Shown here: in pieces, positions 1-64,000 of the stretch
Numbering within the stretch: the first letter of the stretch is position 1
Layout of the letters: each line of letters starts with the position of its first letter
Source of the DNA: Aliiroseovarius subalbicans
GTDB taxonomy: Bacteria > Pseudomonadota > Alphaproteobacteria > Rhodobacterales > Rhodobacteraceae
Length of the DNA stretch: 64,000 bases
Reading direction: 5' to 3'
NCBI RefSeq assembly: GCF_022678625.1
Contig: NZ_JALBYQ010000001.1
Span: forward strand, 744,001-808,000
Made by a program: the position numbers and the translations under genes
The notes under the pieces: generated by a model
The model's input: the letters and a program-made list of their open reading frames with translations, nothing else
The model's database searches: none
What the model was told of the DNA's origin: nothing

Positions 1-2710
1 GTTCAATCACCACGACTGTGTTGCCTTGATCAACCAATTCATGAAGCACTTCCAACAACTTGCGGACGTCTTCGAAGTGAAGACCGGTGGTTGGTTCATC
101 CAGAATATACAGCGTGCGCCCGGTGGACCGCTTGCTGAGCTCTTTTGATAGTTTCACCCGCTGCGCCTCGCCCCCCGACAGGGTCGTGGCCTGCTGACCG
201 ACCTTGATATAGCTCAGCCCAACCCGCATCAGCGCGTCCATCTTTTCGCGGATCGACGGCACCGCCTTGAAGAAATCCTGTGCTTCCTCGACGGTCATAT
301 CCAGCACGTCGGCGATTGATTTACCCTTGAACTGTATCTCCAACGTCTCACGGTTATAGCGCGCGCCTTTGCAGGTTTCGCATTCGACATAAACATCCGG
401 CAGGAAATGCATTTCGATCTTGATGACACCGTCGCCCTGACACGCTTCGCACCGCCCGCCCTTCACGTTGAAGCTGAAGCGTCCGGGCTTGTAACCACGC
501 GCCTTGCTTTCCGGCAGGCCGGCGAACCAGTCCCGAATCGGCGTGAAGGCCCCGGTGTAAGTCGCTGGATTTGAACGAGGAGTTCGTCCAATTGGGCGTT
601 GGTCAATGTCGATCACCTTGTCCAGATGCTCCAGCCCCTTGATGGTTTCACAGGGCGCAGGTGTCTGGCGTGCACCATTCAGACGCATCGAGGCGGTCTT
701 GAACAGCGTTTCAATCGTCAGCGTTGACTTGCCGCCCCCGCTGACCCCGGTGACACAGACGAATTTCGCCAGCGGAAAATCGGCGGAAACTTCTTTAAGG
801 TTGTTCCCTGTCGCTTTGATAATGCTTACCTTTTTCTTATTTCCCTTACGCCGCTCTGTGGGCACCGCGATCTCACGTGATCCGGTCAGATATTGCCCGG
901 TGATCGAGTGCGGGTTGGCGCAGAGGTCCGCGACCGAGCCCTGCCCAACGATTTCGCCGCCATGCACACCGGCGCCTGGGCCGATGTCGAAGACATAATC
1001 CGCCTCGCGGATCGCTTCTTCGTCGTGCTCCACGACAATCACCGTGTTGCCCTGGTCACGCAGGTTCTTCAGCGTTTCCAACAGTCGCCCGTTGTCGCGC
1101 TGGTGCAGCCCGATCGAGGGCTCGTCCAGCACGTAAAGCACCCCGGTCAACCCGCTGCCGATCTGGCTGGCCAATCGGATGCGTTGGCTTTCCCCGCCCG
1201 ACAGCGTGCCGGAATTGCGCGACAGGGACAGGTATTCCAACCCGACGTTGTTCAAGAACCCCAGCCGTTCGCGGATTTCCTTCAGGATCGCGCGGGCGAT
1301 CTCGTTTTTCTGCGGGCTCAGCTGTTCCGGCACCGTCTTGCACCAATCGAACGCCTCGCGGATCGACATTTCGACCACCTGGCCCGCGTGCAGAAGCTGG
1401 TCTTGCCCGCCATCGGCGGGACCGATCTTCACCGCCAGCGCTTCGTCCCGCAGGCGATAGCCGCCGCAGGCGCCGCAAGGGCGGTTGTTCTGATACCGCT
1501 CGAATTCCTCGCGGATCCAATTCGAATCCGTCTCGCGGTAGCGCCGTTCCATGTTCGGAATGACCCCTTCAAAGGGGCGTGTGACCTCATAGACCCGCCC
1601 GCCTTCGTCAAAGCGGAACTTGATCTCTTCCTTACCCGAACCATAGAGAAACAGCTGCTGCACCGCTTTCGGCAGGTCCTTCCACGGCGTGTTCTTGTCG
1701 AAATCGTAATGACGGGCAATCGATTCAATCGTTTGCAGGAAATAGGGCGATTTGCCCTTGCGCCAGGGCGCCAATGCGCCGTCATAGACCTTCAGCGTGG
1801 CATCGGGCACAACAAGGCGTTCGTCAAAGAACAGTTCCTTGCCCAGCCCGTCACATTCCGGGCAAGCGCCAAACGGCGCGTTGAAGGAAAACAGCCGCGG
1901 TTCGATTTCCGGAATGGTGAAGCCCGACACCGGACAGGCGAAGCGTTCGGAAAATGTGTGCCGTTCCGGCTCGCCATCCTCGGGCTTGGGCGCGGTTTCC
2001 AGAATGGCGATGCCGTCGGCCAGATCCAGCGCGGTGCGGAAACTGTCGGCCAGACGGGTCTCCATCCCTTCGCGCACAATGATCCGGTCGACCACAACGT
2101 CGATGTCGTGACGCAGTTTCTTGTCCAGCTTCGGCGCGTCCTCAAGGTCGTAAAACCCGCCATCGACCTTCACGCGCTGAAATCCCTTTTTCTGCAAGTC
2201 CAGGAATTCCTTTCGGTATTCGCCTTTGCGGTCGCGCACGATCGGGGCCAGAAGGTAGGCGCGCGTGCCCTCCTCCATCGTCATCACGCGGTCAACCATG
2301 TCCTGCACCTGCTGCGCCTCGATCGGTTTGCCGGTGGCGGGGGAATAGGGCGTGCCTGCGCGCGCGAACAGAAGCCGCAGATAGTCATAGATCTCGGTCA
2401 CAGTGCCGACGGTTGAGCGCGGGTTCTTCGATGTCGTCTTTTGCTCGATGGAGATCGCCGGGCTGAGGCCCGAAATGTGATCCACATCGGGTTTTTCCAT
2501 CATATCAAGGAATTGACGCGCATATGCGGACAAAGATTCCACATAGCGCCGCTGCCCTTCGGCGTAAATGGTATCGAAGGCGAGCGAGGATTTGCCCGAG
2601 CCGGACAGGCCGGTGATCACGACCAGCTGATCACGCGGAATGTCCACGTCGATGTTTTTCAGATTATGCTCGCGCGCGCCGCGCACTTCGATGTTCTTCA
2701 GCTCGGCCAT
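1..2710 (-). CDS. uvrA: UvrA, excinuclease ABC subunit A (3' end beyond the window)
   Basis: DNA-damage recognition ATPase of nucleotide excision repair; it loads UvrB at lesions. About 903 codons are present, and UvrA proteins are normally about 950 aa, so only the last ~50 residues are missing at the left edge. The reverse strand shows the C-terminal zinc finger (CEACQGDG and CETCKG), the ABC signature LSGGEAQR and Walker [13 protein letters not shown], and the segment [13 protein letters not shown] typical of UvrA. The frame is open from the ATG at 2708-2710 to the edge. The gene is preceded by a LexA box, so SOS control is expected. It differs from the shorter paralogue at 52453-54738, which lacks the UvrB-binding region. 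Confidence 0.97.
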
Positions 2711-2775
2711 GGGGCACCCCTTAATCAGCCCTTAACAGATAGGTGATCTTTGTCGTTTCGCCAATCGAAAAATGA

Positions 2776-2790
2776 GAACAAAGGCGGAAC
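2776..2790 (-). promoter_or_regulatory. LexA (SOS) box of uvrA
   Basis: GAAC-N7-GAAC, which reads GTTC-N7-GTTC on the uvrA strand. This is the alphaproteobacterial LexA consensus with both half-sites perfect. It lies 66 bases upstream of the uvrA start, where a promoter would be. The site itself is seen directly; repression by LexA is inferred from the known motif. Confidence 0.75.
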
Positions 2791-2930
2791 CCTTGCGCGG
2801 AACACGCGCAGATTTTGCCGGTTTTCCGCGCAACCGGCCCCGAACTGGACCCGAGGCGTCATGATCCCCTATGGTTCAAGGGCAGCCGCACCGTTTTCTG
2901 GCTGCAAAATCATTGAAAAGGGAGATTCTC

Positions 2931-3794
2931 ATGCCAGCATCGCTGACATTTCACGAAACCCAATCATTCAGCTTTCCAGAACCTGACTTTGGCGGCGGCA
3001 GTGCCATGAGTGTTTGCCAAACACCCGAAGGTGACCCGTTTTTGGCATTTCTGACGCAAACGCCCGGCGCTGATACCTTGTATCTTCTTGATATGTGCGA
3101 AGGGCGCATTCACCTGCAACACCCGACACCGCCTCAGCGTCACTCGATCGGTGGCATGGGCTTCAACCCGCTTGATGGGCTTTTGTATTGCGGCAGCGGT
3201 GACGAAGACCGGGAAACGGTCATCGCCATCGACCCCTTGAGTGGCACGGTCCAACGTGAGGTTGACCTGGCAGTAACGACAAATGTCTTCCTGCCCGGCG
3301 CGTTTGCAACCAACGGGTTTTTCATGGCACGCGGCGCACACGATACGCTTGAATTGATGGGGATGAACGGGGTCAAACTTGGTGAACGAACCTATCCCGG
3401 TCGGGTGATCCGTGGGTTAACGGCCTCTCCGTTCAGCTGGACGTTTCTGGATGCCACGAACAACGAGATCGTGGTGATTGATCCGTTCGGAAACGTGATT
3501 GCAACGGCCCCGGCACCGGGCGCGCCTCCGGCCTTTTCATCGGACGTTCAAAACGGGGGCCACGCACTGGCCTTTGACATGGTCAATCATCCTTACACCG
3601 GTGCGCAATTGTGCATTCCAAGCGAGGACCTGCCGGAATGGGCGGTGGATGAGAATGGATATTACACCCACACGCCATATCATCAGGACACCCCCTGGAG
3701 CCCAACGCCCTGGCAGTTTCGTCATCGGATTTTCGTCGCCAACCAGACCAGTAACACGATTTACGGCGGATATTTGACTGCCTCGCCCCCATGA
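2931..3794 (+). CDS. Hypothetical beta-propeller-like protein
   Basis: 287 aa. The start is chosen at the ATG preceded by GGGAG; a longer upstream reading lacks a ribosome site. No signal peptide or membrane segment is seen. The protein has repeated short strands ending in hydrophobic-Asp patterns (LYLLDMCEGRIH, VIAIDPLSGTV, IVVIDPFGNVI), which suggest a propeller with NHL- or YncE-like blades. The family is not recognised and no catalytic residues are evident. It stands alone between uvrA (divergent) and the VWA gene 74 bases downstream. The N-terminal half is less GC-rich than its neighbours. A binding or sensing role is possible but unsupported. Confidence 0.6.
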   Translation: MPASLTFHETQSFSFPEPDFGGGSAMSVCQTPEGDPFLAFLTQTPGADTLYLLDMCEGRIHLQHPTPPQRHSIGGMGFNPLDGLLYCGSGDEDRETVIAIDPLSGTVQREVDLAVTTNVFLPGAFATNGFFMARGAHDTLELMGMNGVKLGERTYPGRVIRGLTASPFSWTFLDATNNEIVVIDPFGNVIATAPAPGAPPAFSSDVQNGGHALAFDMVNHPYTGAQLCIPSEDLPEWAVDENGYYTHTPYHQDTPWSPTPWQFRHRIFVANQTSNTIYGGYLTASPP

Positions 3795-3868
3795 CGTGAT
3801 TGTTGGGGACTCAGTCAATCGCTGCTAAGGTCGACGAAACCAAAATGACCACGTGCGGGAGAATTTCG

Positions 3869-6616
3869 ATGCTTAAGGTTTTGTTGGCAGCGGTGCTTTG
3901 CATAGGGACGACTGTGGCTGCATGGTCTCAGGATCAAAGCCGGGCCATTCTGGTGCTGGATGCGTCCGGGTCGATGTGGGGCCAGATTGACGGGCGCGCA
4001 AAGATCACGATCGCGCAGGAGGTGATCGGCGATCTGCTGACCACCCTGCCGCCTGAACAGGAACTGGGCCTCACCGCCTATGGCCATCGACGCAAGGGCG
4101 ATTGCACGGACATCGAAACATTGTTGGACCCCGGCACCGACCGCGGCGCCATTGCGGCGGCGGTGAACGCGATCAAACCCAAGGGCAAGACGCCCCTGTC
4201 TGCCGCCGTGATCCAGGCTGCCGAGGCGCTCAAATACACCGAAGAGGCGGCGACCGTGATCCTGGTCTCGGACGGGATCGAGACCTGCGAACTGGACCCG
4301 TGTGAAGTCGGACGCCGTTTGGAAGAGGCCGGGATCGGCTTTACCGCTCATGTGATCGGCTTTGACGTGTCGGACCCAGCGGCCCTTGCGCAGCTGCAAT
4401 GCCTGGCCGAGGAAACCGGCGGCTCATTCCGCACCGCCAGTAACGCCGACGAACTGTCGGACGCGCTGGAGATCATGGCCGAACCGGAGCGCGAGCCGAT
4501 GCCGGTCGAGGTCACGTTCATCGCGCGTGATGGCGACGGAGGTGTGGCGATCACGGACGGTATCGTCTGGAATATCGGCACCGATGCGGCGGGCAGCCTG
4601 ACCGAAAACGACGACACCGCCCAACCTGTTCTGTCGATGATGCCCGGCACCGGGCGCGCGAGCGTGCTGCGTCTGTCGGACGAAGCCAGTGCGGAAGCCA
4701 TGTTTACCGTCGATACTGCGGCGATGACGGTCACGCTGGTCCTGCCCGTATTTGTCCCCGCCGCCACGGTGATGGCGCCTGACACCGCCCCTGCCGGGTC
4801 TCTGGTGTCAGTGCAGTGGACCGGACCGGATGAGGACAACGACTACCTTGCAAGTGCCGACGCGGACATGAGTGGCAGTTATTGGCACCATTACGAATAC
4901 TCCAGGAACAGCGAAAACGGCGCGGTTCTGGTGCGCATGCCGCCCGAGCCGGGCAGCTATGAAATCCGCTATGTCCGTCGCGCCGGGGGCAACAAGGTGC
5001 TGGCGCGACGGGTGATCGAGGTCACGCCGCTGTCGATCAGTTTTGACATTCCCGCTCAGGCCGAGATCGGCACGCATGTGCCAGTCGGGTGGACCGGACC
5101 GAATTACAAAAATGATTTCCTGTCTGTCGCAAACCCGGCCAAGGGTGACGACTCCTATGTCAACTACAGCTACACCCGGGACGGCAGCCCCTTGTTGCTG
5201 GAAATGCCGCCGGAACCGGGCATTTACGAAATCCGCTATGTGATGAACGCGTCGAACCACGTTGCCGCACGCACCACGATTGAGGTCGTGGATGCCATCA
5301 CCTCTGTCACCGGTCCGCAAAGCGCGCCGGTGGGGTCCGAGGCACAGATCACCTGGAAAGGACCGGGGCTGAAAAACGACTATGTCGCGGTGGCGCGGGT
5401 TGAGGATGGCGATGGAAAATACTTCAACTACTCCTACGTGCGCGATGGCAACCCACTGGACCTGACCATGCCCGCACAACCCGGCCAGTATGAGCTGCGA
5501 TATGTCATGAGCCAGGATCGCACGGTTCTGGCGCGCAGTCCGATTGAAGTAACAGACACCATTGCCACGCTTGACGCCCCGGCCACAGCCCATGCGGGGG
5601 AAGAACTGGTCGTCAACTGGACCGGTCCGGCGTATGCCAACGACTATATTGATGTGGCTGCCACCGGTGAAAAGGCGGGGAAATACGAGGCCTATACCTA
5701 TACGCGTGAAGGGTCGCCGCTGCGGTTGCAGATGCCGACTGAGCCGGGGGAATATGAGCTGCGCTATGTCATGACGCCATCCGAGCGTCGGATCCTCACG
5801 CGCCACAAAGTGCAGGTCACCGCTGTGGACGCAGACCTGAAGGCCCCTGACACGGCCCCTGCGGCCAGTGAGCTATCCGTCACCTGGACCGGCCCCGCCT
5901 ACAAGAACGACTATATTGCCGTGGCGAAACTTGAAGACGGCGACAACACCTATGAGGCCTACGAATATACCCGTGAAGGCAGCCCGCTGATGCTGCAAAT
6001 GCCGACTGAGCCGGGGGAATATGAGCTGCGCTATATCACCCAAGGAACCGAGCGAAAGGCATTGGCGCGCCGGGCCATCACCGTGGCGCCGGTCACCGCG
6101 ACGCTCACAGCCCCTGACAATGCCCAAGCCGGCAGTGATCTTGTGGTGGAATGGATCGGCCCAGGTTACCGCAACGACTACATCGCAATTGCGCAAGCGG
6201 GCGCGAAGGTCAGCGAGTATGAGGAATACACCTATACCCGGGACGGCAGTCCGCTGCGCGTCGACGTGCCCGGTAACCCCGGCGCTTATGAGCTGCGCTA
6301 TATCGTGCAGGGCACCGATCGAGGCGTGATTGCCACGCGGCCACTGCAGGTGGATCCGGTGGGCGCCACGCTTGAAGCGTCCGGCACTGCCGCGCCCGGA
6401 TCAAACCTTGTGGTCACCTGGAGCGGGCCGGATTACCCGAACGACTACATCGCGATCTCGCTGGTGGGCGACAAGGGCTATGAAACCTATGCCCGCACCT
6501 CGGATGGGTCGCCTTTGATCGTCAAGGTGCCGGATCGCGCCGGCGCCTATGAGGTTCGCTATGTCATGAACCAGGACCGTAGCATTGTGGCCCGCCAGCC
6601 TCTGATTGTGGAGTAA
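3869..6616 (+). CDS. Secreted VWA-domain protein with seven tandem Ig-like repeats
   Basis: 915 aa. The ATG follows GGGAG at good spacing and opens a signal peptide (MLKVLLAAVLCIGTTVAAWSQ), so the product is exported. A von Willebrand factor A domain covers about residues 22-200, with the metal-site motif DASGSMWG (D-x-S-x-S). From about residue 292 to the end run seven repeats of about 88 residues. Each carries WTGP-Y-NDYI, then Y-YTREGSPL, then MP-EPG-YELRYV and a closing LAR--I-V strand. The repeats look like beta-sandwich modules. Repeats 4 and 5 share a 36-base identical DNA block, so the array expanded recently. VWA proteins often mediate adhesion or protein assembly; the ligand here is unknown. 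Confidence 0.85.
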   Translation: MLKVLLAAVLCIGTTVAAWSQDQSRAILVLDASGSMWGQIDGRAKITIAQEVIGDLLTTLPPEQELGLTAYGHRRKGDCTDIETLLDPGTDRGAIAAAVNAIKPKGKTPLSAAVIQAAEALKYTEEAATVILVSDGIETCELDPCEVGRRLEEAGIGFTAHVIGFDVSDPAALAQLQCLAEETGGSFRTASNADELSDALEIMAEPEREPMPVEVTFIARDGDGGVAITDGIVWNIGTDAAGSLTENDDTAQPVLSMMPGTGRASVLRLSDEASAEAMFTVDTAAMTVTLVLPVFVPAATVMAPDTAPAGSLVSVQWTGPDEDNDYLASADADMSGSYWHHYEYSRNSENGAVLVRMPPEPGSYEIRYVRRAGGNKVLARRVIEVTPLSISFDIPAQAEIGTHVPVGWTGPNYKNDFLSVANPAKGDDSYVNYSYTRDGSPLLLEMPPEPGIYEIRYVMNASNHVAARTTIEVVDAITSVTGPQSAPVGSEAQITWKGPGLKNDYVAVARVEDGDGKYFNYSYVRDGNPLDLTMPAQPGQYELRYVMSQDRTVLARSPIEVTDTIATLDAPATAHAGEELVVNWTGPAYANDYIDVAATGEKAGKYEAYTYTREGSPLRLQMPTEPGEYELRYVMTPSERRILTRHKVQVTAVDADLKAPDTAPAASELSVTWTGPAYKNDYIAVAKLEDGDNTYEAYEYTREGSPLMLQMPTEPGEYELRYITQGTERKALARRAITVAPVTATLTAPDNAQAGSDLVVEWIGPGYRNDYIAIAQAGAKVSEYEEYTYTRDGSPLRVDVPGNPGAYELRYIVQGTDRGVIATRPLQVDPVGATLEASGTAAPGSNLVVTWSGPDYPNDYIAISLVGDKGYETYARTSDGSPLIVKVPDRAGAYEVRYVMNQDRSIVARQPLIVE
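5732..5767 (+). repeat. 36-base exact direct repeat, copy 1 (inside VWA gene)
   Basis: Identical base for base to positions 5999-6034, one repeat unit (267 bases) downstream. It encodes the MPTEPGEYELRY segment of repeat 4. The DNA identity goes beyond the protein similarity between units and points to recent duplication or gene conversion. Confidence 0.9.
5999..6034 (+). repeat. 36-base exact direct repeat, copy 2 (inside VWA gene)
   Basis: Second copy of the block at 5732-5767, in repeat unit 5. The pair could support recombination that changes the number of repeat modules. Confidence 0.9.
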
Positions 6617-6631
6617 ATCCGACTTGGGGTT

Positions 6632-6657
6632 GATATATTCGCCTGATTGAATATATC
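6632..6657. promoter_or_regulatory. Inverted repeat, likely ArsR-type (SqrR/BigR-like) operator
   Basis: GATATATTC-N8-GAATATATC, perfect 9-bp arms, 69 bases upstream of the rhodanese start. The core ATTC-N8-GAAT is the site described for the sulfide/persulfide-responsive repressor SqrR of Rhodobacter capsulatus. The repressor gene is not in the window. The regulator is inferred; the symmetry is seen directly. Confidence 0.6.
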
Positions 6658-6725
6658 TGCCGCAACCCCGGGTAACCGGAGACCACAATCGGCCTTTGCG
6701 GCCCTGCATGACAAGGATCAGAACC

Positions 6726-7100
6726 ATGCTGAATTTCATGATGGGCCGCGCGGCCCGTGTGCAACCCGCCAACCGCCTGACCCCGCAGGACGCGGTGACA
6801 AAAGCCGCCGCCGGAGAGATTACCGTGATCGACGTGCGCGACCACAACGAGGTCGCCAATTCAGGTAAAGCCGAAGGCGCCGTGCACATCCCGCTTGCGG
6901 TTCTGAATTTCCAGGCCGACCCGAAGGGTCCGGACTTCAACAAGCTGCTCGCAGCGGACAAGCCGATCGCGGTCTATTGCGCGTCGGGGGGGCGCTCGGG
7001 AATGGCTGCTCAGGTTTTGTCGAACCTGGGCTACGATGAAGTGCACAACATCGGTGGCCTGGGCCACTGGCAGATGGCAGGCGGCAAGATCACCCGCTGA
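6726..7100 (+). CDS. Single-domain rhodanese (sulfurtransferase)
   Basis: 124 aa. The start is the ATG eight bases after AAGGA. One rhodanese domain fills the protein: the N-terminal ITVIDVRDHNEV motif, then the active-site loop C85-A-S-G-G-R-S with the catalytic cysteine that carries the persulfide, then the C-terminal NIGGLGHWQMAG. No signal peptide is seen, so it is probably cytoplasmic. Such proteins move sulfane sulfur between thiosulfate or persulfides and acceptors such as glutathione. The SqrR-like inverted repeat upstream suggests induction by reactive sulfur. The gene ends just before a bidirectional terminator shared with lpd. Confidence 0.9.
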   Translation: MLNFMMGRAARVQPANRLTPQDAVTKAAAGEITVIDVRDHNEVANSGKAEGAVHIPLAVLNFQADPKGPDFNKLLAADKPIAVYCASGGRSGMAAQVLSNLGYDEVHNIGGLGHWQMAGGKITR

Positions 7101-7120
7101 TCCCTGCCCGTACCAACGCA

Positions 7121-7152
7121 AAAACCCCGCAATCTCTTGCGGGGTTTTTTTG
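7121..7152. terminator. Bidirectional rho-independent terminator
   Basis: Stem ACCCCGCAA / TTGCGGGGT with loop TCTC, a run of T on the plus strand and a run of A (T on the minus strand) on the other side. It lies between the convergent rhodanese and lpd genes and can end both transcripts. Confidence 0.9.
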
Positions 7153-7173
7153 TTGTATAACGGATTCTTGTCG

Positions 7174-8568
7174 TCACATGTGAATGACCCGATCGAAGGC
7201 ATCCAGGACGGATTCGTGCATGCTTTCGCTGATCGTCGGATGCGGGAAAACCGTGTGCATCAGGTCTTCCTCGGTGGTCTCCAACTGGCGCCCGATGACG
7301 TATCCCTGGATCATCTCGGTCACCTCAGCACCGACCATATGCGCGCCCAAAAGCTCGCCCGTCTTTGCGTCAAAAATGGTTTTCACCATGCCCTCGGCCT
7401 CACCCAAGGCGATTGCCTTGCCGTTGCCGATGAACGGGAAGCGGCCGACCTTGATTTCGTATCCCAGCTCCTTCGCCTTGGCTTCGGTGTAGCCGACGCT
7501 GGCAACCTGCGGGTGGCAATAAGTGCAGCCCGCGATGCTTTCGGGTTTCACCGGATGGGCGTGTAGCCCGGCGATCAGCTCGGCCACCATCACGCCTTCA
7601 TGGCTGGCCTTGTGCGCAAGCCAAGGCGCACCCGCGATGTCGCCGATGGCATACAGCCCTTCAACCCCGGTGCGGCAGAATTCATCCGTCACCACATGGG
7701 TGCGGTCGATCTTCACGCCCAGGGCTTCCAGGCCCAGATCCTCGACATTGCCGACGATCCCGACCGCGGAAATCACCGTGTCGAAATCGTGTTTCTCGAC
7801 CTTGCCGCCGGTTTCGATATGCGCGGTCACCTTGCCCTTCGCGCGGTCCAGCTGCTTGACCATGGCCTTTTCCATGATCGTCATGCCCTGTTTCACGAAC
7901 GCCTTTTTGGCAAAGGCCGAGATCTCGGCGTCTTCCACCGGCAGCACGCGATCCATCACCTCGACCACCGTAACATCGGCGCCCAACGTGTTGAAGAAAC
8001 TGGCAAATTCGATGCCGATCGCGCCCGACCCGATGACCAGAAGCTTCTTCGGCATGCGCGGCGGGTTCAGCGCGTGCTTGTAGGTCCAGACCAGGTCCCC
8101 GTCGGCCTCCAGCCCCGGAAGTTCCCGCGCCCGCGCGCCGGTGGCCAGCACGATGTTCTTGGCAACCAGCTCTTCGGTCCCCTTGTCGGTGGTCACGCTG
8201 ACTTTGCCCTTGGCAGGGATCGTCGCGGCGCCCATGAACACGGTGACCTTGTTCTTCTTCATCAGGTGGCCGATGCCGCCCGACAGCTGCGCGGCCACCC
8301 CGCGCGACCGTTTCACGACCGCAGGCAGGTCATAGCCGATCTTCTCGGCCGACAACCCGAATTCGGCAGCACGGTGCATCAGGTGAAACACTTCGGCCGA
8401 GCGCAACAGCGCCTTGGTCGGGATGCAACCCCAGTTCAAACAGATACCGCCCAGGTGCTCACGCTCGACGATGGCCACCTTCTGACCCAGCTGCGCGGCC
8501 CGGATTGCCGCGACATAGCCACCGGGGCCAGCCCCGATCACGATGGTATCAAAAGAATTGCCAGACAT
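7174..8568 (-). CDS. lpdA: Dihydrolipoyl dehydrogenase (E3)
   Basis: 464 aa flavoprotein that reoxidises the dihydrolipoyl group of 2-oxoacid dehydrogenase complexes with NAD+. The start chosen is ATGTCTGGC behind GGAGGCGC; an ATG 11 codons earlier has no ribosome site. The FAD loop is IGAGPGGYVAA at about residues 11-21. The redox disulfide is GGICLNWGC (C43 and C48). The NAD-binding motif is VIGSGAIGIEFA, and the C-terminal active-site motif is HPTISE. No other complex subunits are adjacent, so it is unclear whether this E3 serves the pyruvate, 2-oxoglutarate or another complex. Confidence 0.96.
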   Translation of the reverse strand: MSGNSFDTIVIGAGPGGYVAAIRAAQLGQKVAIVEREHLGGICLNWGCIPTKALLRSAEVFHLMHRAAEFGLSAEKIGYDLPAVVKRSRGVAAQLSGGIGHLMKKNKVTVFMGAATIPAKGKVSVTTDKGTEELVAKNIVLATGARARELPGLEADGDLVWTYKHALNPPRMPKKLLVIGSGAIGIEFASFFNTLGADVTVVEVMDRVLPVEDAEISAFAKKAFVKQGMTIMEKAMVKQLDRAKGKVTAHIETGGKVEKHDFDTVISAVGIVGNVEDLGLEALGVKIDRTHVVTDEFCRTGVEGLYAIGDIAGAPWLAHKASHEGVMVAELIAGLHAHPVKPESIAGCTYCHPQVASVGYTEAKAKELGYEIKVGRFPFIGNGKAIALGEAEGMVKTIFDAKTGELLGAHMVGAEVTEMIQGYVIGRQLETTEEDLMHTVFPHPTISESMHESVLDAFDRVIHM

Positions 8569-8737
8569 GCGCGCCTCCGCTTTTTCAAGATAGTTTGGCA
8601 TTAAACTATTTTTTCGGTCACATCAATGACCCAAGGGAAATCCCGCCATGTGCGCAGCGAATGGCTCCCCCTCCAGGGGCAAACACATGTTCCGAGAGGT
8701 ATGGAACACCCGTACCGGGCGCCAAATCAAGCATAAA

Positions 8738-8766
8738 GCATGCGCGACGCGCATTCCGCCGGATCA
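8738..8766. repeat. REP-like palindromic repeat, degenerate copy
   Basis: Matches the element at 10827-10860 and 19553-19586 with a shorter loop: ATGCGC-GAC-GCGCAT followed by TCCGCCGGATCA. It lies 13 bases past the 3' end of the minus-strand DUF924 gene, the same placement as the other two copies. Confidence 0.75.
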
Positions 8767-8779
8767 CAAGCGCCCAAGG

Positions 8780-9355
8780 TCAGGCCGCCGACAATTCCTG
8801 CAACACGGCGCCATATCCGCCCCCCGCGACGAAAGCCGCCTCGGGGGCTGTGGTGTCGCGGGCCAGAGCCTCATTGCGATACGGGAAGCGGCCAAAGCGG
8901 CGGATCACCTCGCGATGCACTTTCGCATGCAGCAAGTTGGACGCACCGGACGCCGGCATCCGCGTCAGCATCAACCGCACGCAGCGATCCTGATCGCACA
9001 GGCTTTCGCTGTGCATCATCGGCAGGTAAAAGAACTGCCGCGCGGGCTCGTCGATCTTCATGTCCCAGCCCTTGTTCACCGCGCATTTCGCGGCCTCAAG
9101 GGCGGCCTTGTCCGAGGCAAACGCCCGGCCCTCGCCGCGAAACATGTTGCGCGGAAACTGGTCCATCAGGATGATATAGGCCAACACGCCGCTGGGATGG
9201 GTCAGCCACAGGCTGTAGGCGCCATCGCAGGCCTCCTTCCAGCTGTCCAGGAACCGGTCACGGACCATCTGGTCCAGCGTCTCGCCCCCTGCATACCATC
9301 CGTCCGGTCCGACCTCGTCCAGCCAGAAATTCAGTACGTCCTCAGGTTTGCACAT
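8780..9355 (-). CDS. DUF924 family protein
   Basis: 191 aa, the usual size for the family. Family features seen are VLNFWLDEVGPDGWYAGG at the N-terminus, the central MDQFPRNMFRG motif, and FFYLPMMHSESL followed by the C-terminal H-R-EVIRRFGRFPYRNEALAR. The fold is alpha-helical and TPR-like according to family knowledge; the function is unknown and the protein is probably cytoplasmic. A GAGGGTCC ribosome site precedes the ATG. It stands as a single gene between lpd and the MFS gene, both on the same strand, with a REP-like repeat just downstream. Confidence 0.88.
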   Translation of the reverse strand: MCKPEDVLNFWLDEVGPDGWYAGGETLDQMVRDRFLDSWKEACDGAYSLWLTHPSGVLAYIILMDQFPRNMFRGEGRAFASDKAALEAAKCAVNKGWDMKIDEPARQFFYLPMMHSESLCDQDRCVRLMLTRMPASGASNLLHAKVHREVIRRFGRFPYRNEALARDTTAPEAAFVAGGGYGAVLQELSAA

Positions 9356-9429
9356 TGGACCCTCCTCGCCCGCAATGTCCCCGAAAAAACCGTTACAAAA
9401 GTTTCACATATTCGCAAGCGTTTTTATGA

Positions 9430-10704
9430 TCATTGCGCAGAGGATGTGGTTTCCGTGTCAATCTCGTCCTGTTGCGTGTCGATATAAACCTCCTGCGCCA
9501 TGTCCACAGCCACCGGCGAGGCCGAGGGCGACACGGTGACAAAAGCGCCGGTTTCCTCCACTGCAGGGGCGGCACGCTGGGTCGAGCGCCACAGGCCATA
9601 GCCCAGAAGACCCAGCAGCAGCAGCCCCATATAGGCAAAGAAGCCCATCGGCCCCATCGCGCCCATCGCCCAGCCTGTCACAACAGGTCCGGCAATCGCG
9701 CCCATGCCGTTCAGAAACACCAGCCCCGAAGATGCGGCCGCCATGTCCTCCAGCTCCAGAAAGTCATTCACATAGGCCAGCAAAAGCGCATAAAGCGGGT
9801 TGGTCATGCCACCGATCAAGAAGCCCGCCAGAAGCAGGATCGAAAAGGACTGGTTCCACAGGATCGGCAGCAGCGATGCCAGGGCCGCGATGCCGGTCAC
9901 GGCCAGGATCAACTGGCGCCGGTCTATCCGATCCGATATCCAACCGATCGGATATTGCAACACCAGCCCGCCGATATAGATCATCGACACGAAGACCGAA
10001 ATCTCGCGCACGCTCAGCCCGATCTCGGTCCCGAACACGGCAGCCATGCCGAACTGTGCCGAGAACACACCGCCCAGCACGATGATGCCGACGCAGCCCA
10101 ACGGCGACAGGCGGTACAAATCGCCCAGGCTCATCGGTTTGGTGGTGTCGAAGGCGGGCGTGGGGCTGACCGACAGCAAAATTGGCGCAAAGGCGATCGA
10201 CACCAGGACCGAGGGGATGACGAACAGGACAAAGCCGGATGGGTCACCCAGGTTGAGCAGCGCCTGCGCGATGATGATGCCCGCCATCTGCACGATCAGA
10301 TACAGCGACAGCGCTTTGCCCCTGTTTTCGTTCGAGGCTGCGTTGTTCAGCCAGCTTTCGGCGGTCACGTAGACGCCCGAGAAACAAAAGCCGATGATCA
10401 CCCGCAACCCAGTCCAGGCCCAGGGATCCGCCAGTGACGGATAGAGGATCAATACGGCCGAGATGAACGAGCCGAGAGCCGCGAAGACCCGCACATGCCC
10501 GACCCGCCGGATCATCAGGGGGGCCAGGCGCGACCCACCCAGGAAACCCGCGAAATAGCCCGACATGACAACGGACATCTCGAAGGTCGAAAACCCCTCA
10601 AGCCCGCCGCGAATGCCCAGAAGCGTGCCCTGCACGCCGTTGCCGACCATAAGCAGCATCATGCCCAGAAGAAGGGCCCAGGAATGGGTAAGAACTTGGA
10701 TCAT
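9430..10704 (-). CDS. Major facilitator superfamily transporter (YcaD-like)
   Basis: 424 aa inner-membrane carrier with about twelve hydrophobic segments. Recognisable features are the first helix WALLLGMMLLMVGNGVQGTLLGIRG, the family-typical YVTAESWLNN in the N-terminal half, the loop GWISDRIDRRQLIL between helices 8 and 9, and an acidic cytoplasmic tail of about 45 residues. AESWLN is typical of the YcaD/CsbX-like branch of MFS proteins. The substrate cannot be told. Single gene, with queA about 150 bases upstream on the same strand. Confidence 0.88.
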   Translation of the reverse strand: MIQVLTHSWALLLGMMLLMVGNGVQGTLLGIRGGLEGFSTFEMSVVMSGYFAGFLGGSRLAPLMIRRVGHVRVFAALGSFISAVLILYPSLADPWAWTGLRVIIGFCFSGVYVTAESWLNNAASNENRGKALSLYLIVQMAGIIIAQALLNLGDPSGFVLFVIPSVLVSIAFAPILLSVSPTPAFDTTKPMSLGDLYRLSPLGCVGIIVLGGVFSAQFGMAAVFGTEIGLSVREISVFVSMIYIGGLVLQYPIGWISDRIDRRQLILAVTGIAALASLLPILWNQSFSILLLAGFLIGGMTNPLYALLLAYVNDFLELEDMAAASSGLVFLNGMGAIAGPVVTGWAMGAMGPMGFFAYMGLLLLGLLGYGLWRSTQRAAPAVEETGAFVTVSPSASPVAVDMAQEVYIDTQQDEIDTETTSSAQ

Positions 10705-10826
10705 GAGGGCACTCCGCGCGGTTCAGAGACCCACGCTAGCACATGGCGCGCGCGCGAAACGCTCAATCGCGACCACAAGGGGTCGTGTTTCGTCACCCGA
10801 CCCGCGGCCGGGTGCCCATCAAGAAA

Positions 10827-10860
10827 CATGCATGCGCGGCACGCGCATTCCGCTGGATCA
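10827..10860. repeat. REP-like palindromic repeat, copy 2
   Basis: A 34-base core identical to 19553-19586. It contains the perfect hairpin ATGCGCG-GCA-CGCGCAT followed by TCCGCTGGATCA. Its right end touches the stop codon of queA (minus strand), so the hairpin forms at the very end of that mRNA. The flanking GCCCATCA is also shared with the third copy. Confidence 0.85.
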
Positions 10861-11916
10861 CGCCCCGTTGGGAAGCAAAAGCGAACTGTCTCCATAGGAA
10901 AAAAAGCGATAGCCCTGCGCGATCGCATGGTCATAAACGTCGCCCATCCGCTCGACCCCCATCAGGGCAGACACCAGCATCATCAGCGTGGATTTCGGCA
11001 GGTGAAAATTGGTCATCAGCCCGTCTGCGATGTCGAAGGTAAACCCCGGCGTGATGAAGATGTCGGTTTCTCCGGTCCAGGCTGCGATCTGACCGGGCCC
11101 GCGGGCTGCGCTTTCAATCAGGCGCAGCGCGGTGGTGCCCACCGGAATCACCCGTCCCCCGGCCGCTTTCGTCGCGTTGATCTCCTCGGCGGCGCGCGTG
11201 CTTACCCGGCCCCATTCGGCGTGCATCTTGTGCGCGGACACGTCATCGACCTTTACCGGCAGAAAAGTTCCTGCGCCCACATGCAGCGTCACGCGGGTCA
11301 TCTCGACCCCCTTCGCGGCAAGCGCATCCAGAAGCGCCTGGTCGAAATGCAGCGATGCGGTCGGCGCGGCCACTGCCCCGCTGTGCGCGGCAAAGACGGT
11401 CTGGTAGTCCTCGTGGTCCTGCGCATCGGCCGCGCGTTTGGCGGCAATATAGGGTGGCAACGGCATCTGCCCCGCCACGGACAGGGCGTCATCAAATGCC
11501 GCCCCCTCAAGGTTGAAGGCCAGAACCGCCTGCCCGTCCGACTTCGCGGTCAGCTTTGCGCTCAGATCAGGCGAGAAGACGATCTCTTCGCCCTCTTTCA
11601 CCTTGCGCAGTGGTTTCACCAGCGCCTGCCATTGCCCGTCGGTGTCGGGTGACAACAGCGTAACCTCGATCTTCGCCACCCCTTCCCCGACAGCACCTGG
11701 CCGGGTGCGCGTGCCAAACAGCCGCGCGGGAATCACTTTTGTGTCGTTCAGCACCAATCGATCACCGGGACGCAACCAATCGGTCAGGTCCGTCACCTGT
11801 CCGTCAGTCATGGCCTCTGGTGTTGCCACCAGAAGCCGCGCGGCAGTACGCGGCCGCGCGGGGCGGGTCGCGATCAGCGCATCGGGCAGATCGAAGTCGA
11901 AGTCACTCAGTTTCAT
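10858..11916 (-). CDS. queA: QueA, SAM:tRNA ribosyltransferase-isomerase
   Basis: 352 aa. It transfers and isomerises the ribosyl group of S-adenosylmethionine onto 7-aminomethyl-7-deazaguanine in tRNA to give epoxyqueuosine. Family landmarks are [16 protein letters not shown] at the N-terminus, [22 protein letters not shown], the segment [24 protein letters not shown], and the C-terminal [16 protein letters not shown]. Length is normal. It starts 6 bases after the stop of the large AsmA-like gene, so the two are probably co-transcribed. The REP-like repeat overlaps its stop codon. Confidence 0.97.
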
Positions 11917-11922
11917 GGCAGA

Positions 11923-14900
11923 TCAGTCTTGCGGCTTGGGCGGTTGGCGGCGGAAGATATCGCGAAACATGCCCGGTGTCAGGATGGAAAGCGGGTTAAC
12001 CCCTACTTTCGGGTCCCCGGGCGACCCTTTAAGGGTAAAATTGAACCCAACCAACCCCTCGCCTCGACGGGTAAAAGCTTGGCCAATCGAATTCACGATA
12101 TAGAACGGCGACAGGACCCCCTGCATGTCCATGTTCGAATTTCGAAGGTCATAGTAGCCGTCCAGCGATATGCCCAGCGAATGACCAATGGCCGAGGATC
12201 GATACAGCGTGACAAGGGTTGGGGTCAGACGAAACCGGGCATCGACCGTGCCAAAGGCAAGTCCGTCGCCGTCGAGTTGCTCCAGGAGGCCAACAACCGA
12301 AATCGCCGACAGAAGCTCGGCCATCGCGGGTGCGCCGACCACGCGGGTATCGGTGATTTTCAGATCGCCCTCATAGATACCTTCGCCTTCGCGCGGGGTC
12401 AGGATCAACTCAAGATTGCCGCCCCGCGCCGTGTCGAAGACGCCCGCACCGCGCAGCACCGCACCCGCGTCTTTGCTCGTAATGCGAAAGGCCGAGCCTG
12501 CGGGTTGTGGCGCTAACGCGCCGCGAATGGCCGCGCCACCTTTGACCAAAGCCGTGAACTTGCCGTTCAAGCCACCGCGCCGGTTGAACTCCCCGTCAAA
12601 GCTGGTCAACACGATGCCTTCCGAGATGGTCAGGCGATCCAACGTCAGATTGATCGGCGCATCACCCCCCCCGCCGCCATCGCCCGAGCTGAACTCAGCC
12701 CGGCGCATGTCGGCGCTGCCACCCGACACGACGATGCCCGCGTTTTGGTCTTTGCCACGTCCAACAAAGGCCACTGGCGCGTCCAGCCAACCTCCCACGC
12801 GCACGCGATCGAAACTGGCGCGATCCAGCTGTCCCTCGGGGGTCAGTGCGACTTTGCCCGTTGCGCTCAGTCCCGGGGCGTCGAACGCAATCCTGTCGAT
12901 GCGTGCGACCTCACCCAGCACGCCTTCGACCTCAAGACTACCGGTGAGATTTGCCGGTTTCGACCAGCCAAGCGCCGAGGCTGACAGCTGCAAGCGGTTC
13001 AGATCCGACTGCAACCGAAACGCAGGCGCACCGGATTTGGGAAGGTCCAGCGTAATCCGACCGATGCCTTTCCCCGCAACGGTGCCGTCGGGCAGGCCGA
13101 TGTTAAATTCGTCCAGAAAAGTCTGGCTTAGCTCGACCCACCCATCCAGCTGTGACCGGTCTTCCGCCTTTGCACCCATTCCCATGCGCCAACTGCCGCC
13201 TGCCGCGACACTGCCCACACGCCCGTCGCCGCTGATCTCGATCCCATCGTGGGTGACGTGCACCTTGGCGCTGGGCGCAACAAGCACCCGGTCCGGGATC
13301 AGCTTGTCCGAGCGCAGGTCATGCAGCTCGGCCACCACATCGAAACGGATGTCCTTCGGATCCATCTGTTCCTGCATTTCAATGTTCAACCGCCCGGTCG
13401 CCACCGCCTGACCCGTCGCCAAGTCGGGGCCAAAATCACCATCCTTGAATATTTCGAACGGTTTGGCGTCCAGCACGGACAACACGCCCCGCACCGGCCC
13501 CGACACCGCCAGCCGGGCCACGGCCGGGGTCGGTTTCGCGGGCATGTGCGGTATGGTGAAACTCGTGCCGGCCACCGCCACCCGGTCGCCAGAGGGTGCG
13601 GTCAGATATCCGCCCTCGGCCACCGCGGTGAAGGTCTGATCCTCGATCGACAGGTATCCCGACATGTCTTCGATCAGCACCATCGCCTTGACCGGGCGCA
13701 CGGTCGCCCCCTGCAGTGCTGCGCCGACCGAGATATGCGGCGCCTGATCCGGGACCATGCGAAACGCCACATGGGCGTCATGCGCCGTGCCTGCAATCAC
13801 GTTTTCGGCCACCCAGGTCCGAGGTTTCGGCGACAATGTGGTGGGCCAAAGCGCCAGCACCTGATCGCGTTGGAGTCGATCTGCGGTGGCGTCCAGAGCC
13901 AGCCACCAGCCGTCGCGGTCGGCGCTGATTTCCCCACTGCCACGAAAGGTGGTGTCCCGGTGGCGGGCCACCAATTGACCAATATCAACGGTGAAGGGAT
14001 CCAGCCTCAGCCGGAAATCCACAGCACCCTGCTTCAGCTCCACCGGCGTTTCGAACCAACCGCGCGGGTTCAGCTGAGCGCGGGTGATGGTGAACTGCCC
14101 CAGCAGGCTGCCGGGCCACCCGTTGGCATAGTCGCGCAGATAGGCATGGCCTTCGCCGCGCGCCATGCCCAGCTCGGAGGTCACCGAAATCTCGGTAAAA
14201 TCGACCCGGTCGGCGATCGGGTCATAGTCAAGATAGACTTTGCCGCCATCGAATTTTACCGGCCTTGCCCCGGGCGCAGGCGACAGGGCGCCGGTGCCGA
14301 TTTCCAGCGTTCCGACCAGGTCCGACAGATTGCCCTCGGCGTCGATTGCCGTGCGCAATGCGCCGGAAATCGGTGCATCCACCACCGCCAGGAAGGCCAG
14401 CACCGGGGATTGCGCGGCGATGTCAGCGGCAGCGGCGTTGCGAAAGGTGGCACCCAGCGACGCTTCGGATGAGCCCTTGGCCGAGCGGAACCCCAACACG
14501 GTTTCCGCCAATTCTTCGGTCTGGTTGAACACATCGAAAGACACGGTAATGTCCACCACCTTGTCGGTCTGTTCCAGTTGCAGGCGTCCGTCCGTGACCT
14601 GCCACAACCGGCCCGAACGCGCGTCCTCAAGCGTGATGGTCAGCTGATCGGCGTCGATACTGTCGGCCTTGGACAGCGGTCCGTCGGTGAACACACCATC
14701 AATCGCGTCCAGCACCGAGGCCAAATCTCCCGAGGCACCGCCGGCCTGACCGAAACTCAGGTCGAACTCCCCGTTCGCGCGCCGCCGCAGAGTGACCTGT
14801 GCGCCGGACAGATAAAGCTTCGAGGGCTCCAACCGGCCACGAAGCAGCGGTCCCGGCTTGATCCCGCCCTCGACCCCGTTGAGCTGCGCCACCTCAAGGC

Positions 14901-15195
14901 CAGTGTTGTCACGGATGCCGACATTGACGAAACGCACGTTTGGACGCCCTTTCGGGGTCACGCCCAGCTCGACCCGCTCCAACGAAATCGACGCATGACC
15001 CAGCCGAGCATTCAGCTGGTCTTCCACCCGGTCACGCACCCAATCGGGCGTCGTGATCACCCGACCGGTCAGTGACATCGAGCTGAGCACCAGAAACAAC
15101 GCCATCAGGGCGATTGACAGCAGCATCCAGAAGCCCAGATGCCAATGCAGCCGACGAATACGGCGCTTCGGTTTTGGTGGGGGCGTGTCGCTCAT
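11923..15195 (-). CDS. Large AsmA/YhdP-like envelope protein
   Basis: About 1090 aa. An N-terminal basic stretch (KPKRRIRRLHWHLGF) and one transmembrane helix (WMLLSIALMALFLVLSSMSLTG) anchor a very long, beta-rich, low-complexity periplasmic region. The C-terminus carries the AsmA-like end (GRGEGLVGFNFTLKGSPGDPKVGVNPLSILTPG). Proteins of this class (AsmA, TamB, YhdP) form bridge-like hydrophobic grooves and are linked to phospholipid transfer to the outer membrane. I chose ATGAGCGAC at 15195; an ATG 13 codons earlier (15234) is possible and neither has a clear ribosome site. It is divergent from bcp and followed by queA after 6 bases. Confidence 0.85.
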   Translation of the reverse strand: MSDTPPPKPKRRIRRLHWHLGFWMLLSIALMALFLVLSSMSLTGRVITTPDWVRDRVEDQLNARLGHASISLERVELGVTPKGRPNVRFVNVGIRDNTGLEVAQLNGVEGGIKPGPLLRGRLEPSKLYLSGAQVTLRRRANGEFDLSFGQAGGASGDLASVLDAIDGVFTDGPLSKADSIDADQLTITLEDARSGRLWQVTDGRLQLEQTDKVVDITVSFDVFNQTEELAETVLGFRSAKGSSEASLGATFRNAAAADIAAQSPVLAFLAVVDAPISGALRTAIDAEGNLSDLVGTLEIGTGALSPAPGARPVKFDGGKVYLDYDPIADRVDFTEISVTSELGMARGEGHAYLRDYANGWPGSLLGQFTITRAQLNPRGWFETPVELKQGAVDFRLRLDPFTVDIGQLVARHRDTTFRGSGEISADRDGWWLALDATADRLQRDQVLALWPTTLSPKPRTWVAENVIAGTAHDAHVAFRMVPDQAPHISVGAALQGATVRPVKAMVLIEDMSGYLSIEDQTFTAVAEGGYLTAPSGDRVAVAGTSFTIPHMPAKPTPAVARLAVSGPVRGVLSVLDAKPFEIFKDGDFGPDLATGQAVATGRLNIEMQEQMDPKDIRFDVVAELHDLRSDKLIPDRVLVAPSAKVHVTHDGIEISGDGRVGSVAAGGSWRMGMGAKAEDRSQLDGWVELSQTFLDEFNIGLPDGTVAGKGIGRITLDLPKSGAPAFRLQSDLNRLQLSASALGWSKPANLTGSLEVEGVLGEVARIDRIAFDAPGLSATGKVALTPEGQLDRASFDRVRVGGWLDAPVAFVGRGKDQNAGIVVSGGSADMRRAEFSSGDGGGGGDAPINLTLDRLTISEGIVLTSFDGEFNRRGGLNGKFTALVKGGAAIRGALAPQPAGSAFRITSKDAGAVLRGAGVFDTARGGNLELILTPREGEGIYEGDLKITDTRVVGAPAMAELLSAISVVGLLEQLDGDGLAFGTVDARFRLTPTLVTLYRSSAIGHSLGISLDGYYDLRNSNMDMQGVLSPFYIVNSIGQAFTRRGEGLVGFNFTLKGSPGDPKVGVNPLSILTPGMFRDIFRRQPPKPQD

Positions 15196-15293
15196 GGTCG
15201 CTTTGGCGAAATCCTTCGTGGCATTCGCTTCCATTGTCGCGCGAACGCTTCTAAAACGAAAGCCTTATGACCAAGTTGGAGGGAAGGAAAGCC

Positions 15294-15767
15294 ATGAGCG
15301 CCCAATTGCCCGAACCCGGCAGCATCGCGCCGGATTTCACCCTGCCCCAGGATGGCGGCGACGATGTTACTCTGTCCGCGTTGCGTCCGGACCGGGTTGT
15401 TCTGTTTTTCTATCCCAAGGACAACACGCCCGGCTGCACCACCGAGGCACTGGAATTCACGGCAACCGCTCAGACCTTCGCCGACGCCGGTGTTCAGGTG
15501 TTCGGGATCTCCAAAGACAGCCTGAAAAAACACGAAAACTTCCGCGCCAAACATGCGCTGGGTGTTCCTTTGTTGTCGGATGCCGACGGGGACGTGTGCG
15601 AACGGTATGGCGTCTGGGGCGAAAAGCAGAACTATGGCCGCACATATATGGGCATCAGCCGCACCACCGTGCTGATCGACTCCGACGGCACCGTGCTGCG
15701 TGTCTGGCCGAAAGTGCGCGTGAAGGGCCATGTGGACGACGTGCTGGCCGCGGTGCAGGCATTGTGA
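15294..15767 (+). CDS. bcp: Thioredoxin-dependent peroxiredoxin, Bcp/PrxQ type
   Basis: 157 aa from the ATG after GGAAGGAAAG. It reduces hydroperoxides at the expense of thioredoxin. The peroxidatic cysteine lies in FFYPKDNTPGCTTEAL, the classic Bcp motif. The usual resolving cysteine five residues later is absent here (TPGC-TTEAL), so it may resolve between subunits or act as a 1-Cys enzyme. Further family features are FGISKDSLKKHENF, LLSDADGDVCERYGVWGEK and RTTVLIDSDGTV. Its stop overlaps the GTG start of the following DUF455 gene, implying translational coupling. Confidence 0.95.
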   Translation: MSAQLPEPGSIAPDFTLPQDGGDDVTLSALRPDRVVLFFYPKDNTPGCTTEALEFTATAQTFADAGVQVFGISKDSLKKHENFRAKHALGVPLLSDADGDVCERYGVWGEKQNYGRTYMGISRTTVLIDSDGTVLRVWPKVRVKGHVDDVLAAVQAL

Positions 15768-16594
15768 ACCTGTCTCTGGCCCAGATGGCGGTCGAAGTGC
15801 TGAGCACTGCCGATGGACGCGCCAAGACCGCCCTGTCACACAAACACGCCGCCGCCTGGTTCGCTGCGCGTGAGGCCGGGACGCCGCTTGAGATCGGCGC
15901 GGCCACGCCACCGGATTTCCCCGCGCGCCCGGACCGGCCCGAACTCCTGGACCCGCGCGACGTGCCCAAACGCAAGCCCGGCAGCCCGGACGGACGCCGC
16001 GCGCTGTTGCATGCGGTGGCGCATATCGAACTGAACGCGGTCGACTTGCATTGGGACATCATCGCCCGATTTTCGGATGTAAAAATGCCGTTGGGATTCT
16101 ATGACGACTGGGTCAAAGCCGCGGACGAAGAAAGCAAGCATTTCAACCTAGTATGCGACTGCCTTGAAGCACAAGACAGCCAGTATGGCGCTTTGCCTGC
16201 CCATGCGGGCATGTGGCGCGCGGCTTCGGACACGGCCGATGACATCATGGGGCGTCTGGCGGTTGTTCCAATGGTGCTAGAAGCGCGCGGGCTCGACGTG
16301 ACACCCGGCATGATCGAGGTGTTCCGCAAGGCTGGGGACAGGGGCACGATCGAAGCCCTTGAAGTCATTTACAGCGAAGAGGTCGGCCATGTTGCCTATG
16401 GCTCGAAATGGTTCCATTTCCTATGCGGGCGCCACGAGTTGGATCCCAAGGACACGTTCCACGCCCTGGTGCGCAAATACTTCCACGGCCCGCTCAAACC
16501 GCCTTTCAACGAAGAAAAACGCGCCGAGGCCGGATTGCCGCCGGATTTCTACTGGCCGTTGGCCGATCGGTTACCCCCTTCGCGCACAAGCTGA
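15764..16594 (+). CDS. DUF455 family ferritin-like protein
   Basis: 276 aa starting at GTG, which overlaps the bcp stop (GTGA). That start gives the usual family N-terminus, VNLSLAQMAVEVL. The C-terminal two thirds have paired metal-ligand-like residues typical of ferritin-like folds: AVAHIELNAVDLHWD, KAADEESKHFNLV, LEARGLDVTPGM and IYSEEVGHVAYG. These E-x2-H patterns suggest a di-iron site. The biological role is unknown. Coupling to a peroxiredoxin gene suggests a link to oxidative stress, which is an inference only. Confidence 0.87.
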   Translation: MNLSLAQMAVEVLSTADGRAKTALSHKHAAAWFAAREAGTPLEIGAATPPDFPARPDRPELLDPRDVPKRKPGSPDGRRALLHAVAHIELNAVDLHWDIIARFSDVKMPLGFYDDWVKAADEESKHFNLVCDCLEAQDSQYGALPAHAGMWRAASDTADDIMGRLAVVPMVLEARGLDVTPGMIEVFRKAGDRGTIEALEVIYSEEVGHVAYGSKWFHFLCGRHELDPKDTFHALVRKYFHGPLKPPFNEEKRAEAGLPPDFYWPLADRLPPSRTS

Positions 16595-16768
16595 GCAATC
16601 GGCGGGAAACCGCGTGTCGCAGCCCCCCAAGCTAATGGAATCGCCCGAAAATCGTTGCGTGAACCTCCCTTGCGCGCTAAGGAACCCCGTGCGTACGCGG
16701 GGGGATGCGGCTGCGCACGAGAATGGGATGACTGTACGCGCAAGAACGCGGCAACTGGGTGACAGGGC
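16595..16768. other. Intergenic region before the M23 peptidase gene
   Basis: 174 bases with no convincing gene. A GC-rich imperfect hairpin (CCCCGTGCG...CGGGG, about 16686-16703) is present without a following T run, so it is not called a terminator. The promoter for the peptidase/bactofilin pair should be here but no clear -35/-10 pair stands out. Confidence 0.4.
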
Positions 16769-18085
16769 TTGCTGACAAGACTGACTTACAAAATCAATCA
16801 TGCGTTGGAGCGGGTTTTCCCCGAACAGCGTCTGTTTCTGCGCTCTGAAGATGGCACGCGGTTCATCCGCCTGACGCCTCTTGCGCAATGCCTGGGCTGG
16901 ACCGGATCGGCGGCTTTCGTGGCCTGGTCGATCATTGCGACCGCCGTATTGCTGATGGATTCAATCGGGTCTGGCAACTTCCGCGATCAGGCGGCGCGCG
17001 ATCAACGTCTTTACGAAGAACGGCTGCAAATTCTGTCCACCCAACGCGATGCCCGCGCCTCTGAGGCGCTGGCCGCGCAAGCCCGCTTCAACTTGGCGCT
17101 GGCGCAGATTTCCGACATGCAGAGCGAACTTTTGTCCTCTGAGGATCGACGCAAGGAGCTGGAGACCGGCATCGGCGTGATCCAGTCCACTCTGCGCCGG
17201 ACCATGGGCGAACGTGACGAGGCACGCAGAAGCGTCGAAGCGATGTTGGCTGCAGCCAAGGACGAAGCCAATGGCGGACAGGTCATCGCAACAGGCGATG
17301 CAACCGCAACACTGGATTTCCTGACCGCCGCGTTGGAAAGCACCGCCGCGGAACGTGACCTGATGGCCGCCAGCGCCGTCCAGGCCGAGACGTTCGCCCA
17401 GGACATGATCTATGAGCAGCGCCTGCGGGACGAGCGAAACGATCAGATTTTCCAACAACTTGAGGACGCCGTCACCGTGTCCTTGGAGCCGTTGGACAAA
17501 ATGTTCCGTGCCTCGGGTGTGCCAGTGAACACGATCCTGGACCAGGTTCGTCGCGGCTATTCCGGCCAAGGTGGTCCGCTGACTCCGCTGGCCCTGTCGA
17601 CCAAGGGCGGCGAGCCCGACCCCGACAGCCTGCGCGCCAACGCGATCCTGACTGAGCTGGATCGCATGAACCTTTACCGCATCGCGGCGCAGAGGATGCC
17701 ATTCGCCCAACCGGTGAAATCGGCGTTCCGCTTCACCAGTGGCTTTGGCATGCGCTGGGGGCGGATGCACAATGGCACCGACTTCGCCGCGCCGATCGGC
17801 ACGCCAGTCTATGCCACGGCCGATGGCGTAGTGATCTCGGCCGACTGGTCTTCGGGCTATGGACGTCTGATCAAGATCCAGCATGAGTTCGGGATCGAGA
17901 CGCGCTATGCGCATCTTTCAGCCATGAGTGTGCGAAAAGGCGAAAGGGTATCGCGTGGGCAGAGAATTGGTGATATGGGAAACTCTGGTCGCTCAACCGG
18001 TCCCCATCTTCACTATGAAGTGCGTGTGGGCGGTAAGGCAGTCAATCCGATGATCTATATCAAGGCAGCGAACGATGTTTTCTAA
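16769..18085 (+). CDS. Membrane-anchored M23 (LytM) peptidoglycan endopeptidase
   Basis: 438 aa starting at TTG, the only start that keeps the conserved N-terminal LTRLTYKINHALERVFPEQRL. The protein has a short cytoplasmic region, one membrane helix (about residues 38-62), a coiled-coil of about 100 residues (LYEERLQILSTQRDARASEAL onward), and a C-terminal LytM domain. Zinc-site residues are visible in MHNGTDFAAPIGTP and in HLHYEVRVGGKAVNP, with the family segment TRYAHLSAM between them. It cleaves peptide cross-links or controls other hydrolases in the periplasm. The last 11 bases overlap the bactofilin start, a partnership known in other bacteria for cell-shape control. Confidence 0.92.
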   Translation: MLTRLTYKINHALERVFPEQRLFLRSEDGTRFIRLTPLAQCLGWTGSAAFVAWSIIATAVLLMDSIGSGNFRDQAARDQRLYEERLQILSTQRDARASEALAAQARFNLALAQISDMQSELLSSEDRRKELETGIGVIQSTLRRTMGERDEARRSVEAMLAAAKDEANGGQVIATGDATATLDFLTAALESTAAERDLMAASAVQAETFAQDMIYEQRLRDERNDQIFQQLEDAVTVSLEPLDKMFRASGVPVNTILDQVRRGYSGQGGPLTPLALSTKGGEPDPDSLRANAILTELDRMNLYRIAAQRMPFAQPVKSAFRFTSGFGMRWGRMHNGTDFAAPIGTPVYATADGVVISADWSSGYGRLIKIQHEFGIETRYAHLSAMSVRKGERVSRGQRIGDMGNSGRSTGPHLHYEVRVGGKAVNPMIYIKAANDVF

Positions 18086-18572
18086 AAGCAGGATCAACGA
18101 GCCGGGCCCGAAGGCCGGTGAGAACGAAGCAAAACCGGCAGCCCCCGAGGCTCCGGCAAAGCCGGCAGTTCCGACTGCCAAGGGGGCCACGCCCCCTCCC
18201 CCAGCACCAAAGGCAAAACCGCCCGCCTCCTCCCTGTCCTCGGACCTGGTGATCAAGGGCAACCTCAAGTCCACCGGTGACATCCTGGTCGAAGGCACAG
18301 TAGAAGGCGACATTCGCGCCCACACCCTGACCGTTGGCGAAGGCGCCACGGTGAAGGGCGAAGTGACCGCCGATGACGTCGTGATCAACGGTCGCATTAT
18401 CGGTCGTCTCCGCGGGCTAAAGGTCCGCCTGACCTCGACCGCACGGGTTGAAGGCGATATCATCCACAAAACAATCGCGATCGAAAGCGGTGCGCATTTC
18501 GAAGGCTCGGTGCAGCGTCAGGACGATCCGCTGACCCCCGGCGCGAAGCCCGCCGCAAAAGCCAAGGAATAA
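18075..18572 (+). CDS. Bactofilin (polymer-forming cytoskeletal protein)
   Basis: 165 aa. A Pro/Ala/Lys-rich N-terminal tail (about residues 10-50) is followed by the bactofilin beta-helix: DLVIKGNLKSTGDILVEG, then TVEGDIRAHTLTVGEGATVKG and VNGRIIGRL-type rungs ending near HFEGSVQ. Bactofilins self-assemble without nucleotide into membrane-associated filaments and position peptidoglycan enzymes. The gene overlaps the M23 peptidase gene by 11 bases and ends in a strong terminator, so the pair is a self-contained unit, as in the known bactofilin-LytM modules. Length and architecture are normal. Confidence 0.95.
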   Translation: MFSKSRINEPGPKAGENEAKPAAPEAPAKPAVPTAKGATPPPPAPKAKPPASSLSSDLVIKGNLKSTGDILVEGTVEGDIRAHTLTVGEGATVKGEVTADDVVINGRIIGRLRGLKVRLTSTARVEGDIIHKTIAIESGAHFEGSVQRQDDPLTPGAKPAAKAKE

Positions 18573-18593
18573 GATCCCCACAGCGGGACCGCA

Positions 18594-18625
18594 AAAGGCC
18601 GTCCAACTGGGCGGCCTTTTTTTGT
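18594..18625 (+). terminator. Rho-independent terminator after bactofilin
   Basis: Stem AGGCCGTCC / GGGCGGCCT with loop AACT (one G-T pair), then seven T. It is placed 22 bases after the bactofilin stop. Confidence 0.92.
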
Positions 18626-18639
18626 CCGGGTCTCTCTGG

Positions 18640-19428
18640 TCAGTCTTCGAAGCTCATCGACCGGCGATACAAGTGCCAGGTCGCGTGTCCCAGCACCGGC
18701 AACACCACGAACAGGCCCAGAAAAAACGGCGCCATGCCCAAAAGCGTCAGGGCTGAGATAAAAAGCCCCCAGGCCACCATTGGCACCAGGTTCTGCAAGA
18801 CCAGTTGAAAGCTGTGGATCATTGCCGAGATGAAATCCATCTCGCGATCCAGCAACATCGGCAGGCTCATCACAGTCAGTGAAAACAGCACGAACGAGAT
18901 GATCGCACCAACTGCCGTGCCCACCGCCAGCATAGTCAGGCCCTTCTGCGTCAGGATCGTGTCCTGCCAGTTGCTTAGAATGTTCGTCATCGGCTCCAGC
19001 CCCATGAACAGGGCAAAGATCATGTGAGCGAGGAACATCCAGAACAGAAAGATGATGACCATCACCGCCGCCACGCTGGGCGTTTGGCGGTCTTTCTGGC
19101 GCACGACCACACCAAGAACGGCGGCCCAATCCAGTGGCGCACCCTCCTCCAGCCGGCGGCTGACCTCATACAGGCCGACGCCGAAAAAGGGAGCCAACAG
19201 CGGGAAACCGGCTGCCAAAGGAATGATCCAGTAACTCTGGTCCAACACGTCGAGCTCCAGAAAAATCAGGATCCCGCCCAGCACATAGAAAAAGGAAAAG
19301 AATAGCCCGAACATTGGCGCGCGCCTAAAATCGCGAAACCCCGCGCCCAAGGCCGCAGACAAATCCGAAAAGCCCACTCTGGCGATCGCTGGCGGCCCGG
19401 ATGCCGCAAGTTCTGTTGCGTCGGTCAT
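18640..19428 (-). CDS. DUF2189 family integral membrane protein
   Basis: 262 aa from the ATG after GGGAGG. About six membrane segments, including MFGLFFSFFYVLGGILIFLEL, YWIIPLAAGFPLLAPFFGVGLYEVSRRLE, VMVIIFLFWMFLAHMIF and LLGMAPFFLGLFVVLPVLGHATWHLYRRSM. The segment VGLYEVSRRLEEG and the closing GHATWHLY are typical of DUF2189 proteins. No catalytic residues or substrate can be named; it is an inner-membrane protein of unknown role. It converges on the bactofilin gene and is the only gene of its transcription unit. Confidence 0.87.
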   Translation of the reverse strand: MTDATELAASGPPAIARVGFSDLSAALGAGFRDFRRAPMFGLFFSFFYVLGGILIFLELDVLDQSYWIIPLAAGFPLLAPFFGVGLYEVSRRLEEGAPLDWAAVLGVVVRQKDRQTPSVAAVMVIIFLFWMFLAHMIFALFMGLEPMTNILSNWQDTILTQKGLTMLAVGTAVGAIISFVLFSLTVMSLPMLLDREMDFISAMIHSFQLVLQNLVPMVAWGLFISALTLLGMAPFFLGLFVVLPVLGHATWHLYRRSMSFED

Positions 19429-19552
19429 GTAACCTCCCTGCACGTTTGTTTTTTCACGCGTTAAGAGAGTGTTGCGGCTGAGTGTCGCGGCGTCAAGGCG
19501 CGCGCGCAAGATTATTGCCCGCAAGCCGCTGCGGCTGGACGCCCATCAGGAT

Positions 19553-19586
19553 CATGCATGCGCGGCACGCGCATTCCGCTGGATCA
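19553..19586. repeat. REP-like palindromic repeat, copy 3
   Basis: Identical over 34 bases to 10827-10860, including the hairpin ATGCGCG-GCA-CGCGCAT and the tail TCCGCTGGATCA. It lies 14 bases beyond the 3' end of prfB (minus strand). The shared flank GCCCATCA extends the similarity to about 45 bases. Confidence 0.85.
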
Positions 19587-19600
19587 GGTGACGGCTCGGA

Positions 19601-20725
19601 TCAGTCTTCGCCCTGGGCATCCGCGCGGCTTTTGCCCGCCACGTTCATCGCCAGCGTCGCCGCCATGAAGCCATCCAAATCGCCATCCAGAACCCCCGAC
19701 GTATCGGCGGTCTCATGGTTCGTGCGCAGGTCTTTCACCATCTGGTAGGGCTGCAGAACATAAGACCGGATCTGCGTGCCCCAGGCCGCGTCGCCCTTGG
19801 CCTCGTGCATCGCGTTGACCTCGGCGTTCCGCCGGTCCAGCTCCATCTGGTACAGACGCGATTTCAGCGCCTTCATGGCGATGTCGCGGTTCTGGTGCTG
19901 GGATTTCTCTGAACTTGTGACCACGATCCCCGTCGGGTGGTGGGTGATGCGCACGGCCGAATCTGTCGTGTTCACGTGCTGCCCACCCGCGCCCGACGAC
20001 CGGTAGGTGTCGATGCGAATATCGGCAGGGTTCACTTCGATCTCGATGTTGTCGTCGATCACCGGATAGGCACCGACTGCGGCAAAGGACGTCTCACGCG
20101 TGCCCTTGCCGAAGGGCGAAATGCGCACCAGGCGATGCGTGCCGCTTTCCGACTTCAGCCAGCCATAGGCGTTGTGACCTTTGACCTGATAGGTAACGGA
20201 TTTGATCCCGGCCTCGGTGCCGGCGGTCTCTTCCTGCAGCTCGACGGAAAATCCGCGCTTTTCGGCCCAACGCACATACATGCGCGCCAGCATCGAGGCC
20301 CAGTCGCAGGCTTCCGTGCCGCCCGCGCCGGACTTGATTTCCAGAAAGGCGTCGTTGGCGTCGGTTTCGCCGCTCAACAGCGCCTCAAGCTCGGCGGCGG
20401 CGGCTTTCTTGACCAGAACGGCCAGCGTCGCCTCGGCGTCGGAAACGACCTCGTCGTCCTCTTCCATCTCGCCCAATTCGATCAGCTCGACAGAATCCGA
20501 CAGGTCCTGCGCCATCGCCTTGTAGGCGGTCACGCTGTCCAGCAGCGTCTGGCGTTCGCGCATCAGTTTCTGCGCGCGGGCCGGATCGTTCCACAGATCC
20601 GGATCCTCGGTCATGGCGTTGAATTCTTCCATCCGGTGTTCGGCCGTGTCCCAACCGATCCGCTGGCGCAGAAGCGCCAGGGATTTCTCGATTGCCTCGA
20701 CGTTGTTCTGAGCCTCTGCCCGCAT
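19601..20725 (-). CDS. prfB: Peptide chain release factor 2
   Basis: 374 aa. It recognises UGA and UAA stop codons and triggers hydrolysis of peptidyl-tRNA. The stop-codon-reading tripeptide SPF is visible in RISPFGKGTRE, and the catalytic loop is SSGAGGQHVNTTDSA (GGQ). The frame is continuous from ATGCGGGCAGAG, so there is no programmed +1 frameshift as in E. coli. Length is normal. Single gene; the agl operon ends 89 bases upstream and a REP-like repeat follows. Confidence 0.97.
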   Translation of the reverse strand: MRAEAQNNVEAIEKSLALLRQRIGWDTAEHRMEEFNAMTEDPDLWNDPARAQKLMRERQTLLDSVTAYKAMAQDLSDSVELIELGEMEEDDEVVSDAEATLAVLVKKAAAAELEALLSGETDANDAFLEIKSGAGGTEACDWASMLARMYVRWAEKRGFSVELQEETAGTEAGIKSVTYQVKGHNAYGWLKSESGTHRLVRISPFGKGTRETSFAAVGAYPVIDDNIEIEVNPADIRIDTYRSSGAGGQHVNTTDSAVRITHHPTGIVVTSSEKSQHQNRDIAMKALKSRLYQMELDRRNAEVNAMHEAKGDAAWGTQIRSYVLQPYQMVKDLRTNHETADTSGVLDGDLDGFMAATLAMNVAGKSRADAQGED

Positions 20726-20788
20726 GGGTGTATTCCCTGTTCACAATCCTGATGCGTGCAATAGCAAGCGCCAGCGTCAGGAGCAACA

Positions 20789-20803
20789 CCGGCGACGCGC
20801 CGG
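20789..20803 (-). terminator. GC-rich hairpin after the agl operon
   Basis: CCGGCG-ACG-CGCCGG, perfect 6-bp stem, 12 bases past the aglK stop. No T run follows, so it may be a weak terminator or an mRNA 3'-end stabiliser. Confidence 0.35.
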
Positions 20804-20814
20804 GGCGGCAGCCC

Positions 20815-21900
20815 TCAGACCCGCATCGAGCGGCCTTCGTGGAACACCTGCACCTTCGACGGATCCGCCGTCAGACGCACGGTCTGGCCGCGCAAGTCGG
20901 CGTGGATGCCGGGCAGCTTGGCGATCAGCGGCTCACGGCCATGTTCGGCCATGAAGTACAACAGCGTCACCTCGCCCAGGGCCTCGACGATGTTCACCGT
21001 TCCATCCATCAGCGCCTCGCCGTCGGCCAGGACGAAATCTTCGGGCCGCACACCGACATTCACCCGCTTGCCCAGGTCGGCATCCGTGGACGGCATATCG
21101 GCCACTGCGGTGCCTTCGTCATCCAGCTTTATCACCGTCGTCTTACCGGTCTTGACGATCTCACCGGGCAGCAGGTTCATTGACGGGCTGCCGATGAACT
21201 GGGCCACGAATTCATTGTCTGGACGTTCATAAAGGTCCAGCGGGCTGCCGACCTGGGCGATGCCCTTGTTGGCCAGAACCACGATCTTATCGGCCAGAGT
21301 CATCGCTTCGACCTGGTCGTGGGTGACATAGATCATCGTGCTTTCCGGCATCGCCTCTTTCAGCTGCGCGATCTCAAGCCGGGTGGCAACGCGCAAGGCC
21401 GCATCGAGGTTCGAGAGCGGTTCATCGAACAAATACACCTTGGGGTCGCGCACGATAGCGCGGCCGATCGCAACACGCTGACGTTGCCCTCCCGACAGCG
21501 CTTTGGGCAGGCGGTCCAGGTAGTCGTCCAGCAGCAGGATCTTCGCCGCCTTGTGCACCGCCGCGTCGATTTCTTCTTTCGACTTCTTGGCGATCTTCAG
21601 GGCAAAGGCCATGTTGTCATAGACCGTCATGTGCGGATAAAGCGCGTAGGACTGGAACACCATCGCGATGCCGCGCTGGCTGGGGGGCACGTCGTTCATC
21701 ACCACACCGTCGATTTCCAGACTGCCCGCGGTGATCTTTTCCAGCCCCGCGATCATGCGCAGAAGCGTGGACTTGCCACAGCCGGAGGGGCCGACGAAGA
21801 CGATCAGCTCGCCGGTCTTGATGTCCAGGTCGATGCCCTTTAGCACCTCGACACTGCCGCCATAGGTCTTGCCGACATCCGTCAGTTTCAATTCTGCCAT
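20815..21900 (-). CDS. aglK: AglK, ATPase of the alpha-glucoside ABC transporter
   Basis: 361 aa from the ATG behind GGGAGGGAAAG. It powers sugar import as the nucleotide-binding subunit. Walker A is GPSGCGKST, the signature LSGGQRQRVAIGRA, Walker B VYLFDEPLSNLDAALR and the switch His VTHDQVEAMTLADKI. The C-terminal 120 residues form the regulatory OB-like domain of MalK/UgpC-type ATPases (SPSMNLLPGEI, NVGVRPEDF). It is the last gene of the aglE-F-G-A-K operon, 13 bases after aglA. Substrate specificity is taken from the operon context. Confidence 0.92.
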   Translation of the reverse strand: MAELKLTDVGKTYGGSVEVLKGIDLDIKTGELIVFVGPSGCGKSTLLRMIAGLEKITAGSLEIDGVVMNDVPPSQRGIAMVFQSYALYPHMTVYDNMAFALKIAKKSKEEIDAAVHKAAKILLLDDYLDRLPKALSGGQRQRVAIGRAIVRDPKVYLFDEPLSNLDAALRVATRLEIAQLKEAMPESTMIYVTHDQVEAMTLADKIVVLANKGIAQVGSPLDLYERPDNEFVAQFIGSPSMNLLPGEIVKTGKTTVIKLDDEGTAVADMPSTDADLGKRVNVGVRPEDFVLADGEALMDGTVNIVEALGEVTLLYFMAEHGREPLIAKLPGIHADLRGQTVRLTADPSKVQVFHEGRSMRV

Positions 21901-21913
21901 CTCTTTCCCTCCC

Positions 21914-23569
21914 TCAGGCGCGTCGCAGCAGACAGGGCTGCCAATGCGCCAGATGTATCTTGCCGCTCGCGTCGGCATGTGCGCCGTTCAACTCGGCGCC
22001 AATTGCTTGCCAGTCCCCTTTCGGGGCGTCGATCACCGCGTTTCCTTCGCCCATGTTGAAGGCACAGAAAATCACGTCGTCGCCATGTGACCGCAGGAAG
22101 GACAGAACATCGCCCTCGACCCGCATGTCCGTCATTTCACCGCGTGCCAGCGCCGGTTGGGCGTGGCGAAAAGCGATCGCGCGGCGGTAGTGATGCACCA
22201 GCGCCGCCGGGTCTGCCTCGGCGGCCTCAACCGCGCGGCCCAAGTGGTCGCCTGAAACCGGAAGCCAAGGGCGCGCAGCGGTGGAAAAGCCGCCGTTCTG
22301 GTTCGACTTTTCCCACACCATTGGGGTGCGGCAACCATCACGTCCCTTGAATTCGGGCCAGAACTCGATGCCATACGGGTCCTGCAGGTCGGCGAAGGCC
22401 ACTTCGGCCTCGGGCAGGCCCAGCTCTTCGCCCTGATACAGGCAGGCCGAGCCGCGCAGGCACATCATCAGCGTGGTGAACATGCGCGCCGCCGGGTCGG
22501 TCAGATTCCAGCGCGAGACATGGCGTTGCACGTCGTGGTTGGAATAGGCCCAGCAGGCCCAGCCGTCCGCCGCCACCTCGGCCACCCGCGCCATCACCTC
22601 GGCAACGTATCCCGCGACGGGCTGAGCGCCTGACAGCATCTCGAACGCATAACACATCTGCATCAGATCATTGCCGGCGGTGTATTCGCCCATGATCTCA
22701 AGCCCACGTTGGGCCTCGCCCACCTCGCCCACCGCCGCCGCGTTGAAGGGCTGCATCACCGCCCGCAGTTTGCGCAGGAACTCCAGGGTTTCCGGGCGGT
22801 TCTTATCGTATTTGTGGTCCTGGTGGTTATAGGGGTTCACCGCAGGTGCGATAGTTGAATTGCGATCCTCGGGCGCCAGGGCCGGGTTGTCGCGCAGCTG
22901 GGCGTCGTGGGTGTAGAAGTTGATCGTATCCAGCCGGAAGCCATCGACCCCGCGATTGAGCCAGAACCGCGCGACATCCAACAGCGCCTGTTGCACCTCG
23001 GCGTCGTGGAAATTCAGGTCAGGCTGTTCGACAAGGAAATTGTGCATGTAATACTGCTGCCGCCGCGTGTCCCACTGCCAGCCCGAGCCGCCGAAGATCG
23101 ACAGCCAGTTTGTGGGCGGCGTGCCGTCGGGCTTTGCATCGGCCCAGACATACCAATTCGACTTCGCATTCTCCCGGCTGGCGCGGCTTTCGGCAAACCA
23201 CGGGTGCTGGTCCGAGGTGTGTGACAGCACCAGGTCGATCATCACCTTCACGCCAAGCGCATGGGCAGTCTCGATCACCGCATCGAAATCAGCCAGTGAT
23301 CCGAACATCGGATCTACATCGCAATAATCCGACACGTCATAGCCGAAATCTTTCATCGGTGAGGTGAAGAAGGGTGAGATCCAGATCGCATCAACGCCAA
23401 GCGAGGCGACGTAAGGCAACCGGCGCACGATGCCCAAAAGGTCACCGATTCCGTCCCCGTTCGCATCCTGGAAGCTGCGCGGATAGATCTGATAGATCAC
23501 CGCGCCGCGCCACCAGTCGGGGTCTTTGGCCAGATGGGTCATGGACCCTATGCCCGTGCTTGCGTTCAT
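21914..23569 (-). CDS. aglA: Alpha-glucosidase, GH13 family
   Basis: 551 aa. It hydrolyses terminal alpha-glucosidic bonds of imported sugars. No signal peptide, so it is cytoplasmic. GH13 landmarks are WWRGAVIYQIYPRSFQD, MIDLVLSHTSDQHPWF, the nucleophile region GVDGFRLDTINFY, the acid/base AVGEVGEAQ and the third carboxylate YSNHDVQRH. Length fits the oligo-1,6-glucosidase/AglA group. It lies between the permease aglG (9 bases upstream) and aglK (13 bases downstream), the arrangement known from rhizobial agl operons. The context favours sucrose, maltose or trehalose use, but the exact substrate is not shown. Confidence 0.93.
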   Translation of the reverse strand: MNASTGIGSMTHLAKDPDWWRGAVIYQIYPRSFQDANGDGIGDLLGIVRRLPYVASLGVDAIWISPFFTSPMKDFGYDVSDYCDVDPMFGSLADFDAVIETAHALGVKVMIDLVLSHTSDQHPWFAESRASRENAKSNWYVWADAKPDGTPPTNWLSIFGGSGWQWDTRRQQYYMHNFLVEQPDLNFHDAEVQQALLDVARFWLNRGVDGFRLDTINFYTHDAQLRDNPALAPEDRNSTIAPAVNPYNHQDHKYDKNRPETLEFLRKLRAVMQPFNAAAVGEVGEAQRGLEIMGEYTAGNDLMQMCYAFEMLSGAQPVAGYVAEVMARVAEVAADGWACWAYSNHDVQRHVSRWNLTDPAARMFTTLMMCLRGSACLYQGEELGLPEAEVAFADLQDPYGIEFWPEFKGRDGCRTPMVWEKSNQNGGFSTAARPWLPVSGDHLGRAVEAAEADPAALVHHYRRAIAFRHAQPALARGEMTDMRVEGDVLSFLRSHGDDVIFCAFNMGEGNAVIDAPKGDWQAIGAELNGAHADASGKIHLAHWQPCLLRRA

Positions 23570-23578
23570 GTGTCTCTC

Positions 23579-24727
23579 TTACTTGACCGAACCGGCGAGC
23601 AGGCCGCGCACCAGGTATTTCTGCATTGCAAAGAAGACTCCCAGCGGCACCGCGATCGACACGAAGGCTGCCGTGGCCAGGATTTCCCAATTGCCACCAC
23701 GGGTGCCCAGAAGCTCGACAATCTGGTTCGTCATCACCGTGGTTTCCCCGGTGGCGTCGATCAGGAACACCTTGGCGACCAAGAGATCGTTCCAGGTCCA
23801 CAGGAATTGGAAAATCGCGAAACTGGCCAGAGCCGGAAAGCTGAGCGGCAGGATGATCTTGGTGAACACCTGGAAATCCGTGGCGCCGTCGACGCGGGCG
23901 TTTTCGATGATGTCGCGAGGCAAGCCGACCATGTAGTTGCGCAAAAGATAGATCGCGAGCGGTAGCCCGAAGCCGGTATGCGCCATCCACACACCCAGGT
24001 ATCCTTTGCCGATACCGATGCCGTTGTGAAACTTCAAAAGCGGAATCAACGCCAGTTGCAGCGGCACGACCAAAAGACCCACCACCATGGCAATCAAAAG
24101 CGCCCTGCCCCGGAAATCCATCCACGCCAGCGCGTAAGCGGCAAAGGCCGCCACGACGATGGGGATGATCGTGGCCGGGATCGTCACGGTCAGCGTGTTG
24201 AAAAACGCCTTGGCCATCTTGTCGTTACCAGACCCGGAAAACAGAACCCGTCCATAGTTCTCGGTTGTGAACTCGGGCGGAGACACGGCGGTCACGAAAA
24301 CCCGCGTGCCGCGTGATCCCTCGAACGGTTCCGTGTTTTCCATCCGGTAATTTCCCGCCGCGTCCACAGTCACCGTGCCGCCTTTTCGCAGCTCGGCGGT
24401 GTCGCCCGGCACGAAGCTGTCGATCTCTTTCGAAGAGATACCCCAAACCGAAATCTCACCGCCCTTGCCTTCGGCAAACAGGTTGCCCTCGATCACATAA
24501 AGCGCGCCCTCTTGCACCTGGGTGTCGGGGGCCGCGCTGCGCAGGGTGTAGTTCTGTTCGCTGGGGAACATCGACTTCCACCACCCCGAGGCAGAAATTT
24601 GATCCCCGGTGCGGAACGAGGACACGAAAAGGCCCAACGTCGGAAACAGCCACAAAAAGACCAGCGCGACGACCGAAAGGTTCACGGCCCAGGTCAGGGT
24701 GGATTTGGTGCCTGCAATGTTATCCAT
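23579..24727 (-). CDS. aglG: AglG, alpha-glucoside ABC permease with large periplasmic insert
   Basis: 382 aa. Inner-membrane permease with an N-terminal helix (about residues 13-38) and five more after residue 175. The EAA loop is ENARVDGATDFQVFTKIILP. An unusual periplasmic region of about 135 residues lies between helix 1 and helix 2. It is beta-rich and polar (GEISVWGISSKEID, TVTVDAAGNYRMEN). AglG-type permeases of this length carry such an insert, whereas most sugar permeases of the class are about 280 aa. It partners with AglF and sits between aglF (27 bases) and aglA (9 bases). Confidence 0.92.
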   Translation of the reverse strand: MDNIAGTKSTLTWAVNLSVVALVFLWLFPTLGLFVSSFRTGDQISASGWWKSMFPSEQNYTLRSAAPDTQVQEGALYVIEGNLFAEGKGGEISVWGISSKEIDSFVPGDTAELRKGGTVTVDAAGNYRMENTEPFEGSRGTRVFVTAVSPPEFTTENYGRVLFSGSGNDKMAKAFFNTLTVTIPATIIPIVVAAFAAYALAWMDFRGRALLIAMVVGLLVVPLQLALIPLLKFHNGIGIGKGYLGVWMAHTGFGLPLAIYLLRNYMVGLPRDIIENARVDGATDFQVFTKIILPLSFPALASFAIFQFLWTWNDLLVAKVFLIDATGETTVMTNQIVELLGTRGGNWEILATAAFVSIAVPLGVFFAMQKYLVRGLLAGSVK

Positions 24728-24754
24728 GAGGAGCTCCTGTGCGGTCGCGGGTCA

Positions 24755-25762
24755 TCAGCGCATCTCCTTGCGGGCGTTGTGAACATTCCAGACCAAGATC
24801 GGCAGAACCAGCAGCATGATCACCATGGCGGATGCCGAGCCCACACCCCAGTCATTGGCGCGGAACAGCTTGTCGAACATGTAATTTGCCAGAACCTGTG
24901 TTTCCCATTGCCCGTTGGTCATCGCGAACACGATGTCGAACACTTTCAAAACGACCAGCGTGATCGTGGTCCAGACCACGACGATGGTGCCTGAAATCTG
25001 CGGCAGCTTGATCTTGAAGAAGATTTGGAACGGATTGGCGCCATCCACGATGGCCGCTTCGATGGTTTCTTCGGGAATGCCACGCAGGGCGGCGGACAGG
25101 ATCACCATCGCAAAGCCGGTTTGGATCCAGACCAGGACGACCATAAGGAAAAAGTTGTTCCAGAACGGGATGGTCAGCCAGGTCATCGGTTCATCCCCCC
25201 CCAGCGCGACATAGATCGCGTTCAGAACGCCTATCTGCTCCTGCCCCATGGGGCGGGCGTCATAGACGAGCTTCCAAATCACGGCGGCGCCAACGAACGA
25301 AATCGCCATCGGCATGAAGATCAGGGATTTGGCCAGATTACCCCACTTGATCCGGTCGGTAAGCTGGGCGGCCAGAAGGCCAAAAACGGTCGAGGCGGCG
25401 GGCACGATCAACAACCAGAACAGGTTGTTACGCACGGCTTCCCAGAACTTCGGCTCAATGGCCAATTGCTTGTAATTATCAAGGCCTACGAAGGTGTAGC
25501 CGCCACCAGCCACCCGCTCGGTCAGGCTGAGCCGTAAGGTTTCTACGACCGGATAGGCCAGGTAAAGGCCAAGCGCCAGAAGCGCGGGAAACAGAAACAG
25601 CCATGGGCGAACAAGGTTGGCGCGATTGATGTTGCGACCAATATTCGGTCCACGCGCAGGGAACAGGACTTTGTCCAGAAACTGGTTGGAGAAGTAGAAA
25701 TACCCAATACAGCCACTAACGCCGACAATGATTGTGATCAGGCCTTGCAATGCGGGGTGCAT
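24755..25762 (-). CDS. aglF: AglF, alpha-glucoside ABC permease
   Basis: 335 aa from the ATG after GGGAGAGGG; a longer reading to 25822 would run through the intercistronic stem-loop. It has an extra N-terminal membrane segment (LITIIVGVSGCIGYFYFSN), then the MalF-like core beginning LVRPWLFLFPALLALGLYLAYPVVETLRLS. The cytoplasmic coupling loop is EAAIVDGANPFQIFFKIKLPQI. It forms the heterodimeric channel with AglG. It is the second gene of the operon, separated from aglE by an 84-base gap containing a stem-loop. Confidence 0.92.
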   Translation of the reverse strand: MHPALQGLITIIVGVSGCIGYFYFSNQFLDKVLFPARGPNIGRNINRANLVRPWLFLFPALLALGLYLAYPVVETLRLSLTERVAGGGYTFVGLDNYKQLAIEPKFWEAVRNNLFWLLIVPAASTVFGLLAAQLTDRIKWGNLAKSLIFMPMAISFVGAAVIWKLVYDARPMGQEQIGVLNAIYVALGGDEPMTWLTIPFWNNFFLMVVLVWIQTGFAMVILSAALRGIPEETIEAAIVDGANPFQIFFKIKLPQISGTIVVVWTTITLVVLKVFDIVFAMTNGQWETQVLANYMFDKLFRANDWGVGSASAMVIMLLVLPILVWNVHNARKEMR

Positions 25763-25791
25763 ATCCCTCTCCCTGTTCTGTCGTTTTTTGT

Positions 25792-25820
25792 GAGAAGCCC
25801 GGAGCAATTCCGGGCGTCTC
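25792..25820. other. Intercistronic stem-loop between aglE and aglF
   Basis: GAGAaGCCCGGA / TCCGGGCgTCTC with a 5-base loop: two paired blocks (4 and 7 bp) separated by one mismatch. The T8 run lies on the wrong side for terminating aglE, so it is more likely an mRNA 3'-end protector. That would raise the binding-protein level relative to the permeases. Confidence 0.6.
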
Positions 25821-25846
25821 ATTTTTTTTAACCGATCAGACGGCGC

Positions 25847-27115
25847 TTATTTAGCGGCGTCCCAGCTGTCCTGGATCTCACCAGCGACGGCAGCGGCGTC
25901 TTTCCCACCAGCATAGTCCACCATGCCGGTCCAGAACGAACCCTGACCAACTGCGGCGGGCATCAGGTCGGATGCGTCAAACCGGAAGGTCGTGGCGTTC
26001 AGCAAGATCTCGTTCATCTTGCCAAGCGTCGGATCGCTGAACTTCGACGTGTCGACACCCTTGTGCGGCGTCAGGAAGCCCTTCAGCCCCATCCAAGTCT
26101 CATGCGCCTCGGTCGTCTGGAGATAGGCAATCAGGTCATGTGCCGCCTGGTTCTCGTTGGTGATGGCCCACACGGTGCCAGCACCCAGAACGGGCTTGCC
26201 CAAATCCTTGCCTTCATATGCCGGGAAGTAGAAGAAGTCCGCATCTTCACCCACGACGGTGCCTTCGGGGAAGAAGGCCGGGATGAAGCTGGCCATCCGG
26301 TGCATGTAGCATTGCGGCGGCGAGGAGAAGAGGCCCTTGGGGCTGTCGCGGAAGTCGGTCGAGGCCACGGCCCCGGCGCCACCAGCAACATAAGCATCGT
26401 TGCGCGCAAACGCACCGAATTCTTCAATTGCGGCAACAACTTTCGGGTCGTCAAACTTCATCTCGTTGGACACCCAGGCGTCATAATCGGCGGGCGTTTG
26501 GGTGCGCAGCATAAGGTCCTCGACCCAGTCGGTCGCGGGCCAGCCTGTTGCGCCACCGGACCCCAGGCCGATGCACCATGGCGTGCCGCCATCAGCGACG
26601 ATCTGATCGCTCAGCGCTTTCAGTTCTTCCATCGTGTTCGGGATGTCATATCCCGCATCTTCGAAGTTTTCCGGCACGTACCAGACCAGTGATTTCAAAT
26701 CGACCTTGTAGGAGAAGGCGTAGAGGTGATCGGCCCCGTCAGCCCCGGCATAGGTGCCCAGATCAACCCAAGACTGCCCGGCGGCATAGTTTTCACGGAT
26801 CCAGTCGTCCGTGCCCTCAGCCAGCGGTGTTAGCAGGCCACGACTGGCCAGGCCAGCGGCAAGGCCGGGCTGCGGAAACACGGCGATGTTCGGCGCCGAA
26901 CCGGCTTCGACATCAACCATGATCTGTTGCTCAAAGCTGTCAGACCCGACATAGCGCACGTCGTGGCCCGACGCAGCGGCAAAGCCCGCCAGAACCTTTT
27001 CGGCGTTTTCCTGGTCCGGGCCAAGCCACGGGCCAAACACGGTTACCTGCTCAGCCGAAGCCATCCCAGCGGTCAATGCAAGAGCAGCCGCGCCGGTCAA
27101 AAGAACATGTTTCAT
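25847..27115 (-). CDS. aglE: AglE, periplasmic alpha-glucoside-binding protein
   Basis: 422 aa from the ATG after GGGAGGA. The signal peptide is MKHVLLTGAAALALTAGMASA, cleaved before EQVTVFG. It is a family 1 solute-binding protein that captures the sugar and delivers it to AglFG. Visible features are FGPWLGPDQENAEKVLAGF, APNIAVFPQPGL, YAFSYKVDLKSLVWY, and the closing GQGSFWTGMVDY-GG segment. First gene of the operon, with its own operator and promoter immediately upstream. Confidence 0.94.
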   Translation of the reverse strand: MKHVLLTGAAALALTAGMASAEQVTVFGPWLGPDQENAEKVLAGFAAASGHDVRYVGSDSFEQQIMVDVEAGSAPNIAVFPQPGLAAGLASRGLLTPLAEGTDDWIRENYAAGQSWVDLGTYAGADGADHLYAFSYKVDLKSLVWYVPENFEDAGYDIPNTMEELKALSDQIVADGGTPWCIGLGSGGATGWPATDWVEDLMLRTQTPADYDAWVSNEMKFDDPKVVAAIEEFGAFARNDAYVAGGAGAVASTDFRDSPKGLFSSPPQCYMHRMASFIPAFFPEGTVVGEDADFFYFPAYEGKDLGKPVLGAGTVWAITNENQAAHDLIAYLQTTEAHETWMGLKGFLTPHKGVDTSKFSDPTLGKMNEILLNATTFRFDASDLMPAAVGQGSFWTGMVDYAGGKDAAAVAGEIQDSWDAAK

Positions 27116-27188
27116 TGTATCCTCCCAGATGCGCGCCGAAACTGGCGCTTGAAACGATCCCACTTTGCGCAATCCTGTGAAGAAGTGC

Positions 27189-27202
27189 CCAAAGCGCTTT
27201 GG
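27189..27202. promoter_or_regulatory. LacI-family operator for aglE
   Basis: CCAAAGCGCTTTGG, a perfect 14-bp palindrome with the central CG typical of LacI-family sites. It lies 74 bases before the aglE start and just downstream of the putative -10. A near-identical copy precedes aglR. Binding by AglR is inferred. Confidence 0.8.
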
Positions 27203-27212
27203 ATACCAAAAG

Positions 27213-27239
27213 AGTTTACCAGAAAAACTTCCCTGTCAA
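27213..27239 (-). promoter_or_regulatory. Putative aglE promoter
   Basis: On the minus strand TTGACA (27234-27239) is a perfect -35, followed after 15 bases by TAAACT (27213-27218) as a possible -10. AACTCT at 17 bases is an alternative. The operator starts about 11 bases downstream, so a bound repressor would block initiation. Confidence 0.5.
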
Positions 27240-27345
27240 TGATTCAACGCAAACACACTGGTTTGTCGCATCGGGACTGTTTTCAAGAGGTATGCGCAAA
27301 GTTCCTTTTGACGTTGACGATCCGCTTGGCTACGCTCAATAGGAT

Positions 27346-27359
27346 CCAAACCGCTTTGG
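27346..27359. promoter_or_regulatory. LacI-family operator for aglR
   Basis: CCAAACCGCTTTGG, one mismatch from a perfect palindrome and one base different from the aglE operator. It ends 9 bases before the aglR ATG. Autoregulation of aglR-bgl-glk is the likely meaning. Confidence 0.72.
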
Positions 27360-27368
27360 GAACCTCCG

Positions 27369-28397
27369 ATGAACCTGAAACAGCTTTCGGAACTCCTGCA
27401 TCTGTCGCAGACCACCGTCAGCCGGGCGCTGAACGGGTATCCAGAGGTGAGCGAGGCCACCCGCAAACGGGTTCAGGCCGCAGCCCAGGCACATGGATAC
27501 GCCCCCAACATGCGCGCGCGCAGCCTGGCGACCGGGCGTGCGATGTCGATCGGCCATGTCATCCCAGTCAGTTCGAAACATGAGATGGTGAACCCGGTGT
27601 TCGCCGATTTCATCGCCGGCGCGGGCGAGACTTATTCGCGCAACGGCTATGACATGGTGCTGTCTGTGGTGTCTGATGATGGGGAAGAAGCCGCCTATCG
27701 CGCCTTCAAGATGAAGGGCAGCGTCGATGGCATCATCGTTCATGCACCCCGGCTGGGCGATCCGCGCATTCACCTTCTGAACGAGATTGGCCTGCCCTTT
27801 GTCGTGCATGGCCGCGCCTCGGACGCACAGGAGCCCTATGCCTGGGTTGATGTGAACAACACCCACGCGTTTGAACGCGCCACACGGTTTTTGCTGGACT
27901 TGGGGCACCGGCGCATCGCGCTGGTGAACGGGCTTGAGACGATGGATTTCGCAATCCGGCGGCGTCATGGTTTTGAGGCTGCGCTGGCGGAACGCGGGCT
28001 CAGCGCCGACCTCGCGCTGATCTCCTCGGACGAAATGACCGAGGCTTACGGTCACGACACCGCCCGCGCGCTGCTGGCGCGTCCCGACCCGCCCACGGCC
28101 TTTCTGGTGTCCTCGATGATTACCGCCATCGGCGTGCGCCGCGCGATCGAGGAGTTGGGGCTGGTGATGGGGCGCGACGTCTCGGTCATCACCCATGATG
28201 ATGAGCTGAGTTACTTTCGAAACGGCGGCGACACGCGGCTTTATACCGCCACCCGGTCCTCAGTGCGTGAGGCGGGCAAGCGGTCGGCGGAAATGCTGCT
28301 CGACATGATCCACAACCAGACCGGGCCACAAGAGTTGTTGCTTGAGGCCGAGTTGACTTTGGGCCAATCCACCGGCCCTACATCCAAGGAAACCTGA
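27369..28397 (+). CDS. aglR: AglR, LacI-family transcriptional repressor
   Basis: 342 aa. The N-terminal helix-turn-helix (LKQLSELLHLSQTTVSRALNG) and hinge helix (YAPNMRARSLATGRA) bind the CCAAA-CG-TTTGG palindromes. The remainder is a periplasmic-binding-protein-like sensor with GSVDGIIVHAPR, PYAWVDVNN and LDLGHRRIALVNG. It is divergent from aglE and followed by bgl after one base. It probably represses both directions until an alpha-glucoside or a derivative binds. Naming follows the rhizobial agl loci. Confidence 0.9.
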   Translation: MNLKQLSELLHLSQTTVSRALNGYPEVSEATRKRVQAAAQAHGYAPNMRARSLATGRAMSIGHVIPVSSKHEMVNPVFADFIAGAGETYSRNGYDMVLSVVSDDGEEAAYRAFKMKGSVDGIIVHAPRLGDPRIHLLNEIGLPFVVHGRASDAQEPYAWVDVNNTHAFERATRFLLDLGHRRIALVNGLETMDFAIRRRHGFEAALAERGLSADLALISSDEMTEAYGHDTARALLARPDPPTAFLVSSMITAIGVRRAIEELGLVMGRDVSVITHDDELSYFRNGGDTRLYTATRSSVREAGKRSAEMLLDMIHNQTGPQELLLEAELTLGQSTGPTSKET

Positions 28398-28398
28398 C

Positions 28399-29721
28399 AT
28401 GTTACCCACCCGCAAAGATTTCCCGCAGGATTTCCTGTTCGGGGTCGCCACCTCGGCCTATCAGATCGAAGGCCACAGCTTTGGCGGTGCGGGGCCAACC
28501 CATTGGGACAGTTTCGCCGCCACGCCCGGGAATGTCGACAAGGCGGACAACGGCGCTGTGGGGTGTGACCATTACCACCGGTTGGTCGAGGATCTGGACC
28601 TGATCGCGGGCGGGAATTTCGACGTCTACCGGTTTTCGACAAGCTGGGCGCGGGTGCTGCCCGAGGGGCGTGGCGCGGTTAACCAAGACGGCTTGGATTT
28701 CTATGACCGGCTGGTTGACGGATTGCTGGAGCGTGGTGTGAAGCCGGCGGCGACGCTGTATCACTGGGAACTGCCTTCGGCGCTGGCGGATCTGGGCGGC
28801 TGGCGCAATCGTGACATCGCCAATTGGTTTGCCGATTACACGCGCGTGATCATGGAGCGGATCGGCGACCGCGTTTGGTCTGCCGCGCCGATCAACGAAC
28901 CCTGGTGCGTCAGCTGGCTCAGCCATTTCGAAGGCCACCACGCCCCCGGCCTGCGCGACATCCGCGCCACCGCACGCGCGATGCACCATGTGCTTTTGTC
29001 CCACGGACGCGCGATCGAGGTGATGCGCGATCTTGGCATGTCCAATCTGGGGGCGGTGTGCAATTTCGAATATGTCGAACCAGCAGATAACAGTGCCGAA
29101 ACGGCGCGCGCTGTGGCGACGTATGACGCGATCTACAACCGCTTCTTCCTGGGCGGCATTTTCAAAGGCGAATACCCGCAAGAGGTCTTGGAGGGGCTGG
29201 CCCCGCATCTGCCCACAGGCTGGCAGGACGATTTCGCCACCATCACCCAGCCGGTCGACTGGTGCGGGTTGAACTACTATACCCGAAAGATCATCGGCCC
29301 GGCCGACACGCCCTGGCCGTCGCTTGAGGAACGCCCTGGCCCCCTGCCCAAGACGGAAATGGGCTGGGAGATCTATCCCGACGGGCTGGAGTATTTCCTC
29401 AAACGCACCGCACGTGATTTCACCGGTGATCTGCCGCTTTACGTCACTGAAAACGGCATGGCAGCGCCCGATCGGCTGGAGAATGGCGCTGTGCAGGATG
29501 ACGACCGGATCGACTATATCAACCGCCACCTTGGTGCGGTGCAACGCGCGGTTCAGGCGGGGGTTCCGGTCAAGGGTTATTACAGCTGGTCTTTGATGGA
29601 CAATTTCGAATGGGCGCTGGGCTATGACAAACGCTTTGGCCTTGTGCATGTCGATTTTGACAGTCTTGAACGCACGCCCAAAGCCTCCTACCACGCCTTC
29701 AGAAAGGCCCTGACCCGATGA
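28399..29721 (+). CDS. Beta-glucosidase, GH1 family
   Basis: 440 aa, cytoplasmic, of normal GH1 length. The N-terminal signature is FPQDFLFGVATSAYQIEG. The acid/base glutamate is in the INEPWC motif and the nucleophile glutamate in LYVTENGM. Further conserved pieces are FDVYRFSTSWARVLPEG, GYYSWSLMDNFEWALGYDKRFGLVHVD and the tail TPKASYHAF. It releases glucose from beta-glucosides. It starts one base after aglR and overlaps glk by ATGA, so all three are translated together. Pairing a beta-glucosidase with an alpha-glucoside operon widens the range of disaccharides that feed Glk. A fully open reading frame on the other strand is a coding shadow. Confidence 0.95.
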   Translation: MLPTRKDFPQDFLFGVATSAYQIEGHSFGGAGPTHWDSFAATPGNVDKADNGAVGCDHYHRLVEDLDLIAGGNFDVYRFSTSWARVLPEGRGAVNQDGLDFYDRLVDGLLERGVKPAATLYHWELPSALADLGGWRNRDIANWFADYTRVIMERIGDRVWSAAPINEPWCVSWLSHFEGHHAPGLRDIRATARAMHHVLLSHGRAIEVMRDLGMSNLGAVCNFEYVEPADNSAETARAVATYDAIYNRFFLGGIFKGEYPQEVLEGLAPHLPTGWQDDFATITQPVDWCGLNYYTRKIIGPADTPWPSLEERPGPLPKTEMGWEIYPDGLEYFLKRTARDFTGDLPLYVTENGMAAPDRLENGAVQDDDRIDYINRHLGAVQRAVQAGVPVKGYYSWSLMDNFEWALGYDKRFGLVHVDFDSLERTPKASYHAFRKALTR

Positions 29722-30689
29722 CACGCGCGCCCAATACGCACAGCCTTCTGGCCGATATCGGCGGCACCAACACGCGCGTGGCGCTGGCCCAGGGCACGAC
29801 GCTGCTGCCCGACACGATCCGCCGCTTCCGAAACAAGGACTTTCCCGGCCTGGAAAGCGTTCTGCGCCGGTATCTGGACGAAGAGGGGAATCCCGATTGC
29901 GCCGGGGTTTGCGTGGCCGTGGCGGGGCCGGTGCGCGACGGTGTGGCCGAGATGACCAACCTGAGCTGGATCATCACCAAGGACGCGCTGGCGCGGGCGG
30001 CACAGGCGGAAACCGTGGCGATCCTGAACGACCTTCAGGCGCAAGGCCACGCGCTGGGCCACCTGTCTGGCGACAGCCTGCGCCCGGTGGTGCGCGGGGG
30101 TGACCCAACCCCGCACGCAGCCATGCTGGTGATCGGCGTGGGCACCGGGTTCAACTGCGCGCCTGTGTATCAGACCGGCGCGGGCCGTCTTGTGCCGCCA
30201 TCCGAGGCTGGTCATGCCAACATGCCAATCCGCACCGCCGACGAACTGGCACTGCTCCACTTTGTCGAAACCGCGCACGGCTTTCCGGCGGTTGAAGACG
30301 TGCTGTCGGGCCGCGGTCTGGAACGCATTCACCTGTGGCTGTCGACCCGCGCAGGTGACCCGGTTGAAAAAGGCGCTGCTGAAATCATGGCTGCGGCCGA
30401 GGCCGAAGACCCCCTGGCATTGGAAACCCTGCGCTTTTTCGTGCGAATCCTTGGCACGGTCACTGGCAACCTGTCGCTGATCCACCTGCCCTTCGGCGGC
30501 GTGTTCCTTGTCGGCGGTGTGGCCCGTGCCGTTGCCCCCTGGCTTGAGCGGTTCGACTTCGCTCACGGCATGTCCGACAAGGGGCGTTTTGCGGGCTTCA
30601 TGCAGAATTTCCCGGTCACCGTAATCGAAGACGATTATGCCGCCCTGACCGGTTGTGGCCACCATCTCGCGCATATTCTGCCGGGTTGA
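29718..30689 (+). CDS. glk: Glucokinase
   Basis: 323 aa. It phosphorylates glucose to glucose 6-phosphate with ATP. The phosphate-binding motif is LLADIGGTNTRVALA, the catalytic Asp is in AILNDLQAQGHAL, the conserved sugar-binding segment PSEAGHANMPIRTADELALLHF, and the adenosine motif GGVFLVGGVARAV. It belongs to the E. coli-type (GlcK) group. Its ATG overlaps the bgl stop by four bases. In this operon it traps glucose released by AglA and the GH1 enzyme. Confidence 0.95.
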   Translation: MTRAPNTHSLLADIGGTNTRVALAQGTTLLPDTIRRFRNKDFPGLESVLRRYLDEEGNPDCAGVCVAVAGPVRDGVAEMTNLSWIITKDALARAAQAETVAILNDLQAQGHALGHLSGDSLRPVVRGGDPTPHAAMLVIGVGTGFNCAPVYQTGAGRLVPPSEAGHANMPIRTADELALLHFVETAHGFPAVEDVLSGRGLERIHLWLSTRAGDPVEKGAAEIMAAAEAEDPLALETLRFFVRILGTVTGNLSLIHLPFGGVFLVGGVARAVAPWLERFDFAHGMSDKGRFAGFMQNFPVTVIEDDYAALTGCGHHLAHILPG

Positions 30690-31005
30690 GGGGGCGGGGC
30701 CGCTTAGGCCGATCTTCACGCCCCCTGCGCAAAACCGGTGTGACCGGTCCTTACGAGCCATTTGTCACGTCATGTGTGGCACGGGGAGAAGAGGAAGCGT
30801 CATACAGGGCTGGTCAAAGACTGAACCCCTCTCATACCTCGTGAAACTCGTCGTACCGGGCCGCTTATGAACGACGGCATTCACGCCCTTTCATGCTCGA
30901 CCGGGAAAGTACCAAAGTTTGTTTCCAAGTCCGGGACTTGGGGTTTCTGGACCTTGGCACACAGGCGCACTAGGGTCGTGCGGGTCACGACGAAGGGGGC
31001 AACAC
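30690..31005. other. 316-base intergenic region after glk
   Basis: No convincing gene. A perfect 7-bp hairpin CCAAGTC-CGG-GACTTGG lies at 30925-30941 without a T run, and two ACCGGT copies separated by GTG occur near 30735. No promoter is clear. A short RNA cannot be excluded. Confidence 0.4.
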
Positions 31006-31659
31006 ATGGGATGGATCGAACTGATCGCGGCTTTCGCCGCGTTTTTCCTGTCGCATTCTGTGCCGGTGCGCCCCGCGGTGAAACGCCGGCTGGTGGCGCA
31101 GATCGGCGCGCGGGGTTTCACGCTGGCCTATTCGGCACTGTCTTTGGCGGTGTTGAGCTGGCTGATTGTCGCGGCAAGCCGGGCGCCGTTCGTGGCCCTG
31201 TGGGATTGGGCACCTTGGCACAACCACGTGCTTCTGGGGGCTATGGCCCTTGCAGTCTGGATTGCAGCGATGGCCGTCGGGCGACCGAACTCGCTGTCCT
31301 TCGGTGGGGCACAGAACGCGCGGTTCGACCCGCTACAGCCCGGCATCATCGGATGGATGCGCCACCCGCTTCTGGCCGCACTTTTCCTGTGGGCGGCGGC
31401 GCATATGCTGCCTAATGGAAACCTGGCGCATGTGATCCTGTTTGGCACTTTCGCCGGGTTTTCCCTGTTGGGCATGCGGATCATCGACAGGCGCCAGCGC
31501 CGGGTGTTGGGCGCTGAACGCTGGCAACAGCTTTCAGCCACCCACCGCTCTTTTTCGATCACGCAAGGCGGGATGATCCGCAGCCTTGTCGCGGTCACCC
31601 TTTACCTGCTCTTGCTGTGGCTGCATGGCCCGGTGATCGGGGTGTCACCGCTGGTTTAA
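31006..31659 (+). CDS. NnrU family membrane protein
   Basis: 217 aa from the ATG after AGGGGGC. The protein has six to seven hydrophobic segments with the family N-terminus ELIAAFAAFFLSHSVPVRP, the central LGAMALAVWIAAM and the HPLLAALFLWAAAHML segment. It is related to NnrU and to isoprenylcysteine methyltransferase-like membrane proteins. NnrU is linked to nitric oxide reduction in Rhodobacter, but no denitrification gene is nearby, so the role here is open. Its last four bases overlap the convergent dehydrogenase gene. Confidence 0.85.
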   Translation: MGWIELIAAFAAFFLSHSVPVRPAVKRRLVAQIGARGFTLAYSALSLAVLSWLIVAASRAPFVALWDWAPWHNHVLLGAMALAVWIAAMAVGRPNSLSFGGAQNARFDPLQPGIIGWMRHPLLAALFLWAAAHMLPNGNLAHVILFGTFAGFSLLGMRIIDRRQRRVLGAERWQQLSATHRSFSITQGGMIRSLVAVTLYLLLLWLHGPVIGVSPLV

Positions 31660-32663
31660 CCCAGCAGCGCCTCGATCCGGTCCAGCGTGGCGACGTTAAC
31701 CGCAACGCCCTCGGTTTGGGCCACGGCCCGTTTCGCCCCGCGTCCGTCGCCGGGCAGATGGGCACCGTCCTGTGCGTGGATTGCCGCCACCAGTGCGGCC
31801 ATGCGGTCGGCAAAGTCACCGCCCGAGGTCGCAGCTGGGTCAATCGCCAGGAAGAACTGCCCAGTGCGCGGTGGTCCGCCCTTGGTGCCGGAGAACGGCG
31901 AGGCATCCTTGCCCAACGTCGCCCCGGTCATCGCAGCGGCCATCATTTCAACCATCAGCGCGACGCCGACGCCCTTATAGCCGCCCGACGGCGCCATCGA
32001 TCCTTTCAGCCCGACCTCGGGATCCGTGGTCGGGTTGCCCTCGGCATCCAGCGCCCAGCCGACCGGGATCGGGCGTCCCTCACGGGCATGTTTCATCACC
32101 TCGCTTTTGGCGATCGTGCTGGCGCTTTGGTCGATCAGCACGGCGGGCTGACCATCGGCCCCGGGGGCGGCGATGGAAAACGGGTTGGTGCCGACAACCG
32201 GCGTGGCCCCGCCCGAGGGCGCGATTGAGGCGGGCGCGTTGGTGAACCCGATCCCCATCAGCCCGGCCGCGGCCAAGCGATGGGTGTGATAGCCCAACAC
32301 ACCGCAATTGTACGAATTGCGGATCGACAGCGCGGCCACGCCCTGTTCGCGCGCCAGCGGCACCAGCGCGTCAAAGCCCATATCGATGGCGGGATGGGCA
32401 AAACCGCTGTCCGCATCAACACAGATCACGCCGGGCTTGGGCCGGGTCAGAACCGGCTGCGCCTTGCCATCCACTTTGCCGCATTGCACATGCTCGGCAT
32501 AGATCGGGATATAAGCCAAACCGTGCGAGGCAACCCCGTCCGCTTCTGTCGCGGCGGTGGCCTGCGCCAATGCCCGGGCGTTTTCGGGGGTGGTTCCGGC
32601 GGCTTCAAGGGCGCGCTGGGACAGGTCTTCGATCTCGGCCAGAGTCAGGGTGCGAGTTTGCAT
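31656..32663 (-). CDS. Ldh2/MDH-type NAD(P)-dependent oxidoreductase
   Basis: 335 aa member of the malate/L-lactate/ureidoglycolate/sulfolactate dehydrogenase superfamily, which also holds delta1-pyrroline-2-carboxylate reductases. Family marks are the catalytic-His segment ADGVASHGLAYIPIY, NSYNCGVLGYHTHRLA, GGATPVVGTNPFSIAAP and GGYKGVGVALMVEMMAAA. The substrate cannot be read from the sequence. It is the last gene of the operon beginning with the aldehyde dehydrogenase at 37409, 9 bases after DUF3726. In that setting, reduction of a cyclic imine or a 2-oxo/2-hydroxy acid is plausible. Confidence 0.9.
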   Translation of the reverse strand: MQTRTLTLAEIEDLSQRALEAAGTTPENARALAQATAATEADGVASHGLAYIPIYAEHVQCGKVDGKAQPVLTRPKPGVICVDADSGFAHPAIDMGFDALVPLAREQGVAALSIRNSYNCGVLGYHTHRLAAAGLMGIGFTNAPASIAPSGGATPVVGTNPFSIAAPGADGQPAVLIDQSASTIAKSEVMKHAREGRPIPVGWALDAEGNPTTDPEVGLKGSMAPSGGYKGVGVALMVEMMAAAMTGATLGKDASPFSGTKGGPPRTGQFFLAIDPAATSGGDFADRMAALVAAIHAQDGAHLPGDGRGAKRAVAQTEGVAVNVATLDRIEALLG

Positions 32664-32672
32664 CAGATTTCC

Positions 32673-33299
32673 TTAGTCATTGTCGGACAGGTCGGTGCCC
32701 GCGCCCAACCGGCGCGAGGCTTCGGTGGCGGGCGCGTAGGTGCGGTGGGCAAAACGGCCAAGCGTGTCCCAATCGCCCGCGTCGATCTCGGCGCGGGTGC
32801 CGGAGGTGTCCGGGCAGGTTACGCTGGAGCGTGTGATCACCACATCGACGGTTTCGGCATCGGGGTTGCCTGAGATGTCCAGCCCCTGCCCGTCCGTCGT
32901 GGCCATAACCCCGTCGAAGGTCAGGCTGAACGCCGTGTCCCCCTGACGCGCAGCCTGGGCCAGGAAAGGCAAAAGCAGCAGCGGTTGCGCCACCGCGCGC
33001 ATCGTGAGCGGCGCGTCCGGCAAAAGGGTGACGGCATCACAAAAGCTTGCCCCGGCAAGCAGTGGGCACATGGGCGCATCGCCTGCGCCCCAATCGTCCA
33101 GCGACCGGGGCGCGCGAGCGTCCATGTCGACCGGATCAAGCCTAGTCAGGAGCGCGGCCAGCGCTGCCCCCCCAGGCTGCGATTGTGCACACAGCCAGCG
33201 CGTGGCGCGCCCGGCTTCTTCTGCCATGCCCCAGCTGTAACCAGCGCCCCGCGCGGCCTTCTTCGCCATTGCCTCAACTTCGTTCAAAGACAGGATCAT
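32673..33299 (-). CDS. DUF3726 family protein
   Basis: 208 aa. N-terminal MILSLNEVEAMAKKAARGAGYSWGMAEEAGRATRWL is the hallmark of DUF3726. The rest is alanine-rich with no transmembrane segment. Its ATG overlaps the stop of the 561-aa gene (ATGA), so the two are translationally coupled. No function is known for the family. Constant association with a catabolic dehydrogenase pair suggests an accessory or subunit role, which is inference. Confidence 0.82.
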   Translation of the reverse strand: MILSLNEVEAMAKKAARGAGYSWGMAEEAGRATRWLCAQSQPGGAALAALLTRLDPVDMDARAPRSLDDWGAGDAPMCPLLAGASFCDAVTLLPDAPLTMRAVAQPLLLLPFLAQAARQGDTAFSLTFDGVMATTDGQGLDISGNPDAETVDVVITRSSVTCPDTSGTRAEIDAGDWDTLGRFAHRTYAPATEASRRLGAGTDLSDND

Positions 33300-34981
33300 G
33301 CCGGCGCCTCCGTCTGGTCATAGACCCAGAGGTCCGCGTTGTCGTCCGTCAGCCCGTCCGGATAGGGCGCGCCGGCATACATGCAGATGCGCACCCAGCG
33401 GTCCGAGCGCGGATCAAACCGGGTGGCGCCAAAGAACGACAGCTTGCAGCGCAGCATGTCGATCGGCAGCACCTCGGCGCTGATCGTGTTGTCACGAATC
33501 TCGCCATACGGCGCGTGGGCCGAGATCTGCACCCGCCGCACCATGTGGCGATGCTCGGGGTGTTTCAGCAGAAACGCAGCCACCGGCGTGGTGCCGTCCC
33601 AGCCAGCCAATGCCTGCGCCAAGGCGGCAGCATCGCGTCCGGGCGCCAGAGGTTGCTCATATGCGGCAATCGGTTCGTCAAAGCGCTCGCCCAAACGCGG
33701 TTCCAGCTTTTCCTCGGACACATACCAGGCGCGGGCCTGCGCCTCGTGGGCCTGCCAGTCAAGCGCCAGGGCCCAGCCATAGGTGCCCTGCAGCAGGTCC
33801 AAGAGCGTGGCGACCGGCATCGCACCGTCAATCCGCGCGGCATCCGCATTAGCATCCGCCATGCAGGCCCCCAGCCCGTCGACCAGATCGCCGTATGGTT
33901 CCAGCATGAACGAGGCAAGGCATTCCTGCCCCTCGTCGCTGAGCGTCTGTTCCGCCCAGAGAAACAGCCGGTTCCAGGGCTGATCGCCTGCCATGTCGCG
34001 CGCCTCCATTTCGGCCAGAAGTGCGCTCAGGTCTGCGGCCAAGGCGGCGTTGCGCTCGATTTGGATCGGGTGCTGCGACGGATCCGTTTGCGCCTGCGCC
34101 CGCATCTCGGCCAGCAGCCCGCGCACCTGGGCCACTGCCTTGGCTGTGGCGGTCGGAAGACTGCGCACCCGCGCAATCGCCTCTTCCCGCGCCATGATCC
34201 AATTGTTGAACAAAACCGGGTGGTTGACCAGGTAAGGCGCCATGCCCAGCCCGGTGGAATTGCCGATGCCCAACTGGCGGGCCAGGGTCGGATCCAGCCT
34301 GACCGCTGCGTCACCGCCGCGCGCGCGCGCCATGTGTTCGACCAGGTCACGCACAAAGGCACGGGTCAGGAACACCGACAGCATTTCCACCTGGAACGGC
34401 GCTTGTGTCTCTTCGCGCCCCGCCAGCGCCTCACGGTCCGCAGCACCCAGCTTGCCGGAACCGTAAACGGCGGTGGTGCGCATCAGGTATCCGACCTCAT
34501 CAATACGTGCGGGATCGGGCTGATGCCCAGCCGCCAGCGCCTCGACAAAATGCGCCCAGAGCCGCACCGAGCGGTTGGCGCGCGACACCGAGATTTCGCG
34601 CGCGGTGACGCGCCCGGCCTCTTGCAGCGGGACGTTCGCCCTCAGCCGGGCGATGTCATCGGCATCCGGCACACCGTCAAACAAGGTGAAGGTCGCGTCC
34701 CAGGCCTGGGCAATCACCCGGTCCGAGCGTTGATCGGCGGGCAGGTCATGGGCAAAGGCGACCAGCGAATAGGTGCGATCAGGCCCTTTGGCGGAATAGA
34801 CTGCATGGCCCACGCCGTGCGCGTCGATGTTGAAAACAGGCCGGGAAAAAGTCCAATTTTCGCGCGCCATGCGACGGGTCAGTTGGCGCATGAAGCTCAG
34901 CCGGCATTGGTGCAGCGACCCCAGCCGGTGCAGGCGCATGACGCGGGCCGGATCGCGGCGGGGGATCGCGCCCGCGCTCAT
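33296..34981 (-). CDS. Unrecognised 561-aa protein in catabolic operon
   Basis: 561 aa starting at the ATG that overlaps the dipeptidase stop (ATGA). I do not recognise the family. No signal peptide or membrane segment is seen, and no nucleotide- or metal-binding signature. Notable segments are RLGSLHQCRLSFMRQLTRRM near the N-terminus, YGSGKLGAADREAL (about residue 200), RQLGIGNSTGLGMAPYLVNHP (about residue 265) and a C-terminal RFDPRSDRWVRICMYAG. The glycine-rich blocks look like conserved functional loops of an enzyme. Flanked by M19 dipeptidase and DUF3726 in strict overlap, it is likely a core component of the pathway. Confidence 0.75.
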   Translation of the reverse strand: MSAGAIPRRDPARVMRLHRLGSLHQCRLSFMRQLTRRMARENWTFSRPVFNIDAHGVGHAVYSAKGPDRTYSLVAFAHDLPADQRSDRVIAQAWDATFTLFDGVPDADDIARLRANVPLQEAGRVTAREISVSRANRSVRLWAHFVEALAAGHQPDPARIDEVGYLMRTTAVYGSGKLGAADREALAGREETQAPFQVEMLSVFLTRAFVRDLVEHMARARGGDAAVRLDPTLARQLGIGNSTGLGMAPYLVNHPVLFNNWIMAREEAIARVRSLPTATAKAVAQVRGLLAEMRAQAQTDPSQHPIQIERNAALAADLSALLAEMEARDMAGDQPWNRLFLWAEQTLSDEGQECLASFMLEPYGDLVDGLGACMADANADAARIDGAMPVATLLDLLQGTYGWALALDWQAHEAQARAWYVSEEKLEPRLGERFDEPIAAYEQPLAPGRDAAALAQALAGWDGTTPVAAFLLKHPEHRHMVRRVQISAHAPYGEIRDNTISAEVLPIDMLRCKLSFFGATRFDPRSDRWVRICMYAGAPYPDGLTDDNADLWVYDQTEAPA

Positions 34982-35958
34982 CCCGTGACCTCGGGCGTGA
35001 AGCTGTCGGCATAGAACCGGTGCCAATTGCCCCCGATGATGCCCGCGACCTCATTCGCGCTCATCCCCACCTTGGTCAGACCCTCTTCGAGGTTGCCAAA
35101 GTCGCGATTGTCACGAAACCAGTCCGGCATCGGTGGGAAACCAGGTGCCGCCGCCGAGCCTTCGCCATAGTCGATTTTCTTGGTCCACCGTCCCACGCGC
35201 ATCCACTCCACCACGCTGTCGGGCTGATCCTGACACAGATCGCTGCCGATGCCCAAATGTTCCGCCCCATACAGCGCGGCGGCATCGGCGATCATCTGGC
35301 AAAACCCTTCCAGCGTGCAGGCGGATTTGTCCTTCAGGTGGTGCGGATAGAGCGAAAAGCCCAACATGCCGCCCTTGTCGGTCACCGCGCGGATCACTTC
35401 ATCGCGCTTGTTGCGCAGGGCGGGCGCCCAGGCGTGCGGGTTGGCATGGGTGATCGCGATCGGACGGCGCGACATCTCGGCCGCTTCGATCGTTGAACGG
35501 TCGGCGGAATGGCTCATGTCGATGACCATGCCGACGCGGTTCATTTCAGCGATGACCTCGCGCCCCATCCGGGTGATGCCGGGATCCTCGGCCTCGTAAC
35601 AGCCCGTCGCCAGCAGCGACTGGTTGTTGTAACTCAACTGCATGAAACGCGCGCCCAGATCATGCAGCACTTCGACCAGCCCGATGTCGTCCTCGATCGG
35701 GCTGGGGTTTTGAAACCCGAAAAAGATCGCGGTACGGTTTGTTGCGCGGGCAAGCGCCACGTCCGAGGCCCACCGCCCCTTCAGGATCAGGTCGGGGTAT
35801 TGCTCAAACCAGCGGTTCCATTGCTCGATGTTCAACACCGTTTCGCGAAAGTTTTCGTGATAGGCGATGGTCACATGCACCGCGTCCACCCCGCCCGCAC
35901 GCATTTCGCGGAAGATCTTTTCCGACCAATTGGCGTATTGCAGATTGTCGATGCGCAT
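34978..35958 (-). CDS. Membrane dipeptidase family M19
   Basis: 326 aa. Zn-dependent (amidohydrolase fold) family of renal dipeptidase. Visible ligand regions are GGVDAVHVTIAYHENF, the SHSADRSTIEAAEMSRRPIAITHANPHA segment with two His, and GIGSDLCQD. The family signature around NKRDEVIRAVTDKGG is present, and the C-terminal KVGMSANEVAGIIGGNWHRFY fits. No signal peptide, so it is cytoplasmic. It would hydrolyse a dipeptide or a related amide. Both ends overlap neighbours: start with the aldehyde dehydrogenase stop, stop with the next start. Confidence 0.9.
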   Translation of the reverse strand: MRIDNLQYANWSEKIFREMRAGGVDAVHVTIAYHENFRETVLNIEQWNRWFEQYPDLILKGRWASDVALARATNRTAIFFGFQNPSPIEDDIGLVEVLHDLGARFMQLSYNNQSLLATGCYEAEDPGITRMGREVIAEMNRVGMVIDMSHSADRSTIEAAEMSRRPIAITHANPHAWAPALRNKRDEVIRAVTDKGGMLGFSLYPHHLKDKSACTLEGFCQMIADAAALYGAEHLGIGSDLCQDQPDSVVEWMRVGRWTKKIDYGEGSAAAPGFPPMPDWFRDNRDFGNLEEGLTKVGMSANEVAGIIGGNWHRFYADSFTPEVTG

Positions 35959-37409
35959 CAGACCGGCGTCCCGGCGCTGATATAGGCGGTCTTGACCACG
36001 GTATAGAACTCGGCCGCTGTGCGCCCCTGTTCACGCGGGCCATAGGAACTGTCGCCGCGCCCGCCGAACGGCACGTGATAATCCGTGCCCGCGGTGGGCA
36101 GGTTCACTGTCACCACTCCGGTGCGCGCATTGCGGCGGAAATCCGTGGCGCGCGCCAGGTTTTGCGTCACGATGCCCGAGGTCAGGCCGAAATTGGTGTC
36201 GTTCACAACGCTCAGAGCTTCGTCATAGCTGTCGACCTTGATCACGCTGGTCAGCGGCGCGAACATCTCTTCGCGGTTGATGCGCATGTCGTTGGTTGTG
36301 TTCAGAAACACGCCCGGCGACATATAGAAGCCTTCGTGCGGCATGTTCAGGCGCGCGCCGCCGCAGGCAAGCTCGGCGCCTTCTTCGCGACCCAGATCGG
36401 CATAGGCCAGGTTCTCGTCCAGCTGCTGCTGGTTGACCACCGGGCCCATCTGCACGCCGTCCTCAAGCGCGTGACCGACCTTCATCGCCTGCGCACCGGC
36501 CACCAGTTTTTCGACAAACGCGTCGTGAATGCCCGCATGCACTACAAGACGCGAGGACGCGGTGCATTTCTGCCCGCTGCCCCCGAAGGCGCCGCCAAGC
36601 GCCAGTGACACGGCCAGGTCCAGATCGGCGTCATCCATCACCGCCAGGGCGTTTTTCGACCCCATCTCCATCTGCACCCGCGTTAGGTTCTGGATCGCGG
36701 CCGAGGCAATGCCCTTGCCCACCGGCACCGAACCGGTGAAGGAAATCGCGTCCACCATCGGGCTTTCGACAAGCTGCTGCCCGATCGTGCCGCCCGAGCC
36801 CATCACCAGCGAAAACAGACCCTTGGGAATGTCCTGACGGTCGATGATCTCGGCCAGTGCCACCGCCGAGGCCGGGGTCAGGTTGGCGGGTTTCCACACC
36901 ACCGCGTTGCCATAACACAGCGCCGGTGCGATCTTCCACGAGGCGGTGGCGGTGGGGAAATTCCACGGGCTGATGATCGCCACGGTGCCGACCGGTTCGC
37001 GGCGCACGTCGATTTCCACCCCCGGGCGCACGCTGTCGGCGTTTTCGCCCAGCTGGCGCAGGCATTCGGCGGCGTAATAGGTGAAGAACTGCCCGGCGCG
37101 GAACACCTCGCCTCTGCCCTCGGCCAGCGGTTTGCCTTCCTCGCGGCTCAGAAGCGTTCCCAGCTCTTCGGCCCGCGCCATCAGCTCATTGCCGATCGCC
37201 ATCAGAACCGCCTGCTTGCGCTCCATCCCATAGGCGGCCCATTCCGCCTGCGCCACCCGCGCGCGTTCCAGCGTTTCGGTCAATTGATCCGAACTCGCCT
37301 GTGTGAACAACCCGATCACTTCGGTCAGGTCGGACGGGTTACGGTTTTCGATCGCGCTGTCGCCAGCGATCCAGGTGCCAGCAATCAGGTTCAGCTTCGT
37401 GTCGGTCAT
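35958..37409 (-). CDS. Aldehyde dehydrogenase, ketoglutarate-semialdehyde dehydrogenase-like
   Basis: 483 aa from the ATG after GGAGCCCCC. NAD(P)-dependent oxidation of an aldehyde to the acid. Key residues are IISPWNFPTATASWKIAPALCYGN (substrate/cofactor channel), SFTGSVPVGKGI, the glutamate in MEMGSKNALAVMDDADLD, and the catalytic cysteine in GSGQKCTASSRLVV. The closing FGGRGDSSYGPREQGRTAAEFYTVVKTAYI resembles the 2-oxoglutarate semialdehyde dehydrogenases of hydroxyproline and glucarate pathways. First gene of the operon, facing the LysR regulator. The exact substrate is an inference. Confidence 0.88.
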   Translation of the reverse strand: MTDTKLNLIAGTWIAGDSAIENRNPSDLTEVIGLFTQASSDQLTETLERARVAQAEWAAYGMERKQAVLMAIGNELMARAEELGTLLSREEGKPLAEGRGEVFRAGQFFTYYAAECLRQLGENADSVRPGVEIDVRREPVGTVAIISPWNFPTATASWKIAPALCYGNAVVWKPANLTPASAVALAEIIDRQDIPKGLFSLVMGSGGTIGQQLVESPMVDAISFTGSVPVGKGIASAAIQNLTRVQMEMGSKNALAVMDDADLDLAVSLALGGAFGGSGQKCTASSRLVVHAGIHDAFVEKLVAGAQAMKVGHALEDGVQMGPVVNQQQLDENLAYADLGREEGAELACGGARLNMPHEGFYMSPGVFLNTTNDMRINREEMFAPLTSVIKVDSYDEALSVVNDTNFGLTSGIVTQNLARATDFRRNARTGVVTVNLPTAGTDYHVPFGGRGDSSYGPREQGRTAAEFYTVVKTAYISAGTPV

Positions 37410-37519
37410 GGGGGCTCCACAGGTTTGGCTTTGTGTTTGGCATTTGCAAACAGCATGGACACGGGACACACAGTCAGTCAAATTGAAACTTGTGAACCCA
37501 ACTTCAGGATTTCTGAAAG
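37410..37519. promoter_or_regulatory. Divergent promoter region, LysR target
   Basis: 110 bases between the aldehyde dehydrogenase and lysR. It is AT-richer than its surroundings, as expected for a divergent control region. LysR sites are T-N11-A based; I could not single out one with confidence. Confidence 0.45.
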
Positions 37520-38398
37520 ATGAACCTCAAGATCGATATGCTGCGCTGCTTTGCCACCGTGGCCGAGACCGGAACCCTGGCGGACGCCGCCCACAGGCTG
37601 GGGCGCACGCCGTCGGCCTTGTCGATGACCCTGAAACAGCTTGAGGCGCATCTGGGCGGGCGGCTGTTTGAAACCGACCGCAAGACAAGGCTGACGCCGC
37701 TCGGGCAATATGTCGAAGAACAGGCGCTGAATGCGCTCGGCGCGTTCGACGGCGCGGTATCAGCGATCGAGGCTTTCGCGCGGGCGCCCGGTGGTCTGCT
37801 CCGGGTCGCCGCCGTGCCCTCGGTCGCGGGGCTGGTCCTGCCAGGGGCGGTGGCACAGGTGACCCGCGCCCACCCCGGTCTGCGGGTTGATTTGAGCGAC
37901 ATGGACAGCGCCGGCGTGTTGCGCGCGCTGATGCAGGGCCAGGTGGAGCTTGGCATAGCCTCGCCCCCCGGCCCCACACGCGGGGTGCAGAGCGAAACGC
38001 TGTTTGCCGATGATTTCGGGCTGGTCTGCGCGCCGGACCATAGGCTGGCGCAGCAGACAGACGACCCCGACCTGGCCCAACTGAGCGCCCACGGACTGAT
38101 CTCGAATCCGCTCAGCGCCGCCATCGAGGATCCACGCGTTCAGACGGCGTTGTCCCACAGCCGTATAACAGCGCAGAACACGCTGTCGCTGCTGGCGATG
38201 GTGAAAACTGGCGACTGGGTGACGATCCTGCCCCGATCCGTCATTCGCATTGACCCCGCAGGCCTGATGTTTCGCCCGATCCGCGACGTAACCGCCAAGC
38301 GACAGGTCGACCTTTTGACCCGCAGCGACGCACGCGACAGCACCCACTTGACGGCGTTCACACAGATCCTGAAGGACATGGACTGGCAGGGGTTATAG
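37520..38398 (+). CDS. LysR-family transcriptional regulator
   Basis: 292 aa. The N-terminal winged helix is [45 protein letters not shown], then the linker helix and the effector domain ([20 protein letters not shown] and [16 protein letters not shown]). Length is normal. It is divergent from the aldehyde dehydrogenase operon and is the likely activator of it, responding to a pathway intermediate. A tRNA-Ser gene follows on the other strand. Confidence 0.92.
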
Positions 38399-38413
38399 CA
38401 TCTTTGGGGCAAG

Positions 38414-38503
38414 TGGCGGAGAGACAGGGATTCGAACCCTGGAGACAGTTTCCTGCCTACACACTTTCCAGGCGTGCGCCTTCGACCACTCGGCCACCTC
38501 TCC
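38414..38503 (-). tRNA. tRNA-Ser (anticodon GGA)
   Basis: 90 bases with encoded CCA. The acceptor stem GGAGAGG pairs with TCTCTCC. The D region is GTGGCCGAGTGGTCGAAGGC, the anticodon loop CTGGAAA gives GGA, a long variable arm (TAGGCAGGAAACTGTCTC) is as expected for class II, and the T arm is CAGGGTTCGAATCCCTG. It reads serine UCC/UCU codons. Confidence 0.97.
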
Positions 38504-38598
38504 GTGCCGCGCTATGTAGACCCGGTCGGGGGGTGGGTGCAAGAGGGCGCGAAAAAAATCCGCGCCCTTTCTTTTGTGGCCCTCATTGCAGGCCGTGA

Positions 38599-40113
38599 TC
38601 AATCGACGCCGCAGACCGGGGCCGGCGTGCGTTTCAGCGCGTCCAACCCGTGTTGCGACGGAATGCTGGGGTTGACCGGCTCGCCGCTCCAATGGCCGAA
38701 ATTGCGCATCGCTTGTGTCGATCCCGGTCCCCATTTGCCGTCAATCGCGCCGTCATAACAGCCAACCCGCGCCAATTCGCGCTGCATTGCGGCGGCGATC
38801 GAGGCATCAGCCTTTGGCACCACCGGCACAGGGGCGGGTTTCACGGCCCCGGTGACATAGTCCTGAAGGGCCGCTTTCGACCCGGACCCGAAGGCGCCAT
38901 CAATCGCGCCTTGGTAATACCCTGCGTCCCTCAGGTGCATTTGCAGCCATTGCGAGGCCGCGCGCGACACATCGTTCAAGCTGTCCACCGCCATGCCCGG
39001 ATCTGCGCGATAGAGCGTGAGGAACGTATCGACATAGCCCGACCGGTTGGAAAACTGATCCATCAGCATCAACGCGCGATAATAACCCTCAAGATACCCG
39101 CCCCGCCCGGCGTCCATATAATGCGACAAGGCAATGTCGGGATCTTTCGGCACGCCGATGCCGTTCTCATACATCTCGCCCAGCGTCGATTTCGACGGGG
39201 CATAGCCCTGCGCGGCTGCCTGACGCAGCAGCGCGATCGGGCGCTCGGCGCTTGTATTCCAGGTGGCTACGGGCTGAGAGAAGACCTCGCCCAGAAGTTT
39301 CAGCGCCTCGTTGTGCAGTTGCGTGGGTGTCTGTGCCGATTGGGGCGCGGGCGCAACCGGCGCCTGTGCGGGGGCCGATGTGGGATCCGGCGTGGCCGCC
39401 TGCCCGTTCAACCCTTTCAACAGCTCCTGCGCGATGATCACGAAGGTGCCGTTCGGAAACTTGTCGACATAGGCCTGAAGCAGCACCGGGTTGCCGCTGT
39501 CCCTCACCGCGTCCCAAAAGGCCAGGTCCAGCGCCGGATCAGGGGCGGATGCTGGCGCGGGAGCTTGGGACGTGTCAGGCGCCGTGTCCGCACTGCTGTC
39601 ATCTGCAAGCGGCACCGGTTCATCCTCTGGCGGTTTGCATTCCATATTCGGGCCGCAGCCGCCCGTGTCCACGCCCATCACCGGGCTACCGTCGTCCTCC
39701 AACACCACCGCGTCATCGTCGGCGACGATCAGGCTGTCATCCGGCGGCAGGCATTCCAGCATGCCGTCGCCACAGGTATGCGCATCCGGTGCCAACCCGG
39801 CTTCGGTCAAAGCGGCCTCGCAATCGTCCGACAGCTTCTGCAGTTCGGCATCGCTGTAGGTCCGACCGTCCAGCCCCCCGGTCGCCCCCATGAAGGCCTC
39901 GCCCCAACTCAGACAAGATTGCGGCTGCGGATCGGGGCCCACATTGGCGCAGATGTCGTCGTAGTAAAGCGCGTAATTCTCATATTCCGCGCCCATGCCG
40001 TCGTATTTCGCGGCCAGATCGCAGGGGCTGATCCACTCCTCGGCCAAACCCGGGCTGGCCAGCACCAAGCCAAGGGCACTGCTTGCAAGAATGCGGTGAA
40101 AACCTGTTGTCAT
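38599..40113 (-). CDS. Secreted Sel1/peptidoglycan-binding-like protein
   Basis: 504 aa. The signal peptide is MTTGFHRILASSALGLVLASPGLAEE. A Cys- and Asp-rich region (residues about 30-180; pairs of Cys in CGDGMLECLPPDD and GGCGPNMECKPPEDE suggest disulfides) leads into a Pro/Ala linker. Sel1-like helical repeats follow (PIALLRQAAAQGYAPSKSTLGEMYENGIGVPKD). At the end are two peptidoglycan-binding-1-like modules (LRDAGYYQGAIDGAFGSGSKAALQDYV and CYDGAIDGKWGPGSTQAM). It probably acts in the periplasm at the cell wall. No catalytic domain is seen. A small membrane-protein gene lies directly upstream. Confidence 0.8.
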   Translation of the reverse strand: MTTGFHRILASSALGLVLASPGLAEEWISPCDLAAKYDGMGAEYENYALYYDDICANVGPDPQPQSCLSWGEAFMGATGGLDGRTYSDAELQKLSDDCEAALTEAGLAPDAHTCGDGMLECLPPDDSLIVADDDAVVLEDDGSPVMGVDTGGCGPNMECKPPEDEPVPLADDSSADTAPDTSQAPAPASAPDPALDLAFWDAVRDSGNPVLLQAYVDKFPNGTFVIIAQELLKGLNGQAATPDPTSAPAQAPVAPAPQSAQTPTQLHNEALKLLGEVFSQPVATWNTSAERPIALLRQAAAQGYAPSKSTLGEMYENGIGVPKDPDIALSHYMDAGRGGYLEGYYRALMLMDQFSNRSGYVDTFLTLYRADPGMAVDSLNDVSRAASQWLQMHLRDAGYYQGAIDGAFGSGSKAALQDYVTGAVKPAPVPVVPKADASIAAAMQRELARVGCYDGAIDGKWGPGSTQAMRNFGHWSGEPVNPSIPSQHGLDALKRTPAPVCGVD

Positions 40114-40134
40114 GTTCCGTGTCCTTCCCGGCGT

Positions 40135-40374
40135 TCAGTCGTCGCCACCGGCGTCGCCGCCATCATCTGTGCCGCTGAACCAGCCGCCTTCACTGTCGTC
40201 ATCCTGCCCGTTCCAGGTCTCGCTGTGCGAGGTGCCACCCCGGCCCCCGCGCACCATCCACAGACCGATCGCCGCGCCCATCAAGGCGATGACCCAACCC
40301 AAGGCCGGATCCAGCACCGAGCCAATACCCCAGCCGATCAATCCGCCGCCGATGACATAGATCGCTTGCTTCAT
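40135..40374 (-). CDS. Small glycine-rich membrane protein
   Basis: 79 aa. Two short hydrophobic stretches (AIYVIGGGLIGWGIGSVL and LGWVIALMGAAIGLWMV) form a likely hairpin in the membrane, followed by a hydrophilic Gly/Asp tail (DDDSEGGWFSGTDDGGDAGGDD). The family is not recognised. It is 21 bases before the secreted Sel1 protein on the same strand and the two may be co-expressed. Codon use and the clear domain split support it as real. Confidence 0.6.
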   Translation of the reverse strand: MKQAIYVIGGGLIGWGIGSVLDPALGWVIALMGAAIGLWMVRGGRGGTSHSETWNGQDDDSEGGWFSGTDDGGDAGGDD

Positions 40375-40589
40375 TTCGTGTCCTTCTTCCAGTCCGCCGT
40401 CTGGTCGGGAAACACCCTCCTTAACCTCACCCTCACGTCAGGTGCCAACACCGTTCCTGCGGCACCGTTACTGAGGATAGAGATCCGGACAGGTTGAATC
40501 CTGCATCGCAAAACAGAAAGTCACCCTTACCTTTCCCGCTCAGTAGGAAAAGTATACCATCCAGACACACATGCCCCCATGCGACACGT

Positions 40590-41435
40590 TTACGGCGCGG
40601 GGTTCTTGCGGGTGGCGCCCAATGAAAAGCCAAGCGGCAACCAGGCCTTGTCCGGCCATCCATACAGGCCATCTCCGCGCGACGTGAGCATCTGAAACAT
40701 ACGCCAGGGTATCGCGTCATGTTCGTTGAGGAAATCCAACCGCATCCCCGCCCCGATCAGTGCATTCAGGATATCCGCCATCGTATGGTCCCACCAATAC
40801 TCATGGCTCGCCTCCAACGCCGGGAAATCACCGGTATAGTCGCTGGGCGCGTCATCCACGAACGGGGTGCGCTGGAAATACGGCACGAAATAGTTGGGCA
40901 AGGCCCCCTCCCCGGTCGTTTCATCATCGAACACCAATGCGCTGGGATGCCCCTCGGCCAGATAAAGCTTTCCACCGGGGTGCAGCAGCCCGGCCACGAC
41001 AGCGGCCCAGCTCTTGATGTCAGGCAACCAGCCGATCGCACCCCAGGTCACAAACACGAGGTCGAACGGGCCATATCCTGCCAAGGCGGTGGGCGCGTCA
41101 AACAGGTCGGCCTCGACAAAGGACGCACGATCCTCAAGACCCAGTTCGCGCGCCAGTTCCCTTGCCGCCTGGATCGCGTCACCGGAGAAATCCAGCCCCA
41201 CAACCTCGGCGCCCTGCTGCGCCAGGATCAGACTGTCGCGACCAAAATGACACTGCAAATGCGCGATTTTTAGCCCCCGCACATCGCCAATCTCGCCTTG
41301 TTCGATCGGGTGCAACCGCCCCCGCCCCTCGCGCAACGGCGTCATGTCATAGGCATCAGCCTTCAGATGAAGCGCCACCCGCTCGTTCCAACTCGCAAGG
41401 TTCGCCGCGCGCCAATCGTCCGGAAGGTTGTCCAT
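40590..41435 (-). CDS. SAM-dependent methyltransferase
   Basis: 281 aa from the ATG after AGAGGATAGAG. Class I fold: the SAM-binding motif I region is LKIAHLQCHFGRDSLILAQQGAEVVGLDFSG, with motif II/III VEADLFDAPT and FDLVFVTWGAIGWLPD. The remainder (EYWWDHTMADILNALIGAGMRLDFLNEHD) is common in small-molecule methyltransferases. Substrate unknown. It follows alaX by 109 bases that contain a GC-rich hairpin, so it may be a separate unit. Confidence 0.87.
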   Translation of the reverse strand: MDNLPDDWRAANLASWNERVALHLKADAYDMTPLREGRGRLHPIEQGEIGDVRGLKIAHLQCHFGRDSLILAQQGAEVVGLDFSGDAIQAARELARELGLEDRASFVEADLFDAPTALAGYGPFDLVFVTWGAIGWLPDIKSWAAVVAGLLHPGGKLYLAEGHPSALVFDDETTGEGALPNYFVPYFQRTPFVDDAPSDYTGDFPALEASHEYWWDHTMADILNALIGAGMRLDFLNEHDAIPWRMFQMLTSRGDGLYGWPDKAWLPLGFSLGATRKNPAP

Positions 41436-41512
41436 CTCTATCCTCTTTCTGCAAATACCCCCGCCGGCGGCTTGGAAATCCGAGCGAAGCGAGGCCACGC
41501 CCAACCGGCCAC

Positions 41513-41526
41513 GCCCCGCCAGGGGC
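41513..41526 (-). other. GC-rich hairpin after alaX
   Basis: GCCCC-GCCA-GGGGC, a 5-bp stem in the 109-base gap between alaX and the methyltransferase. No T run follows. It may be a weak transcript end or an attenuator. Confidence 0.3.
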
Positions 41527-41544
41527 ACGCGCCGGGCGGGAGCG

Positions 41545-42264
41545 CTAGGCCTGCAAAAGCACGTTGAACCGTCGGTTCAGACGGCCCTTCTTTTCCACCT
41601 TGCCCAGGGTCACCCGGCCGATCTCGCCGGTGCGTTTCACATGGGTGCCACCGCAAGGCTGCAGATCGACTTGGTCGTCGCCCGCGCCGATGCGCACAAG
41701 CCGCACCCGGCCTGCGCCCGAGGGCGGCATCACCGACATCGTCTTGACCAGACCGGGGTTCGCGGCCAACTCTGCGTCGGAGATCCAATCCTCGCTCACC
41801 TCAAGATCACGCGCGATCAGGGCGTTCAGCGCATCCTCCAGCGCCTGCTTGTCCTCGGGCGGCTCCTCCATCACGAAGTCCAGCCGGCCCTTCACTGCAC
41901 TGATCTGACCACCGGTAACCGGAAGCGGCACCACGACAGACAGAAGGTGCAGCGCCGTATGCACCCGCATGAAGCGGTTGCGCTGGTCCCAGTCCAGCAC
42001 CTGTGTGACCTCGGTGCCGACCGGTGGCAGGTTGGACCCCTCGGCGGGGACCAGAACGATCTCATCGCCCGCGCCCTTCACGCTTGTCGCCACGGCCAAT
42101 TCACCACCATCCCAGCGCAGCGCGCCGGCGTCACCAGGCTGCCCGCCGCCGGTGGGATAAAAGATCGAGGCATCCAGCACCAAGCCGCCCCGATCGGTGT
42201 GCGACAGCACCACGCCGCGAGCCTCGCGCAGATAGGCGTCATCTCGAAAAAGCGGCTTAGTCAT
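41545..42264 (-). CDS. alaX: Alanyl-tRNA editing protein, AlaX type
   Basis: 239 aa from the ATG six bases after AGGAG. A free-standing editing enzyme that removes Ser or Gly misacylated to tRNA-Ala. Zinc ligands are seen as HTALH (HxxxH in RVHTALHLLSVV) and CGGTH (CxxxH in LQPCGGTHVKRTGEIG). The N-terminal half GGVVLSHTDRGGLVLDASIFYPTGGGQPGDAG is the glycine-rich OB-like part of AlaX-M proteins. Its start overlaps the mscS stop by eight bases, tying it to the operon. I see no alanyl-tRNA synthetase gene nearby. Confidence 0.93.
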   Translation of the reverse strand: MTKPLFRDDAYLREARGVVLSHTDRGGLVLDASIFYPTGGGQPGDAGALRWDGGELAVATSVKGAGDEIVLVPAEGSNLPPVGTEVTQVLDWDQRNRFMRVHTALHLLSVVVPLPVTGGQISAVKGRLDFVMEEPPEDKQALEDALNALIARDLEVSEDWISDAELAANPGLVKTMSVMPPSGAGRVRLVRIGAGDDQVDLQPCGGTHVKRTGEIGRVTLGKVEKKGRLNRRFNVLLQA

Positions 42265-44728
42265 TGGCATCTCCTGTGTCCGTGTCGGTCTCGGCATGCA
42301 TGTCACTGACGGACAAGGCCTCGGGCGCGGCTTGCATTGTCGGCGTGATCGGTGCGGTTAACTGCGTTTGGGCTGCGGCGGCCGTGCCCGCCAGCGCTTC
42401 GGGGTTGCGCAACCAGATGTCGCGCTGGGCAAACGGCACCTCAATGCCCTCTTCGCCAAAGCGGCGGGCGATCTCGTGGTTCATGTCGCTTTTCACCGAC
42501 AGGATGAAATTCACGTCGCGCAGGATGGCGCGGATCTCAAAATCCAGACTGTCGGCGCCGAAGCCCTGGAAATAGACGTTGGGCGCCGGGTTCACCGTGA
42601 CCATCGGATGCGCCTCGGCCACGTCTCTCAAGATTGCCTCGACCTGTTTGGTGTCGCTGCCATAGGCCACGCCCACGGGCACGATCACCCGGCCAATGGA
42701 ATTGCCGCGGGTGTAGTTCGTCACCACGCCGGAAATCAAATCACTGTTGGGCAGGATCACGTCCGACCGGTCGAAGGTCTCGATCCGGGTCGAGCGCACA
42801 GAGATATCGCGCACATATCCCATCTGCCCGCCGACCTCGATCCAGTCGCCCTCGGAAATCGGCCGTTCGATCAGCAGGATGATGCCCGAAACGAAGTTTG
42901 ACACGATGTTTTGCAGGCCAAAGCCGATACCCACGGACAGCGCACCGGCCACGATCGCCAGCGACGACATGTCGATGCCCGCACTGGTGATCGCCACGAT
43001 CACCGCCAGGAAAATTCCGACATATCCGATGCCCGAGGACACCGCGTTCTGCGCGCCCTTGTCCATCTTCGTGCGCGGCAGGATCGAGGATTTCAGCATT
43101 CCCTGCACCACCCGCGTCGCGACAAGGCCGATGGCAAAGACGATCAGCAACGTCAGCAGCGTGCGCGGCGTGACCTGCGCCTCACCCAAGGCGAACCCCT
43201 GCCCCAGCGTGGTCCACAGCTCGGTCAGATCAGTCCAGCGCGCGCCCCAGATCAGCGCCAGGAACGGCAGCGCCGCGATTCCTACCACCAGGCTGGCCAG
43301 GGTCGGGATCAGCGCCTGTTCGGCAGCCGCGGTATCCTTGCGGGTGAACAGCGCATAGAGGTTGGTAAACAACAGGTGCAGCACTTCCAGCAGCGCCAGA
43401 AGCGCCAGCGTCTGTGCGGTGGGAAACAGGATCGTGCCCGCCAAGGTGGTGTATCCGATGGCGGCGGCCAGCGGGCCGATGTATCCGATCACCACGACCA
43501 AGCGGCCCAGCACTTTCATCAAGCCAGTGCGGAAACTGCCCTGCCCGTCCTCGTCCACGTCCAGAAGCGCGCTCAGCCGGATCAGCCGGCCGATGCGGAT
43601 CAGCAGAAACCCCGCGCCCAGAAGCAGCGGGAAGTTCAGCACCGCCAGCGTGGTATCGTCATATGTCTCGTAACTCGCGATCCGCTCAAGGCCATAAGAC
43701 AGGCCAAACAGCAGCCCCAGAAGGGCGGCGCCATAGCGCCCCTCGGTCCGGGCGCGCAAACTGCCCAACGGCAGCGCGGCGCCCACGCCGTCGCCCATGC
43801 CGAACACTCTTGTGCCCAGCCACAGGGCTGCGAAAAAGAACAGGCCCATGAGCATCAGATTGTCAGCCAGGATCTGGCCGCGCAGGCCAAGCACGCCCGC
43901 GTTGTGAAGGCCCTGCACCAACAAATAGACACCCAGAAGCGGCGCCACGATCTGACCCAGCGAGGTCAGAAAACCCCACACGCCCTTGGCCGAGCCCTTG
44001 GCGCGGCTGCGCACGTTCAGGCCAAAGCGCATGACCCAGGCCCGCCCACGGGTGATCAGCACCAGCCCGATAACCGCCATGAGCAAAGTCAGCGGCAATT
44101 CGCGGCGCAGTTCGGCGCGCTGTGTTTCGCTGCCCCACGATGAGGTCACCTCGCCCCACGCGCGTTGCACCGTGACCTGGTAATCCGCGATTGCGCGCGG
44201 CCACAGGGTGGGGTTCACCGGGGTTGGTCCCAGCTTGAACAGCTGGTCAGCCTGGCGCGCGCGCATCAGGCTGTCGATCTCGCTGACCAGAAGGTCGGCG
44301 CGTGAATGCGCCTCAATCGCTGTGCGCACAGGCAGCTGCGCCTGGTTCAGAAGCTCGGTCAGCTCATCGCGCCGCTGGGTCAGAACCGCAGGTTCCGTCG
44401 CGCCGTCCTCGGGCGCCGGGCCCAGGGTGGCAATTTGCGTTTTCAGCGTGTTGATGCGGATCGCGTTTTCCGACCGGGCGGCGGTGAAGGCATCACGCCA
44501 GTCAACCAATTCACCGCGCAAGTCCTGCATCACCACATCCGAGGCGCGGCCAACTTCCAGCGCGTCCTCGACCCGCAGCGCCAGACGCTCCCAGGTGTCG
44601 TAATCCGGCGTGCCGTCCGTCAGAACAGTCACTTTGGACGCATCACCCGTTGTGACGTCTTGCGCCTGGCCGGTGGCCGGCAAGGCCAACACCAGGGTCA
44701 GGCAAAGGAGGCGCAGAAGCTGTCGCAT
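42257..44728 (-). CDS. Large MscS-family mechanosensitive channel (DUF3772/MscK-like)
   Basis: 823 aa. The signal peptide (MRQLLRLLCLTLVLALPATGQA) is followed by a periplasmic helical DUF3772 region (about residues 25-170), multiple membrane helices, and a C-terminal MscS core. The pore helix is LAIVAGALSVGIGFGLQNIVSNFVSGIILLIERPISEGDWIEVGG, and the beta domain begins GYVRDISVRSTRIETFDRSDVILPN. It opens under membrane tension to release solutes. Its start overlaps the cysK stop (TAATG) and its stop overlaps alaX, so it is embedded in the trg-cys transcription unit. Confidence 0.92.
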   Translation of the reverse strand: MRQLLRLLCLTLVLALPATGQAQDVTTGDASKVTVLTDGTPDYDTWERLALRVEDALEVGRASDVVMQDLRGELVDWRDAFTAARSENAIRINTLKTQIATLGPAPEDGATEPAVLTQRRDELTELLNQAQLPVRTAIEAHSRADLLVSEIDSLMRARQADQLFKLGPTPVNPTLWPRAIADYQVTVQRAWGEVTSSWGSETQRAELRRELPLTLLMAVIGLVLITRGRAWVMRFGLNVRSRAKGSAKGVWGFLTSLGQIVAPLLGVYLLVQGLHNAGVLGLRGQILADNLMLMGLFFFAALWLGTRVFGMGDGVGAALPLGSLRARTEGRYGAALLGLLFGLSYGLERIASYETYDDTTLAVLNFPLLLGAGFLLIRIGRLIRLSALLDVDEDGQGSFRTGLMKVLGRLVVVIGYIGPLAAAIGYTTLAGTILFPTAQTLALLALLEVLHLLFTNLYALFTRKDTAAAEQALIPTLASLVVGIAALPFLALIWGARWTDLTELWTTLGQGFALGEAQVTPRTLLTLLIVFAIGLVATRVVQGMLKSSILPRTKMDKGAQNAVSSGIGYVGIFLAVIVAITSAGIDMSSLAIVAGALSVGIGFGLQNIVSNFVSGIILLIERPISEGDWIEVGGQMGYVRDISVRSTRIETFDRSDVILPNSDLISGVVTNYTRGNSIGRVIVPVGVAYGSDTKQVEAILRDVAEAHPMVTVNPAPNVYFQGFGADSLDFEIRAILRDVNFILSVKSDMNHEIARRFGEEGIEVPFAQRDIWLRNPEALAGTAAAAQTQLTAPITPTMQAAPEALSVSDMHAETDTDTGDAND

Positions 44729-45759
44729 TACTCTTCGAACACCTCGGGCAACAGCGCGGGGCCCGCGTCCAGCCAGGACGGCACCGGCAGGTTCTTGTCC
44801 TTCAGGAAGGTCGGGTTGAACAGTTTCGACTGATACCGCGTGCCGTAATCGCACAGCACCGTGACGATTCTATGCCCCGGCCCCATCTCATGCCCCATGC
44901 GAATGGCACCGGCCACGTTGATGCCGGACGATCCGCCCAGGCACAGACCTTCGTGCGCGAGCAGATCAAACACGATCGGCAGCGCCTCCTCGTCGGGCAC
45001 CTGCCAGGCCATGTCGGGGGTGAAACCCTCAAGGTTCGCGGTGATGCGCACCTGACCGATGCCCTCGGCAATTGACCCGCCCTCCATCGCGATGTTCCCG
45101 GTGGTGTAGTAGCTGTAAAGCCCCGCGCCCATCGGGTCAGCGATGCCAATCTTCACGCCCTTGGGTTGCAGCGCCATGCCGACACCTGCCAGCGTCCCGC
45201 CCGAGCCCACGGCGCAGACGAAGCCATCCACCTTGCCGCCGGTCTGCTGCCAGATTTCCGGCCCGGTGGTTTCGATATGCGACTGGCGGTTGGCCACGTT
45301 GTCGAACTGGTTGGCCCAGATCGCACCGTTGGGTTCGGTCTTGGCCAGCTCGGCCGCCAGACGGCCCGAGTAGCGCACGAAATTGTTCGGGTTGCGGTAA
45401 GGGGCTGCGGGCACCTGGACCAGTTCAGCCCCGGCCAGGCGCAGCATATCCTTCTTTTCCTCGGACTGGGTTTCCGGGATCACGATCACCGTCTTGAACC
45501 CCATCGAGGCGCCGACCAGCGCCAACCCGATGCCGGTGTTGCCCGCAGTGCCTTCGACGATGGTGCCGCCGGGCTTCAGATCCCCCCGCGCGATGGCATC
45601 CTTGATGATGTAAAGCGCCGCGCGGTCCTTCACCGACTGACCCGGGTTCATGAACTCGGCCTTGCCATAGATGTCACAGCCGGTCGCCTCCGAGGCGGCC
45701 TTCAGCCGGATCAGCGGCGTGTTGCCCACCGAGGCCGCAAGGTCCTGTTTCACGTCCAT
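44728..45759 (-). CDS. cysK: Cysteine synthase A (O-acetylserine sulfhydrylase)
   Basis: 343 aa from the ATG after AAGGGTG. PLP enzyme that makes cysteine from O-acetylserine and sulfide. The PLP lysine is in MNPGQSVKDRAALYII, the phosphate loop is VEGTAGNTGIGLALVGA, and the substrate loop follows the family pattern (SVGNTPLIRL near residue 10). Slightly longer than E. coli CysK. It follows trgB (59 bases) and precedes mscS with overlap. In R. sphaeroides cysK next to trgAB contributes to tellurite resistance, which the same order here recalls. Confidence 0.95.
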   Translation of the reverse strand: MDVKQDLAASVGNTPLIRLKAASEATGCDIYGKAEFMNPGQSVKDRAALYIIKDAIARGDLKPGGTIVEGTAGNTGIGLALVGASMGFKTVIVIPETQSEEKKDMLRLAGAELVQVPAAPYRNPNNFVRYSGRLAAELAKTEPNGAIWANQFDNVANRQSHIETTGPEIWQQTGGKVDGFVCAVGSGGTLAGVGMALQPKGVKIGIADPMGAGLYSYYTTGNIAMEGGSIAEGIGQVRITANLEGFTPDMAWQVPDEEALPIVFDLLAHEGLCLGGSSGINVAGAIRMGHEMGPGHRIVTVLCDYGTRYQSKLFNPTFLKDKNLPVPSWLDAGPALLPEVFEE

Positions 45760-45818
45760 CTTTTCACCCTTCCGCGCGTTGTCGATAGGCAAAGGAATAG
45801 GCCTCTGGCGGGGCGACT

Positions 45819-46943
45819 TCAACCACGGCGGCGCAGCCGGTCGCGGTTTTGCCCAAGCCACAGCGCAGAAAGGACCAATGGTCCGCATCCCGCCTCGCCG
45901 CTGGTCACAAGTTCCATCAGGCGATCAAAGCTGATGACATGGGACCGGATATCTTCCTGTTCGTGGTCCACACCACCCAGCCCCGCCGCGCTGTCGGGCA
46001 GGTCGGCAAGGCCGACATAGGAATACAGAAATTCGCTGACCGCGCCCGGAGACGGGTAATAATCGGCAATATGCTCAAGCGCTTGCATCTCAAGCCCGGC
46101 CTCCTCCAACCCTTCGCGTCGGGCGGCGTCCTGCGGGCTCTCGCCGGCGTCGATGCGCCCGGCAATGGGCTCCAAAACCCAAGGGTGCGGGTCGCCGCGC
46201 AGATGCGGGCCGACGCGAAACTGTTCGATCACAAGAACCCGGTCGCGCACAGGATCGTAAGGCAGCACCGTCACCGCGTCGCCGCCCAGAAACCCCGCGC
46301 GGTTCACACTGGCGCTCATCGCGCCGTTGAAGCGGCGAAACGACAGGTCGTGTTCTTCAAGCGTGAAGAAATTGGAATAAGGCCGGCGCGCGTCTGTCAC
46401 CGCGACATCCCCGTCCCCTAGTGCGCTGCGCAAGGTGGTGGGGGCGGCACTGGCCTCAGCCCGCGCGCGGCTGGCGGCGCGGGTGCGGATCATGGAAAAC
46501 CGGCGTGCGACCTCCTCGGCCGGCACCTGGCCGAAATAGGACATGACCTCATCAGCCGCATGCAGCGTCATTGCGCCCCAGTCGCGCACCCAGTCCTCCA
46601 GCGACCAAGGCGCGCCCGGCGTCCACAGTCCCGGCGCGGGGAAATAGACCTGCGCCACCACGTCCGTGCCGCCCAACCTGACCGTCACATCCTCCAGCGC
46701 ATAATCAAAGCCGCCTTCATAGAAGTTCAGCCGCGCCAGCGCCGCGTCGTCCAGTCCCTGGACCAGCACGCCCTGCGCGGTGGCGCCTGTGGTCTTTCGG
46801 ATCATCGGAAAGCATTCGCCCTCGGCCCACAGGACCTCATGCCCCGGCAGGGTCGCCTGTTGCGCGGCGGGGGCATCCGCCCCCAGCACCAGTGCCAGCA
46901 ACGGCGCGTGACGCAGCGTGCCGTAAAAGAAAAGATCCGTCAT
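45819..46943 (-). CDS. trgB: TrgB, gamma-glutamylcyclotransferase-like/NUDIX fusion
   Basis: 374 aa with two domains. Residues 1-160 are AIG2/gamma-glutamylcyclotransferase-like (DLFFYGTLRHAPLLALVLG, the acid-rich YEGGFDYALEDV). Residues 200-374 are a NUDIX hydrolase of the ADP-ribose pyrophosphatase group, with the NUDIX box beginning GRIDAGESPQDAARREGLEE and the preceding VLVIEQFRVG. The two-domain fusion adjacent to trgA and cysK matches the tellurite-resistance locus of Rhodobacter sphaeroides. It starts four bases after trgA. Biochemical role in tellurite tolerance is not settled by sequence. Confidence 0.88.
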   Translation of the reverse strand: MTDLFFYGTLRHAPLLALVLGADAPAAQQATLPGHEVLWAEGECFPMIRKTTGATAQGVLVQGLDDAALARLNFYEGGFDYALEDVTVRLGGTDVVAQVYFPAPGLWTPGAPWSLEDWVRDWGAMTLHAADEVMSYFGQVPAEEVARRFSMIRTRAASRARAEASAAPTTLRSALGDGDVAVTDARRPYSNFFTLEEHDLSFRRFNGAMSASVNRAGFLGGDAVTVLPYDPVRDRVLVIEQFRVGPHLRGDPHPWVLEPIAGRIDAGESPQDAARREGLEEAGLEMQALEHIADYYPSPGAVSEFLYSYVGLADLPDSAAGLGGVDHEQEDIRSHVISFDRLMELVTSGEAGCGPLVLSALWLGQNRDRLRRRG

Positions 46944-46947
46944 CGGC

Positions 46948-47388
46948 TTACGACCAACGGCGCGCGGCCCACCCGGTCAGGACACCGCCCAGAACACCGC
47001 CCAGGACCAGCGCGCCGGCAACCTCAACCGTGGCAGCCAGAAGCAGGTAGTCGACGCCGATCTGAAACATGCCCTGGATCGCCTCAACCGGGCCATCATA
47101 GCTTTTGCGCAGAGCAAGCCGCAGCATTTCATAGCCCGAGAAGCACAAGAGCACCCAAAGGACCATGAGGATCGACGAGGAGAAGCCGATGCCGATCGGC
47201 GTGCCCTGCCCCAAGCCCAACCGCTTGCCGGTAAAGACCCAGCCGACCAGAAGGCCGAACCCTGCGGAAATGGGCGAGAACAACCCAATCTGGGTGCCGT
47301 CTGGCAAAAGCGGTTTCACCAGATCGGCACAGAACCATCCCAGAGCGGCAAAAAAGACCGCCGCGACAAGTTTCGGGGCTGTGGGCAT
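46948..47388 (-). CDS. trgA: TrgA, membrane protein of the tellurite-resistance locus
   Basis: 146 aa integral membrane protein. Features are MPTAPKLVAAVFFAALGWFCADLVKPLLPDGT, FSPISAGFGLLVGWVFTGKRLG and further helices, together with the C-terminal GGVLGGVLTGWAARRW. This matches the TrgA family in order and length. It overlaps nothing and leads the trgA-trgB-cysK-mscS-alaX run, 34 bases after cfa. The ribosome site is GGAGCAGCC. Confidence 0.85.
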   Translation of the reverse strand: MPTAPKLVAAVFFAALGWFCADLVKPLLPDGTQIGLFSPISAGFGLLVGWVFTGKRLGLGQGTPIGIGFSSSILMVLWVLLCFSGYEMLRLALRKSYDGPVEAIQGMFQIGVDYLLLAATVEVAGALVLGGVLGGVLTGWAARRWS

Positions 47389-47422
47389 GGGGCTGCTCCT
47401 TATCGGTCCCCGCCCTGAAGCC

Positions 47423-48631
47423 TCAGGCCGGGTTTTCCATAGTTACCTGTATCACGTCGCAGTTTCCGCTGTGAAAGGCGGCGGCGCAAGAGGTGAGATA
47501 GAAATTCCACATGCGACGAAAGCGATCATCAAAGCCCATCCCGGCCACCTGCCCCCATTTCGCGTTGAACGTGTCATGCCAGCGACGCAGCGTGATCGAA
47601 TAGCTTTCGCCAAATTCGATCTGCTTGCGAAAGGTCAGCCCGGCGCGGTCGATCTCGGCCAAAAGCGCGGTTTTCGAAGGCAGCATGCCCCCCGGGAAAA
47701 TGTATTTCTGTATGAAATCAACACCTTTTCGGTAGCTTTCAAACCGCGCCTCGGTCAGGGTTATAATCTGAAGCGTCGCCTGCGCGCCGGGTTTGAGGCA
47801 GGATTTCACTGTATTGAAATAGGTGGGCCAGTATTTTTCACCCACCGCCTCGAACATCTCGATACTGGCAATGGCATCATATTGGCCGCGTTCATCGCGG
47901 TAATCCTGCATCTTGATCTTGACCATATCCGACAGCCCGGCGCGGCGGATGCGGTCGATGGCAAAGTCGTGTTGTTCCTGGCTGATGGTCAGCCCGGTCA
48001 CCCTTAGCCCACGTTTTCCAGCGGCATATTCGGCGAACCCGCCCCAGCCGCAGCCGATCTCCAACACATGGTCGCCGGGTTGCACGCCCATCTGATCGAC
48101 CATCGCCTCATACTTCTGTTCCTGAGCCTTTTCAGTGCTTTCTTGCCCAGTCTTAAAGTAAGCAGAGCTGTATGTCATACTGTCATCCAGCCACAGGCCA
48201 TAGAAATCATTGCCCAGGTCATAGTGATAGCTGATGTTCTTTTTCGCCTGGCGTTTTGAGTTCGACTGAAGCCAGAACCGCATGCGTTCATACATGCGCA
48301 CCAGCGACATGCCGGGAAATCCGTTGTACAGGTCCTCGTTATCCGATTGCAGCAGGTCCAAGAACGCTTGCAGATCCGGTGTGCTCCACCCGCCTTCGAT
48401 ATAAGCGTCGCAGAAGCCCAGATCGCCTTCGCGCACAAGCCGGGCAAAGACATCATCGGAATGGACTTCCAGTTGGGCCACATAGCCGGGATTGCGACCC
48501 TCGGCGCGAAAGATACGCCCATCGTCCAGCACGAAATCAAGCCGCCCATGGTTCATGTTTTTGGCCAGATCAAACACCTGCGCGAAATAGCGCGGCAGGT
48601 TTTCCTGGCCTTTTGTCGTGGTCAGGATCAT
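47423..48631 (-). CDS. cfa: Cyclopropane-fatty-acyl-phospholipid synthase-like methyltransferase
   Basis: 402 aa from the ATG eight bases after the GGGGGG ribosome site; an ATG two codons earlier is possible. It adds a methylene bridge from S-adenosylmethionine to unsaturated phospholipid acyl chains. The SAM motif is HVLEIGCGWGGFAEYAAGKRG, preceded by ISYHYDLGNDFYGLWLDDSMTYSSAYF, which is the hallmark of the family, and IASIEMFEAVGEKYWPTYF. The C-terminal half FGESYSITLRRWHDTFNAKW is also typical. It may alternatively act as a family member on other lipids. Located 34 bases upstream of trgA. Confidence 0.92.
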   Translation of the reverse strand: MILTTTKGQENLPRYFAQVFDLAKNMNHGRLDFVLDDGRIFRAEGRNPGYVAQLEVHSDDVFARLVREGDLGFCDAYIEGGWSTPDLQAFLDLLQSDNEDLYNGFPGMSLVRMYERMRFWLQSNSKRQAKKNISYHYDLGNDFYGLWLDDSMTYSSAYFKTGQESTEKAQEQKYEAMVDQMGVQPGDHVLEIGCGWGGFAEYAAGKRGLRVTGLTISQEQHDFAIDRIRRAGLSDMVKIKMQDYRDERGQYDAIASIEMFEAVGEKYWPTYFNTVKSCLKPGAQATLQIITLTEARFESYRKGVDFIQKYIFPGGMLPSKTALLAEIDRAGLTFRKQIEFGESYSITLRRWHDTFNAKWGQVAGMGFDDRFRRMWNFYLTSCAAAFHSGNCDVIQVTMENPA

Positions 48632-48747
48632 CCACATTTCCCCCCTGTTTTACCCGAAATGCTAGGCGCAAGACGGGGTTTTGGGCAAGGGGGTCGTGTT
48701 TTGGCACCCAAATTGGGCGCTTTCGCGGTCATTTAAACGGGATCGGA

Positions 48748-49968
48748 TCAGATCACCACATCCAACGCCTGCATCAGTTTTTCGACCTCATCGGGGTGGG
48801 TGTAATGGGTGAAACTCAGGCGCAAAACGCCATCCTTCGGGTTCACTCCCAGGGCCTCAAGAGTGCGCACGGCATAAAAATCACCCCCGCCAGCCATAAT
48901 TCCGTGATCGGCCAGGTCCGCGGCGACCCGTTCAGCCGACCCGCTCAACGCCAGCGCCACGGTAGGCGCGCGCCCTTCAGCCTGCGCCGGCCCCAGAAGC
49001 CGCACAGAGTTCTTTGCCGCGACATGGTCCAGCAAGGGCCGCAACAACCGCACCTCATGCGCGCGCATCAGGTCATGAACGCCAGCCGTGCGGGCGACCG
49101 CGTCCCCGCTGATTCCGTGATGCGCCGCTAGATCGTCGACATAATCCGCCATGCCCGCGCTGGCGGCGATCTGTGCGTGATCTGGCCCAGCGGGGGTGAA
49201 ACGTTTGTAGAGCGACCCGGCGTTGAAGTAATGCCCTTGGTTCGGCAACAGCTCGCCCAATTCACGTCGGATCACCATGATGCCCTGATGTGGGCCATAG
49301 GTCTTATAGGCCGAAAACAAGTAGATATCGGGGCCAAGCGCGCCAACATCAACAAAACCATGCGGCGCGTAAGACACGCCGTCGACACAGACGAAGGCGC
49401 CCGCCACATGCACGCGCGCGGTGATCGCGGCGACATCGTTGACCTCGCCCACCACGTTGGAGCAATGCGGGAAACAGACCAGACGCACCTTGTCGTCCAG
49501 CAGCGTCTCCAACCTGTCCGGGTCCAGATGCCCGGTCTCGGGATCAATCTGCCATTCACGCACCTCGATGCCGTCGTCGGCCAACCGCCGCCAGGGGCCC
49601 GTGTTGGCCTCGTGATCCTGATTTGTGACGATGATCGCGTCACCTGGTTTCAGCCACTGGCGAAACGCCTGCGCCAGCACATAGGTGTTCTGCGTCGTCG
49701 ACGGGCCGAAGCTGAGCTCGTCGCGCTCGACCCCCATCATCGCGGCCAGACGCGTGCGCGCCTCGTCCATCTCCTCGCCCGCCAGCCGGCTGGCCTCATA
49801 GGGCGCATAGGGCTGCACCTTGCGTTGGGTGTAGTAGCGCGTCAGCCGGTTGATCACCGGCGCACAGGTATATGACCCGCCCGCGTTTTCGAAAAAGGCC
49901 TGACCCTGCAGGGTCGGTTCGGCAAAGGCGGGAAACTGTGCCCGCACCCAGTTGATGTCCAGCTGCAT
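48748..49968 (-). CDS. Class V aminotransferase, cysteine desulfurase-like
   Basis: 406 aa from the ATG after AGGAGGATTTG; a TTG just before it is not used. PLP enzyme with the Schiff-base lysine in LFSAYKTYGPHQGIMVIR, the cofactor-binding DQDHEAN-like segment (TNQDHEANTGPWRRLA), and the HCSNVVGEVNDVA motif. No clear active-site cysteine loop of IscS/SufS is evident, so desulfurase activity is doubtful and other class V reactions (lyase or transaminase) are possible. Single gene, divergent from the BCCT transporter. Confidence 0.85.
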   Translation of the reverse strand: MQLDINWVRAQFPAFAEPTLQGQAFFENAGGSYTCAPVINRLTRYYTQRKVQPYAPYEASRLAGEEMDEARTRLAAMMGVERDELSFGPSTTQNTYVLAQAFRQWLKPGDAIIVTNQDHEANTGPWRRLADDGIEVREWQIDPETGHLDPDRLETLLDDKVRLVCFPHCSNVVGEVNDVAAITARVHVAGAFVCVDGVSYAPHGFVDVGALGPDIYLFSAYKTYGPHQGIMVIRRELGELLPNQGHYFNAGSLYKRFTPAGPDHAQIAASAGMADYVDDLAAHHGISGDAVARTAGVHDLMRAHEVRLLRPLLDHVAAKNSVRLLGPAQAEGRAPTVALALSGSAERVAADLADHGIMAGGGDFYAVRTLEALGVNPKDGVLRLSFTHYTHPDEVEKLMQALDVVI

Positions 49969-50216
49969 CAAATCCTCCTGATTGGGTCACACAAGACGGA
50001 AAGCAGGGCTGACGCGCAAGGTGAAAAACCGATCCGATCGGCCGATTTCAGCCCATTTCGAACAATGGGTTTTGAATGTGTGTCGCTTCCTGCCCCCGCT
50101 TGGGTCGGTTTCGGCAGGTTATGGGGGACCGGATCACTATCGACTTGGTTCAACGGGCCGAAAACAAGCGCAACAGCGCGGGCGGGCCGTTTTTGAAACG
50201 GAACAGGGACAAGCAC
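49969..50216. other. Intergenic region, divergent promoters
   Basis: 248 bases between the class V aminotransferase and BCCT genes. No gene or clear palindrome is seen; two promoters should be present. Confidence 0.35.
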
Positions 50217-52049
50217 ATGCAAGTCAAACCTCCATTCACGGAGCTTGAGATCAAGAAACAGCCCTCAGGCTTTTACAAGGACAACAGCCTGCCTATTGCG
50301 CTGATCAGCAAAGGCATCATGGTGCTTCTGGTCATCTGGGCGCTGGTCTTCCCCGCGAACGCCAACAGTACTCTGGGCAGCCTGAACGGCTATCTTCTGG
50401 GGCTGTTCAACCAGTTCTATATCGTCATCGTCGGCCTGTTCGCCTTCTTCCTGCTGATCGTGGCCATCCTGCCGCAATCGGGGCGCAAGGTCATGGGCGT
50501 GCCGGGCGAAAAGCCCGAGTTTTCGAACTTCTCGTGGTTCTCGATGATGTTTGGCGCCGGTCTGGGCGTCGGCCTGATGGTGTTTGCCACCGCCGAACCG
50601 CTGAGCCTGTGGGGATCGAACCCCGTGGTCGTCGCCGGTGAGGTCGCTGGCAACACCGAGGCGTCAATCCAGTCCGCCTATCGCTATACCTTCGCGCATT
50701 ACGGCTTTCATGCCTGGGCGATCTATGTGGTGACCGGTCTGAGCCTGGCCTACTATGCCTATACCCGCAACATGCCGCTGACGATCCGCTCGGCGCTGAC
50801 GCCGCTGTTCGGGCGCCACGTGAACGGCCCGTTGGGCCATGTCGTGGACGTTCTGGGCGTTGTCGCCACGATTCTGGGCGTGTCCGTCACCATCGGGTTC
50901 GGCGTCAGCCAGTTCATCGACGGTGTCTATGCGATCACCGGGGTCGAATGGATCATGAACATGGGTGGCGACGTGCCGGTGCCGTCAAAGGCCGGTCTGA
51001 TTGCCGGGCTGTTCACGATCATGGCAATGTCGATCGTCTCGGCGGTGTCGGGTGTGGGGCGCGGGGTGAAATACCTGTCGAACCTCAACCTGGTCCTGTC
51101 GCTGATCCTGCTGTTCACCTTCGTGTTCTTCGGCTCGTTCTTCTTTGCGATGACGACCTATGGCTCGGCGTTCGTTGATTACATCATCAACTTCTTCTCG
51201 ATCAGCTTCGGCTCTTACGGCCCGCAATCGGCTGAAACCTTCGCCGCGGCCTTGCCGGAATCCGCCAAGCCCTTCGCAGGTGATCTGTTCGGCGGGGCCA
51301 CCAACGCCTATGGCGCCTGGGCCGGGTCGGACGGGTTTGAAACCTTCCGCTCGGGCCTGTCGGGTGCGGCCGCCGAACTGGACGACGCCACGTTGAAGGC
51401 GGTCTATGCCGCGGGCGACGATGGCCGTCAGTTCGGTTGGCAATCCTCCTGGACCACCTTCTACTGGGCCTGGTGGATCGCGTTCTCGCCCTTCGTTGGC
51501 CTGTTCCTGGCCCGCATCTCCAAGGGGCGGACCGTGCGCGAGTTCATCGTCGGCTGTGTCTTCGCGCCGGCGCTGGTCTGCTTTGCCTGGATGACCATCC
51601 TGGGCGGCACGGCGATTGATCTGGAGCTGAACGGCGGCGCCGCAGGTGCCATCACCGGCGCGTCCCAGACCAACCAGCTGTTCGCCACGCTGGCGCAGAT
51701 GATCTCGGGCGGGCTTTTGTCCGCGCTGACCATCATGTGCGTGGTGCTGATCATGACCTTCCTGGTCACCTCGGCGGACAGTGGCATCCTGGTGATGAAC
51801 ACGATCATGTCGGGTGGCGAGCAGGAAACCGGCATCAAGCACCGCATCATCTGGGGACTGATCCTGACCGCGGTGATCGGCACGTTGATCGTGGCGGCGG
51901 GGGAAAACAATCCGATGGACGCGTTGAAAAACGCGATGATCATCGGCGCGTTGCCCTTCACGGCTGTGATGGGCCTGATGATGATCGCCCTGACCAAGGC
52001 GCTGTATCGCGACGGCAAGCGTGAAAAGCACGGGGTGCTGGGCGAATAA
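50217..52049 (+). CDS. BCCT family transporter (betaine/choline/carnitine/DMSP type)
   Basis: 610 aa from the ATG after AGGGAC. Twelve membrane helices. The glycine-rich unwound helix is FGAGLGVGLMVFATAEPLSLWG, and the central signature with tryptophans is WTTFYWAWWIAFSPFVGLFLARISKGRTVREFIVG. Family members import quaternary ammonium compounds or DMSP with sodium or protons. Substrate specificity is not readable. A longer upstream reading is possible but has no ribosome site. It ends in a strong terminator. DMSP uptake would fit the dmdA cluster 6 kb downstream. Confidence 0.93.
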   Translation: MQVKPPFTELEIKKQPSGFYKDNSLPIALISKGIMVLLVIWALVFPANANSTLGSLNGYLLGLFNQFYIVIVGLFAFFLLIVAILPQSGRKVMGVPGEKPEFSNFSWFSMMFGAGLGVGLMVFATAEPLSLWGSNPVVVAGEVAGNTEASIQSAYRYTFAHYGFHAWAIYVVTGLSLAYYAYTRNMPLTIRSALTPLFGRHVNGPLGHVVDVLGVVATILGVSVTIGFGVSQFIDGVYAITGVEWIMNMGGDVPVPSKAGLIAGLFTIMAMSIVSAVSGVGRGVKYLSNLNLVLSLILLFTFVFFGSFFFAMTTYGSAFVDYIINFFSISFGSYGPQSAETFAAALPESAKPFAGDLFGGATNAYGAWAGSDGFETFRSGLSGAAAELDDATLKAVYAAGDDGRQFGWQSSWTTFYWAWWIAFSPFVGLFLARISKGRTVREFIVGCVFAPALVCFAWMTILGGTAIDLELNGGAAGAITGASQTNQLFATLAQMISGGLLSALTIMCVVLIMTFLVTSADSGILVMNTIMSGGEQETGIKHRIIWGLILTAVIGTLIVAAGENNPMDALKNAMIIGALPFTAVMGLMMIALTKALYRDGKREKHGVLGE

Positions 52050-52073
52050 GCCTCGCCCCCTTGCGACAAACAG

Positions 52074-52105
52074 AAACGGCGCCGGATTTTCCGGCGCCGT
52101 TTTCC
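52074..52105 (+). terminator. Rho-independent terminator after BCCT gene
   Basis: Perfect 10-bp stem ACGGCGCCGG / CCGGCGCCGT with loop ATTTT, followed by TTTCC. It lies 25 bases after the stop codon. Confidence 0.88.
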
Positions 52106-52452
52106 TGTCACGACCGAAGCATTCATGCTGAGGGCGCAATGCAGGCCTTCGCGGCACATTGAGCCGATGCGGGCTGAGCGGGACGAAGCTGCCATCCGAA
52201 GGGATGTTCGCAAGGTTTGCTTTCGGCCCTTTTTCGGCCTTGGCCTTAGATGCAACGCATGACCGACTTTGAACGCCTGCACCCTTTCGCCACACACGCC
52301 CTGGTCGTTCACCAATCGGCTTCGTTTGGTGCTCGGTTTTTTGCCACCGTAAAGCAATGGCTCAGGCTTTTTGACCTGCATCAAAAACCCTGTAATCAAA
52401 GCCTGGTACAAATCGGGAACACCCTTCAAGCACTCGTTACGGGAGCCGACTC
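52106..52452. other. Gap before uvrA2
   Basis: About 350 bases with no gene I can support. Base composition is lower in GC than the surrounding genes. I do not see a full LexA box of the kind upstream of uvrA (2776-2790). Confidence 0.4.
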
Positions 52453-54738
52453 ATGTCAAACAAACTGACTATGGCGACAACGAAAGATGCTCAGAACACC
52501 ATTCGCATCAAAGGGGCCCGCGTCCACAATCTCAAGAACATCACTCTTGATGTCCCCAAGCACAAGGTCGTGGTGTTCACCGGCGTCTCAGGCTCGGGCA
52601 AATCTTCGCTGGTGTTCGATACGATCTATACCGAGGCACAGCGCCAGTTGATCGAAACCTTCAGCGCATTCGCGCGCCGGCGCTTGCCGAAACTGTCGCG
52701 CCCCGACATCGACGAGATTGAGAACATCGCCACTGCCATCGTGATCGACCAGAAGAAGATGGGCGCAAACATGCGCAGCACTGTCGGCACCGCGACCGAA
52801 GTCTCCACCTATCTGCGCTTGCTGTTTTCGCGAGTCGGTCAGCCACAGATCGGGCCGTCGCACTTTTTCGGGTTCAACCACCCCGAGGGCATGTGCCCGG
52901 AGTGTCGCGGGCTGGGGCGGCGGATTTCGATCGACCAGGACGCGTTGCTGGATATGAACCTGTCGTTGCGCGACGGGGCGATCGGCCATCCCGACTACAA
53001 GGTTGGTGGCTGGAACTGGCGCGAGATGATCGCGTTCGAGCTGTTTGATAATGATCTGCCGCTCAAGGAGTATCCGACAGAGACACTTAACCAGTTGCTG
53101 CACAGCAAGGGTATCCCGGTTCAGAAGAAGCATGGCGCAGGCACCTATGCCAAGAATTTCGAAGGCATCATTCACAAGCTGGAGCGGGTCTACCTTGGCA
53201 AGTCCGATGCAAACCTGAGCAAGGACAGGCAGGCGGCATATGACAAGTATTTCACCATGTCGGCTTGCTCTGCCTGCGGTGGGTCGCGGATCAACGCGCG
53301 GGCACGCAGTGTTCTTGTTGGCGGGAAATCGTTGAACCAGCTTGGCGCGATGGAACTGACCGAGCTCTATGCATTCCTGTCCGGGTTCACATTTGAGCTG
53401 GCCCAACCGATCACAGAGAAAATCCGCGAGACGCTGGGACATTTGATCGATATCGGTGTTGGATACCTGACGCTGGATCGCGAGGTCGGGACGCTTTCGG
53501 GAGGTGAGAGCCAGCGGGTCAAGATGGCGCGCCAACTGCAATGTGATCTGGTCGACCTGCTCTACATCATGGACGAACCCTCGGTCGGTCTGCACCCGCA
53601 TGACGTTTCGCGCCTGATCGCACTGCTGTTTGACCTCAAGGATCGGGGCAACTCGGTTCTGGTGGTCGAACACGACCCTGATATCATCCGCGCGGCAGAC
53701 TGGATCATCGACATCGGCCCAAGGGCCGGCGTGAACGGCGGCCAGTTGGTTTATGCTGGGTCACCAGCAGGCATAACATCCTCCGACAGCGTGACAGGAG
53801 CATATCTTTCGCATGTGCCGGCCCTATCAGCGCGGCGCAGGTCTCCCACCGGTTTCTACGAAATCCGGGGCGCCATCGCCAACAACCTCAAGAATGTCAG
53901 CGTCGATATCCCCAAGGGCCTGCTGACCTGTGTGACGGGCGTTGCAGGAAGCGGCAAAAGCAGCCTGATCAACGAAGTGTTCATCAAGGCCCATCCCGAG
54001 GCCGTGGTGATCGACCAGTCGCCCGTGGCGCGCAGCATCCGGTCGACCCCGGCCACCTATACCGGCATGTTCGATTTCATCCGGCGTGATCTGGCGCGCG
54101 CCACAGACAGCGACCCAGCACTCTTCAGTTTCAATTCCAAGGGCGCCTGCCCGAAATGCAAAGGGAACGGGTTCATCAAGGTCGAGATGAGTTTTCTCGA
54201 TGATGTCTCGATCACCTGCGACGAATGCAGCGGCCAGAAGTATAAAGCAGAGGTTCTGGCTCTGACGGATCGAGGCAAGAACATCTTTGACATCCTTGAG
54301 ATGAACGTGAGTGCCGCGCGCGAGTATTTCCTCAACGATCAGGTTCTCAAACGTTTGCAACTGCTTGACGATGTCGGGCTTGGTTATCTCAAGATCGGCC
54401 AGCCCCTGTCGACCCTTTCAGGTGGCGAGGCGCAGCGGATCAAATTGGCGTCCGAGCTGCACAAGAAGGGCGCGCTCTATGTGCTTGATGAGCCGACAAC
54501 GGGGCTGCACATGGCCGACATTGATAGGTTTTCGAACATTATCCAGAAACTTGTTGAGAACGGGAATAGCGTCGTGGTGATTGAGCACAACCTCGATATC
54601 ATCCAGCAGGCGGACTGGATTATCGACATGGGCCCTGAAGGAGGCAGCACGGGCGGCGAAGTTCTGTTCCAGGGGCCGCCCTGCGATCTGTCATCGTCGA
54701 TCCGTAGTATTACCGGGCGATACTTGGCGGTCGAGTGA
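52453..54738 (+). CDS. UvrA2-type ABC ATPase without UvrB-binding domain
   Basis: 761 aa, about 190 fewer than UvrA. Two complete ABC units: Walker [10 protein letters not shown] and GVAGSGKSS, signatures [15 protein letters not shown] and [15 protein letters not shown], Walker [15 protein letters not shown] and [12 protein letters not shown]. Zinc fingers [26 protein letters not shown] and CDECSGQKY are kept. The part that binds UvrB in UvrA1 is too short to be present. This form resembles DrrC/UvrA2 proteins linked to drug or DNA-adduct tolerance. The start follows GGGAG. No neighbours point to a pathway. Confidence 0.9.
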
Positions 54739-55161
54739 AGCGAGATCGCCGCGTCGGGAATGAATTTGATCGAGTAAAACTTGTGGAAACATCAAGCCAG
54801 CTTGAACGGTTACTCTTACGGAACAGCAGTCGTCCGCGTAAAAATGAAGTGGACTTCCACTTTCCCCCCATGTGCCAAAACTTGCATGGAGCAACCTAGA
54901 TCAAAAAGGGCTCAAACAAGCCGGTCGCTGCGGTTTACACAAACGACTACAACGGGGGTTAGCAGGTGTTCGCTATGCAACGCCTGAAAGACCGCGACGC
55001 GGGACTTTCCAGACCTTTGCTGCAAGCAAACCAATGGCTGCTTTTTTGGTTTGCACAGCTTGAATTGAGGGGACGCCCCAACTCCAAAGCTCCTGTTAGC
55101 CAGTAAATTGTCGCCTTTACAGGGCACAAACTCCGGGTAGGCCGCAACTGTTTTCGGAACA
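54739..55161. other. Low-information region downstream of uvrA2
   Basis: About 420 bases with lower GC content than the rest. No open reading frame with a ribosome site or convincing composition. A minus-strand reading at 54912-55187 overlaps the next gene and looks random. It may be a remnant of a transferred segment. Confidence 0.4.
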
Positions 55162-55443
55162 CTAGAATTCATCAAACTCCGGAACATTGCCTAGCCTTAA
55201 AAGGAAGCTTGGGTCGCCGATCTCTCCACTGGCTGGATCTTCTATCACCATGTAGGCGTCAGCACCTGCGCAATCCTCGGATTGAGCCTCTCGTTCGGCT
55301 CTGTTTTGTGCTTCCGACGCTGTGGAATATTCAAATTGCTTGGCAATCTTCAGTCCGGTCTGCCCGTTGCGCCGAGCCTTTGTTTCAACATAAGTCTGGC
55401 AGATATAGTGGATTTTTTCCGAGGGAAGCTCTGCGCTTGTCAT
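55162..55443 (-). CDS. Small conserved hypothetical protein
   Basis: 93 aa with AAGGA eight bases before the ATG. Soluble, charged and rich in Glu/Arg/Ala: IHYICQTYVETKARRNG, FEYSTASEAQNRAEREA, CAGADAYMVIEDPASGEIGDPSFLLRLG. The ordered codon use and a well-formed C-terminus (NVPEFDEF) support a real gene; similar short proteins occur in Rhodobacterales by my recollection. No function is known. It is isolated in the gene-poor stretch. Confidence 0.6.
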   Translation of the reverse strand: MTSAELPSEKIHYICQTYVETKARRNGQTGLKIAKQFEYSTASEAQNRAEREAQSEDCAGADAYMVIEDPASGEIGDPSFLLRLGNVPEFDEF

Positions 55444-55589
55444 GGATGGATCCTTGTTGTCGGCAGGGGCGATTGGAATATCTGGGAACAGCTCTGGCAG
55501 ATTTCAGCCTGAATGACGTGACTGTTGCCCAGCAGAGCACTCAACGCAAAGCAATGCCGCCGAAGCTCCATAATCACTTGGAAACGGCT

Positions 55590-55823
55590 CTAAGAGGGTC
55601 GTGTTTTACGCGCTGTTTTCGCCGTCGTTTCGGATGGCGTGTTCGCTTCTCTTTCAAGGCGGTTATTGCGAAGCCGGGTGACTTTAGCTTGTCGTTGTTC
55701 CGTTTCCTCGTCGACCATTTGTCTGACGACACGCGTCGTCTTATCCAACGGGGTTCCTGTCTCGCAAGCCAGCATGCTGCTTGCAGGCTGAATTTCGAGC
55801 TTGAACTGACGGCAGTCATGCAT
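55590..55823 (-). CDS. Possible small protein, Lys/Arg-rich C-terminus
   Basis: 77 aa if it starts at ATGCATGAC. Pattern MHDCRQFKLEIQPASSMLA, then TTRVVRQMVDEETEQRQAKVTRLRNNRLEREAN, an amphipathic charged helix that looks protein-like. Upstream is a longer in-frame reading that looks like non-coding sequence, and no good ribosome site precedes the ATG. Could be a remnant or a spurious frame. Confidence 0.35.
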   Translation of the reverse strand: MHDCRQFKLEIQPASSMLACETGTPLDKTTRVVRQMVDEETEQRQAKVTRLRNNRLEREANTPSETTAKTARKTRPS

Positions 55824-56010
55824 GCAGCTGGATTGGAGATTTCCGCTCAACGCTCGAACCTGCTGTTGACCGCTCGGGGCTCGCAGGGCTGCTTTGGGTC
55901 GCGTGCGTCGGAAGGGCCGATCGGATGACATCAGAGGGCTTCGCGGCGGATCATCCAAGCCTGCGCGCCCGGCTCTGACCGGTGGCAGGGTGCCCGTCCT
56001 GATTTGCTCG

Positions 56011-56358
56011 CTAGCTTTTCGAGTGTTGCGCCGCGAGGTCGCGCAGGAACGCGTCATCCGGCCAACGTTTGGTGGCGGCTTCCAGAAGGTCTCCGGGGTA
56101 ATAATCGCCTTCGGCCAGCGGGTTGTCGCGCAGCACGGCCAGGGCGAAGGGTTTCAGCACTTCGGCGCCGATGTCCTGCGCGATCATGATGCGCAGGTCT
56201 TCGGGGGTAAATTGCCCCAGCGGCTTTTTGCGCAGCTGCCCGGTCGTGTTCTCGATGTAGGAGGCGCAGCAAACCAGCGGCCATTTCTGGCCGTCGATCT
56301 CTTCCAGCGTTTTGTTGGCAAGGGACGCCAGTTGGCGCCCCTCTTCATTCTCAGCCAT
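56011..56358 (-). CDS. CDI immunity-like small protein
   Basis: 115 aa. The pattern NKTLEEIDGQKWP, LRKKPLGQFTPEDLRIMIAQDIG and NPLAEGDYYPGDLLEAATKRWP matches immunity proteins of contact-dependent growth inhibition systems as I know the family. Such a protein neutralises the toxin tip of a CdiA partner, but no CdiA or CdiB gene is in the window. Its ATG overlaps the acuI stop by eight bases, so it is the last gene of the DMSP operon. Whether it still serves in immunity or has another role is open. Confidence 0.6.
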   Translation of the reverse strand: MAENEEGRQLASLANKTLEEIDGQKWPLVCCASYIENTTGQLRKKPLGQFTPEDLRIMIAQDIGAEVLKPFALAVLRDNPLAEGDYYPGDLLEAATKRWPDDAFLRDLAAQHSKS

Positions 56359-57343
56359 TCACGTCCACCACGACACGACCCTTGACCTGACCCTTCAGGA
56401 TATCCGCGCCCAAACCCGGCAGGTCCGACAGCGTGGCAGGGTTCACCATGGCCTCGAGTTTATCCATCGGCAGGTCGGATGCAATACGCGTCCAGGCGCG
56501 CAGGCGGTTGTCATAGGGCTGCATCACTGAATCAATGCCCAGAAGGTTCACGCCACGCAGCAGGAACGGGATCACTGTGGCGGGCAGGTTCGCCCCCCCC
56601 GCCAGGCCAACCGCCGCGACCGAGCCGCCGTATTTCATCTGGCCCAGCACACGGGCCAGCATCGGCCCACCCACGGCGTCGACACAGCCCGCCCAGGTTT
56701 CGGCCTCAAGCGGGCGCTTGGTGGTTTCGTTCAGCTCCTCGCGCGCCACGATCCGGGACGCGCCCAGCGATGTCAGGTAATCGGCCTGATCCGGGCGCCC
56801 GGTCACTGCGGCGACCTGATAGCCCAGGTTGGCCAGGATTGCTGTGGCAACCGAACCAACACCGCCGGCGGCCCCGGTGACCAGCACCTCGCCCTTGTCC
56901 GGGCTCAGCCCGTGATCCTCCAGCGCCATCACCGACAGCATCGCGGTGAAACCCGCCGTGCCCACTGCCATGGCCTGCCGCGCGTCCAGCCCGCCGGGCA
57001 GCGGCACCAGCCAATCGGCCTTCACCCGCGCCTTTTGCGCATAGCCGCCCCAGTGCGCCTCACCCACGCGCCAGCCGGTCAGAACGACCTTGTCGCCGGG
57101 TTTATAGCGCGCGTCGTCGGACGCCTCGACGGTGCCGGCAAAGTCGATGCCGGGCACATGCGGGTAATTGCGCACAAGCCCGCCACCCTTGGCCGACAGG
57201 CACAGCCCGTCCTTGTAGTTCACAGTGGAATACTCCACCGCCACCGTCACGTCGCCCTCGGGTAGCGCAGTTTCGTCCAGCTCGGTCAGGTTGGCAGCCG
57301 CCAGCCCGTCTTCGCCCTGTTCCATCACCAATGCTTTGAACAT
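56351..57343 (-). CDS. acuI: AcuI, acryloyl-CoA reductase (NADPH)
   Basis: 330 aa from ATGTTCAAAGC; an ATG two codons earlier is too close to the GAGGAA ribosome site. Member of the quinone-oxidoreductase (YhdH) branch of medium-chain dehydrogenases. Segments are VNYKDGLCLSAKGG, PHVPGIDFAGTVE, the NADPH Rossmann loop VTGAAGGVGSVATAIL and VGLAGGANLPATVIPF. It reduces toxic acryloyl-CoA from DMSP degradation to propionyl-CoA. It follows dmdA by 10 bases, the usual roseobacter pairing. Confidence 0.95.
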   Translation of the reverse strand: MFKALVMEQGEDGLAAANLTELDETALPEGDVTVAVEYSTVNYKDGLCLSAKGGGLVRNYPHVPGIDFAGTVEASDDARYKPGDKVVLTGWRVGEAHWGGYAQKARVKADWLVPLPGGLDARQAMAVGTAGFTAMLSVMALEDHGLSPDKGEVLVTGAAGGVGSVATAILANLGYQVAAVTGRPDQADYLTSLGASRIVAREELNETTKRPLEAETWAGCVDAVGGPMLARVLGQMKYGGSVAAVGLAGGANLPATVIPFLLRGVNLLGIDSVMQPYDNRLRAWTRIASDLPMDKLEAMVNPATLSDLPGLGADILKGQVKGRVVVDVNG

Positions 57344-57353
57344 CGTCATTTCC

Positions 57354-58457
57354 TCATATCCAGAATGTTTCATGGACCATGACCGCGCGCGGCCCGTCCG
57401 GTGTGATCACGTCAAGTTCAGTGCCCGACGACCAATGGGTCATGCGCACCATGCCGATGCCGACGCCGGTGGCAAAATCGGGCGAATTTGCTGCCGAGGT
57501 CACCTGCCCGACTTGCAGGTTGCCATCCATCAACGGCCAGGCCCGGTCGCAGGGCGGCACATGGCCATATATCTCGATCGCGCGGATCTGTTGCACAGGG
57601 CCTTCCTTGGCCACGCGCAACAGCGCATCGCGCCCGACGCATCCCAGCGCGTCCTCGGTCTGGCAAAACCGCCCCAGCCCGCATTCGTGGGGCGTGTTGT
57701 GACGGGTCATGTCGTTGCCATAGGACAGCATCCCGCCCTCGATCCGTTCGATCAGGTTGGGACAGCCCGCATGCACGTCCAGCGATTTGCCCGCCTCGAA
57801 CAGCGCGTGCCACAGCGGCATGGCGATGTCGGACCCGTCGACATAGATCTCGAACCCGCCCTGTTTCGAGTATCCTGAGCGCGCGACGATCAGGTCACGG
57901 CCCTTAAAGGCCAGGCGTTTGTAACGGAAAAAGCGGATGTCGCGCACCGCGTCGCCGAACACCGCTGCCATCAGGTCATCGGCCCGCGGGCCTTGAATGG
58001 CCAGCGGCGACACGTCGGGTTCATCCACCAGCACATCCAGCCGAAAGCCATAGGCCAGGCCCTTGACCCAGAACAGCAAATCACTGTCGGCAATGGAAAT
58101 CCAGTAGCGGTCCTCGTCCAGTTTCAACGCCACGGGGTCGTTCAACATGCCGCCGGTCTCATCGACCATCGGCACATAGAAACACTGGCCGTCCTGCATC
58201 TTCGACAGGTTGCGTGGCGTCAGCATCTGCACCAGACGCGCCGCATCCGGACCGCGGATTTCGACCTGCCGTTCGCAGGCAACATCCCAGACCTGCACCG
58301 CGCTTTTCAGGTGGTGGTAGTCTTCCTCGAACGACCGGAACACGGTCGGCAGAAGCATGTGGTTGTAAACCGTATACCCCTTGACCCCGGCGGCGGTGAC
58401 GCCATCCGAGAACGGGGTGCGCCGCACGCGGCGGGACGGGGCGATCGTGGTTGTCAT
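57354..58457 (-). CDS. dmdA: DmdA, dimethylsulfoniopropionate demethylase
   Basis: 367 aa from the ATG after GGGAGCGC. Tetrahydrofolate-dependent enzyme related to the glycine-cleavage T protein; it converts DMSP to methylmercaptopropionate and 5-methyl-THF. Diagnostic segments are SRRVRRTPFSDGV near the N-terminus, GYTVYNHMLLPTVF, QVWDVACERQVEIRGPDA, RSGYSKQGGFEIYVDGSD and GGMLSYGNDMTR. These follow the roseobacter DmdA sequence closely, which makes it DMSP-specific rather than a general GcvT. Next to acuI and downstream of DUF1326 in one apparent operon. Confidence 0.94.
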   Translation of the reverse strand: MTTTIAPSRRVRRTPFSDGVTAAGVKGYTVYNHMLLPTVFRSFEEDYHHLKSAVQVWDVACERQVEIRGPDAARLVQMLTPRNLSKMQDGQCFYVPMVDETGGMLNDPVALKLDEDRYWISIADSDLLFWVKGLAYGFRLDVLVDEPDVSPLAIQGPRADDLMAAVFGDAVRDIRFFRYKRLAFKGRDLIVARSGYSKQGGFEIYVDGSDIAMPLWHALFEAGKSLDVHAGCPNLIERIEGGMLSYGNDMTRHNTPHECGLGRFCQTEDALGCVGRDALLRVAKEGPVQQIRAIEIYGHVPPCDRAWPLMDGNLQVGQVTSAANSPDFATGVGIGMVRMTHWSSGTELDVITPDGPRAVMVHETFWI

Positions 58458-58487
58458 GGGTCGCGCTCCCAATCGGTCAGGCGGGGC

Positions 58488-59123
58488 TTAGCGCCCCGGC
58501 CCTTTCCAGTCGATCTGGCAGATCTCGGCGGATTTGCCGTCGAAATCCCACACCCGGCCAAAGGCGCGCACGCGGCCCTGGTTGGCGGTGGCCACGGTGA
58601 TGTCGGGGCCCATCCAGTATTCAGTGTTGGTGATCACCTGGTCCTCGCCCCCCTTGCCCGGCACCGGGACAATCTCGCCCTTGATGGCGCGACCGACCAT
58701 CAGGCGGCGGGTCTTGCCCTCGGTCTCAAACGTGATCGGCGCGCGTTCGGCGCCCAGGAAATCGCTGACCAGCATGGAAAACAGCCCCGTGGTGCCCTTG
58801 GCCTTGCCGGTGAAGATGTTGCACAGCCCATCGAACGCCGCATCCGAGGCGCGGTCGTCGATATAGGCCGCGGCCTTCCAGTTGCCACGCGCCATGTTGC
58901 CGGGGATTTCCAGCAACAGGCCCACGTTCAGCCCCGACAGGTCATGTTCGCCATACTGGCCTTCGTCGATGCGAATGCCGGCCCAGCCCATGCAGTAACC
59001 TTCGGTCGGCGGGTGATTGCCCAGCGAAACGACGCAGGGGCAGAACACCGTGCAGTTGCAGTTAAGGATCAATTCCCCCTTGATGGTCCATTCGACCTGT
59101 CCGACTTGGGTGTCGTCCAGCAT
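58488..59123 (-). CDS. DUF1326 family protein
   Basis: 211 aa from the ATG after GGAGGACG. The N-terminal cysteine cluster CNCTVFCPC and a following CMGWAGIRID segment suggest a metal or redox site; the fold is described as beta-rich for the family. No signal peptide is seen. Function unknown. It lies 12 bases after DUF2182 and 30 bases before dmdA, in the same direction. The pair DUF1326/DUF2182 recurs together in alphaproteobacteria as I recall, so they likely act jointly. Confidence 0.88.
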   Translation of the reverse strand: MLDDTQVGQVEWTIKGELILNCNCTVFCPCVVSLGNHPPTEGYCMGWAGIRIDEGQYGEHDLSGLNVGLLLEIPGNMARGNWKAAAYIDDRASDAAFDGLCNIFTGKAKGTTGLFSMLVSDFLGAERAPITFETEGKTRRLMVGRAIKGEIVPVPGKGGEDQVITNTEYWMGPDITVATANQGRVRAFGRVWDFDGKSAEICQIDWKGPGR

Positions 59124-59135
59124 GTTGCGTCCTCC

Positions 59136-59891
59136 TCAGATCAGCGCAGTTGCCACGACCGCAAGACCTGCGGCCATTAACCCCCACCCCAGCGGCTTCG
59201 TCAGCGGCCGTCCAAGGTCGGGAAGTTTCTCGAAAATCATCACCAGCGTTGCCAGCCCCATGAAGGCCAGGTTCATCACCCCGCCCACGAAGCCCAACAG
59301 CATCAAGGCCCAGCAGCAGCCCAGGCACAGCGCGCCCAGGCGCAGGCCCAGCTCAAGCGGGTTGCGCAGGCCGGGGCGCCAGTATTGCATGAAAAAAGTC
59401 AGGGGCTCGCGGCACTGGGTCAGGCAGGCGTCCTTGAGGGCCGAGAATTGATAGGCCCCCGCCCCGAACAAAAGCGCGCCCGACAGCCAGGGCGTCAGGC
59501 TCTGCCCGATCGGCGACACCAGCCCCGCGCGAAACAGCGCGATCTGCAAGGCGGCGGCGACCAGTGAAAAGCCCATCCAGATCACCAGGTATCCCGCCAG
59601 CAGAAGCTGGAACCCGGTGCGCGTGGCCGCCCCCGAATGGATCAGGTCGTCATAGGTCGCGAGCGCGGGCAGGAAGGTTGGCGCCATCATCGCCGCTGCC
59701 ATCACCGCCCACATCGCCGCAAGGCCCCAATACCCCGCCTGGTCCGGGCTGACGATGCACAGGGACCGCCAGAACTCGGCACCATAGATCTGCGCCGCCC
59801 CGCGCAGATCCGCCGGCAACGCCATCGCATAGAGCACCGCCCAGCCTGCCAGGATCAGGCCGAACAGCGTCAACCAATGTGGCGCGGCCAT
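59136..59891 (-). CDS. DUF2182 family membrane protein
   Basis: 251 aa from the ATG eight bases after AAGGA; an ATG nine codons earlier (59918) behind GGGGGA is an alternative. About seven transmembrane helices. Motif-bearing segments are MWAVMAAAMMAPTFLPAL and LGALCLGCCWALMLLGFVGGVMNLAFMG with a Cys-Cys pair, and CLTQCREPL. The family is described as metal-binding membrane protein of unknown role. First gene of the operon with DUF1326, dmdA and acuI, facing the GntR regulator. Confidence 0.87.
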   Translation of the reverse strand: MAAPHWLTLFGLILAGWAVLYAMALPADLRGAAQIYGAEFWRSLCIVSPDQAGYWGLAAMWAVMAAAMMAPTFLPALATYDDLIHSGAATRTGFQLLLAGYLVIWMGFSLVAAALQIALFRAGLVSPIGQSLTPWLSGALLFGAGAYQFSALKDACLTQCREPLTFFMQYWRPGLRNPLELGLRLGALCLGCCWALMLLGFVGGVMNLAFMGLATLVMIFEKLPDLGRPLTKPLGWGLMAAGLAVVATALI

Positions 59892-59946
59892 ACTTCTTAT
59901 CCTTGACGCAAGCGGCATCTGTCCCCCATGTGTGAGTCGGGATTAT

Positions 59947-59975
59947 AATGTCTGACAATTGAATGTCTGACAATT
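59947..59975. promoter_or_regulatory. Tandem GntR/FadR-type operator
   Basis: AATGTCTGACAATT occurs twice, at 59947-59960 and 59962-59975, one base apart. Each copy centres on the palindrome TGTC-T-GACA, the kind bound by FadR-subfamily GntR repressors. It lies between DUF2182 and gntR, so it can control the operon and autoregulate the repressor. It is next to the gntR ribosome site. Confidence 0.8.
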
Positions 59976-59988
59976 AAAAAGGAACGCC

Positions 59989-60720
59989 ATGCGCACGGAA
60001 CTTGAGACCGACCGCGACCTGTCGATGCAGATCGCCGCCGCAATCCGCGACGCAATCGTTGAGGGCGGGTTGATCGTCGATCAGCGCCTGCCCTCCGAGG
60101 CCGAGTTGTGCGAACAGTTTGGCGTGTCCCGCCCCACGGTGCGCGAAGCACTGAAGCGGCTGGCGGCACAGAACCTGATCCGCACGCAGCGTGGGGCCTC
60201 CGGGGGCGCCTTCGTGAACCGGATGTCATTCGAGGAAGCCTACGGCCAGCAGATCACCACCTCGACGCTGCTTCTCAGTATGAACGAGGTCGATTTCGAA
60301 ACCGCCTGCGAGGCGCGTTATGCGCTGGAACGGGCCTGTATCGCGCTGTCTGCCCAGCGACGCAGCGCCGATCACCTGGCCACGATGCGCGCTGAAATCC
60401 ACCGCCAGGCGCAGCCCGGTTTGACGGACGAGGCCTTTTGCGCCTCGGACGTGGCGTTTCACCGCGCGCTGGTGGACGGCGCGATGAACCCGGTCCTGTC
60501 CTATCAGCTGGCCGGTGCGGTCGAGGCGACCCAGCCCCTGATGAACATGATCACCTTCACGGCGCGGTCACGTGAGGAAATCGTCGGGCTGCACACGCGC
60601 ATCGCCAATGCGATCGAGGCACAGGACGGCGCTGCGGCAGATCAGGCCTTGGCCGACCTCACAGCCTACACTCTGACCCTAGCAGAACAGGTTAGGGCCG
60701 CGCGAGCACAACGGGGCTGA
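59989..60720 (+). CDS. GntR/FadR-family transcriptional regulator
   Basis: 243 aa. N-terminal winged helix LPSEAELCEQFGVSRPTVREALKRLAAQNLIRTQRGASGG (about residues 35-75), then the helical FCD effector domain with candidate metal ligands near ASDVAFHRALVDGAMN and EEIVGLHTRIANAI. It is preceded by AAAAAGGAACGCC. It is divergent from DUF2182-DUF1326-dmdA-acuI, so it is the likely repressor of this operon with an effector from DMSP metabolism. Regulators of this kind lie near dmdA in other roseobacters as I recall. Confidence 0.9.
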   Translation: MRTELETDRDLSMQIAAAIRDAIVEGGLIVDQRLPSEAELCEQFGVSRPTVREALKRLAAQNLIRTQRGASGGAFVNRMSFEEAYGQQITTSTLLLSMNEVDFETACEARYALERACIALSAQRRSADHLATMRAEIHRQAQPGLTDEAFCASDVAFHRALVDGAMNPVLSYQLAGAVEATQPLMNMITFTARSREEIVGLHTRIANAIEAQDGAAADQALADLTAYTLTLAEQVRAARAQRG

Positions 60721-60723
60721 CAC

Positions 60724-61470
60724 CTACCACGTCCGCGCAATGCAGATTTCTGCCGCCGTCAGGGAAGCGAACGGGCCAATTGCCTGACCAAGGACGGGGC
60801 TTCCTCGCCCGTCTGACCTTGTGACCTCAAGGCTTACCGGCCCAAGAAGATGATCCGAAGGCGCGACATAGGCTCTGGAGCCAGCCGGGACGTTCAGCCG
60901 AAACGTGTTTTCCGGCCCGCAATGGCGCGGGGGGACATTGCGCAATTCAGGGAACGCAAAAGAATAGATCAGTCTGCCCTGCGTTTGGCGCCCGCAAACA
61001 CGTTGCCCGCTGCAATCGAGCTCGGTCGCGACGGTTGTGATCGTGAATCCGAGCTGGGCCCCTTCACGATAGTTCCGGTACGCACTGTGGATCCATAGAT
61101 CGAAATCCGAGGCCGAACGCCTCTGAAACCCGACGATATCCAGGTCCTCAATGGTCAGATACCCAGAACCGGCGGCTGAACCTGTGGTCATGTTGTGCAG
61201 AAGCGGCGCGCGTTCCGTGATCGCGTGGCGCTGTCGATCACGGGTGCGACGCGGTTCGCTAAGTTCGATCAGAATGCTGTGCAATTCCCCATCCGAATTC
61301 ACATCTCCAGTGGGGAACATCTGGAACTGTCCAAGGTTTCGGATTTCGATCCGGTATATATCCCGCCCCGATGCGCGGTTTTGAGTGGCCGAGACCTCCT
61401 TGGCCAATACCAGTTGTGAAGTGCCCGTGGAAATCATGGCCACAAGGGCCACAAGGCGCAGAAAGTTCAT
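60724..61470 (-). CDS. Secreted hypothetical protein
   Basis: 248 aa from the ATG after AAGGACTT. The signal peptide is MNFLRLVALVAMISTGTSQLVLA. The mature part is beta-rich, with two or more Cys (LDCSGQRVCGRQ and ENTFRL preceded by RHCGP) that may form disulfides. No known domain recognised. It faces gntR tail to tail three bases apart and stands between gntR and ssrA. Confidence 0.6.
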   Translation of the reverse strand: MNFLRLVALVAMISTGTSQLVLAKEVSATQNRASGRDIYRIEIRNLGQFQMFPTGDVNSDGELHSILIELSEPRRTRDRQRHAITERAPLLHNMTTGSAAGSGYLTIEDLDIVGFQRRSASDFDLWIHSAYRNYREGAQLGFTITTVATELDCSGQRVCGRQTQGRLIYSFAFPELRNVPPRHCGPENTFRLNVPAGSRAYVAPSDHLLGPVSLEVTRSDGRGSPVLGQAIGPFASLTAAEICIARTW

Positions 61471-61584
61471 AACAAGTCCTTTCCAAAACACTCATACCAT
61501 CCACACAACATACACGATTTGGCCAGGTTTTCACATCCTGGCGTGACATGGCGATTGAACCAGCGCCGATGAGCGCCTATATAT

Positions 61585-61905
61585 TTGGTGTCTCCTCGGA
61601 GACTATGGACATAAACGCGCTCGTAATAAGCGGATCGGACCCGGGGGCGGTACCCGGCGGCTCCACCAAACATCCTTATTGGGGGATCATGGGGCCGAAA
61701 CAGGATCGACGGACGTCTAAAGGGGTTAGCTTTGTTTCGGCGGGGTGCCACCGTATCGGCCCATAAAGTACAATTGCCAATAACAATCGTGCTCCGGCTA
61801 TGGCTCTGGCTGCGTAAGCAGTTCGAGTTGCCGAAACTTAAGCCCTTTCGCCTAGCCGCGTAAGGCGGGGTTCGCAGGCACCTGGCAACAGAAGCCTGCA
61901 CTTTC
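61585..61905 (+). ncRNA. ssrA: Permuted two-piece tmRNA
   Basis: The precursor is circularly permuted as in alphaproteobacteria. The acceptor piece comes first and ends in CCGGG-GGCGGTA-CCCGG (T arm) and CGGCTCCACCA at 61668. A removed spacer of about 22 bases follows. The coding piece starts at GGGGCCGAAACAGG (61691); GGGGCCG pairs with CGGCTCC as a 7-bp acceptor stem. The tag reading frame at 61776-61817 encodes ANNNRAPAMALAA and a TAA stop. A hairpin (GCAGGC at 61874-61879 with GCCTGC at 61894-61899) closes the coding piece. The 5' end is approximate. It rescues stalled ribosomes. Confidence 0.95.
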
Positions 61906-61970
61906 CCCCATCACTCTCTTGACCCTTTGCCAAGCTGTCGGGCACAGAAGGTCAACGATCCGGGGGCCCC

Positions 61971-63227
61971 ATGACCACACCGAACCTTGCCGAGTTGACC
62001 CGCGTTTTTGCGCGCATCGGTCTTATGTCCTTTGGTGGGCCTGCGGCGCAGATCGCCGTGATGCACCGCGAACTGGTCGAAGACCGGACCTGGTTGAGTG
62101 AACAGCAATTCCTGAATGCGCTGAGCTTTTGCATGCTTTTGCCCGGCCCCGAAGCAATGCAGCTGTGCACCTATGCCGGCTGGCGCCTGCGCGGCGTGAC
62201 CGGCGGCGTGATTGCGGGCCTTTTGTTCGTGGTGCCCGGCGCGCTGGTGATGTTGGCGCTGGCCTGGGCCTATGCGACCTGGGGCAGCGTGCCACTGGTC
62301 GCATCGCTGTTTCTGGGCATCAAAGCGACCGTCATCATCATCGTTCTACAGGCGTTGGCACGGCTGTCGGGCAAGACCCTGAAACAGCCAGACCGATGGG
62401 TTCTGGCCGCGCTGTCATTCCTGGGCATCTACGCGCTGGGGGCGCCCTTTCCGCTGATCATCGCACTGGCGGCCGCCTATGGTGCGCTGACCGCGCGCGC
62501 GCCGCGGTCCGACGCCCCTGCCCCTGCGCTGGCCGCGCGCACCCCACGCACGATCGCACTTTGGCTAGCCCTGTGGTGGGCACCGATCGCGGCAGCCTGG
62601 GCGCTGGGCGCAGATACGCTGGCCGCCATCGGGCTGTTCTTTTCAAAGCTCGCCGTTGTCACCTTCGGCGGCGCCTATGCGGTGCTGGCCTATATGACCC
62701 AGGAGGTGGTCGAGACCAACGGATGGCTGTCCACCGCGCAGATGATGGACGGGCTGGGGTTGGCGGAAACCACACCGGGGCCACTGATCCTGGTGACCGA
62801 GTTCGTCGGCTATCTGGCTGGACACAACGCAGGCGGGCCGCTGTTGGCGCTGGGCGCCGCCGCGCTGACGCTCTGGGTCACCTTCGTTCCGTGTTTCCTG
62901 TGGATTTTCACCGCCGCGCCCTATGTCGAATGGATCGCCAGCCGCCCCCGCCTGACCGGGGCGCTGTCGGCGATCACGGCGGCCGTGGTCGGGGTCATCG
63001 CCAACCTGTCACTGTGGTTCGCCCTGCATGTCTTCTTTGACAATGTGGGCCGCGCGCAGCTTGGCCCCTTCACCCTGGCCTGGCCAGACCTGACCAGTTT
63101 CAATGCACCGGCACTGGTGTTGGCCGCACTGGCAGCCGTGCTGCTTTTGCGCCTGAACCGCTCGTTGCCGGTCACCCTGGCGCTGATGGCGGGTGCAGGA
63201 GCTGGTCTCGGCTTTATTGCTGGCTGA
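61971..63227 (+). CDS. chrA: Chromate transporter, ChrA family
   Basis: 418 aa with two homologous CHR domains. The first has FARIGLMSFGGPAAQIAVMHRELVED-type and NALSFCMLLPGPEAMQL-type segments; the second has FFSKLAVVTFGGAYAVLAYM and GLGLAETTPGPLILVTEFVG. About ten to twelve membrane segments. ChrA exports chromate, sometimes with sulfate relation, and confers resistance. It is 65 bases after the tmRNA gene and 72 bases before sspB. There is no chrB nearby, so another physiological role is possible. Confidence 0.92.
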   Translation: MTTPNLAELTRVFARIGLMSFGGPAAQIAVMHRELVEDRTWLSEQQFLNALSFCMLLPGPEAMQLCTYAGWRLRGVTGGVIAGLLFVVPGALVMLALAWAYATWGSVPLVASLFLGIKATVIIIVLQALARLSGKTLKQPDRWVLAALSFLGIYALGAPFPLIIALAAAYGALTARAPRSDAPAPALAARTPRTIALWLALWWAPIAAAWALGADTLAAIGLFFSKLAVVTFGGAYAVLAYMTQEVVETNGWLSTAQMMDGLGLAETTPGPLILVTEFVGYLAGHNAGGPLLALGAAALTLWVTFVPCFLWIFTAAPYVEWIASRPRLTGALSAITAAVVGVIANLSLWFALHVFFDNVGRAQLGPFTLAWPDLTSFNAPALVLAALAAVLLLRLNRSLPVTLALMAGAGAGLGFIAG

Positions 63228-63299
63228 TTTTCCACCAGCCGCCTTTTCTTCACGCCCGAATCTCGTATGTTGAGGTGAACACTTACCGAAGGCGCGCAC

Positions 63300-63797
63300 A
63301 TGTCCGACACGATTGACTATGGCAACCTGATGCATACCGCGATGCGGGGGCTGATCCAGAAGGTGCTTCTGGATGTCGCCAAGGCCGGGCTTCCGGGCCA
63401 GCATCATTTTTTCATCACCTTCGACACGACCCACCCGGAGGTCGAGCTGGCCGACTGGCTGGCGGATCGGTTTCCCGAGGACATGACGATTGTCATGCAG
63501 CATTGGTTCGACAATCTCGACGTGACCGATGATGGCTTCTCCGTCACTCTGAACTTCGGTGACCAGCCCGAAGCGATGTACATCCCTTATGACGCGATCC
63601 GCACCTTCGTGGACCCGTCAGTGGAGTTCGGCCTGCGGTTCGAAACCCAAGACGAAGACGACGAAGAAGAAACCGAGGAGGCGCACGATCTGACCGAGGT
63701 CGGCCTTGAAGAGATTGCCCCGATCGCCGAGGACGTGGAACCAGACGAAACCCCTCAGGATGCCGAGGTCGTCAGCCTGGACAGTTTCCGAAAATAA
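63300..63797 (+). CDS. sspB: SspB-type ClpXP adaptor for ssrA-tagged proteins
   Basis: 165 aa. Tag-binding domain in residues 1-115 (DTIDYGNLMHTAMRGLIQKVL, HHFFITFDTTHPEVEL, TIVMQHWFDNLDV, FSVTLNFGDQPEAMYIPYDAI). An acidic linker (DEDDEEETEE) then leads to the C-terminal ClpX-binding tail VVSLDSFRK. It delivers proteins bearing the tmRNA tag to ClpXP. The gene is about 1.4 kb from the tmRNA gene that makes the tag, with chrA between. Confidence 0.95.
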   Translation: MSDTIDYGNLMHTAMRGLIQKVLLDVAKAGLPGQHHFFITFDTTHPEVELADWLADRFPEDMTIVMQHWFDNLDVTDDGFSVTLNFGDQPEAMYIPYDAIRTFVDPSVEFGLRFETQDEDDEEETEEAHDLTEVGLEEIAPIAEDVEPDETPQDAEVVSLDSFRK

Positions 63798-63897
63798 CCT
63801 CTGCGCTGCGTCAAATCGGTATCCAACGGTATACAGTATTGAACTTTGCGCCAATTGCGCTATGAAAGCAGCGGTTTTCATTCAAAGGCGCTGACAC
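63798..63897. other. Intergenic region before fumC
   Basis: 100 bases between sspB and fumC. It holds the fumC ribosome site region; no palindrome stands out. Confidence 0.3.
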
Positions 63898-64000
63898 ATG
63901 ACCCAGACCCGCACCGAATCCGACAGCTTTGGCCCGCTCGAAGTTCCGACCGACAAGTATTGGGGCGCGCAGACGCAGCGTTCGCTTATGAATTTCCCGA
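63898..64000 (+). CDS. fumC: Fumarase class II (5' end only)
   Basis: 34 residues are visible before the right edge: [20 protein letters not shown] and [10 protein letters not shown]. This is the conserved N-terminus of class II fumarases, including [11 protein letters not shown]. The enzyme interconverts fumarate and malate in the TCA cycle. The rest lies outside the window. Confidence 0.9.

Follow-up and report, generated by a model that had tools for sequence, protein, structure and literature searches.

Results

A five-gene operon with a strictly conserved protein of no known family

What does an operon degrade when its third gene encodes a protein that resembles nothing in the databases? 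The window (the whole 64,000-nucleotide stretch of Aliiroseovarius subalbicans DNA analysed here) carries on its minus strand five intact genes, read directly and all starting with ATG, in the order ALDH-M19-P561-DUF3726-Ldh2 (Table 1). The ALDH and M19 genes share one base (TGATG), the M19/P561 and P561/DUF3726 junctions are 4-base overlaps (ATGA in both), and Ldh2 follows DUF3726 after a 9-base gap; the LysR gene diverges from the operon across 110 bases, and the NnrU gene beyond Ldh2 is convergent. This layout confirms in full the overlapping genes and divergent LysR described in an earlier, sequence-only reading of the locus, and its claim that the genes serve one pathway is supported by their linkage in other genomes. 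Among the 82 P561 loci with enough flanking sequence, M19 stays near P561 in 78 and DUF3726 in 79, so the coupling is not a matter of chance; in 54 of them a LysR gene lies no more than 8 kb from P561. P561 itself is present in 105 of the 219 genera of the family (one genome per genus), nearly always together with M19 and DUF3726.

Table 1. Features of the operon and of associated genes in the window.
Feature	Position	Strand	Description
ALDH	35958-37409	-	483 aa; Pfam Aldedh 1.4e-150
M19-family protein	34978-35958	-	326 aa; Pfam Peptidase_M19 3.4e-71; 2i5g-like subgroup
P561 (561-aa protein)	33296-34981	-	561 aa; family-less by Pfam, NCBIfam, PDB
DUF3726 protein	32673-33299	-	208 aa; Pfam DUF3726 2.1e-19
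Ldh2-family NAD(P)H oxidoreductase	31656-32663	-	335 aa; Pfam Ldh_2 7.7e-97, residues 8-330
LysR-family regulator, divergent	37520-38398	+	292 aa; Pfam HTH_1 + LysR_substrate
Intergenic region between divergent genes	37410-37519	.	110 bases, read directly; predicted promoter site
BCCT betaine transporter	50217-52049	+	610 aa; Pfam; proposed substrate uptake

Sequence searches with P561, single and profile-based, found no match in Pfam, NCBIfam or PDB. Its AF2 model (pLDDT 86.3, pTM 0.90), searched at full length, gave no Foldseek match (best E 0.64) and weak helical matches by VIA (Z ≤5.7); since these structure searches used the full-length model, we do not claim a new fold. P561 showed no relation to DUF3726 or to Ldh2 when their profiles were compared. 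The profile and structure searches that the sequence-only reading had proposed for positions 33296-34981 therefore returned no known family, and its suggestion of a new enzyme still stands: P561 is probably an enzyme. It is also the most strictly conserved protein of the operon that has no assigned role, with about 110 invariant columns across 18 orthologs. Relatives at about 30% identity have PotD-type ABC transporters and aminotransferases as neighbours, so the chemistry of P561 and DUF3726 may extend beyond the substrate proposed below. Aminoethylphosphonate-like genes beside P561 at one locus (L022) were seen there only and taken as chance.

DUF3726 resembles a reduced Ldh2 protein

A literature search on DUF3726 found nothing. 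We modelled the protein with AF2 (pLDDT 92.9), and all 15 of its best structural matches belong to the Ldh2 family (Z 9.9-12.7; next row Z 2.8), the best superposition covering 182 of 208 residues (Z 12.7, rmsd 3.2). The match to the Ldh2 fold (type-2 malate/lactate dehydrogenases) runs from end to end in structure, and the sequence profiles match over the N-terminal 52 columns (hhalign, E 5.2e-5); however, DUF3726 is about 130 residues shorter, its middle part is poorly conserved, and the SHG histidine motif, which is present in nearly all linked Ldh2 proteins, is absent from 32 DUF3726 sequences. On the evidence of the model, DUF3726 has the Ldh2 fold in shrunken form and lacks the usual catalytic His, and we propose that it is a partner subunit of P561.

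Family assignments of ALDH, M19 and Ldh2

The best NCBIfam models for ALDH (2,5-dioxovalerate and alpha-ketoglutaric semialdehyde dehydrogenase) scored 477.4 and 465.5 bits, which bears out its reported likeness to 2-oxoglutarate-semialdehyde dehydrogenase, yet both scores fall below their cut-offs (750 and 770 bits). Canonical M19 dipeptidases bind metal through an HxD motif near the N terminus and the Glu of an EGGH motif. In the M19 protein of the operon, the N-terminal stretch reads IDNLQYAN, without HxD, and Gln83 replaces the usual Glu of EGGH in alignments to solved dipeptidases, while His150, His171 and Asp240 are retained in all orthologs; judged by these residues, the protein seems to lack some of the metal-binding site expected of a dipeptidase. 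Its closest solved relative, the amidohydrolase 2i5g (E 4.4e-56), also lacks HxD and departs likewise from the classical active-site motifs; to our knowledge, 2i5g has no assigned function and no P561 or DUF3726 partner.

For Ldh2, the best solved relative is DpkA (1wtj/2cwf, E 1.4e-59; next in the PDB 8.1e-41), an N-methyl-amino-acid imine reductase to which it is closer than to malate, lactate, sulfolactate or ureidoglycolate enzymes, and every NCBIfam equivalog scored far below its cut-off. The earlier suggestion of an imine-reducing Ldh2 thereby gains support at the level of sequence similarity, and the reaction we propose below would be of a like type, although operon and substrate differ from those of DpkA. 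RidA occurs at 13 of the 82 P561 loci, never together with Ldh2, and 30 of the 82 have neither nearby; the mutual exclusion of RidA and Ldh2 is significant without tree correction (1e-4), but after correction only 2-4 informative independent pairs are left (p 0.125-0.5). The operon-linked RidA proteins are closest to PSPTO_0102 and PA5083, Rid2 proteins whose deaminase activity has been tested (PMC5619798), and RidA may act as an imine deaminase that replaces Ldh2 where it is missing.

Betaine transporters and, in several relatives, N-methylglutamate dehydrogenase genes accompany the operon

The only BCCT gene of the window genome lies 13 kb from the operon, outside the interval first noted, and its product is 75-78% identical to BCCTs that other species encode immediately downstream of their Ldh2 gene. 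A BCCT gene adjoins the operon in many species, with OpuAC-type betaine ABC transporters in its place in others, and with one genome per genus all BCCT carriers have P561 (22/22, vs. 105/219 overall, p 2.6e-8), an association that is also seen for the 11 carriers whose BCCT is not adjacent to P561 (p 1.1e-4). Because these transporters adjoin the operon or co-occur with P561, we reasoned that the substrate is probably a betaine.

Genes of the sarcosine-oxidase type lie beside the operon at loci L038, L056, L065, L067 and L072, in Ruegeria TM1040 and on a Shinella plasmid. In a tree built without the Shinella copy, the other six fall into one clade (100/99) with genes from true mgs/gmaS clusters, and this mgs-linked MgdC clade is separate from two other paralog clades. 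Several of the linked mgd genes are adjoined by an AraC regulator, an arrangement that recalls tmaR-mgdABCD of R. pomeroyi. The linked Sox genes belong to the N-methylglutamate clade, and homarine therefore fits best as the substrate. Because Mgd has a part in methylamine use as well, the co-occurrence of P561 and Mgd across genomes was not counted as evidence. The window genome yielded two Sox paralogs (56% and 46%) but neither an MgdC of the linked clade nor gmaS.

Discussion

A proposed route from homarine to glutamate

Gene content, linkage, family assignments and folds are direct results, and from them we infer a substrate, an order of reactions and a chemistry for P561. On balance, the substrate of the operon is probably a cyclic N-methyl betaine, most likely homarine (N-methylpicolinate), an abundant osmolyte of marine plankton, which would be broken down by way of N-methylglutamate to glutamate. 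The substrate would enter through the BCCT transporter, and P561 with DUF3726 would cleave the ring at C5-C6 (net, homarine + O2 + 2[H] -> 2-(N-methylformamido)-5-oxopentenoate); ALDH would then oxidise the C5 aldehyde to N-formyl-N-methyl-dehydroglutamate, the M19 protein would take off the N-formyl group as formate to leave 2-(methylimino)glutarate, Ldh2, as a DpkA-type imine reductase, would reduce this to N-methylglutamate, and a dehydrogenase of the Mgd/Sox type would demethylate it to glutamate. Where Ldh2 is missing, hydrolysis of the imine by RidA may instead yield 2-oxoglutarate and methylamine, and LysR would regulate the operon. The proposed reactions balance chemically. Points against the route are the seemingly incomplete metal site of the M19 protein and, in the window genome, the absence of a linked-clade MgdC and of gmaS, which leaves the final demethylation there with no gene assigned to it.

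The ring opening is assigned to P561 and DUF3726 by elimination, because none of the operon's proteins has a recognised oxygenase or flavin reductase domain, and these two are the only candidates in it that have no assigned role. Our tentative suggestion, which we hold to be possible though somewhat doubtful, is that they form a new type of ring-opening enzyme for N-methylpyridinium betaines, in which a catalytic P561 of unmatched fold works with a shrunken Ldh2-type subunit, without a known oxygenase, flavin-monooxygenase or metal site. An accessory complex (a chaperone, cofactor loader or channel) that assists an oxygenase encoded elsewhere would agree with the unmatched fold of P561, with the absence of any invariant His or Cys from its deep alignment and with the loss of the Ldh2 catalytic His from DUF3726. 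However, such strict conservation of P561, its retention of a DUF3726-like partner even in relatives with about 30% identity across Rhizobiales and Rhodobacterales, and the lack of a prominent oxygenase family among the recurrent neighbours examined make this an unlikely role.

A pathway of the same type could instead serve a different betaine or N-methylated heterocycle, such as trigonelline, proline betaine, N-methylproline or an N-methyl amino acid, and proceed through an N-methyl imine reduced by Ldh2 or hydrolysed by RidA. This would suit much of the same evidence, since many betaines are substrates of BCCT and OpuAC transporters, DpkA-type enzymes accept several N-alkyl imines, and the Sox/Mgd family includes enzymes for several N-methyl amino acids; we nonetheless regard it as a lesser candidate with a real but small chance, given that trigonelline is opened by TgnA/TgnB (PMC8269262), of which the operon has no such domain, and that the linked Sox genes point to homarine. 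Much further from the data is a role in breaking down hydroxyproline, D-amino acids, cyclic dipeptides or hydantoins, in which M19 would be a dipeptidase and ALDH a 2-oxoglutarate-semialdehyde dehydrogenase. The sequence-only reading had guessed at hydroxyproline, cyclic dipeptides or peptide amides, and the M19 fold, the resemblance of ALDH to that enzyme and the ability of Ldh2/DpkA proteins to reduce cyclic imines speak for it. Yet the operon holds no epimerase, D-amino-acid oxidase, D-hydroxyproline dehydrogenase/oxidase, deaminase, dihydrodipicolinate-synthase-like, hydantoinase or cyclic-peptide hydrolase gene, relatives have betaine transporter and N-methylglutamate dehydrogenase genes beside it, the M19 metal site is altered and seems incomplete, and ALDH stays under the equivalog cut-offs. 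We reject this guess as highly improbable because such genes are absent and betaine transporters are present.

Relation to known pathways and significance

A homarine catabolic pathway of environmental bacteria was described in 2026 by Ferrer-Gonzalez et al. (Nat Microbiol 11:1531), with an operon that is reportedly named homABCDER. That name would match the five genes and the regulator found here, and the operon of the window is probably the published homarine operon. Mgd reportedly has a part in homarine catabolism (PMC13390433); in the present case, several relatives have mgd next to the operon, which is also accompanied by a betaine transporter, whereas the window genome differs in that mgd of the linked clade is absent. 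The trigonelline pathway (TgnABCDE; Perchat et al., 2018) is alike in outline, with opening of an N-methylpyridinium betaine ring, aldehyde oxidation and hydrolysis, but its ring opening is carried out by an oxygenase system that has no counterpart domain in the five proteins here, where P561 and DUF3726 take the ring-opening position and the proposed end product is N-methylglutamate.

Growth of R. pomeroyi on homarine was poorer than on trigonelline in 2021 (PMC8269262), which may count against the proposed route, although the species was later observed to deplete homarine rapidly. In surface-ocean samples, homarine was found to account for as much as 3% of particulate carbon (PMC8269262); a later author correction to that study states that its concentrations were overstated. 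If the proposed route is true, an operon carried by about half of the family's genera would be a main homarine sink. The route also gives a concrete proposed role to P561, which is still annotated as hypothetical, and predicts two alternative ends of the pathway, one through Ldh2 to N-methylglutamate and the other through RidA to methylamine.

Organization of the operon

All five genes of the operon are intact and lie where the sequence-only reading had placed them, with the tight coupling that it described (overlaps of 1, 4 and 4 bases, and a 9-base gap ahead of Ldh2). LysR is divergent, 110 bases away, and because the NnrU gene downstream of Ldh2 is convergent, we placed the end of the operon after Ldh2. 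Pfam assigned ALDH, M19, DUF3726, Ldh_2 and LysR in this region; the 561-aa protein (P561) matched nothing in Pfam or NCBIfam, in keeping with the earlier statement that it has no recognisable domain. Beyond LysR and outside the operon lies a gene for a 504-aa protein with a peptidoglycan-binding domain, and a separate sugar locus is also present.

Features of the window and of compared loci
Feature	Position	Strand	Remark
Operon	31656-37409	-	
P561	33296-34981	-	
504-aa protein	38599-40113		Pfam PG_binding_1
BCCT transporter	50217-52049	+	
Extracellular solute-binding protein	within 25847-30689	-	sugar locus; Pfam
LacI regulator, GH1 glycosidase, glucokinase (4-base overlap)	within 25847-30689	+	sugar locus; Pfam
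Genes beside a second P561 copy	L022:10709-15737		
Distant subfamily, S. meliloti 1021 pSymB	L148:8713-19324		
Natrinema versiforme plasmid	L149:5032-13282		
soxBDAG set (L152)	G000:C7:844000-863000		

P561 and its partners

P561 is a real, widespread family, found in 17 of 61 genomes (60 relatives plus the window genome itself) and in 105 of 219 genomes sampled one per genus. A genome-collection scan gave at least 582 relatives, and the 80 of these that were retained came mostly from Rhodobacterales, with Granulosicoccus and Acidimicrobiales MAGs as well. Plasmid-borne copies occur in Phaeobacter, Aminobacter, Shinella, Pseudomonas, Vibrio, Sinorhizobium and one haloarchaeon, annotated, where the gene is listed, only as hypothetical protein. 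Some 110 invariant columns are common to 18 aligned orthologs; when 11 sequences with identities as low as 27% are compared, Arg, Gly and Trp are frequent among the invariant residues, and His and Cys are absent from them. AlphaFold2 predicts its structure with confidence (pLDDT 86.3, pTM 0.90), and neither Foldseek nor VIA found the model a convincing solved relative; because the whole chain was compared, rather than separate domains, we do not call the fold new.

Ldh2-family enzymes were the only matches to the predicted DUF3726 model (pLDDT 92.9), and they cover it from end to end (Z 9.9-12.7 across 160-188 residues; 2.8 for the next row; best Foldseek chain, probability 1.0, E 0.004). Profile comparison with the operon Ldh2 lends support within the 52 N-terminal columns (E 5.2e-5, at 67% probability). 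DUF3726 is shorter by about 130 residues and has no SHG histidine motif; its tail, TYAPATExSRxxGAGAGxSDND, is strongly conserved. It looks like a reduced Ldh2 paralog that may have turned partner of P561.

Classical M19 dipeptidases bind metal through HxD and the Glu of EGGH, and both are missing from the operon M19 and from its closest solved relative, 2i5g. His150, His171 and Asp240 are kept. The protein has the M19 fold but should not be called a dipeptidase, as was proposed from sequence.

Among 82 P561 loci with enough flanking DNA, M19 was nearby in 78, DUF3726 in 79, ALDH and LysR in 54 each, Ldh2 in 39 (including a few weaker relatives: L032, L098, L114), RidA in 13 and a betaine transporter (BCCT or OpuAC-type) in 34. 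At one locus, Zn-alcohol dehydrogenase, ALDH, phosphodiesterase-type and aminotransferase V genes beside a second P561 copy resemble 2-aminoethylphosphonate degradation.

A proposed homarine pathway

The strongest sign of a betaine substrate is the BCCT-P561 association. The sole BCCT gene of the window genome, 13 kb from the operon, is 75-78% identical to BCCTs that other species encode immediately downstream of Ldh2; all 22 carriers of the orthologous BCCT among the 219 genomes have P561 (p 2.6e-8), and the association holds (p 1.1e-4) with the two genes non-adjacent in 11 of the 22, the window genome included.

The operon's genes and reactions fit homarine. Homarine (C7H7NO2), with O2 and 2H, would be opened to 2-(N-methylformamido)-5-oxopentenoate (C7H9NO4), a step given to P561/DUF3726 by elimination only. 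For the later steps we infer from protein families that ALDH would yield C7H9NO5, which M19 would deformylate to formate and 2-(methylimino)glutarate (C6H9NO4), and that Ldh2 would reduce this to N-methylglutamate (C6H11NO4) or, alternatively, RidA would release 2-oxoglutarate and methylamine. We take homABCDER to be the name of the 2026 homarine operon, whose five genes and regulator would match this operon, probably a member of that already described pathway. PMC13390433 cites a 2026 Nature Microbiology paper for a conserved homarine pathway. For trigonelline, an isomer, the ring is opened by TgnA/TgnB, and action of this system on homarine was considered unlikely (PMC8269262). In the literature searched we found no description of the Ldh2 fold of DUF3726, the lack of any P561 match, the Ldh2/RidA alternation or the BCCT-P561 association.

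RidA stands in place of Ldh2 in its 13 loci and most closely resembles PSPTO_0102 and PA5083, Rid2 proteins whose deaminase activity has been demonstrated (PMC5619798). Phaeobacter inhibens and one Pseudomonas plasmid fit the RidA type, and Aminobacter, Pararhizobium, Shinella and Ruegeria TM1040 the Ldh2 type. RidA and Ldh2 never co-occur (0/82; Fisher 1e-4, without tree correction), but we rate this exclusivity a trend because the P561 tree leaves 2-4 informative independent contrasts (p 0.125-0.5).

Putative N-methylglutamate dehydrogenase genes

Six relatives (L038, L056, L065, L067, L072 and TM1040) have heterotetrameric sarcosine-oxidase-type genes next to the operon, as does the Shinella plasmid, there with purU. 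In a maximum-likelihood tree that included the alpha subunits of the six relatives, these six group in a single clade (support 100/99) together with alpha subunits of mgs/gmaS-carrying clusters (GATase_6, GXGXG, Glu_synthase, Gln-synt_C), distinct from two other paralog clades; from this shared clade, the linked genes are best read as putative mgdABCD. An AraC regulator adjoins several of these sets, like tmaR beside mgdABCD in R. pomeroyi; according to the same source, Mgd also has a role in the catabolism of homarine (PMC13390433). The window genome has no alpha subunit of this clade, only the two other paralogs, and gmaS was not found there. The L152 soxBDAG set, whose type lies, as read from the sequence, beside DnaG-/RpoD-like genes in several relatives, has an alpha subunit sister to MgdC and is a candidate for this organism's N-methylglutamate dehydrogenase.

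Distant relatives

Distant relatives (~30% identity) retain M19 and a DUF3726-like protein alongside P561, in the company of PotD-type ABC transporters, aminotransferases, or Rid plus an FAD oxidoreductase (S. meliloti pSymB, Alloyangia). The haloarchaeal Natrinema plasmid places a P561 relative (29-30%) between ALDH and a BCCT transporter, so this association crosses domains of life. The core P561 chemistry may therefore serve more substrates than homarine. The distant subfamily of L148, L173 and L174 (~30% identity) combines an IclR regulator and a PotD-type ABC transporter with M19 and the DUF3726-like protein, its Alloyangia member having Rid and an FAD oxidoreductase in addition.

Follow-up and report, generated by a model that had tools for sequence, protein, structure and literature searches.

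A GntR-linked dmdA-acuI operon of Rhodobacteraceae opens with a PpoB2-DUF1326 gene pair that may handle copper(I) and thiols

Many marine Rhodobacteraceae, including Aliiroseovarius subalbicans, carry a conserved operon for DMSP demethylation (dmdA) and acrylyl-CoA reduction (acuI) that starts with two extra genes, one encoding a membrane protein of the PpoB2 family (formerly DUF2182, COG5486) and the other a DUF1326 protein; the arrangement is well supported and is not a local accident. Our leading but tentative explanation is that the two genes form a self-contained Cu(I)/thiol-handling pair that was recruited into a GntR-linked DMSP/acrylate regulon, the involvement of copper being suggested by a described relative and by conserved residues. 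Within the window, that is, the whole 64,000-nucleotide stretch of DNA analyzed, the features are as follows.

59989 to 60720, plus strand: gntR, FadR-type regulator (GntR + FCD; PF00392, PF07729), divergent from the operon
59964 to 59972, no strand assigned: operator TGTCTGACA over the minus-strand -35, predicted from sequence
59949 to 59957, no strand assigned: operator TGTCTGACA proximal to the minus-strand -10, predicted from sequence
59942 to 59973, minus strand: promoter-like TTGTCA or CAGACA / TATAAT, consensus match only
59136 to 59918, minus strand: PpoB2-family membrane protein gene, operon gene 1 (PF09948, 208 bits; curated cut-off 28.7)
58488 to 59123, minus strand: DUF1326 gene with a CNCTVFCPC...C motif, operon gene 2 (PF07040, 176 bits; cut-off 25)
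57354 to 58457, minus strand: dmdA, DMSP demethylase (NF009133, 654 bits; cut-off 410)
56351 to 57349 (alternative start 57343), minus strand: acuI, acrylyl-CoA reductase (NF051456, 446 bits; cut-off 440)
56011 to 56358, minus strand: CdiI_3-like gene overlapping the end of acuI (PF18616, 86 bits; cut-off 28)

The gene places and spacings reported in the initial annotation, from DUF2182 to a CDI-immunity-like gene and including the divergent gntR, all matched our profiles and coordinates, and the pair indeed comes first behind the promoter, ahead of dmdA. From PpoB2 to the CdiI_3-like gene, the intergenic spacings are 12, 30, 10, and -8 bases, with an upstream ATG of acuI turning 10 into 4; the PpoB2 start at 59918 agrees with the N-terminus of its relatives. 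DmdA passed the equivalog test clearly and AcuI narrowly, a cut-off that just 13 of 120 Rhodobacteraceae genera exceed. The regulator has GntR and FCD domains, and a palindrome at the shared promoter is conserved, as in regulation of the FadR type.

The tandem operators claimed for that promoter were found as 2 predicted TGTCTGACA sites, 15 bp apart, lying on the TTGTCA/TATAAT-like minus-strand promoter (positions 55400 to 60800 hold 3 promoter-like sites, by consensus match only, versus a shuffle mean of 0.8). The pattern is more than chance, since 102 of 112 homologous junctions contain TGTCNGACA, whereas 5 rearranged control patterns occur in 0, 0, 1, 0, and 0 of the 112. Its extended form, WWTGTCNGACAWT, is present at 4 places in the A. 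subalbicans genome, 2 of them at this promoter. Across relatives, the operator is present in 100 of 107 gaps between gntR and PpoB2 and in 0 of 129 scored gaps, up to about 900 bases long, between DUF1326 and the next operon gene. Tight spacing and an operator-free interior are consistent with PpoB2-DUF1326-dmdA-acuI as a predicted single transcription unit, and the earlier proposal of one GntR-linked unit is borne out at the level of layout. From their co-location, the GntR regulator probably acts on the TGTCTGACA sites, presumably as a repressor, in which case PpoB2 and DUF1326 would be induced together with dmdA-acuI.

Conservation was assessed in 120 Rhodobacteraceae genera, one genome each. 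A close DUF1326 is encoded in 52 of the 120, not counting 5 genera with weak matches only (G025, G057, G069, G089, and G107); second copies were likewise all excluded. PpoB2 lies just upstream in 52 of these 52 loci, which also contain AcuI (44), DmdA (38), GntR (35), and a DinB-family gene (PF05163; 26), the last being absent from the window. Of the 39 genera that encode DmdA as well as a close DUF1326, 37 have dmdA at most 1.7 kb downstream, with both genes on one strand and in the same order, so that the DUF2182-DUF1326-dmdA linkage is by no means confined to A. subalbicans. Similarly, among the 80 nearest named DUF1326 loci, PpoB2 was found in 79 and AcuI in 78, the exceptions being short contigs. 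Laboratory Roseobacters such as Phaeobacter italicus and Ruegeria lacuscaerulensis are among the carriers of the operon. The CdiI_3-like gene, initially counted as part of the unit, is a lineage-specific addition rather than a core component: beyond the window it was detected in 7 of the 80 named loci and in 0 of 60 loci of the genus sample.

Inherited synteny, with the pair hitch-hiking behind a shared promoter and no shared function, is a rather improbable account of this conservation. The wider region is largely syntenic, 29 of 38 linked loci sharing at least one regional gene cluster (9 share none, one of these on a 3.8-kb contig), but the operon holds while the genes just outside it vary, the commonest cluster being found at 5 of 37 loci and at 5 of 36. 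The operon is also carried on 2 Rhodobacterales plasmids, and only in the operon-type subfamily is the position of the pair fixed. Pair and dmdA co-occur across the 120 genera (39 with both, 10 with dmdA only, 13 with the pair only, and 58 with neither; Fisher p 1.6e-11, with no tree correction), dmdA being counted in the 49 of 60 matching genera that reached the cut-off. After tree correction the co-occurrence was not significant, a result that would suit hitch-hiking: of 6 contrasts with support, too few to decide, 2.5 pointed the same way and 0.1 the opposite way, with a median p of 0.375. The tree was built from one gene (AcuI) and covers 101 genera; the other 19 of the 120 have no usable AcuI or one of the Rhodobacter sphaeroides type.

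DmdA uses tetrahydrofolate and is not known to use a metal. The firmest partner of the pair is acuI, not dmdA: acuI lies beside it in 113 of 119 loci (missing from 6), versus 89 for dmdA (missing from 30), and on the tree the dmdA absences require 23 or more changes. PpoB2-DUF1326-acuI without dmdA accounts for 21 of the 80 named loci. These absences, along with the tetrahydrofolate cofactor, weigh against the narrower reading in the initial annotation, that the pair supplies or protects DmdA or a demethylation step, and make it improbable despite the 37 of 39 linkage and the higher frequency of pairs in genera with dmdA (39 of 49) than in those without (13 of 71). What stands of the proposed role is the copper link, named there as one option and still conjectural; the specific tie to demethylation does not.

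The suggestion of copper comes from PpoB2. The initial annotation knew of no described function for DUF2182, but PF09948 now bears the Pfam name PpoB2, copper chaperone, and copper transfer to tyrosinase has been reported for the Marinomonas mediterranea PpoB2 (PMC2855505, consulted in part); no mention of DUF2182 or DUF1326 under those names was found in the open-licence literature. Residues Met69, 73, 77, and 78 and Cys165, 169, 198, 201, and 202, in the motifs MWxxMxxxMMxP, CxxxC, and CxGCC, are conserved in 52 to 53 of 53 family sequences and in 26 to 31 of 31 sequences from other families, and may bind copper. The DUF1326 protein, with no evident signal sequence, has the CxC...CPC...C motif, the CNCTVFCPC...C form of which is present in 132 of 132 operon-type relatives; of 48 others, 45 have a looser form and 3 read CGC in place of CPC. 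The PpoB2 model (12 helices, mean pLDDT 90) had no Foldseek match in the PDB at E ≤ 0.001 (best E 0.49) and a best VIA-align Z of 5.3, values that are no proof of a new fold; the DUF1326 model was too poor for use (pLDDT 48.5 from 23 sequences). The PDB holds no sequence relative of either protein at E ≤ 0.001.

The pair is also widespread in other families without acuI beside it, and a second type occurs within the Rhodobacteraceae. In these free-standing pairs, both genes are adjacent and carry the same conserved residues as the operon pair; unlike in the operon, DUF1326 comes first (26 of 30 adjacent loci from other families and 11 of 11 second-type loci) and the neighbors are not fixed. 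Among the 25 of 204 Pfam families listed, none matched more than 3 of the 147 neighbors at 39 loci, redundant loci having been dropped and 2 of 149 proteins omitted. Nor was a copper enzyme seen as a standard neighbor, either among those 25 families or among the 10 of 147 neighbors scanned singly; one locus (L254) has a confirmed multicopper oxidase next to it.

Proteins of the DinB family can act as thiol transferases. Protection against, or disposal of, thiol-reactive acryloyl-CoA or methylthioacryloyl-CoA, with no copper and with DUF1326 as a thiol/redox protein, DinB as a thiol transferase, and AcuI as the reductase, would fit acuI as the steadiest partner, the DinB gene in half of the 52 loci, and the acrylate sensitivity reported for Ruegeria pomeroyi AcuI mutants (PMC3338564, in the part consulted). 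We regard it as unlikely, though the strongest of the alternatives: PpoB2 is a membrane protein with one described member that transfers copper, and the pair is common in families where acuI does not adjoin it.

Under the preferred copper(I)/thiol explanation, the pair forms the promoter-proximal part of the dmdA-acuI unit, and PpoB2, in the inner membrane, and DUF1326 would be made when a DMSP or acrylate signal lifts the GntR repressor. The cysteines of DUF1326 would bind Cu(I) and exchange it with PpoB2. We propose that the pair is wanted during DMSP catabolism because the balance of thiols and copper is upset, demethylation leading to methanethiol, a Cu(I) ligand, and acryloyl-CoA consuming thiols; the pair might then maintain the supply to copper enzymes or limit free Cu(I).

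An alternative is that the pair matures methanethiol oxidase (MtoX, SBP56), which consumes the methanethiol made after DmdA and requires copper (PMC5739008, consulted in part). The mtoX gene follows the operon on a Marinovum plasmid, is close to the pair in one sampled genus (G043), and occurs in 29 of 52 genera with the pair versus 12 of 68 others. Yet maturation of MtoX as the sole role is very unlikely, because no SBP56 match was found in the A. subalbicans genome (99% complete); moreover, the association vanishes within dmdA-carrying genera (25 of 39 versus 5 of 10, p 0.48; remaining genera, p 0.11), and mtoX comes with a SCO1/SenC chaperone gene of its own according to the same source. 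Cupin DMSP lyases (PF16867), considered as a possible reason for the pair, were not found in the A. subalbicans genome and show no association with the pair within dmdA strata (23 of 39 versus 5 of 10; 4 of 13 versus 16 of 58).

Comparison with described systems places the pair in context. In the portions of the R. pomeroyi study available to us (Todd et al. 2012, PMC3338564), the Roseobacter operon SPO1913-SPO1914 has dmdA then acuI in one orientation, as here, and is induced by DMSP and acrylate; A. subalbicans has 2 further genes between promoter and dmdA. The R. pomeroyi promoter is carried by a 350-bp fragment ending inside dmdA, and therefore the pair seems not to intervene in the strain tested for induction; the main text of that paper never uses hypothetical, DUF, copper, or GntR. 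The M. mediterranea ppoB1-ppoB2 operon (PMC2855505) likewise includes a PpoB2-family membrane protein, but its partner there is tyrosinase, whereas here it is DUF1326 plus enzymes not known to use copper. A further parallel is plasmid pMaD9 of Marinovum algicola DG 898 (CP010864.1), with regulator, PpoB2, DUF1326, DmdA, and a dehydrogenase in the place of AcuI, in the same order; it differs in being plasmid-borne, and there dmdA is preceded by an acyl-CoA ligase gene and followed by SBP56/MtoX. The association of the pair with DMSP has not gone wholly unnoticed, because the pMaD9 annotation already names both proteins as a "(transmembrane) protein involved in DMSP breakdown."

The operon layout may point to a copper link with the DMSP step of the ocean sulfur cycle, where dmdA and acuI set the share of DMSP sulfur passing to methanethiol and biomass, as well as acrylate detoxification. 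The stronger form of this idea, in which a Cu(I)-thiolate DUF1326 and a PpoB2 chaperone or transporter are GntR-induced with dmdA-acuI and copper supply and DMSP-sulfur routing are interdependent, is possible but doubtful. Should the regulon prove to contain a copper module in dozens of genera, DMSP turnover could respond to trace copper. PpoB2 and DUF1326, widespread and poorly understood families, would then gain a physiological setting, a known inducer, and measurable phenotypes, and the operon's regulator gains a testable operator.

All six genes of the layout proposed in the initial annotation were found in the window as described, together with two copies of a candidate operator:

59136-59918, minus strand: PpoB2 (DUF2182)
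58488-59123, minus strand: DUF1326
57354-58457, minus strand: dmdA
56351-57343 or 57349, minus strand: acuI
56011-56358, minus strand: CdiI_3-like gene
59989-60720, divergent from the five minus-strand genes: gntR
59949-59957 and 59964-59972, on minus-strand promoter-like sequence: operator TGTCTGACA, two copies

The CdiI_3-like gene overlaps acuI, lies directly 3' of the operon elsewhere only in the Aliiroseovarius-like loci L140 and L143-L148, and has its nearest plasmid relatives in Streptomyces. Neither Pfam nor NCBIfam matches the gene adjoining gntR (60724-61491) at E ≤ 0.001. The dmdA-acuI arrangement is already known; no description of the PpoB2-DUF1326 addition or of the operator was found in the literature searched. 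A Marinovum record already labels both pair proteins as involved in DMSP breakdown.

Conservation was assessed in 120 genera of Rhodobacteraceae, one genome per genus. PpoB2 occurs in 59 genera, DmdA above the cut-off in 49, and DUF1326 matches in 57, of which 52 (identity ≥ 53%) were kept for analysis. The conserved linkage anticipated in the initial annotation holds across the compared dmdA neighbourhoods: in 37 of the 39 genera that have DmdA along with a kept DUF1326, DmdA lies 8 to 1655 bases downstream of DUF1326 on the same strand, the exceptions (G001 and G090) carrying DmdA elsewhere in the genome. Longer gaps hold a DinB-family gene (PF05163) or an acyl-CoA ligase (PRK08162 subfamily). 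The 52 DUF1326 loci, some ended by contig ends, include PpoB2 in 52, AcuI in 44, DmdA in 38 (counting genus G014, which is below the DmdA cut-off and seemingly decayed), GntR in 35, and DinB in 26. In the G014 locus (L083), the seemingly decayed dmdA sits between DUF1326 and acuI among intact neighbours, and the high-scoring dmdA of locus L036 (G043:C11:639633-640736) has one reported in-frame TGA. A second, partly overlapping sample (the L150 contig is the G115 contig) comprised the 80 closest DUF1326 relatives from GTDB genomes, labeled in their records as Aliiroseovarius, Roseovarius, Ruegeria, Phaeobacter, Shimia, Leisingera, Defluviimonas, and others, one being Nocardioides. Beside these lie PpoB2 (79), AcuI (78), and DmdA (59), with AcuI but not DmdA in 21, e.g., Roseovarius pacificus.

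A joined PpoB2 and DUF1326 tree covered 131 loci, 119 of which, with at least 3.5 kb downstream, were scored; acuI adjoins the pair in 113, dmdA in 89, and DinB in 52. The fewest changes on this tree were 5 for acuI, 23 for dmdA, and 28 for DinB, and, given unequal ceilings (6, 30, and 52 loci in the rarer state), these counts show that most losses beside the pair were separate events and that dmdA was gained or lost far more often than acuI. Since acuI is present in 108/120 genera anyway, its mere presence is of little weight, whereas its place is informative. Of the 120 genera, 39 carry the pair together with dmdA, 13 the pair alone, 10 dmdA alone, and 58 neither. This raw co-occurrence is strong (Fisher p = 1.6e-11), but the AcuI tree provides only 6 supported contrasts, too few for a tree-corrected verdict. 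Genes just outside the operon vary, the commonest cluster occurring in 5/37 and 5/36 loci, and 9 of the 38 linked loci (one a 3.8-kb contig) lack every regional gene cluster; against independence from synteny, the other 29/38 do have at least one of these clusters. The operon also lies on plasmids of Marinovum algicola and Antarctobacter heliothermus. The former, pMaD9 (L344), carries ligase, DmdA, a dehydrogenase in the place of AcuI, and mtoX, a whole DMSP demethylation unit on one plasmid.

Among 112 junctions between gntR and its divergent gene, TGTCNGACA was present in 100 of the 107 gntR/PpoB2 gaps, and 128 of the 161 sites in 1.76 Mb fall in these junction sequences, 17.6 kb in total (384-fold enrichment); five rearranged control patterns matched 0, 0, 1, 0, and 0 of the 112. 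With one mismatch allowed, 102/112 junctions contain at least 2 sites, most commonly spaced by 15 (62 cases). In junctions that lack the pair, 1 of 3 gntR/dmdA gaps has a site, as does the single gntR/DinB gap. None of the 129 gaps from DUF1326 to the gene that follows it in the operon, scored up to about 900 bases, contained a site. We infer that this GntR protein binds these candidate sites; because the extended site occurs at only 4 places in the window's genome, two of them here and one other inside an open reading frame, the regulator looks local.

Outside this operon, the pair has no fixed neighbours. DUF1326 was recognised in 36 of 38 loci from other families, with PpoB2 adjacent in 30 (DUF1326-first in 26, PpoB2-first in 4); the second type within Rhodobacteraceae, lying outside the dmdA-acuI operon, is DUF1326-first in 11/11. 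In the other-family locus L269, which is PpoB2-first, an acyl-CoA ligase follows, and a search of that genome found no DmdA. Four loci in one genus of another family (L270, L271, L280, and L281) have the operon order PpoB2-DUF1326; after the pair come a membrane protein gene, one for a dehydrogenase distantly similar to AcuI, and ABC transporter genes. Pfam names PF09948 "PpoB2, copper chaperone," and Marinomonas mediterranea PpoB2, co-encoded with a tyrosinase, is described as involved in copper transfer to that enzyme (PMC2855505). Across 53 PpoB2 sequences of the family and 31 from other families, the motif MWxxMxxxMMxP and five cysteines hardly vary, and CxCxxxCPC...C occurs in 132/132 operon-type DUF1326 sequences; outside the operon type, 45/48 have a looser form and the remaining three carry CGC. 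Judging from these patterns, the conserved Met and Cys residues look like Cu(I) ligands.

Methanethiol is itself a Cu(I) ligand, and thiols react with acryloyl-CoA. The latter is toxic (PMC4029986). Methanethiol oxidase (SBP56, the mtoX product) is unlikely to be the pair's only client, since no SBP56 gene was found in the window's genome (3.5 Mb, 99% complete) and its association with the pair is explained by dmdA. At G066:C1:189548-192088, an SBP56/mtoX gene directly follows dmdA without the pair. In Ruegeria pomeroyi, lacZ fusions reported in PMC3338564 indicate that DMSP induces dmdA and acuI about tenfold and acrylate about fourteenfold; extending this by homology, one would expect the same signal to switch on the pair together with dmdA-acuI. 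This argument has a gap: in R. pomeroyi, a 350-bp fragment whose end falls within dmdA contains the promoter (PMC3338564), so that the pair apparently does not intervene in that strain. We favour a Cu(I)/thiol-handling pair recruited into the DMSP/acrylate regulon, which would keep Cu(I) in hand while DMSP/acrylate metabolism runs.
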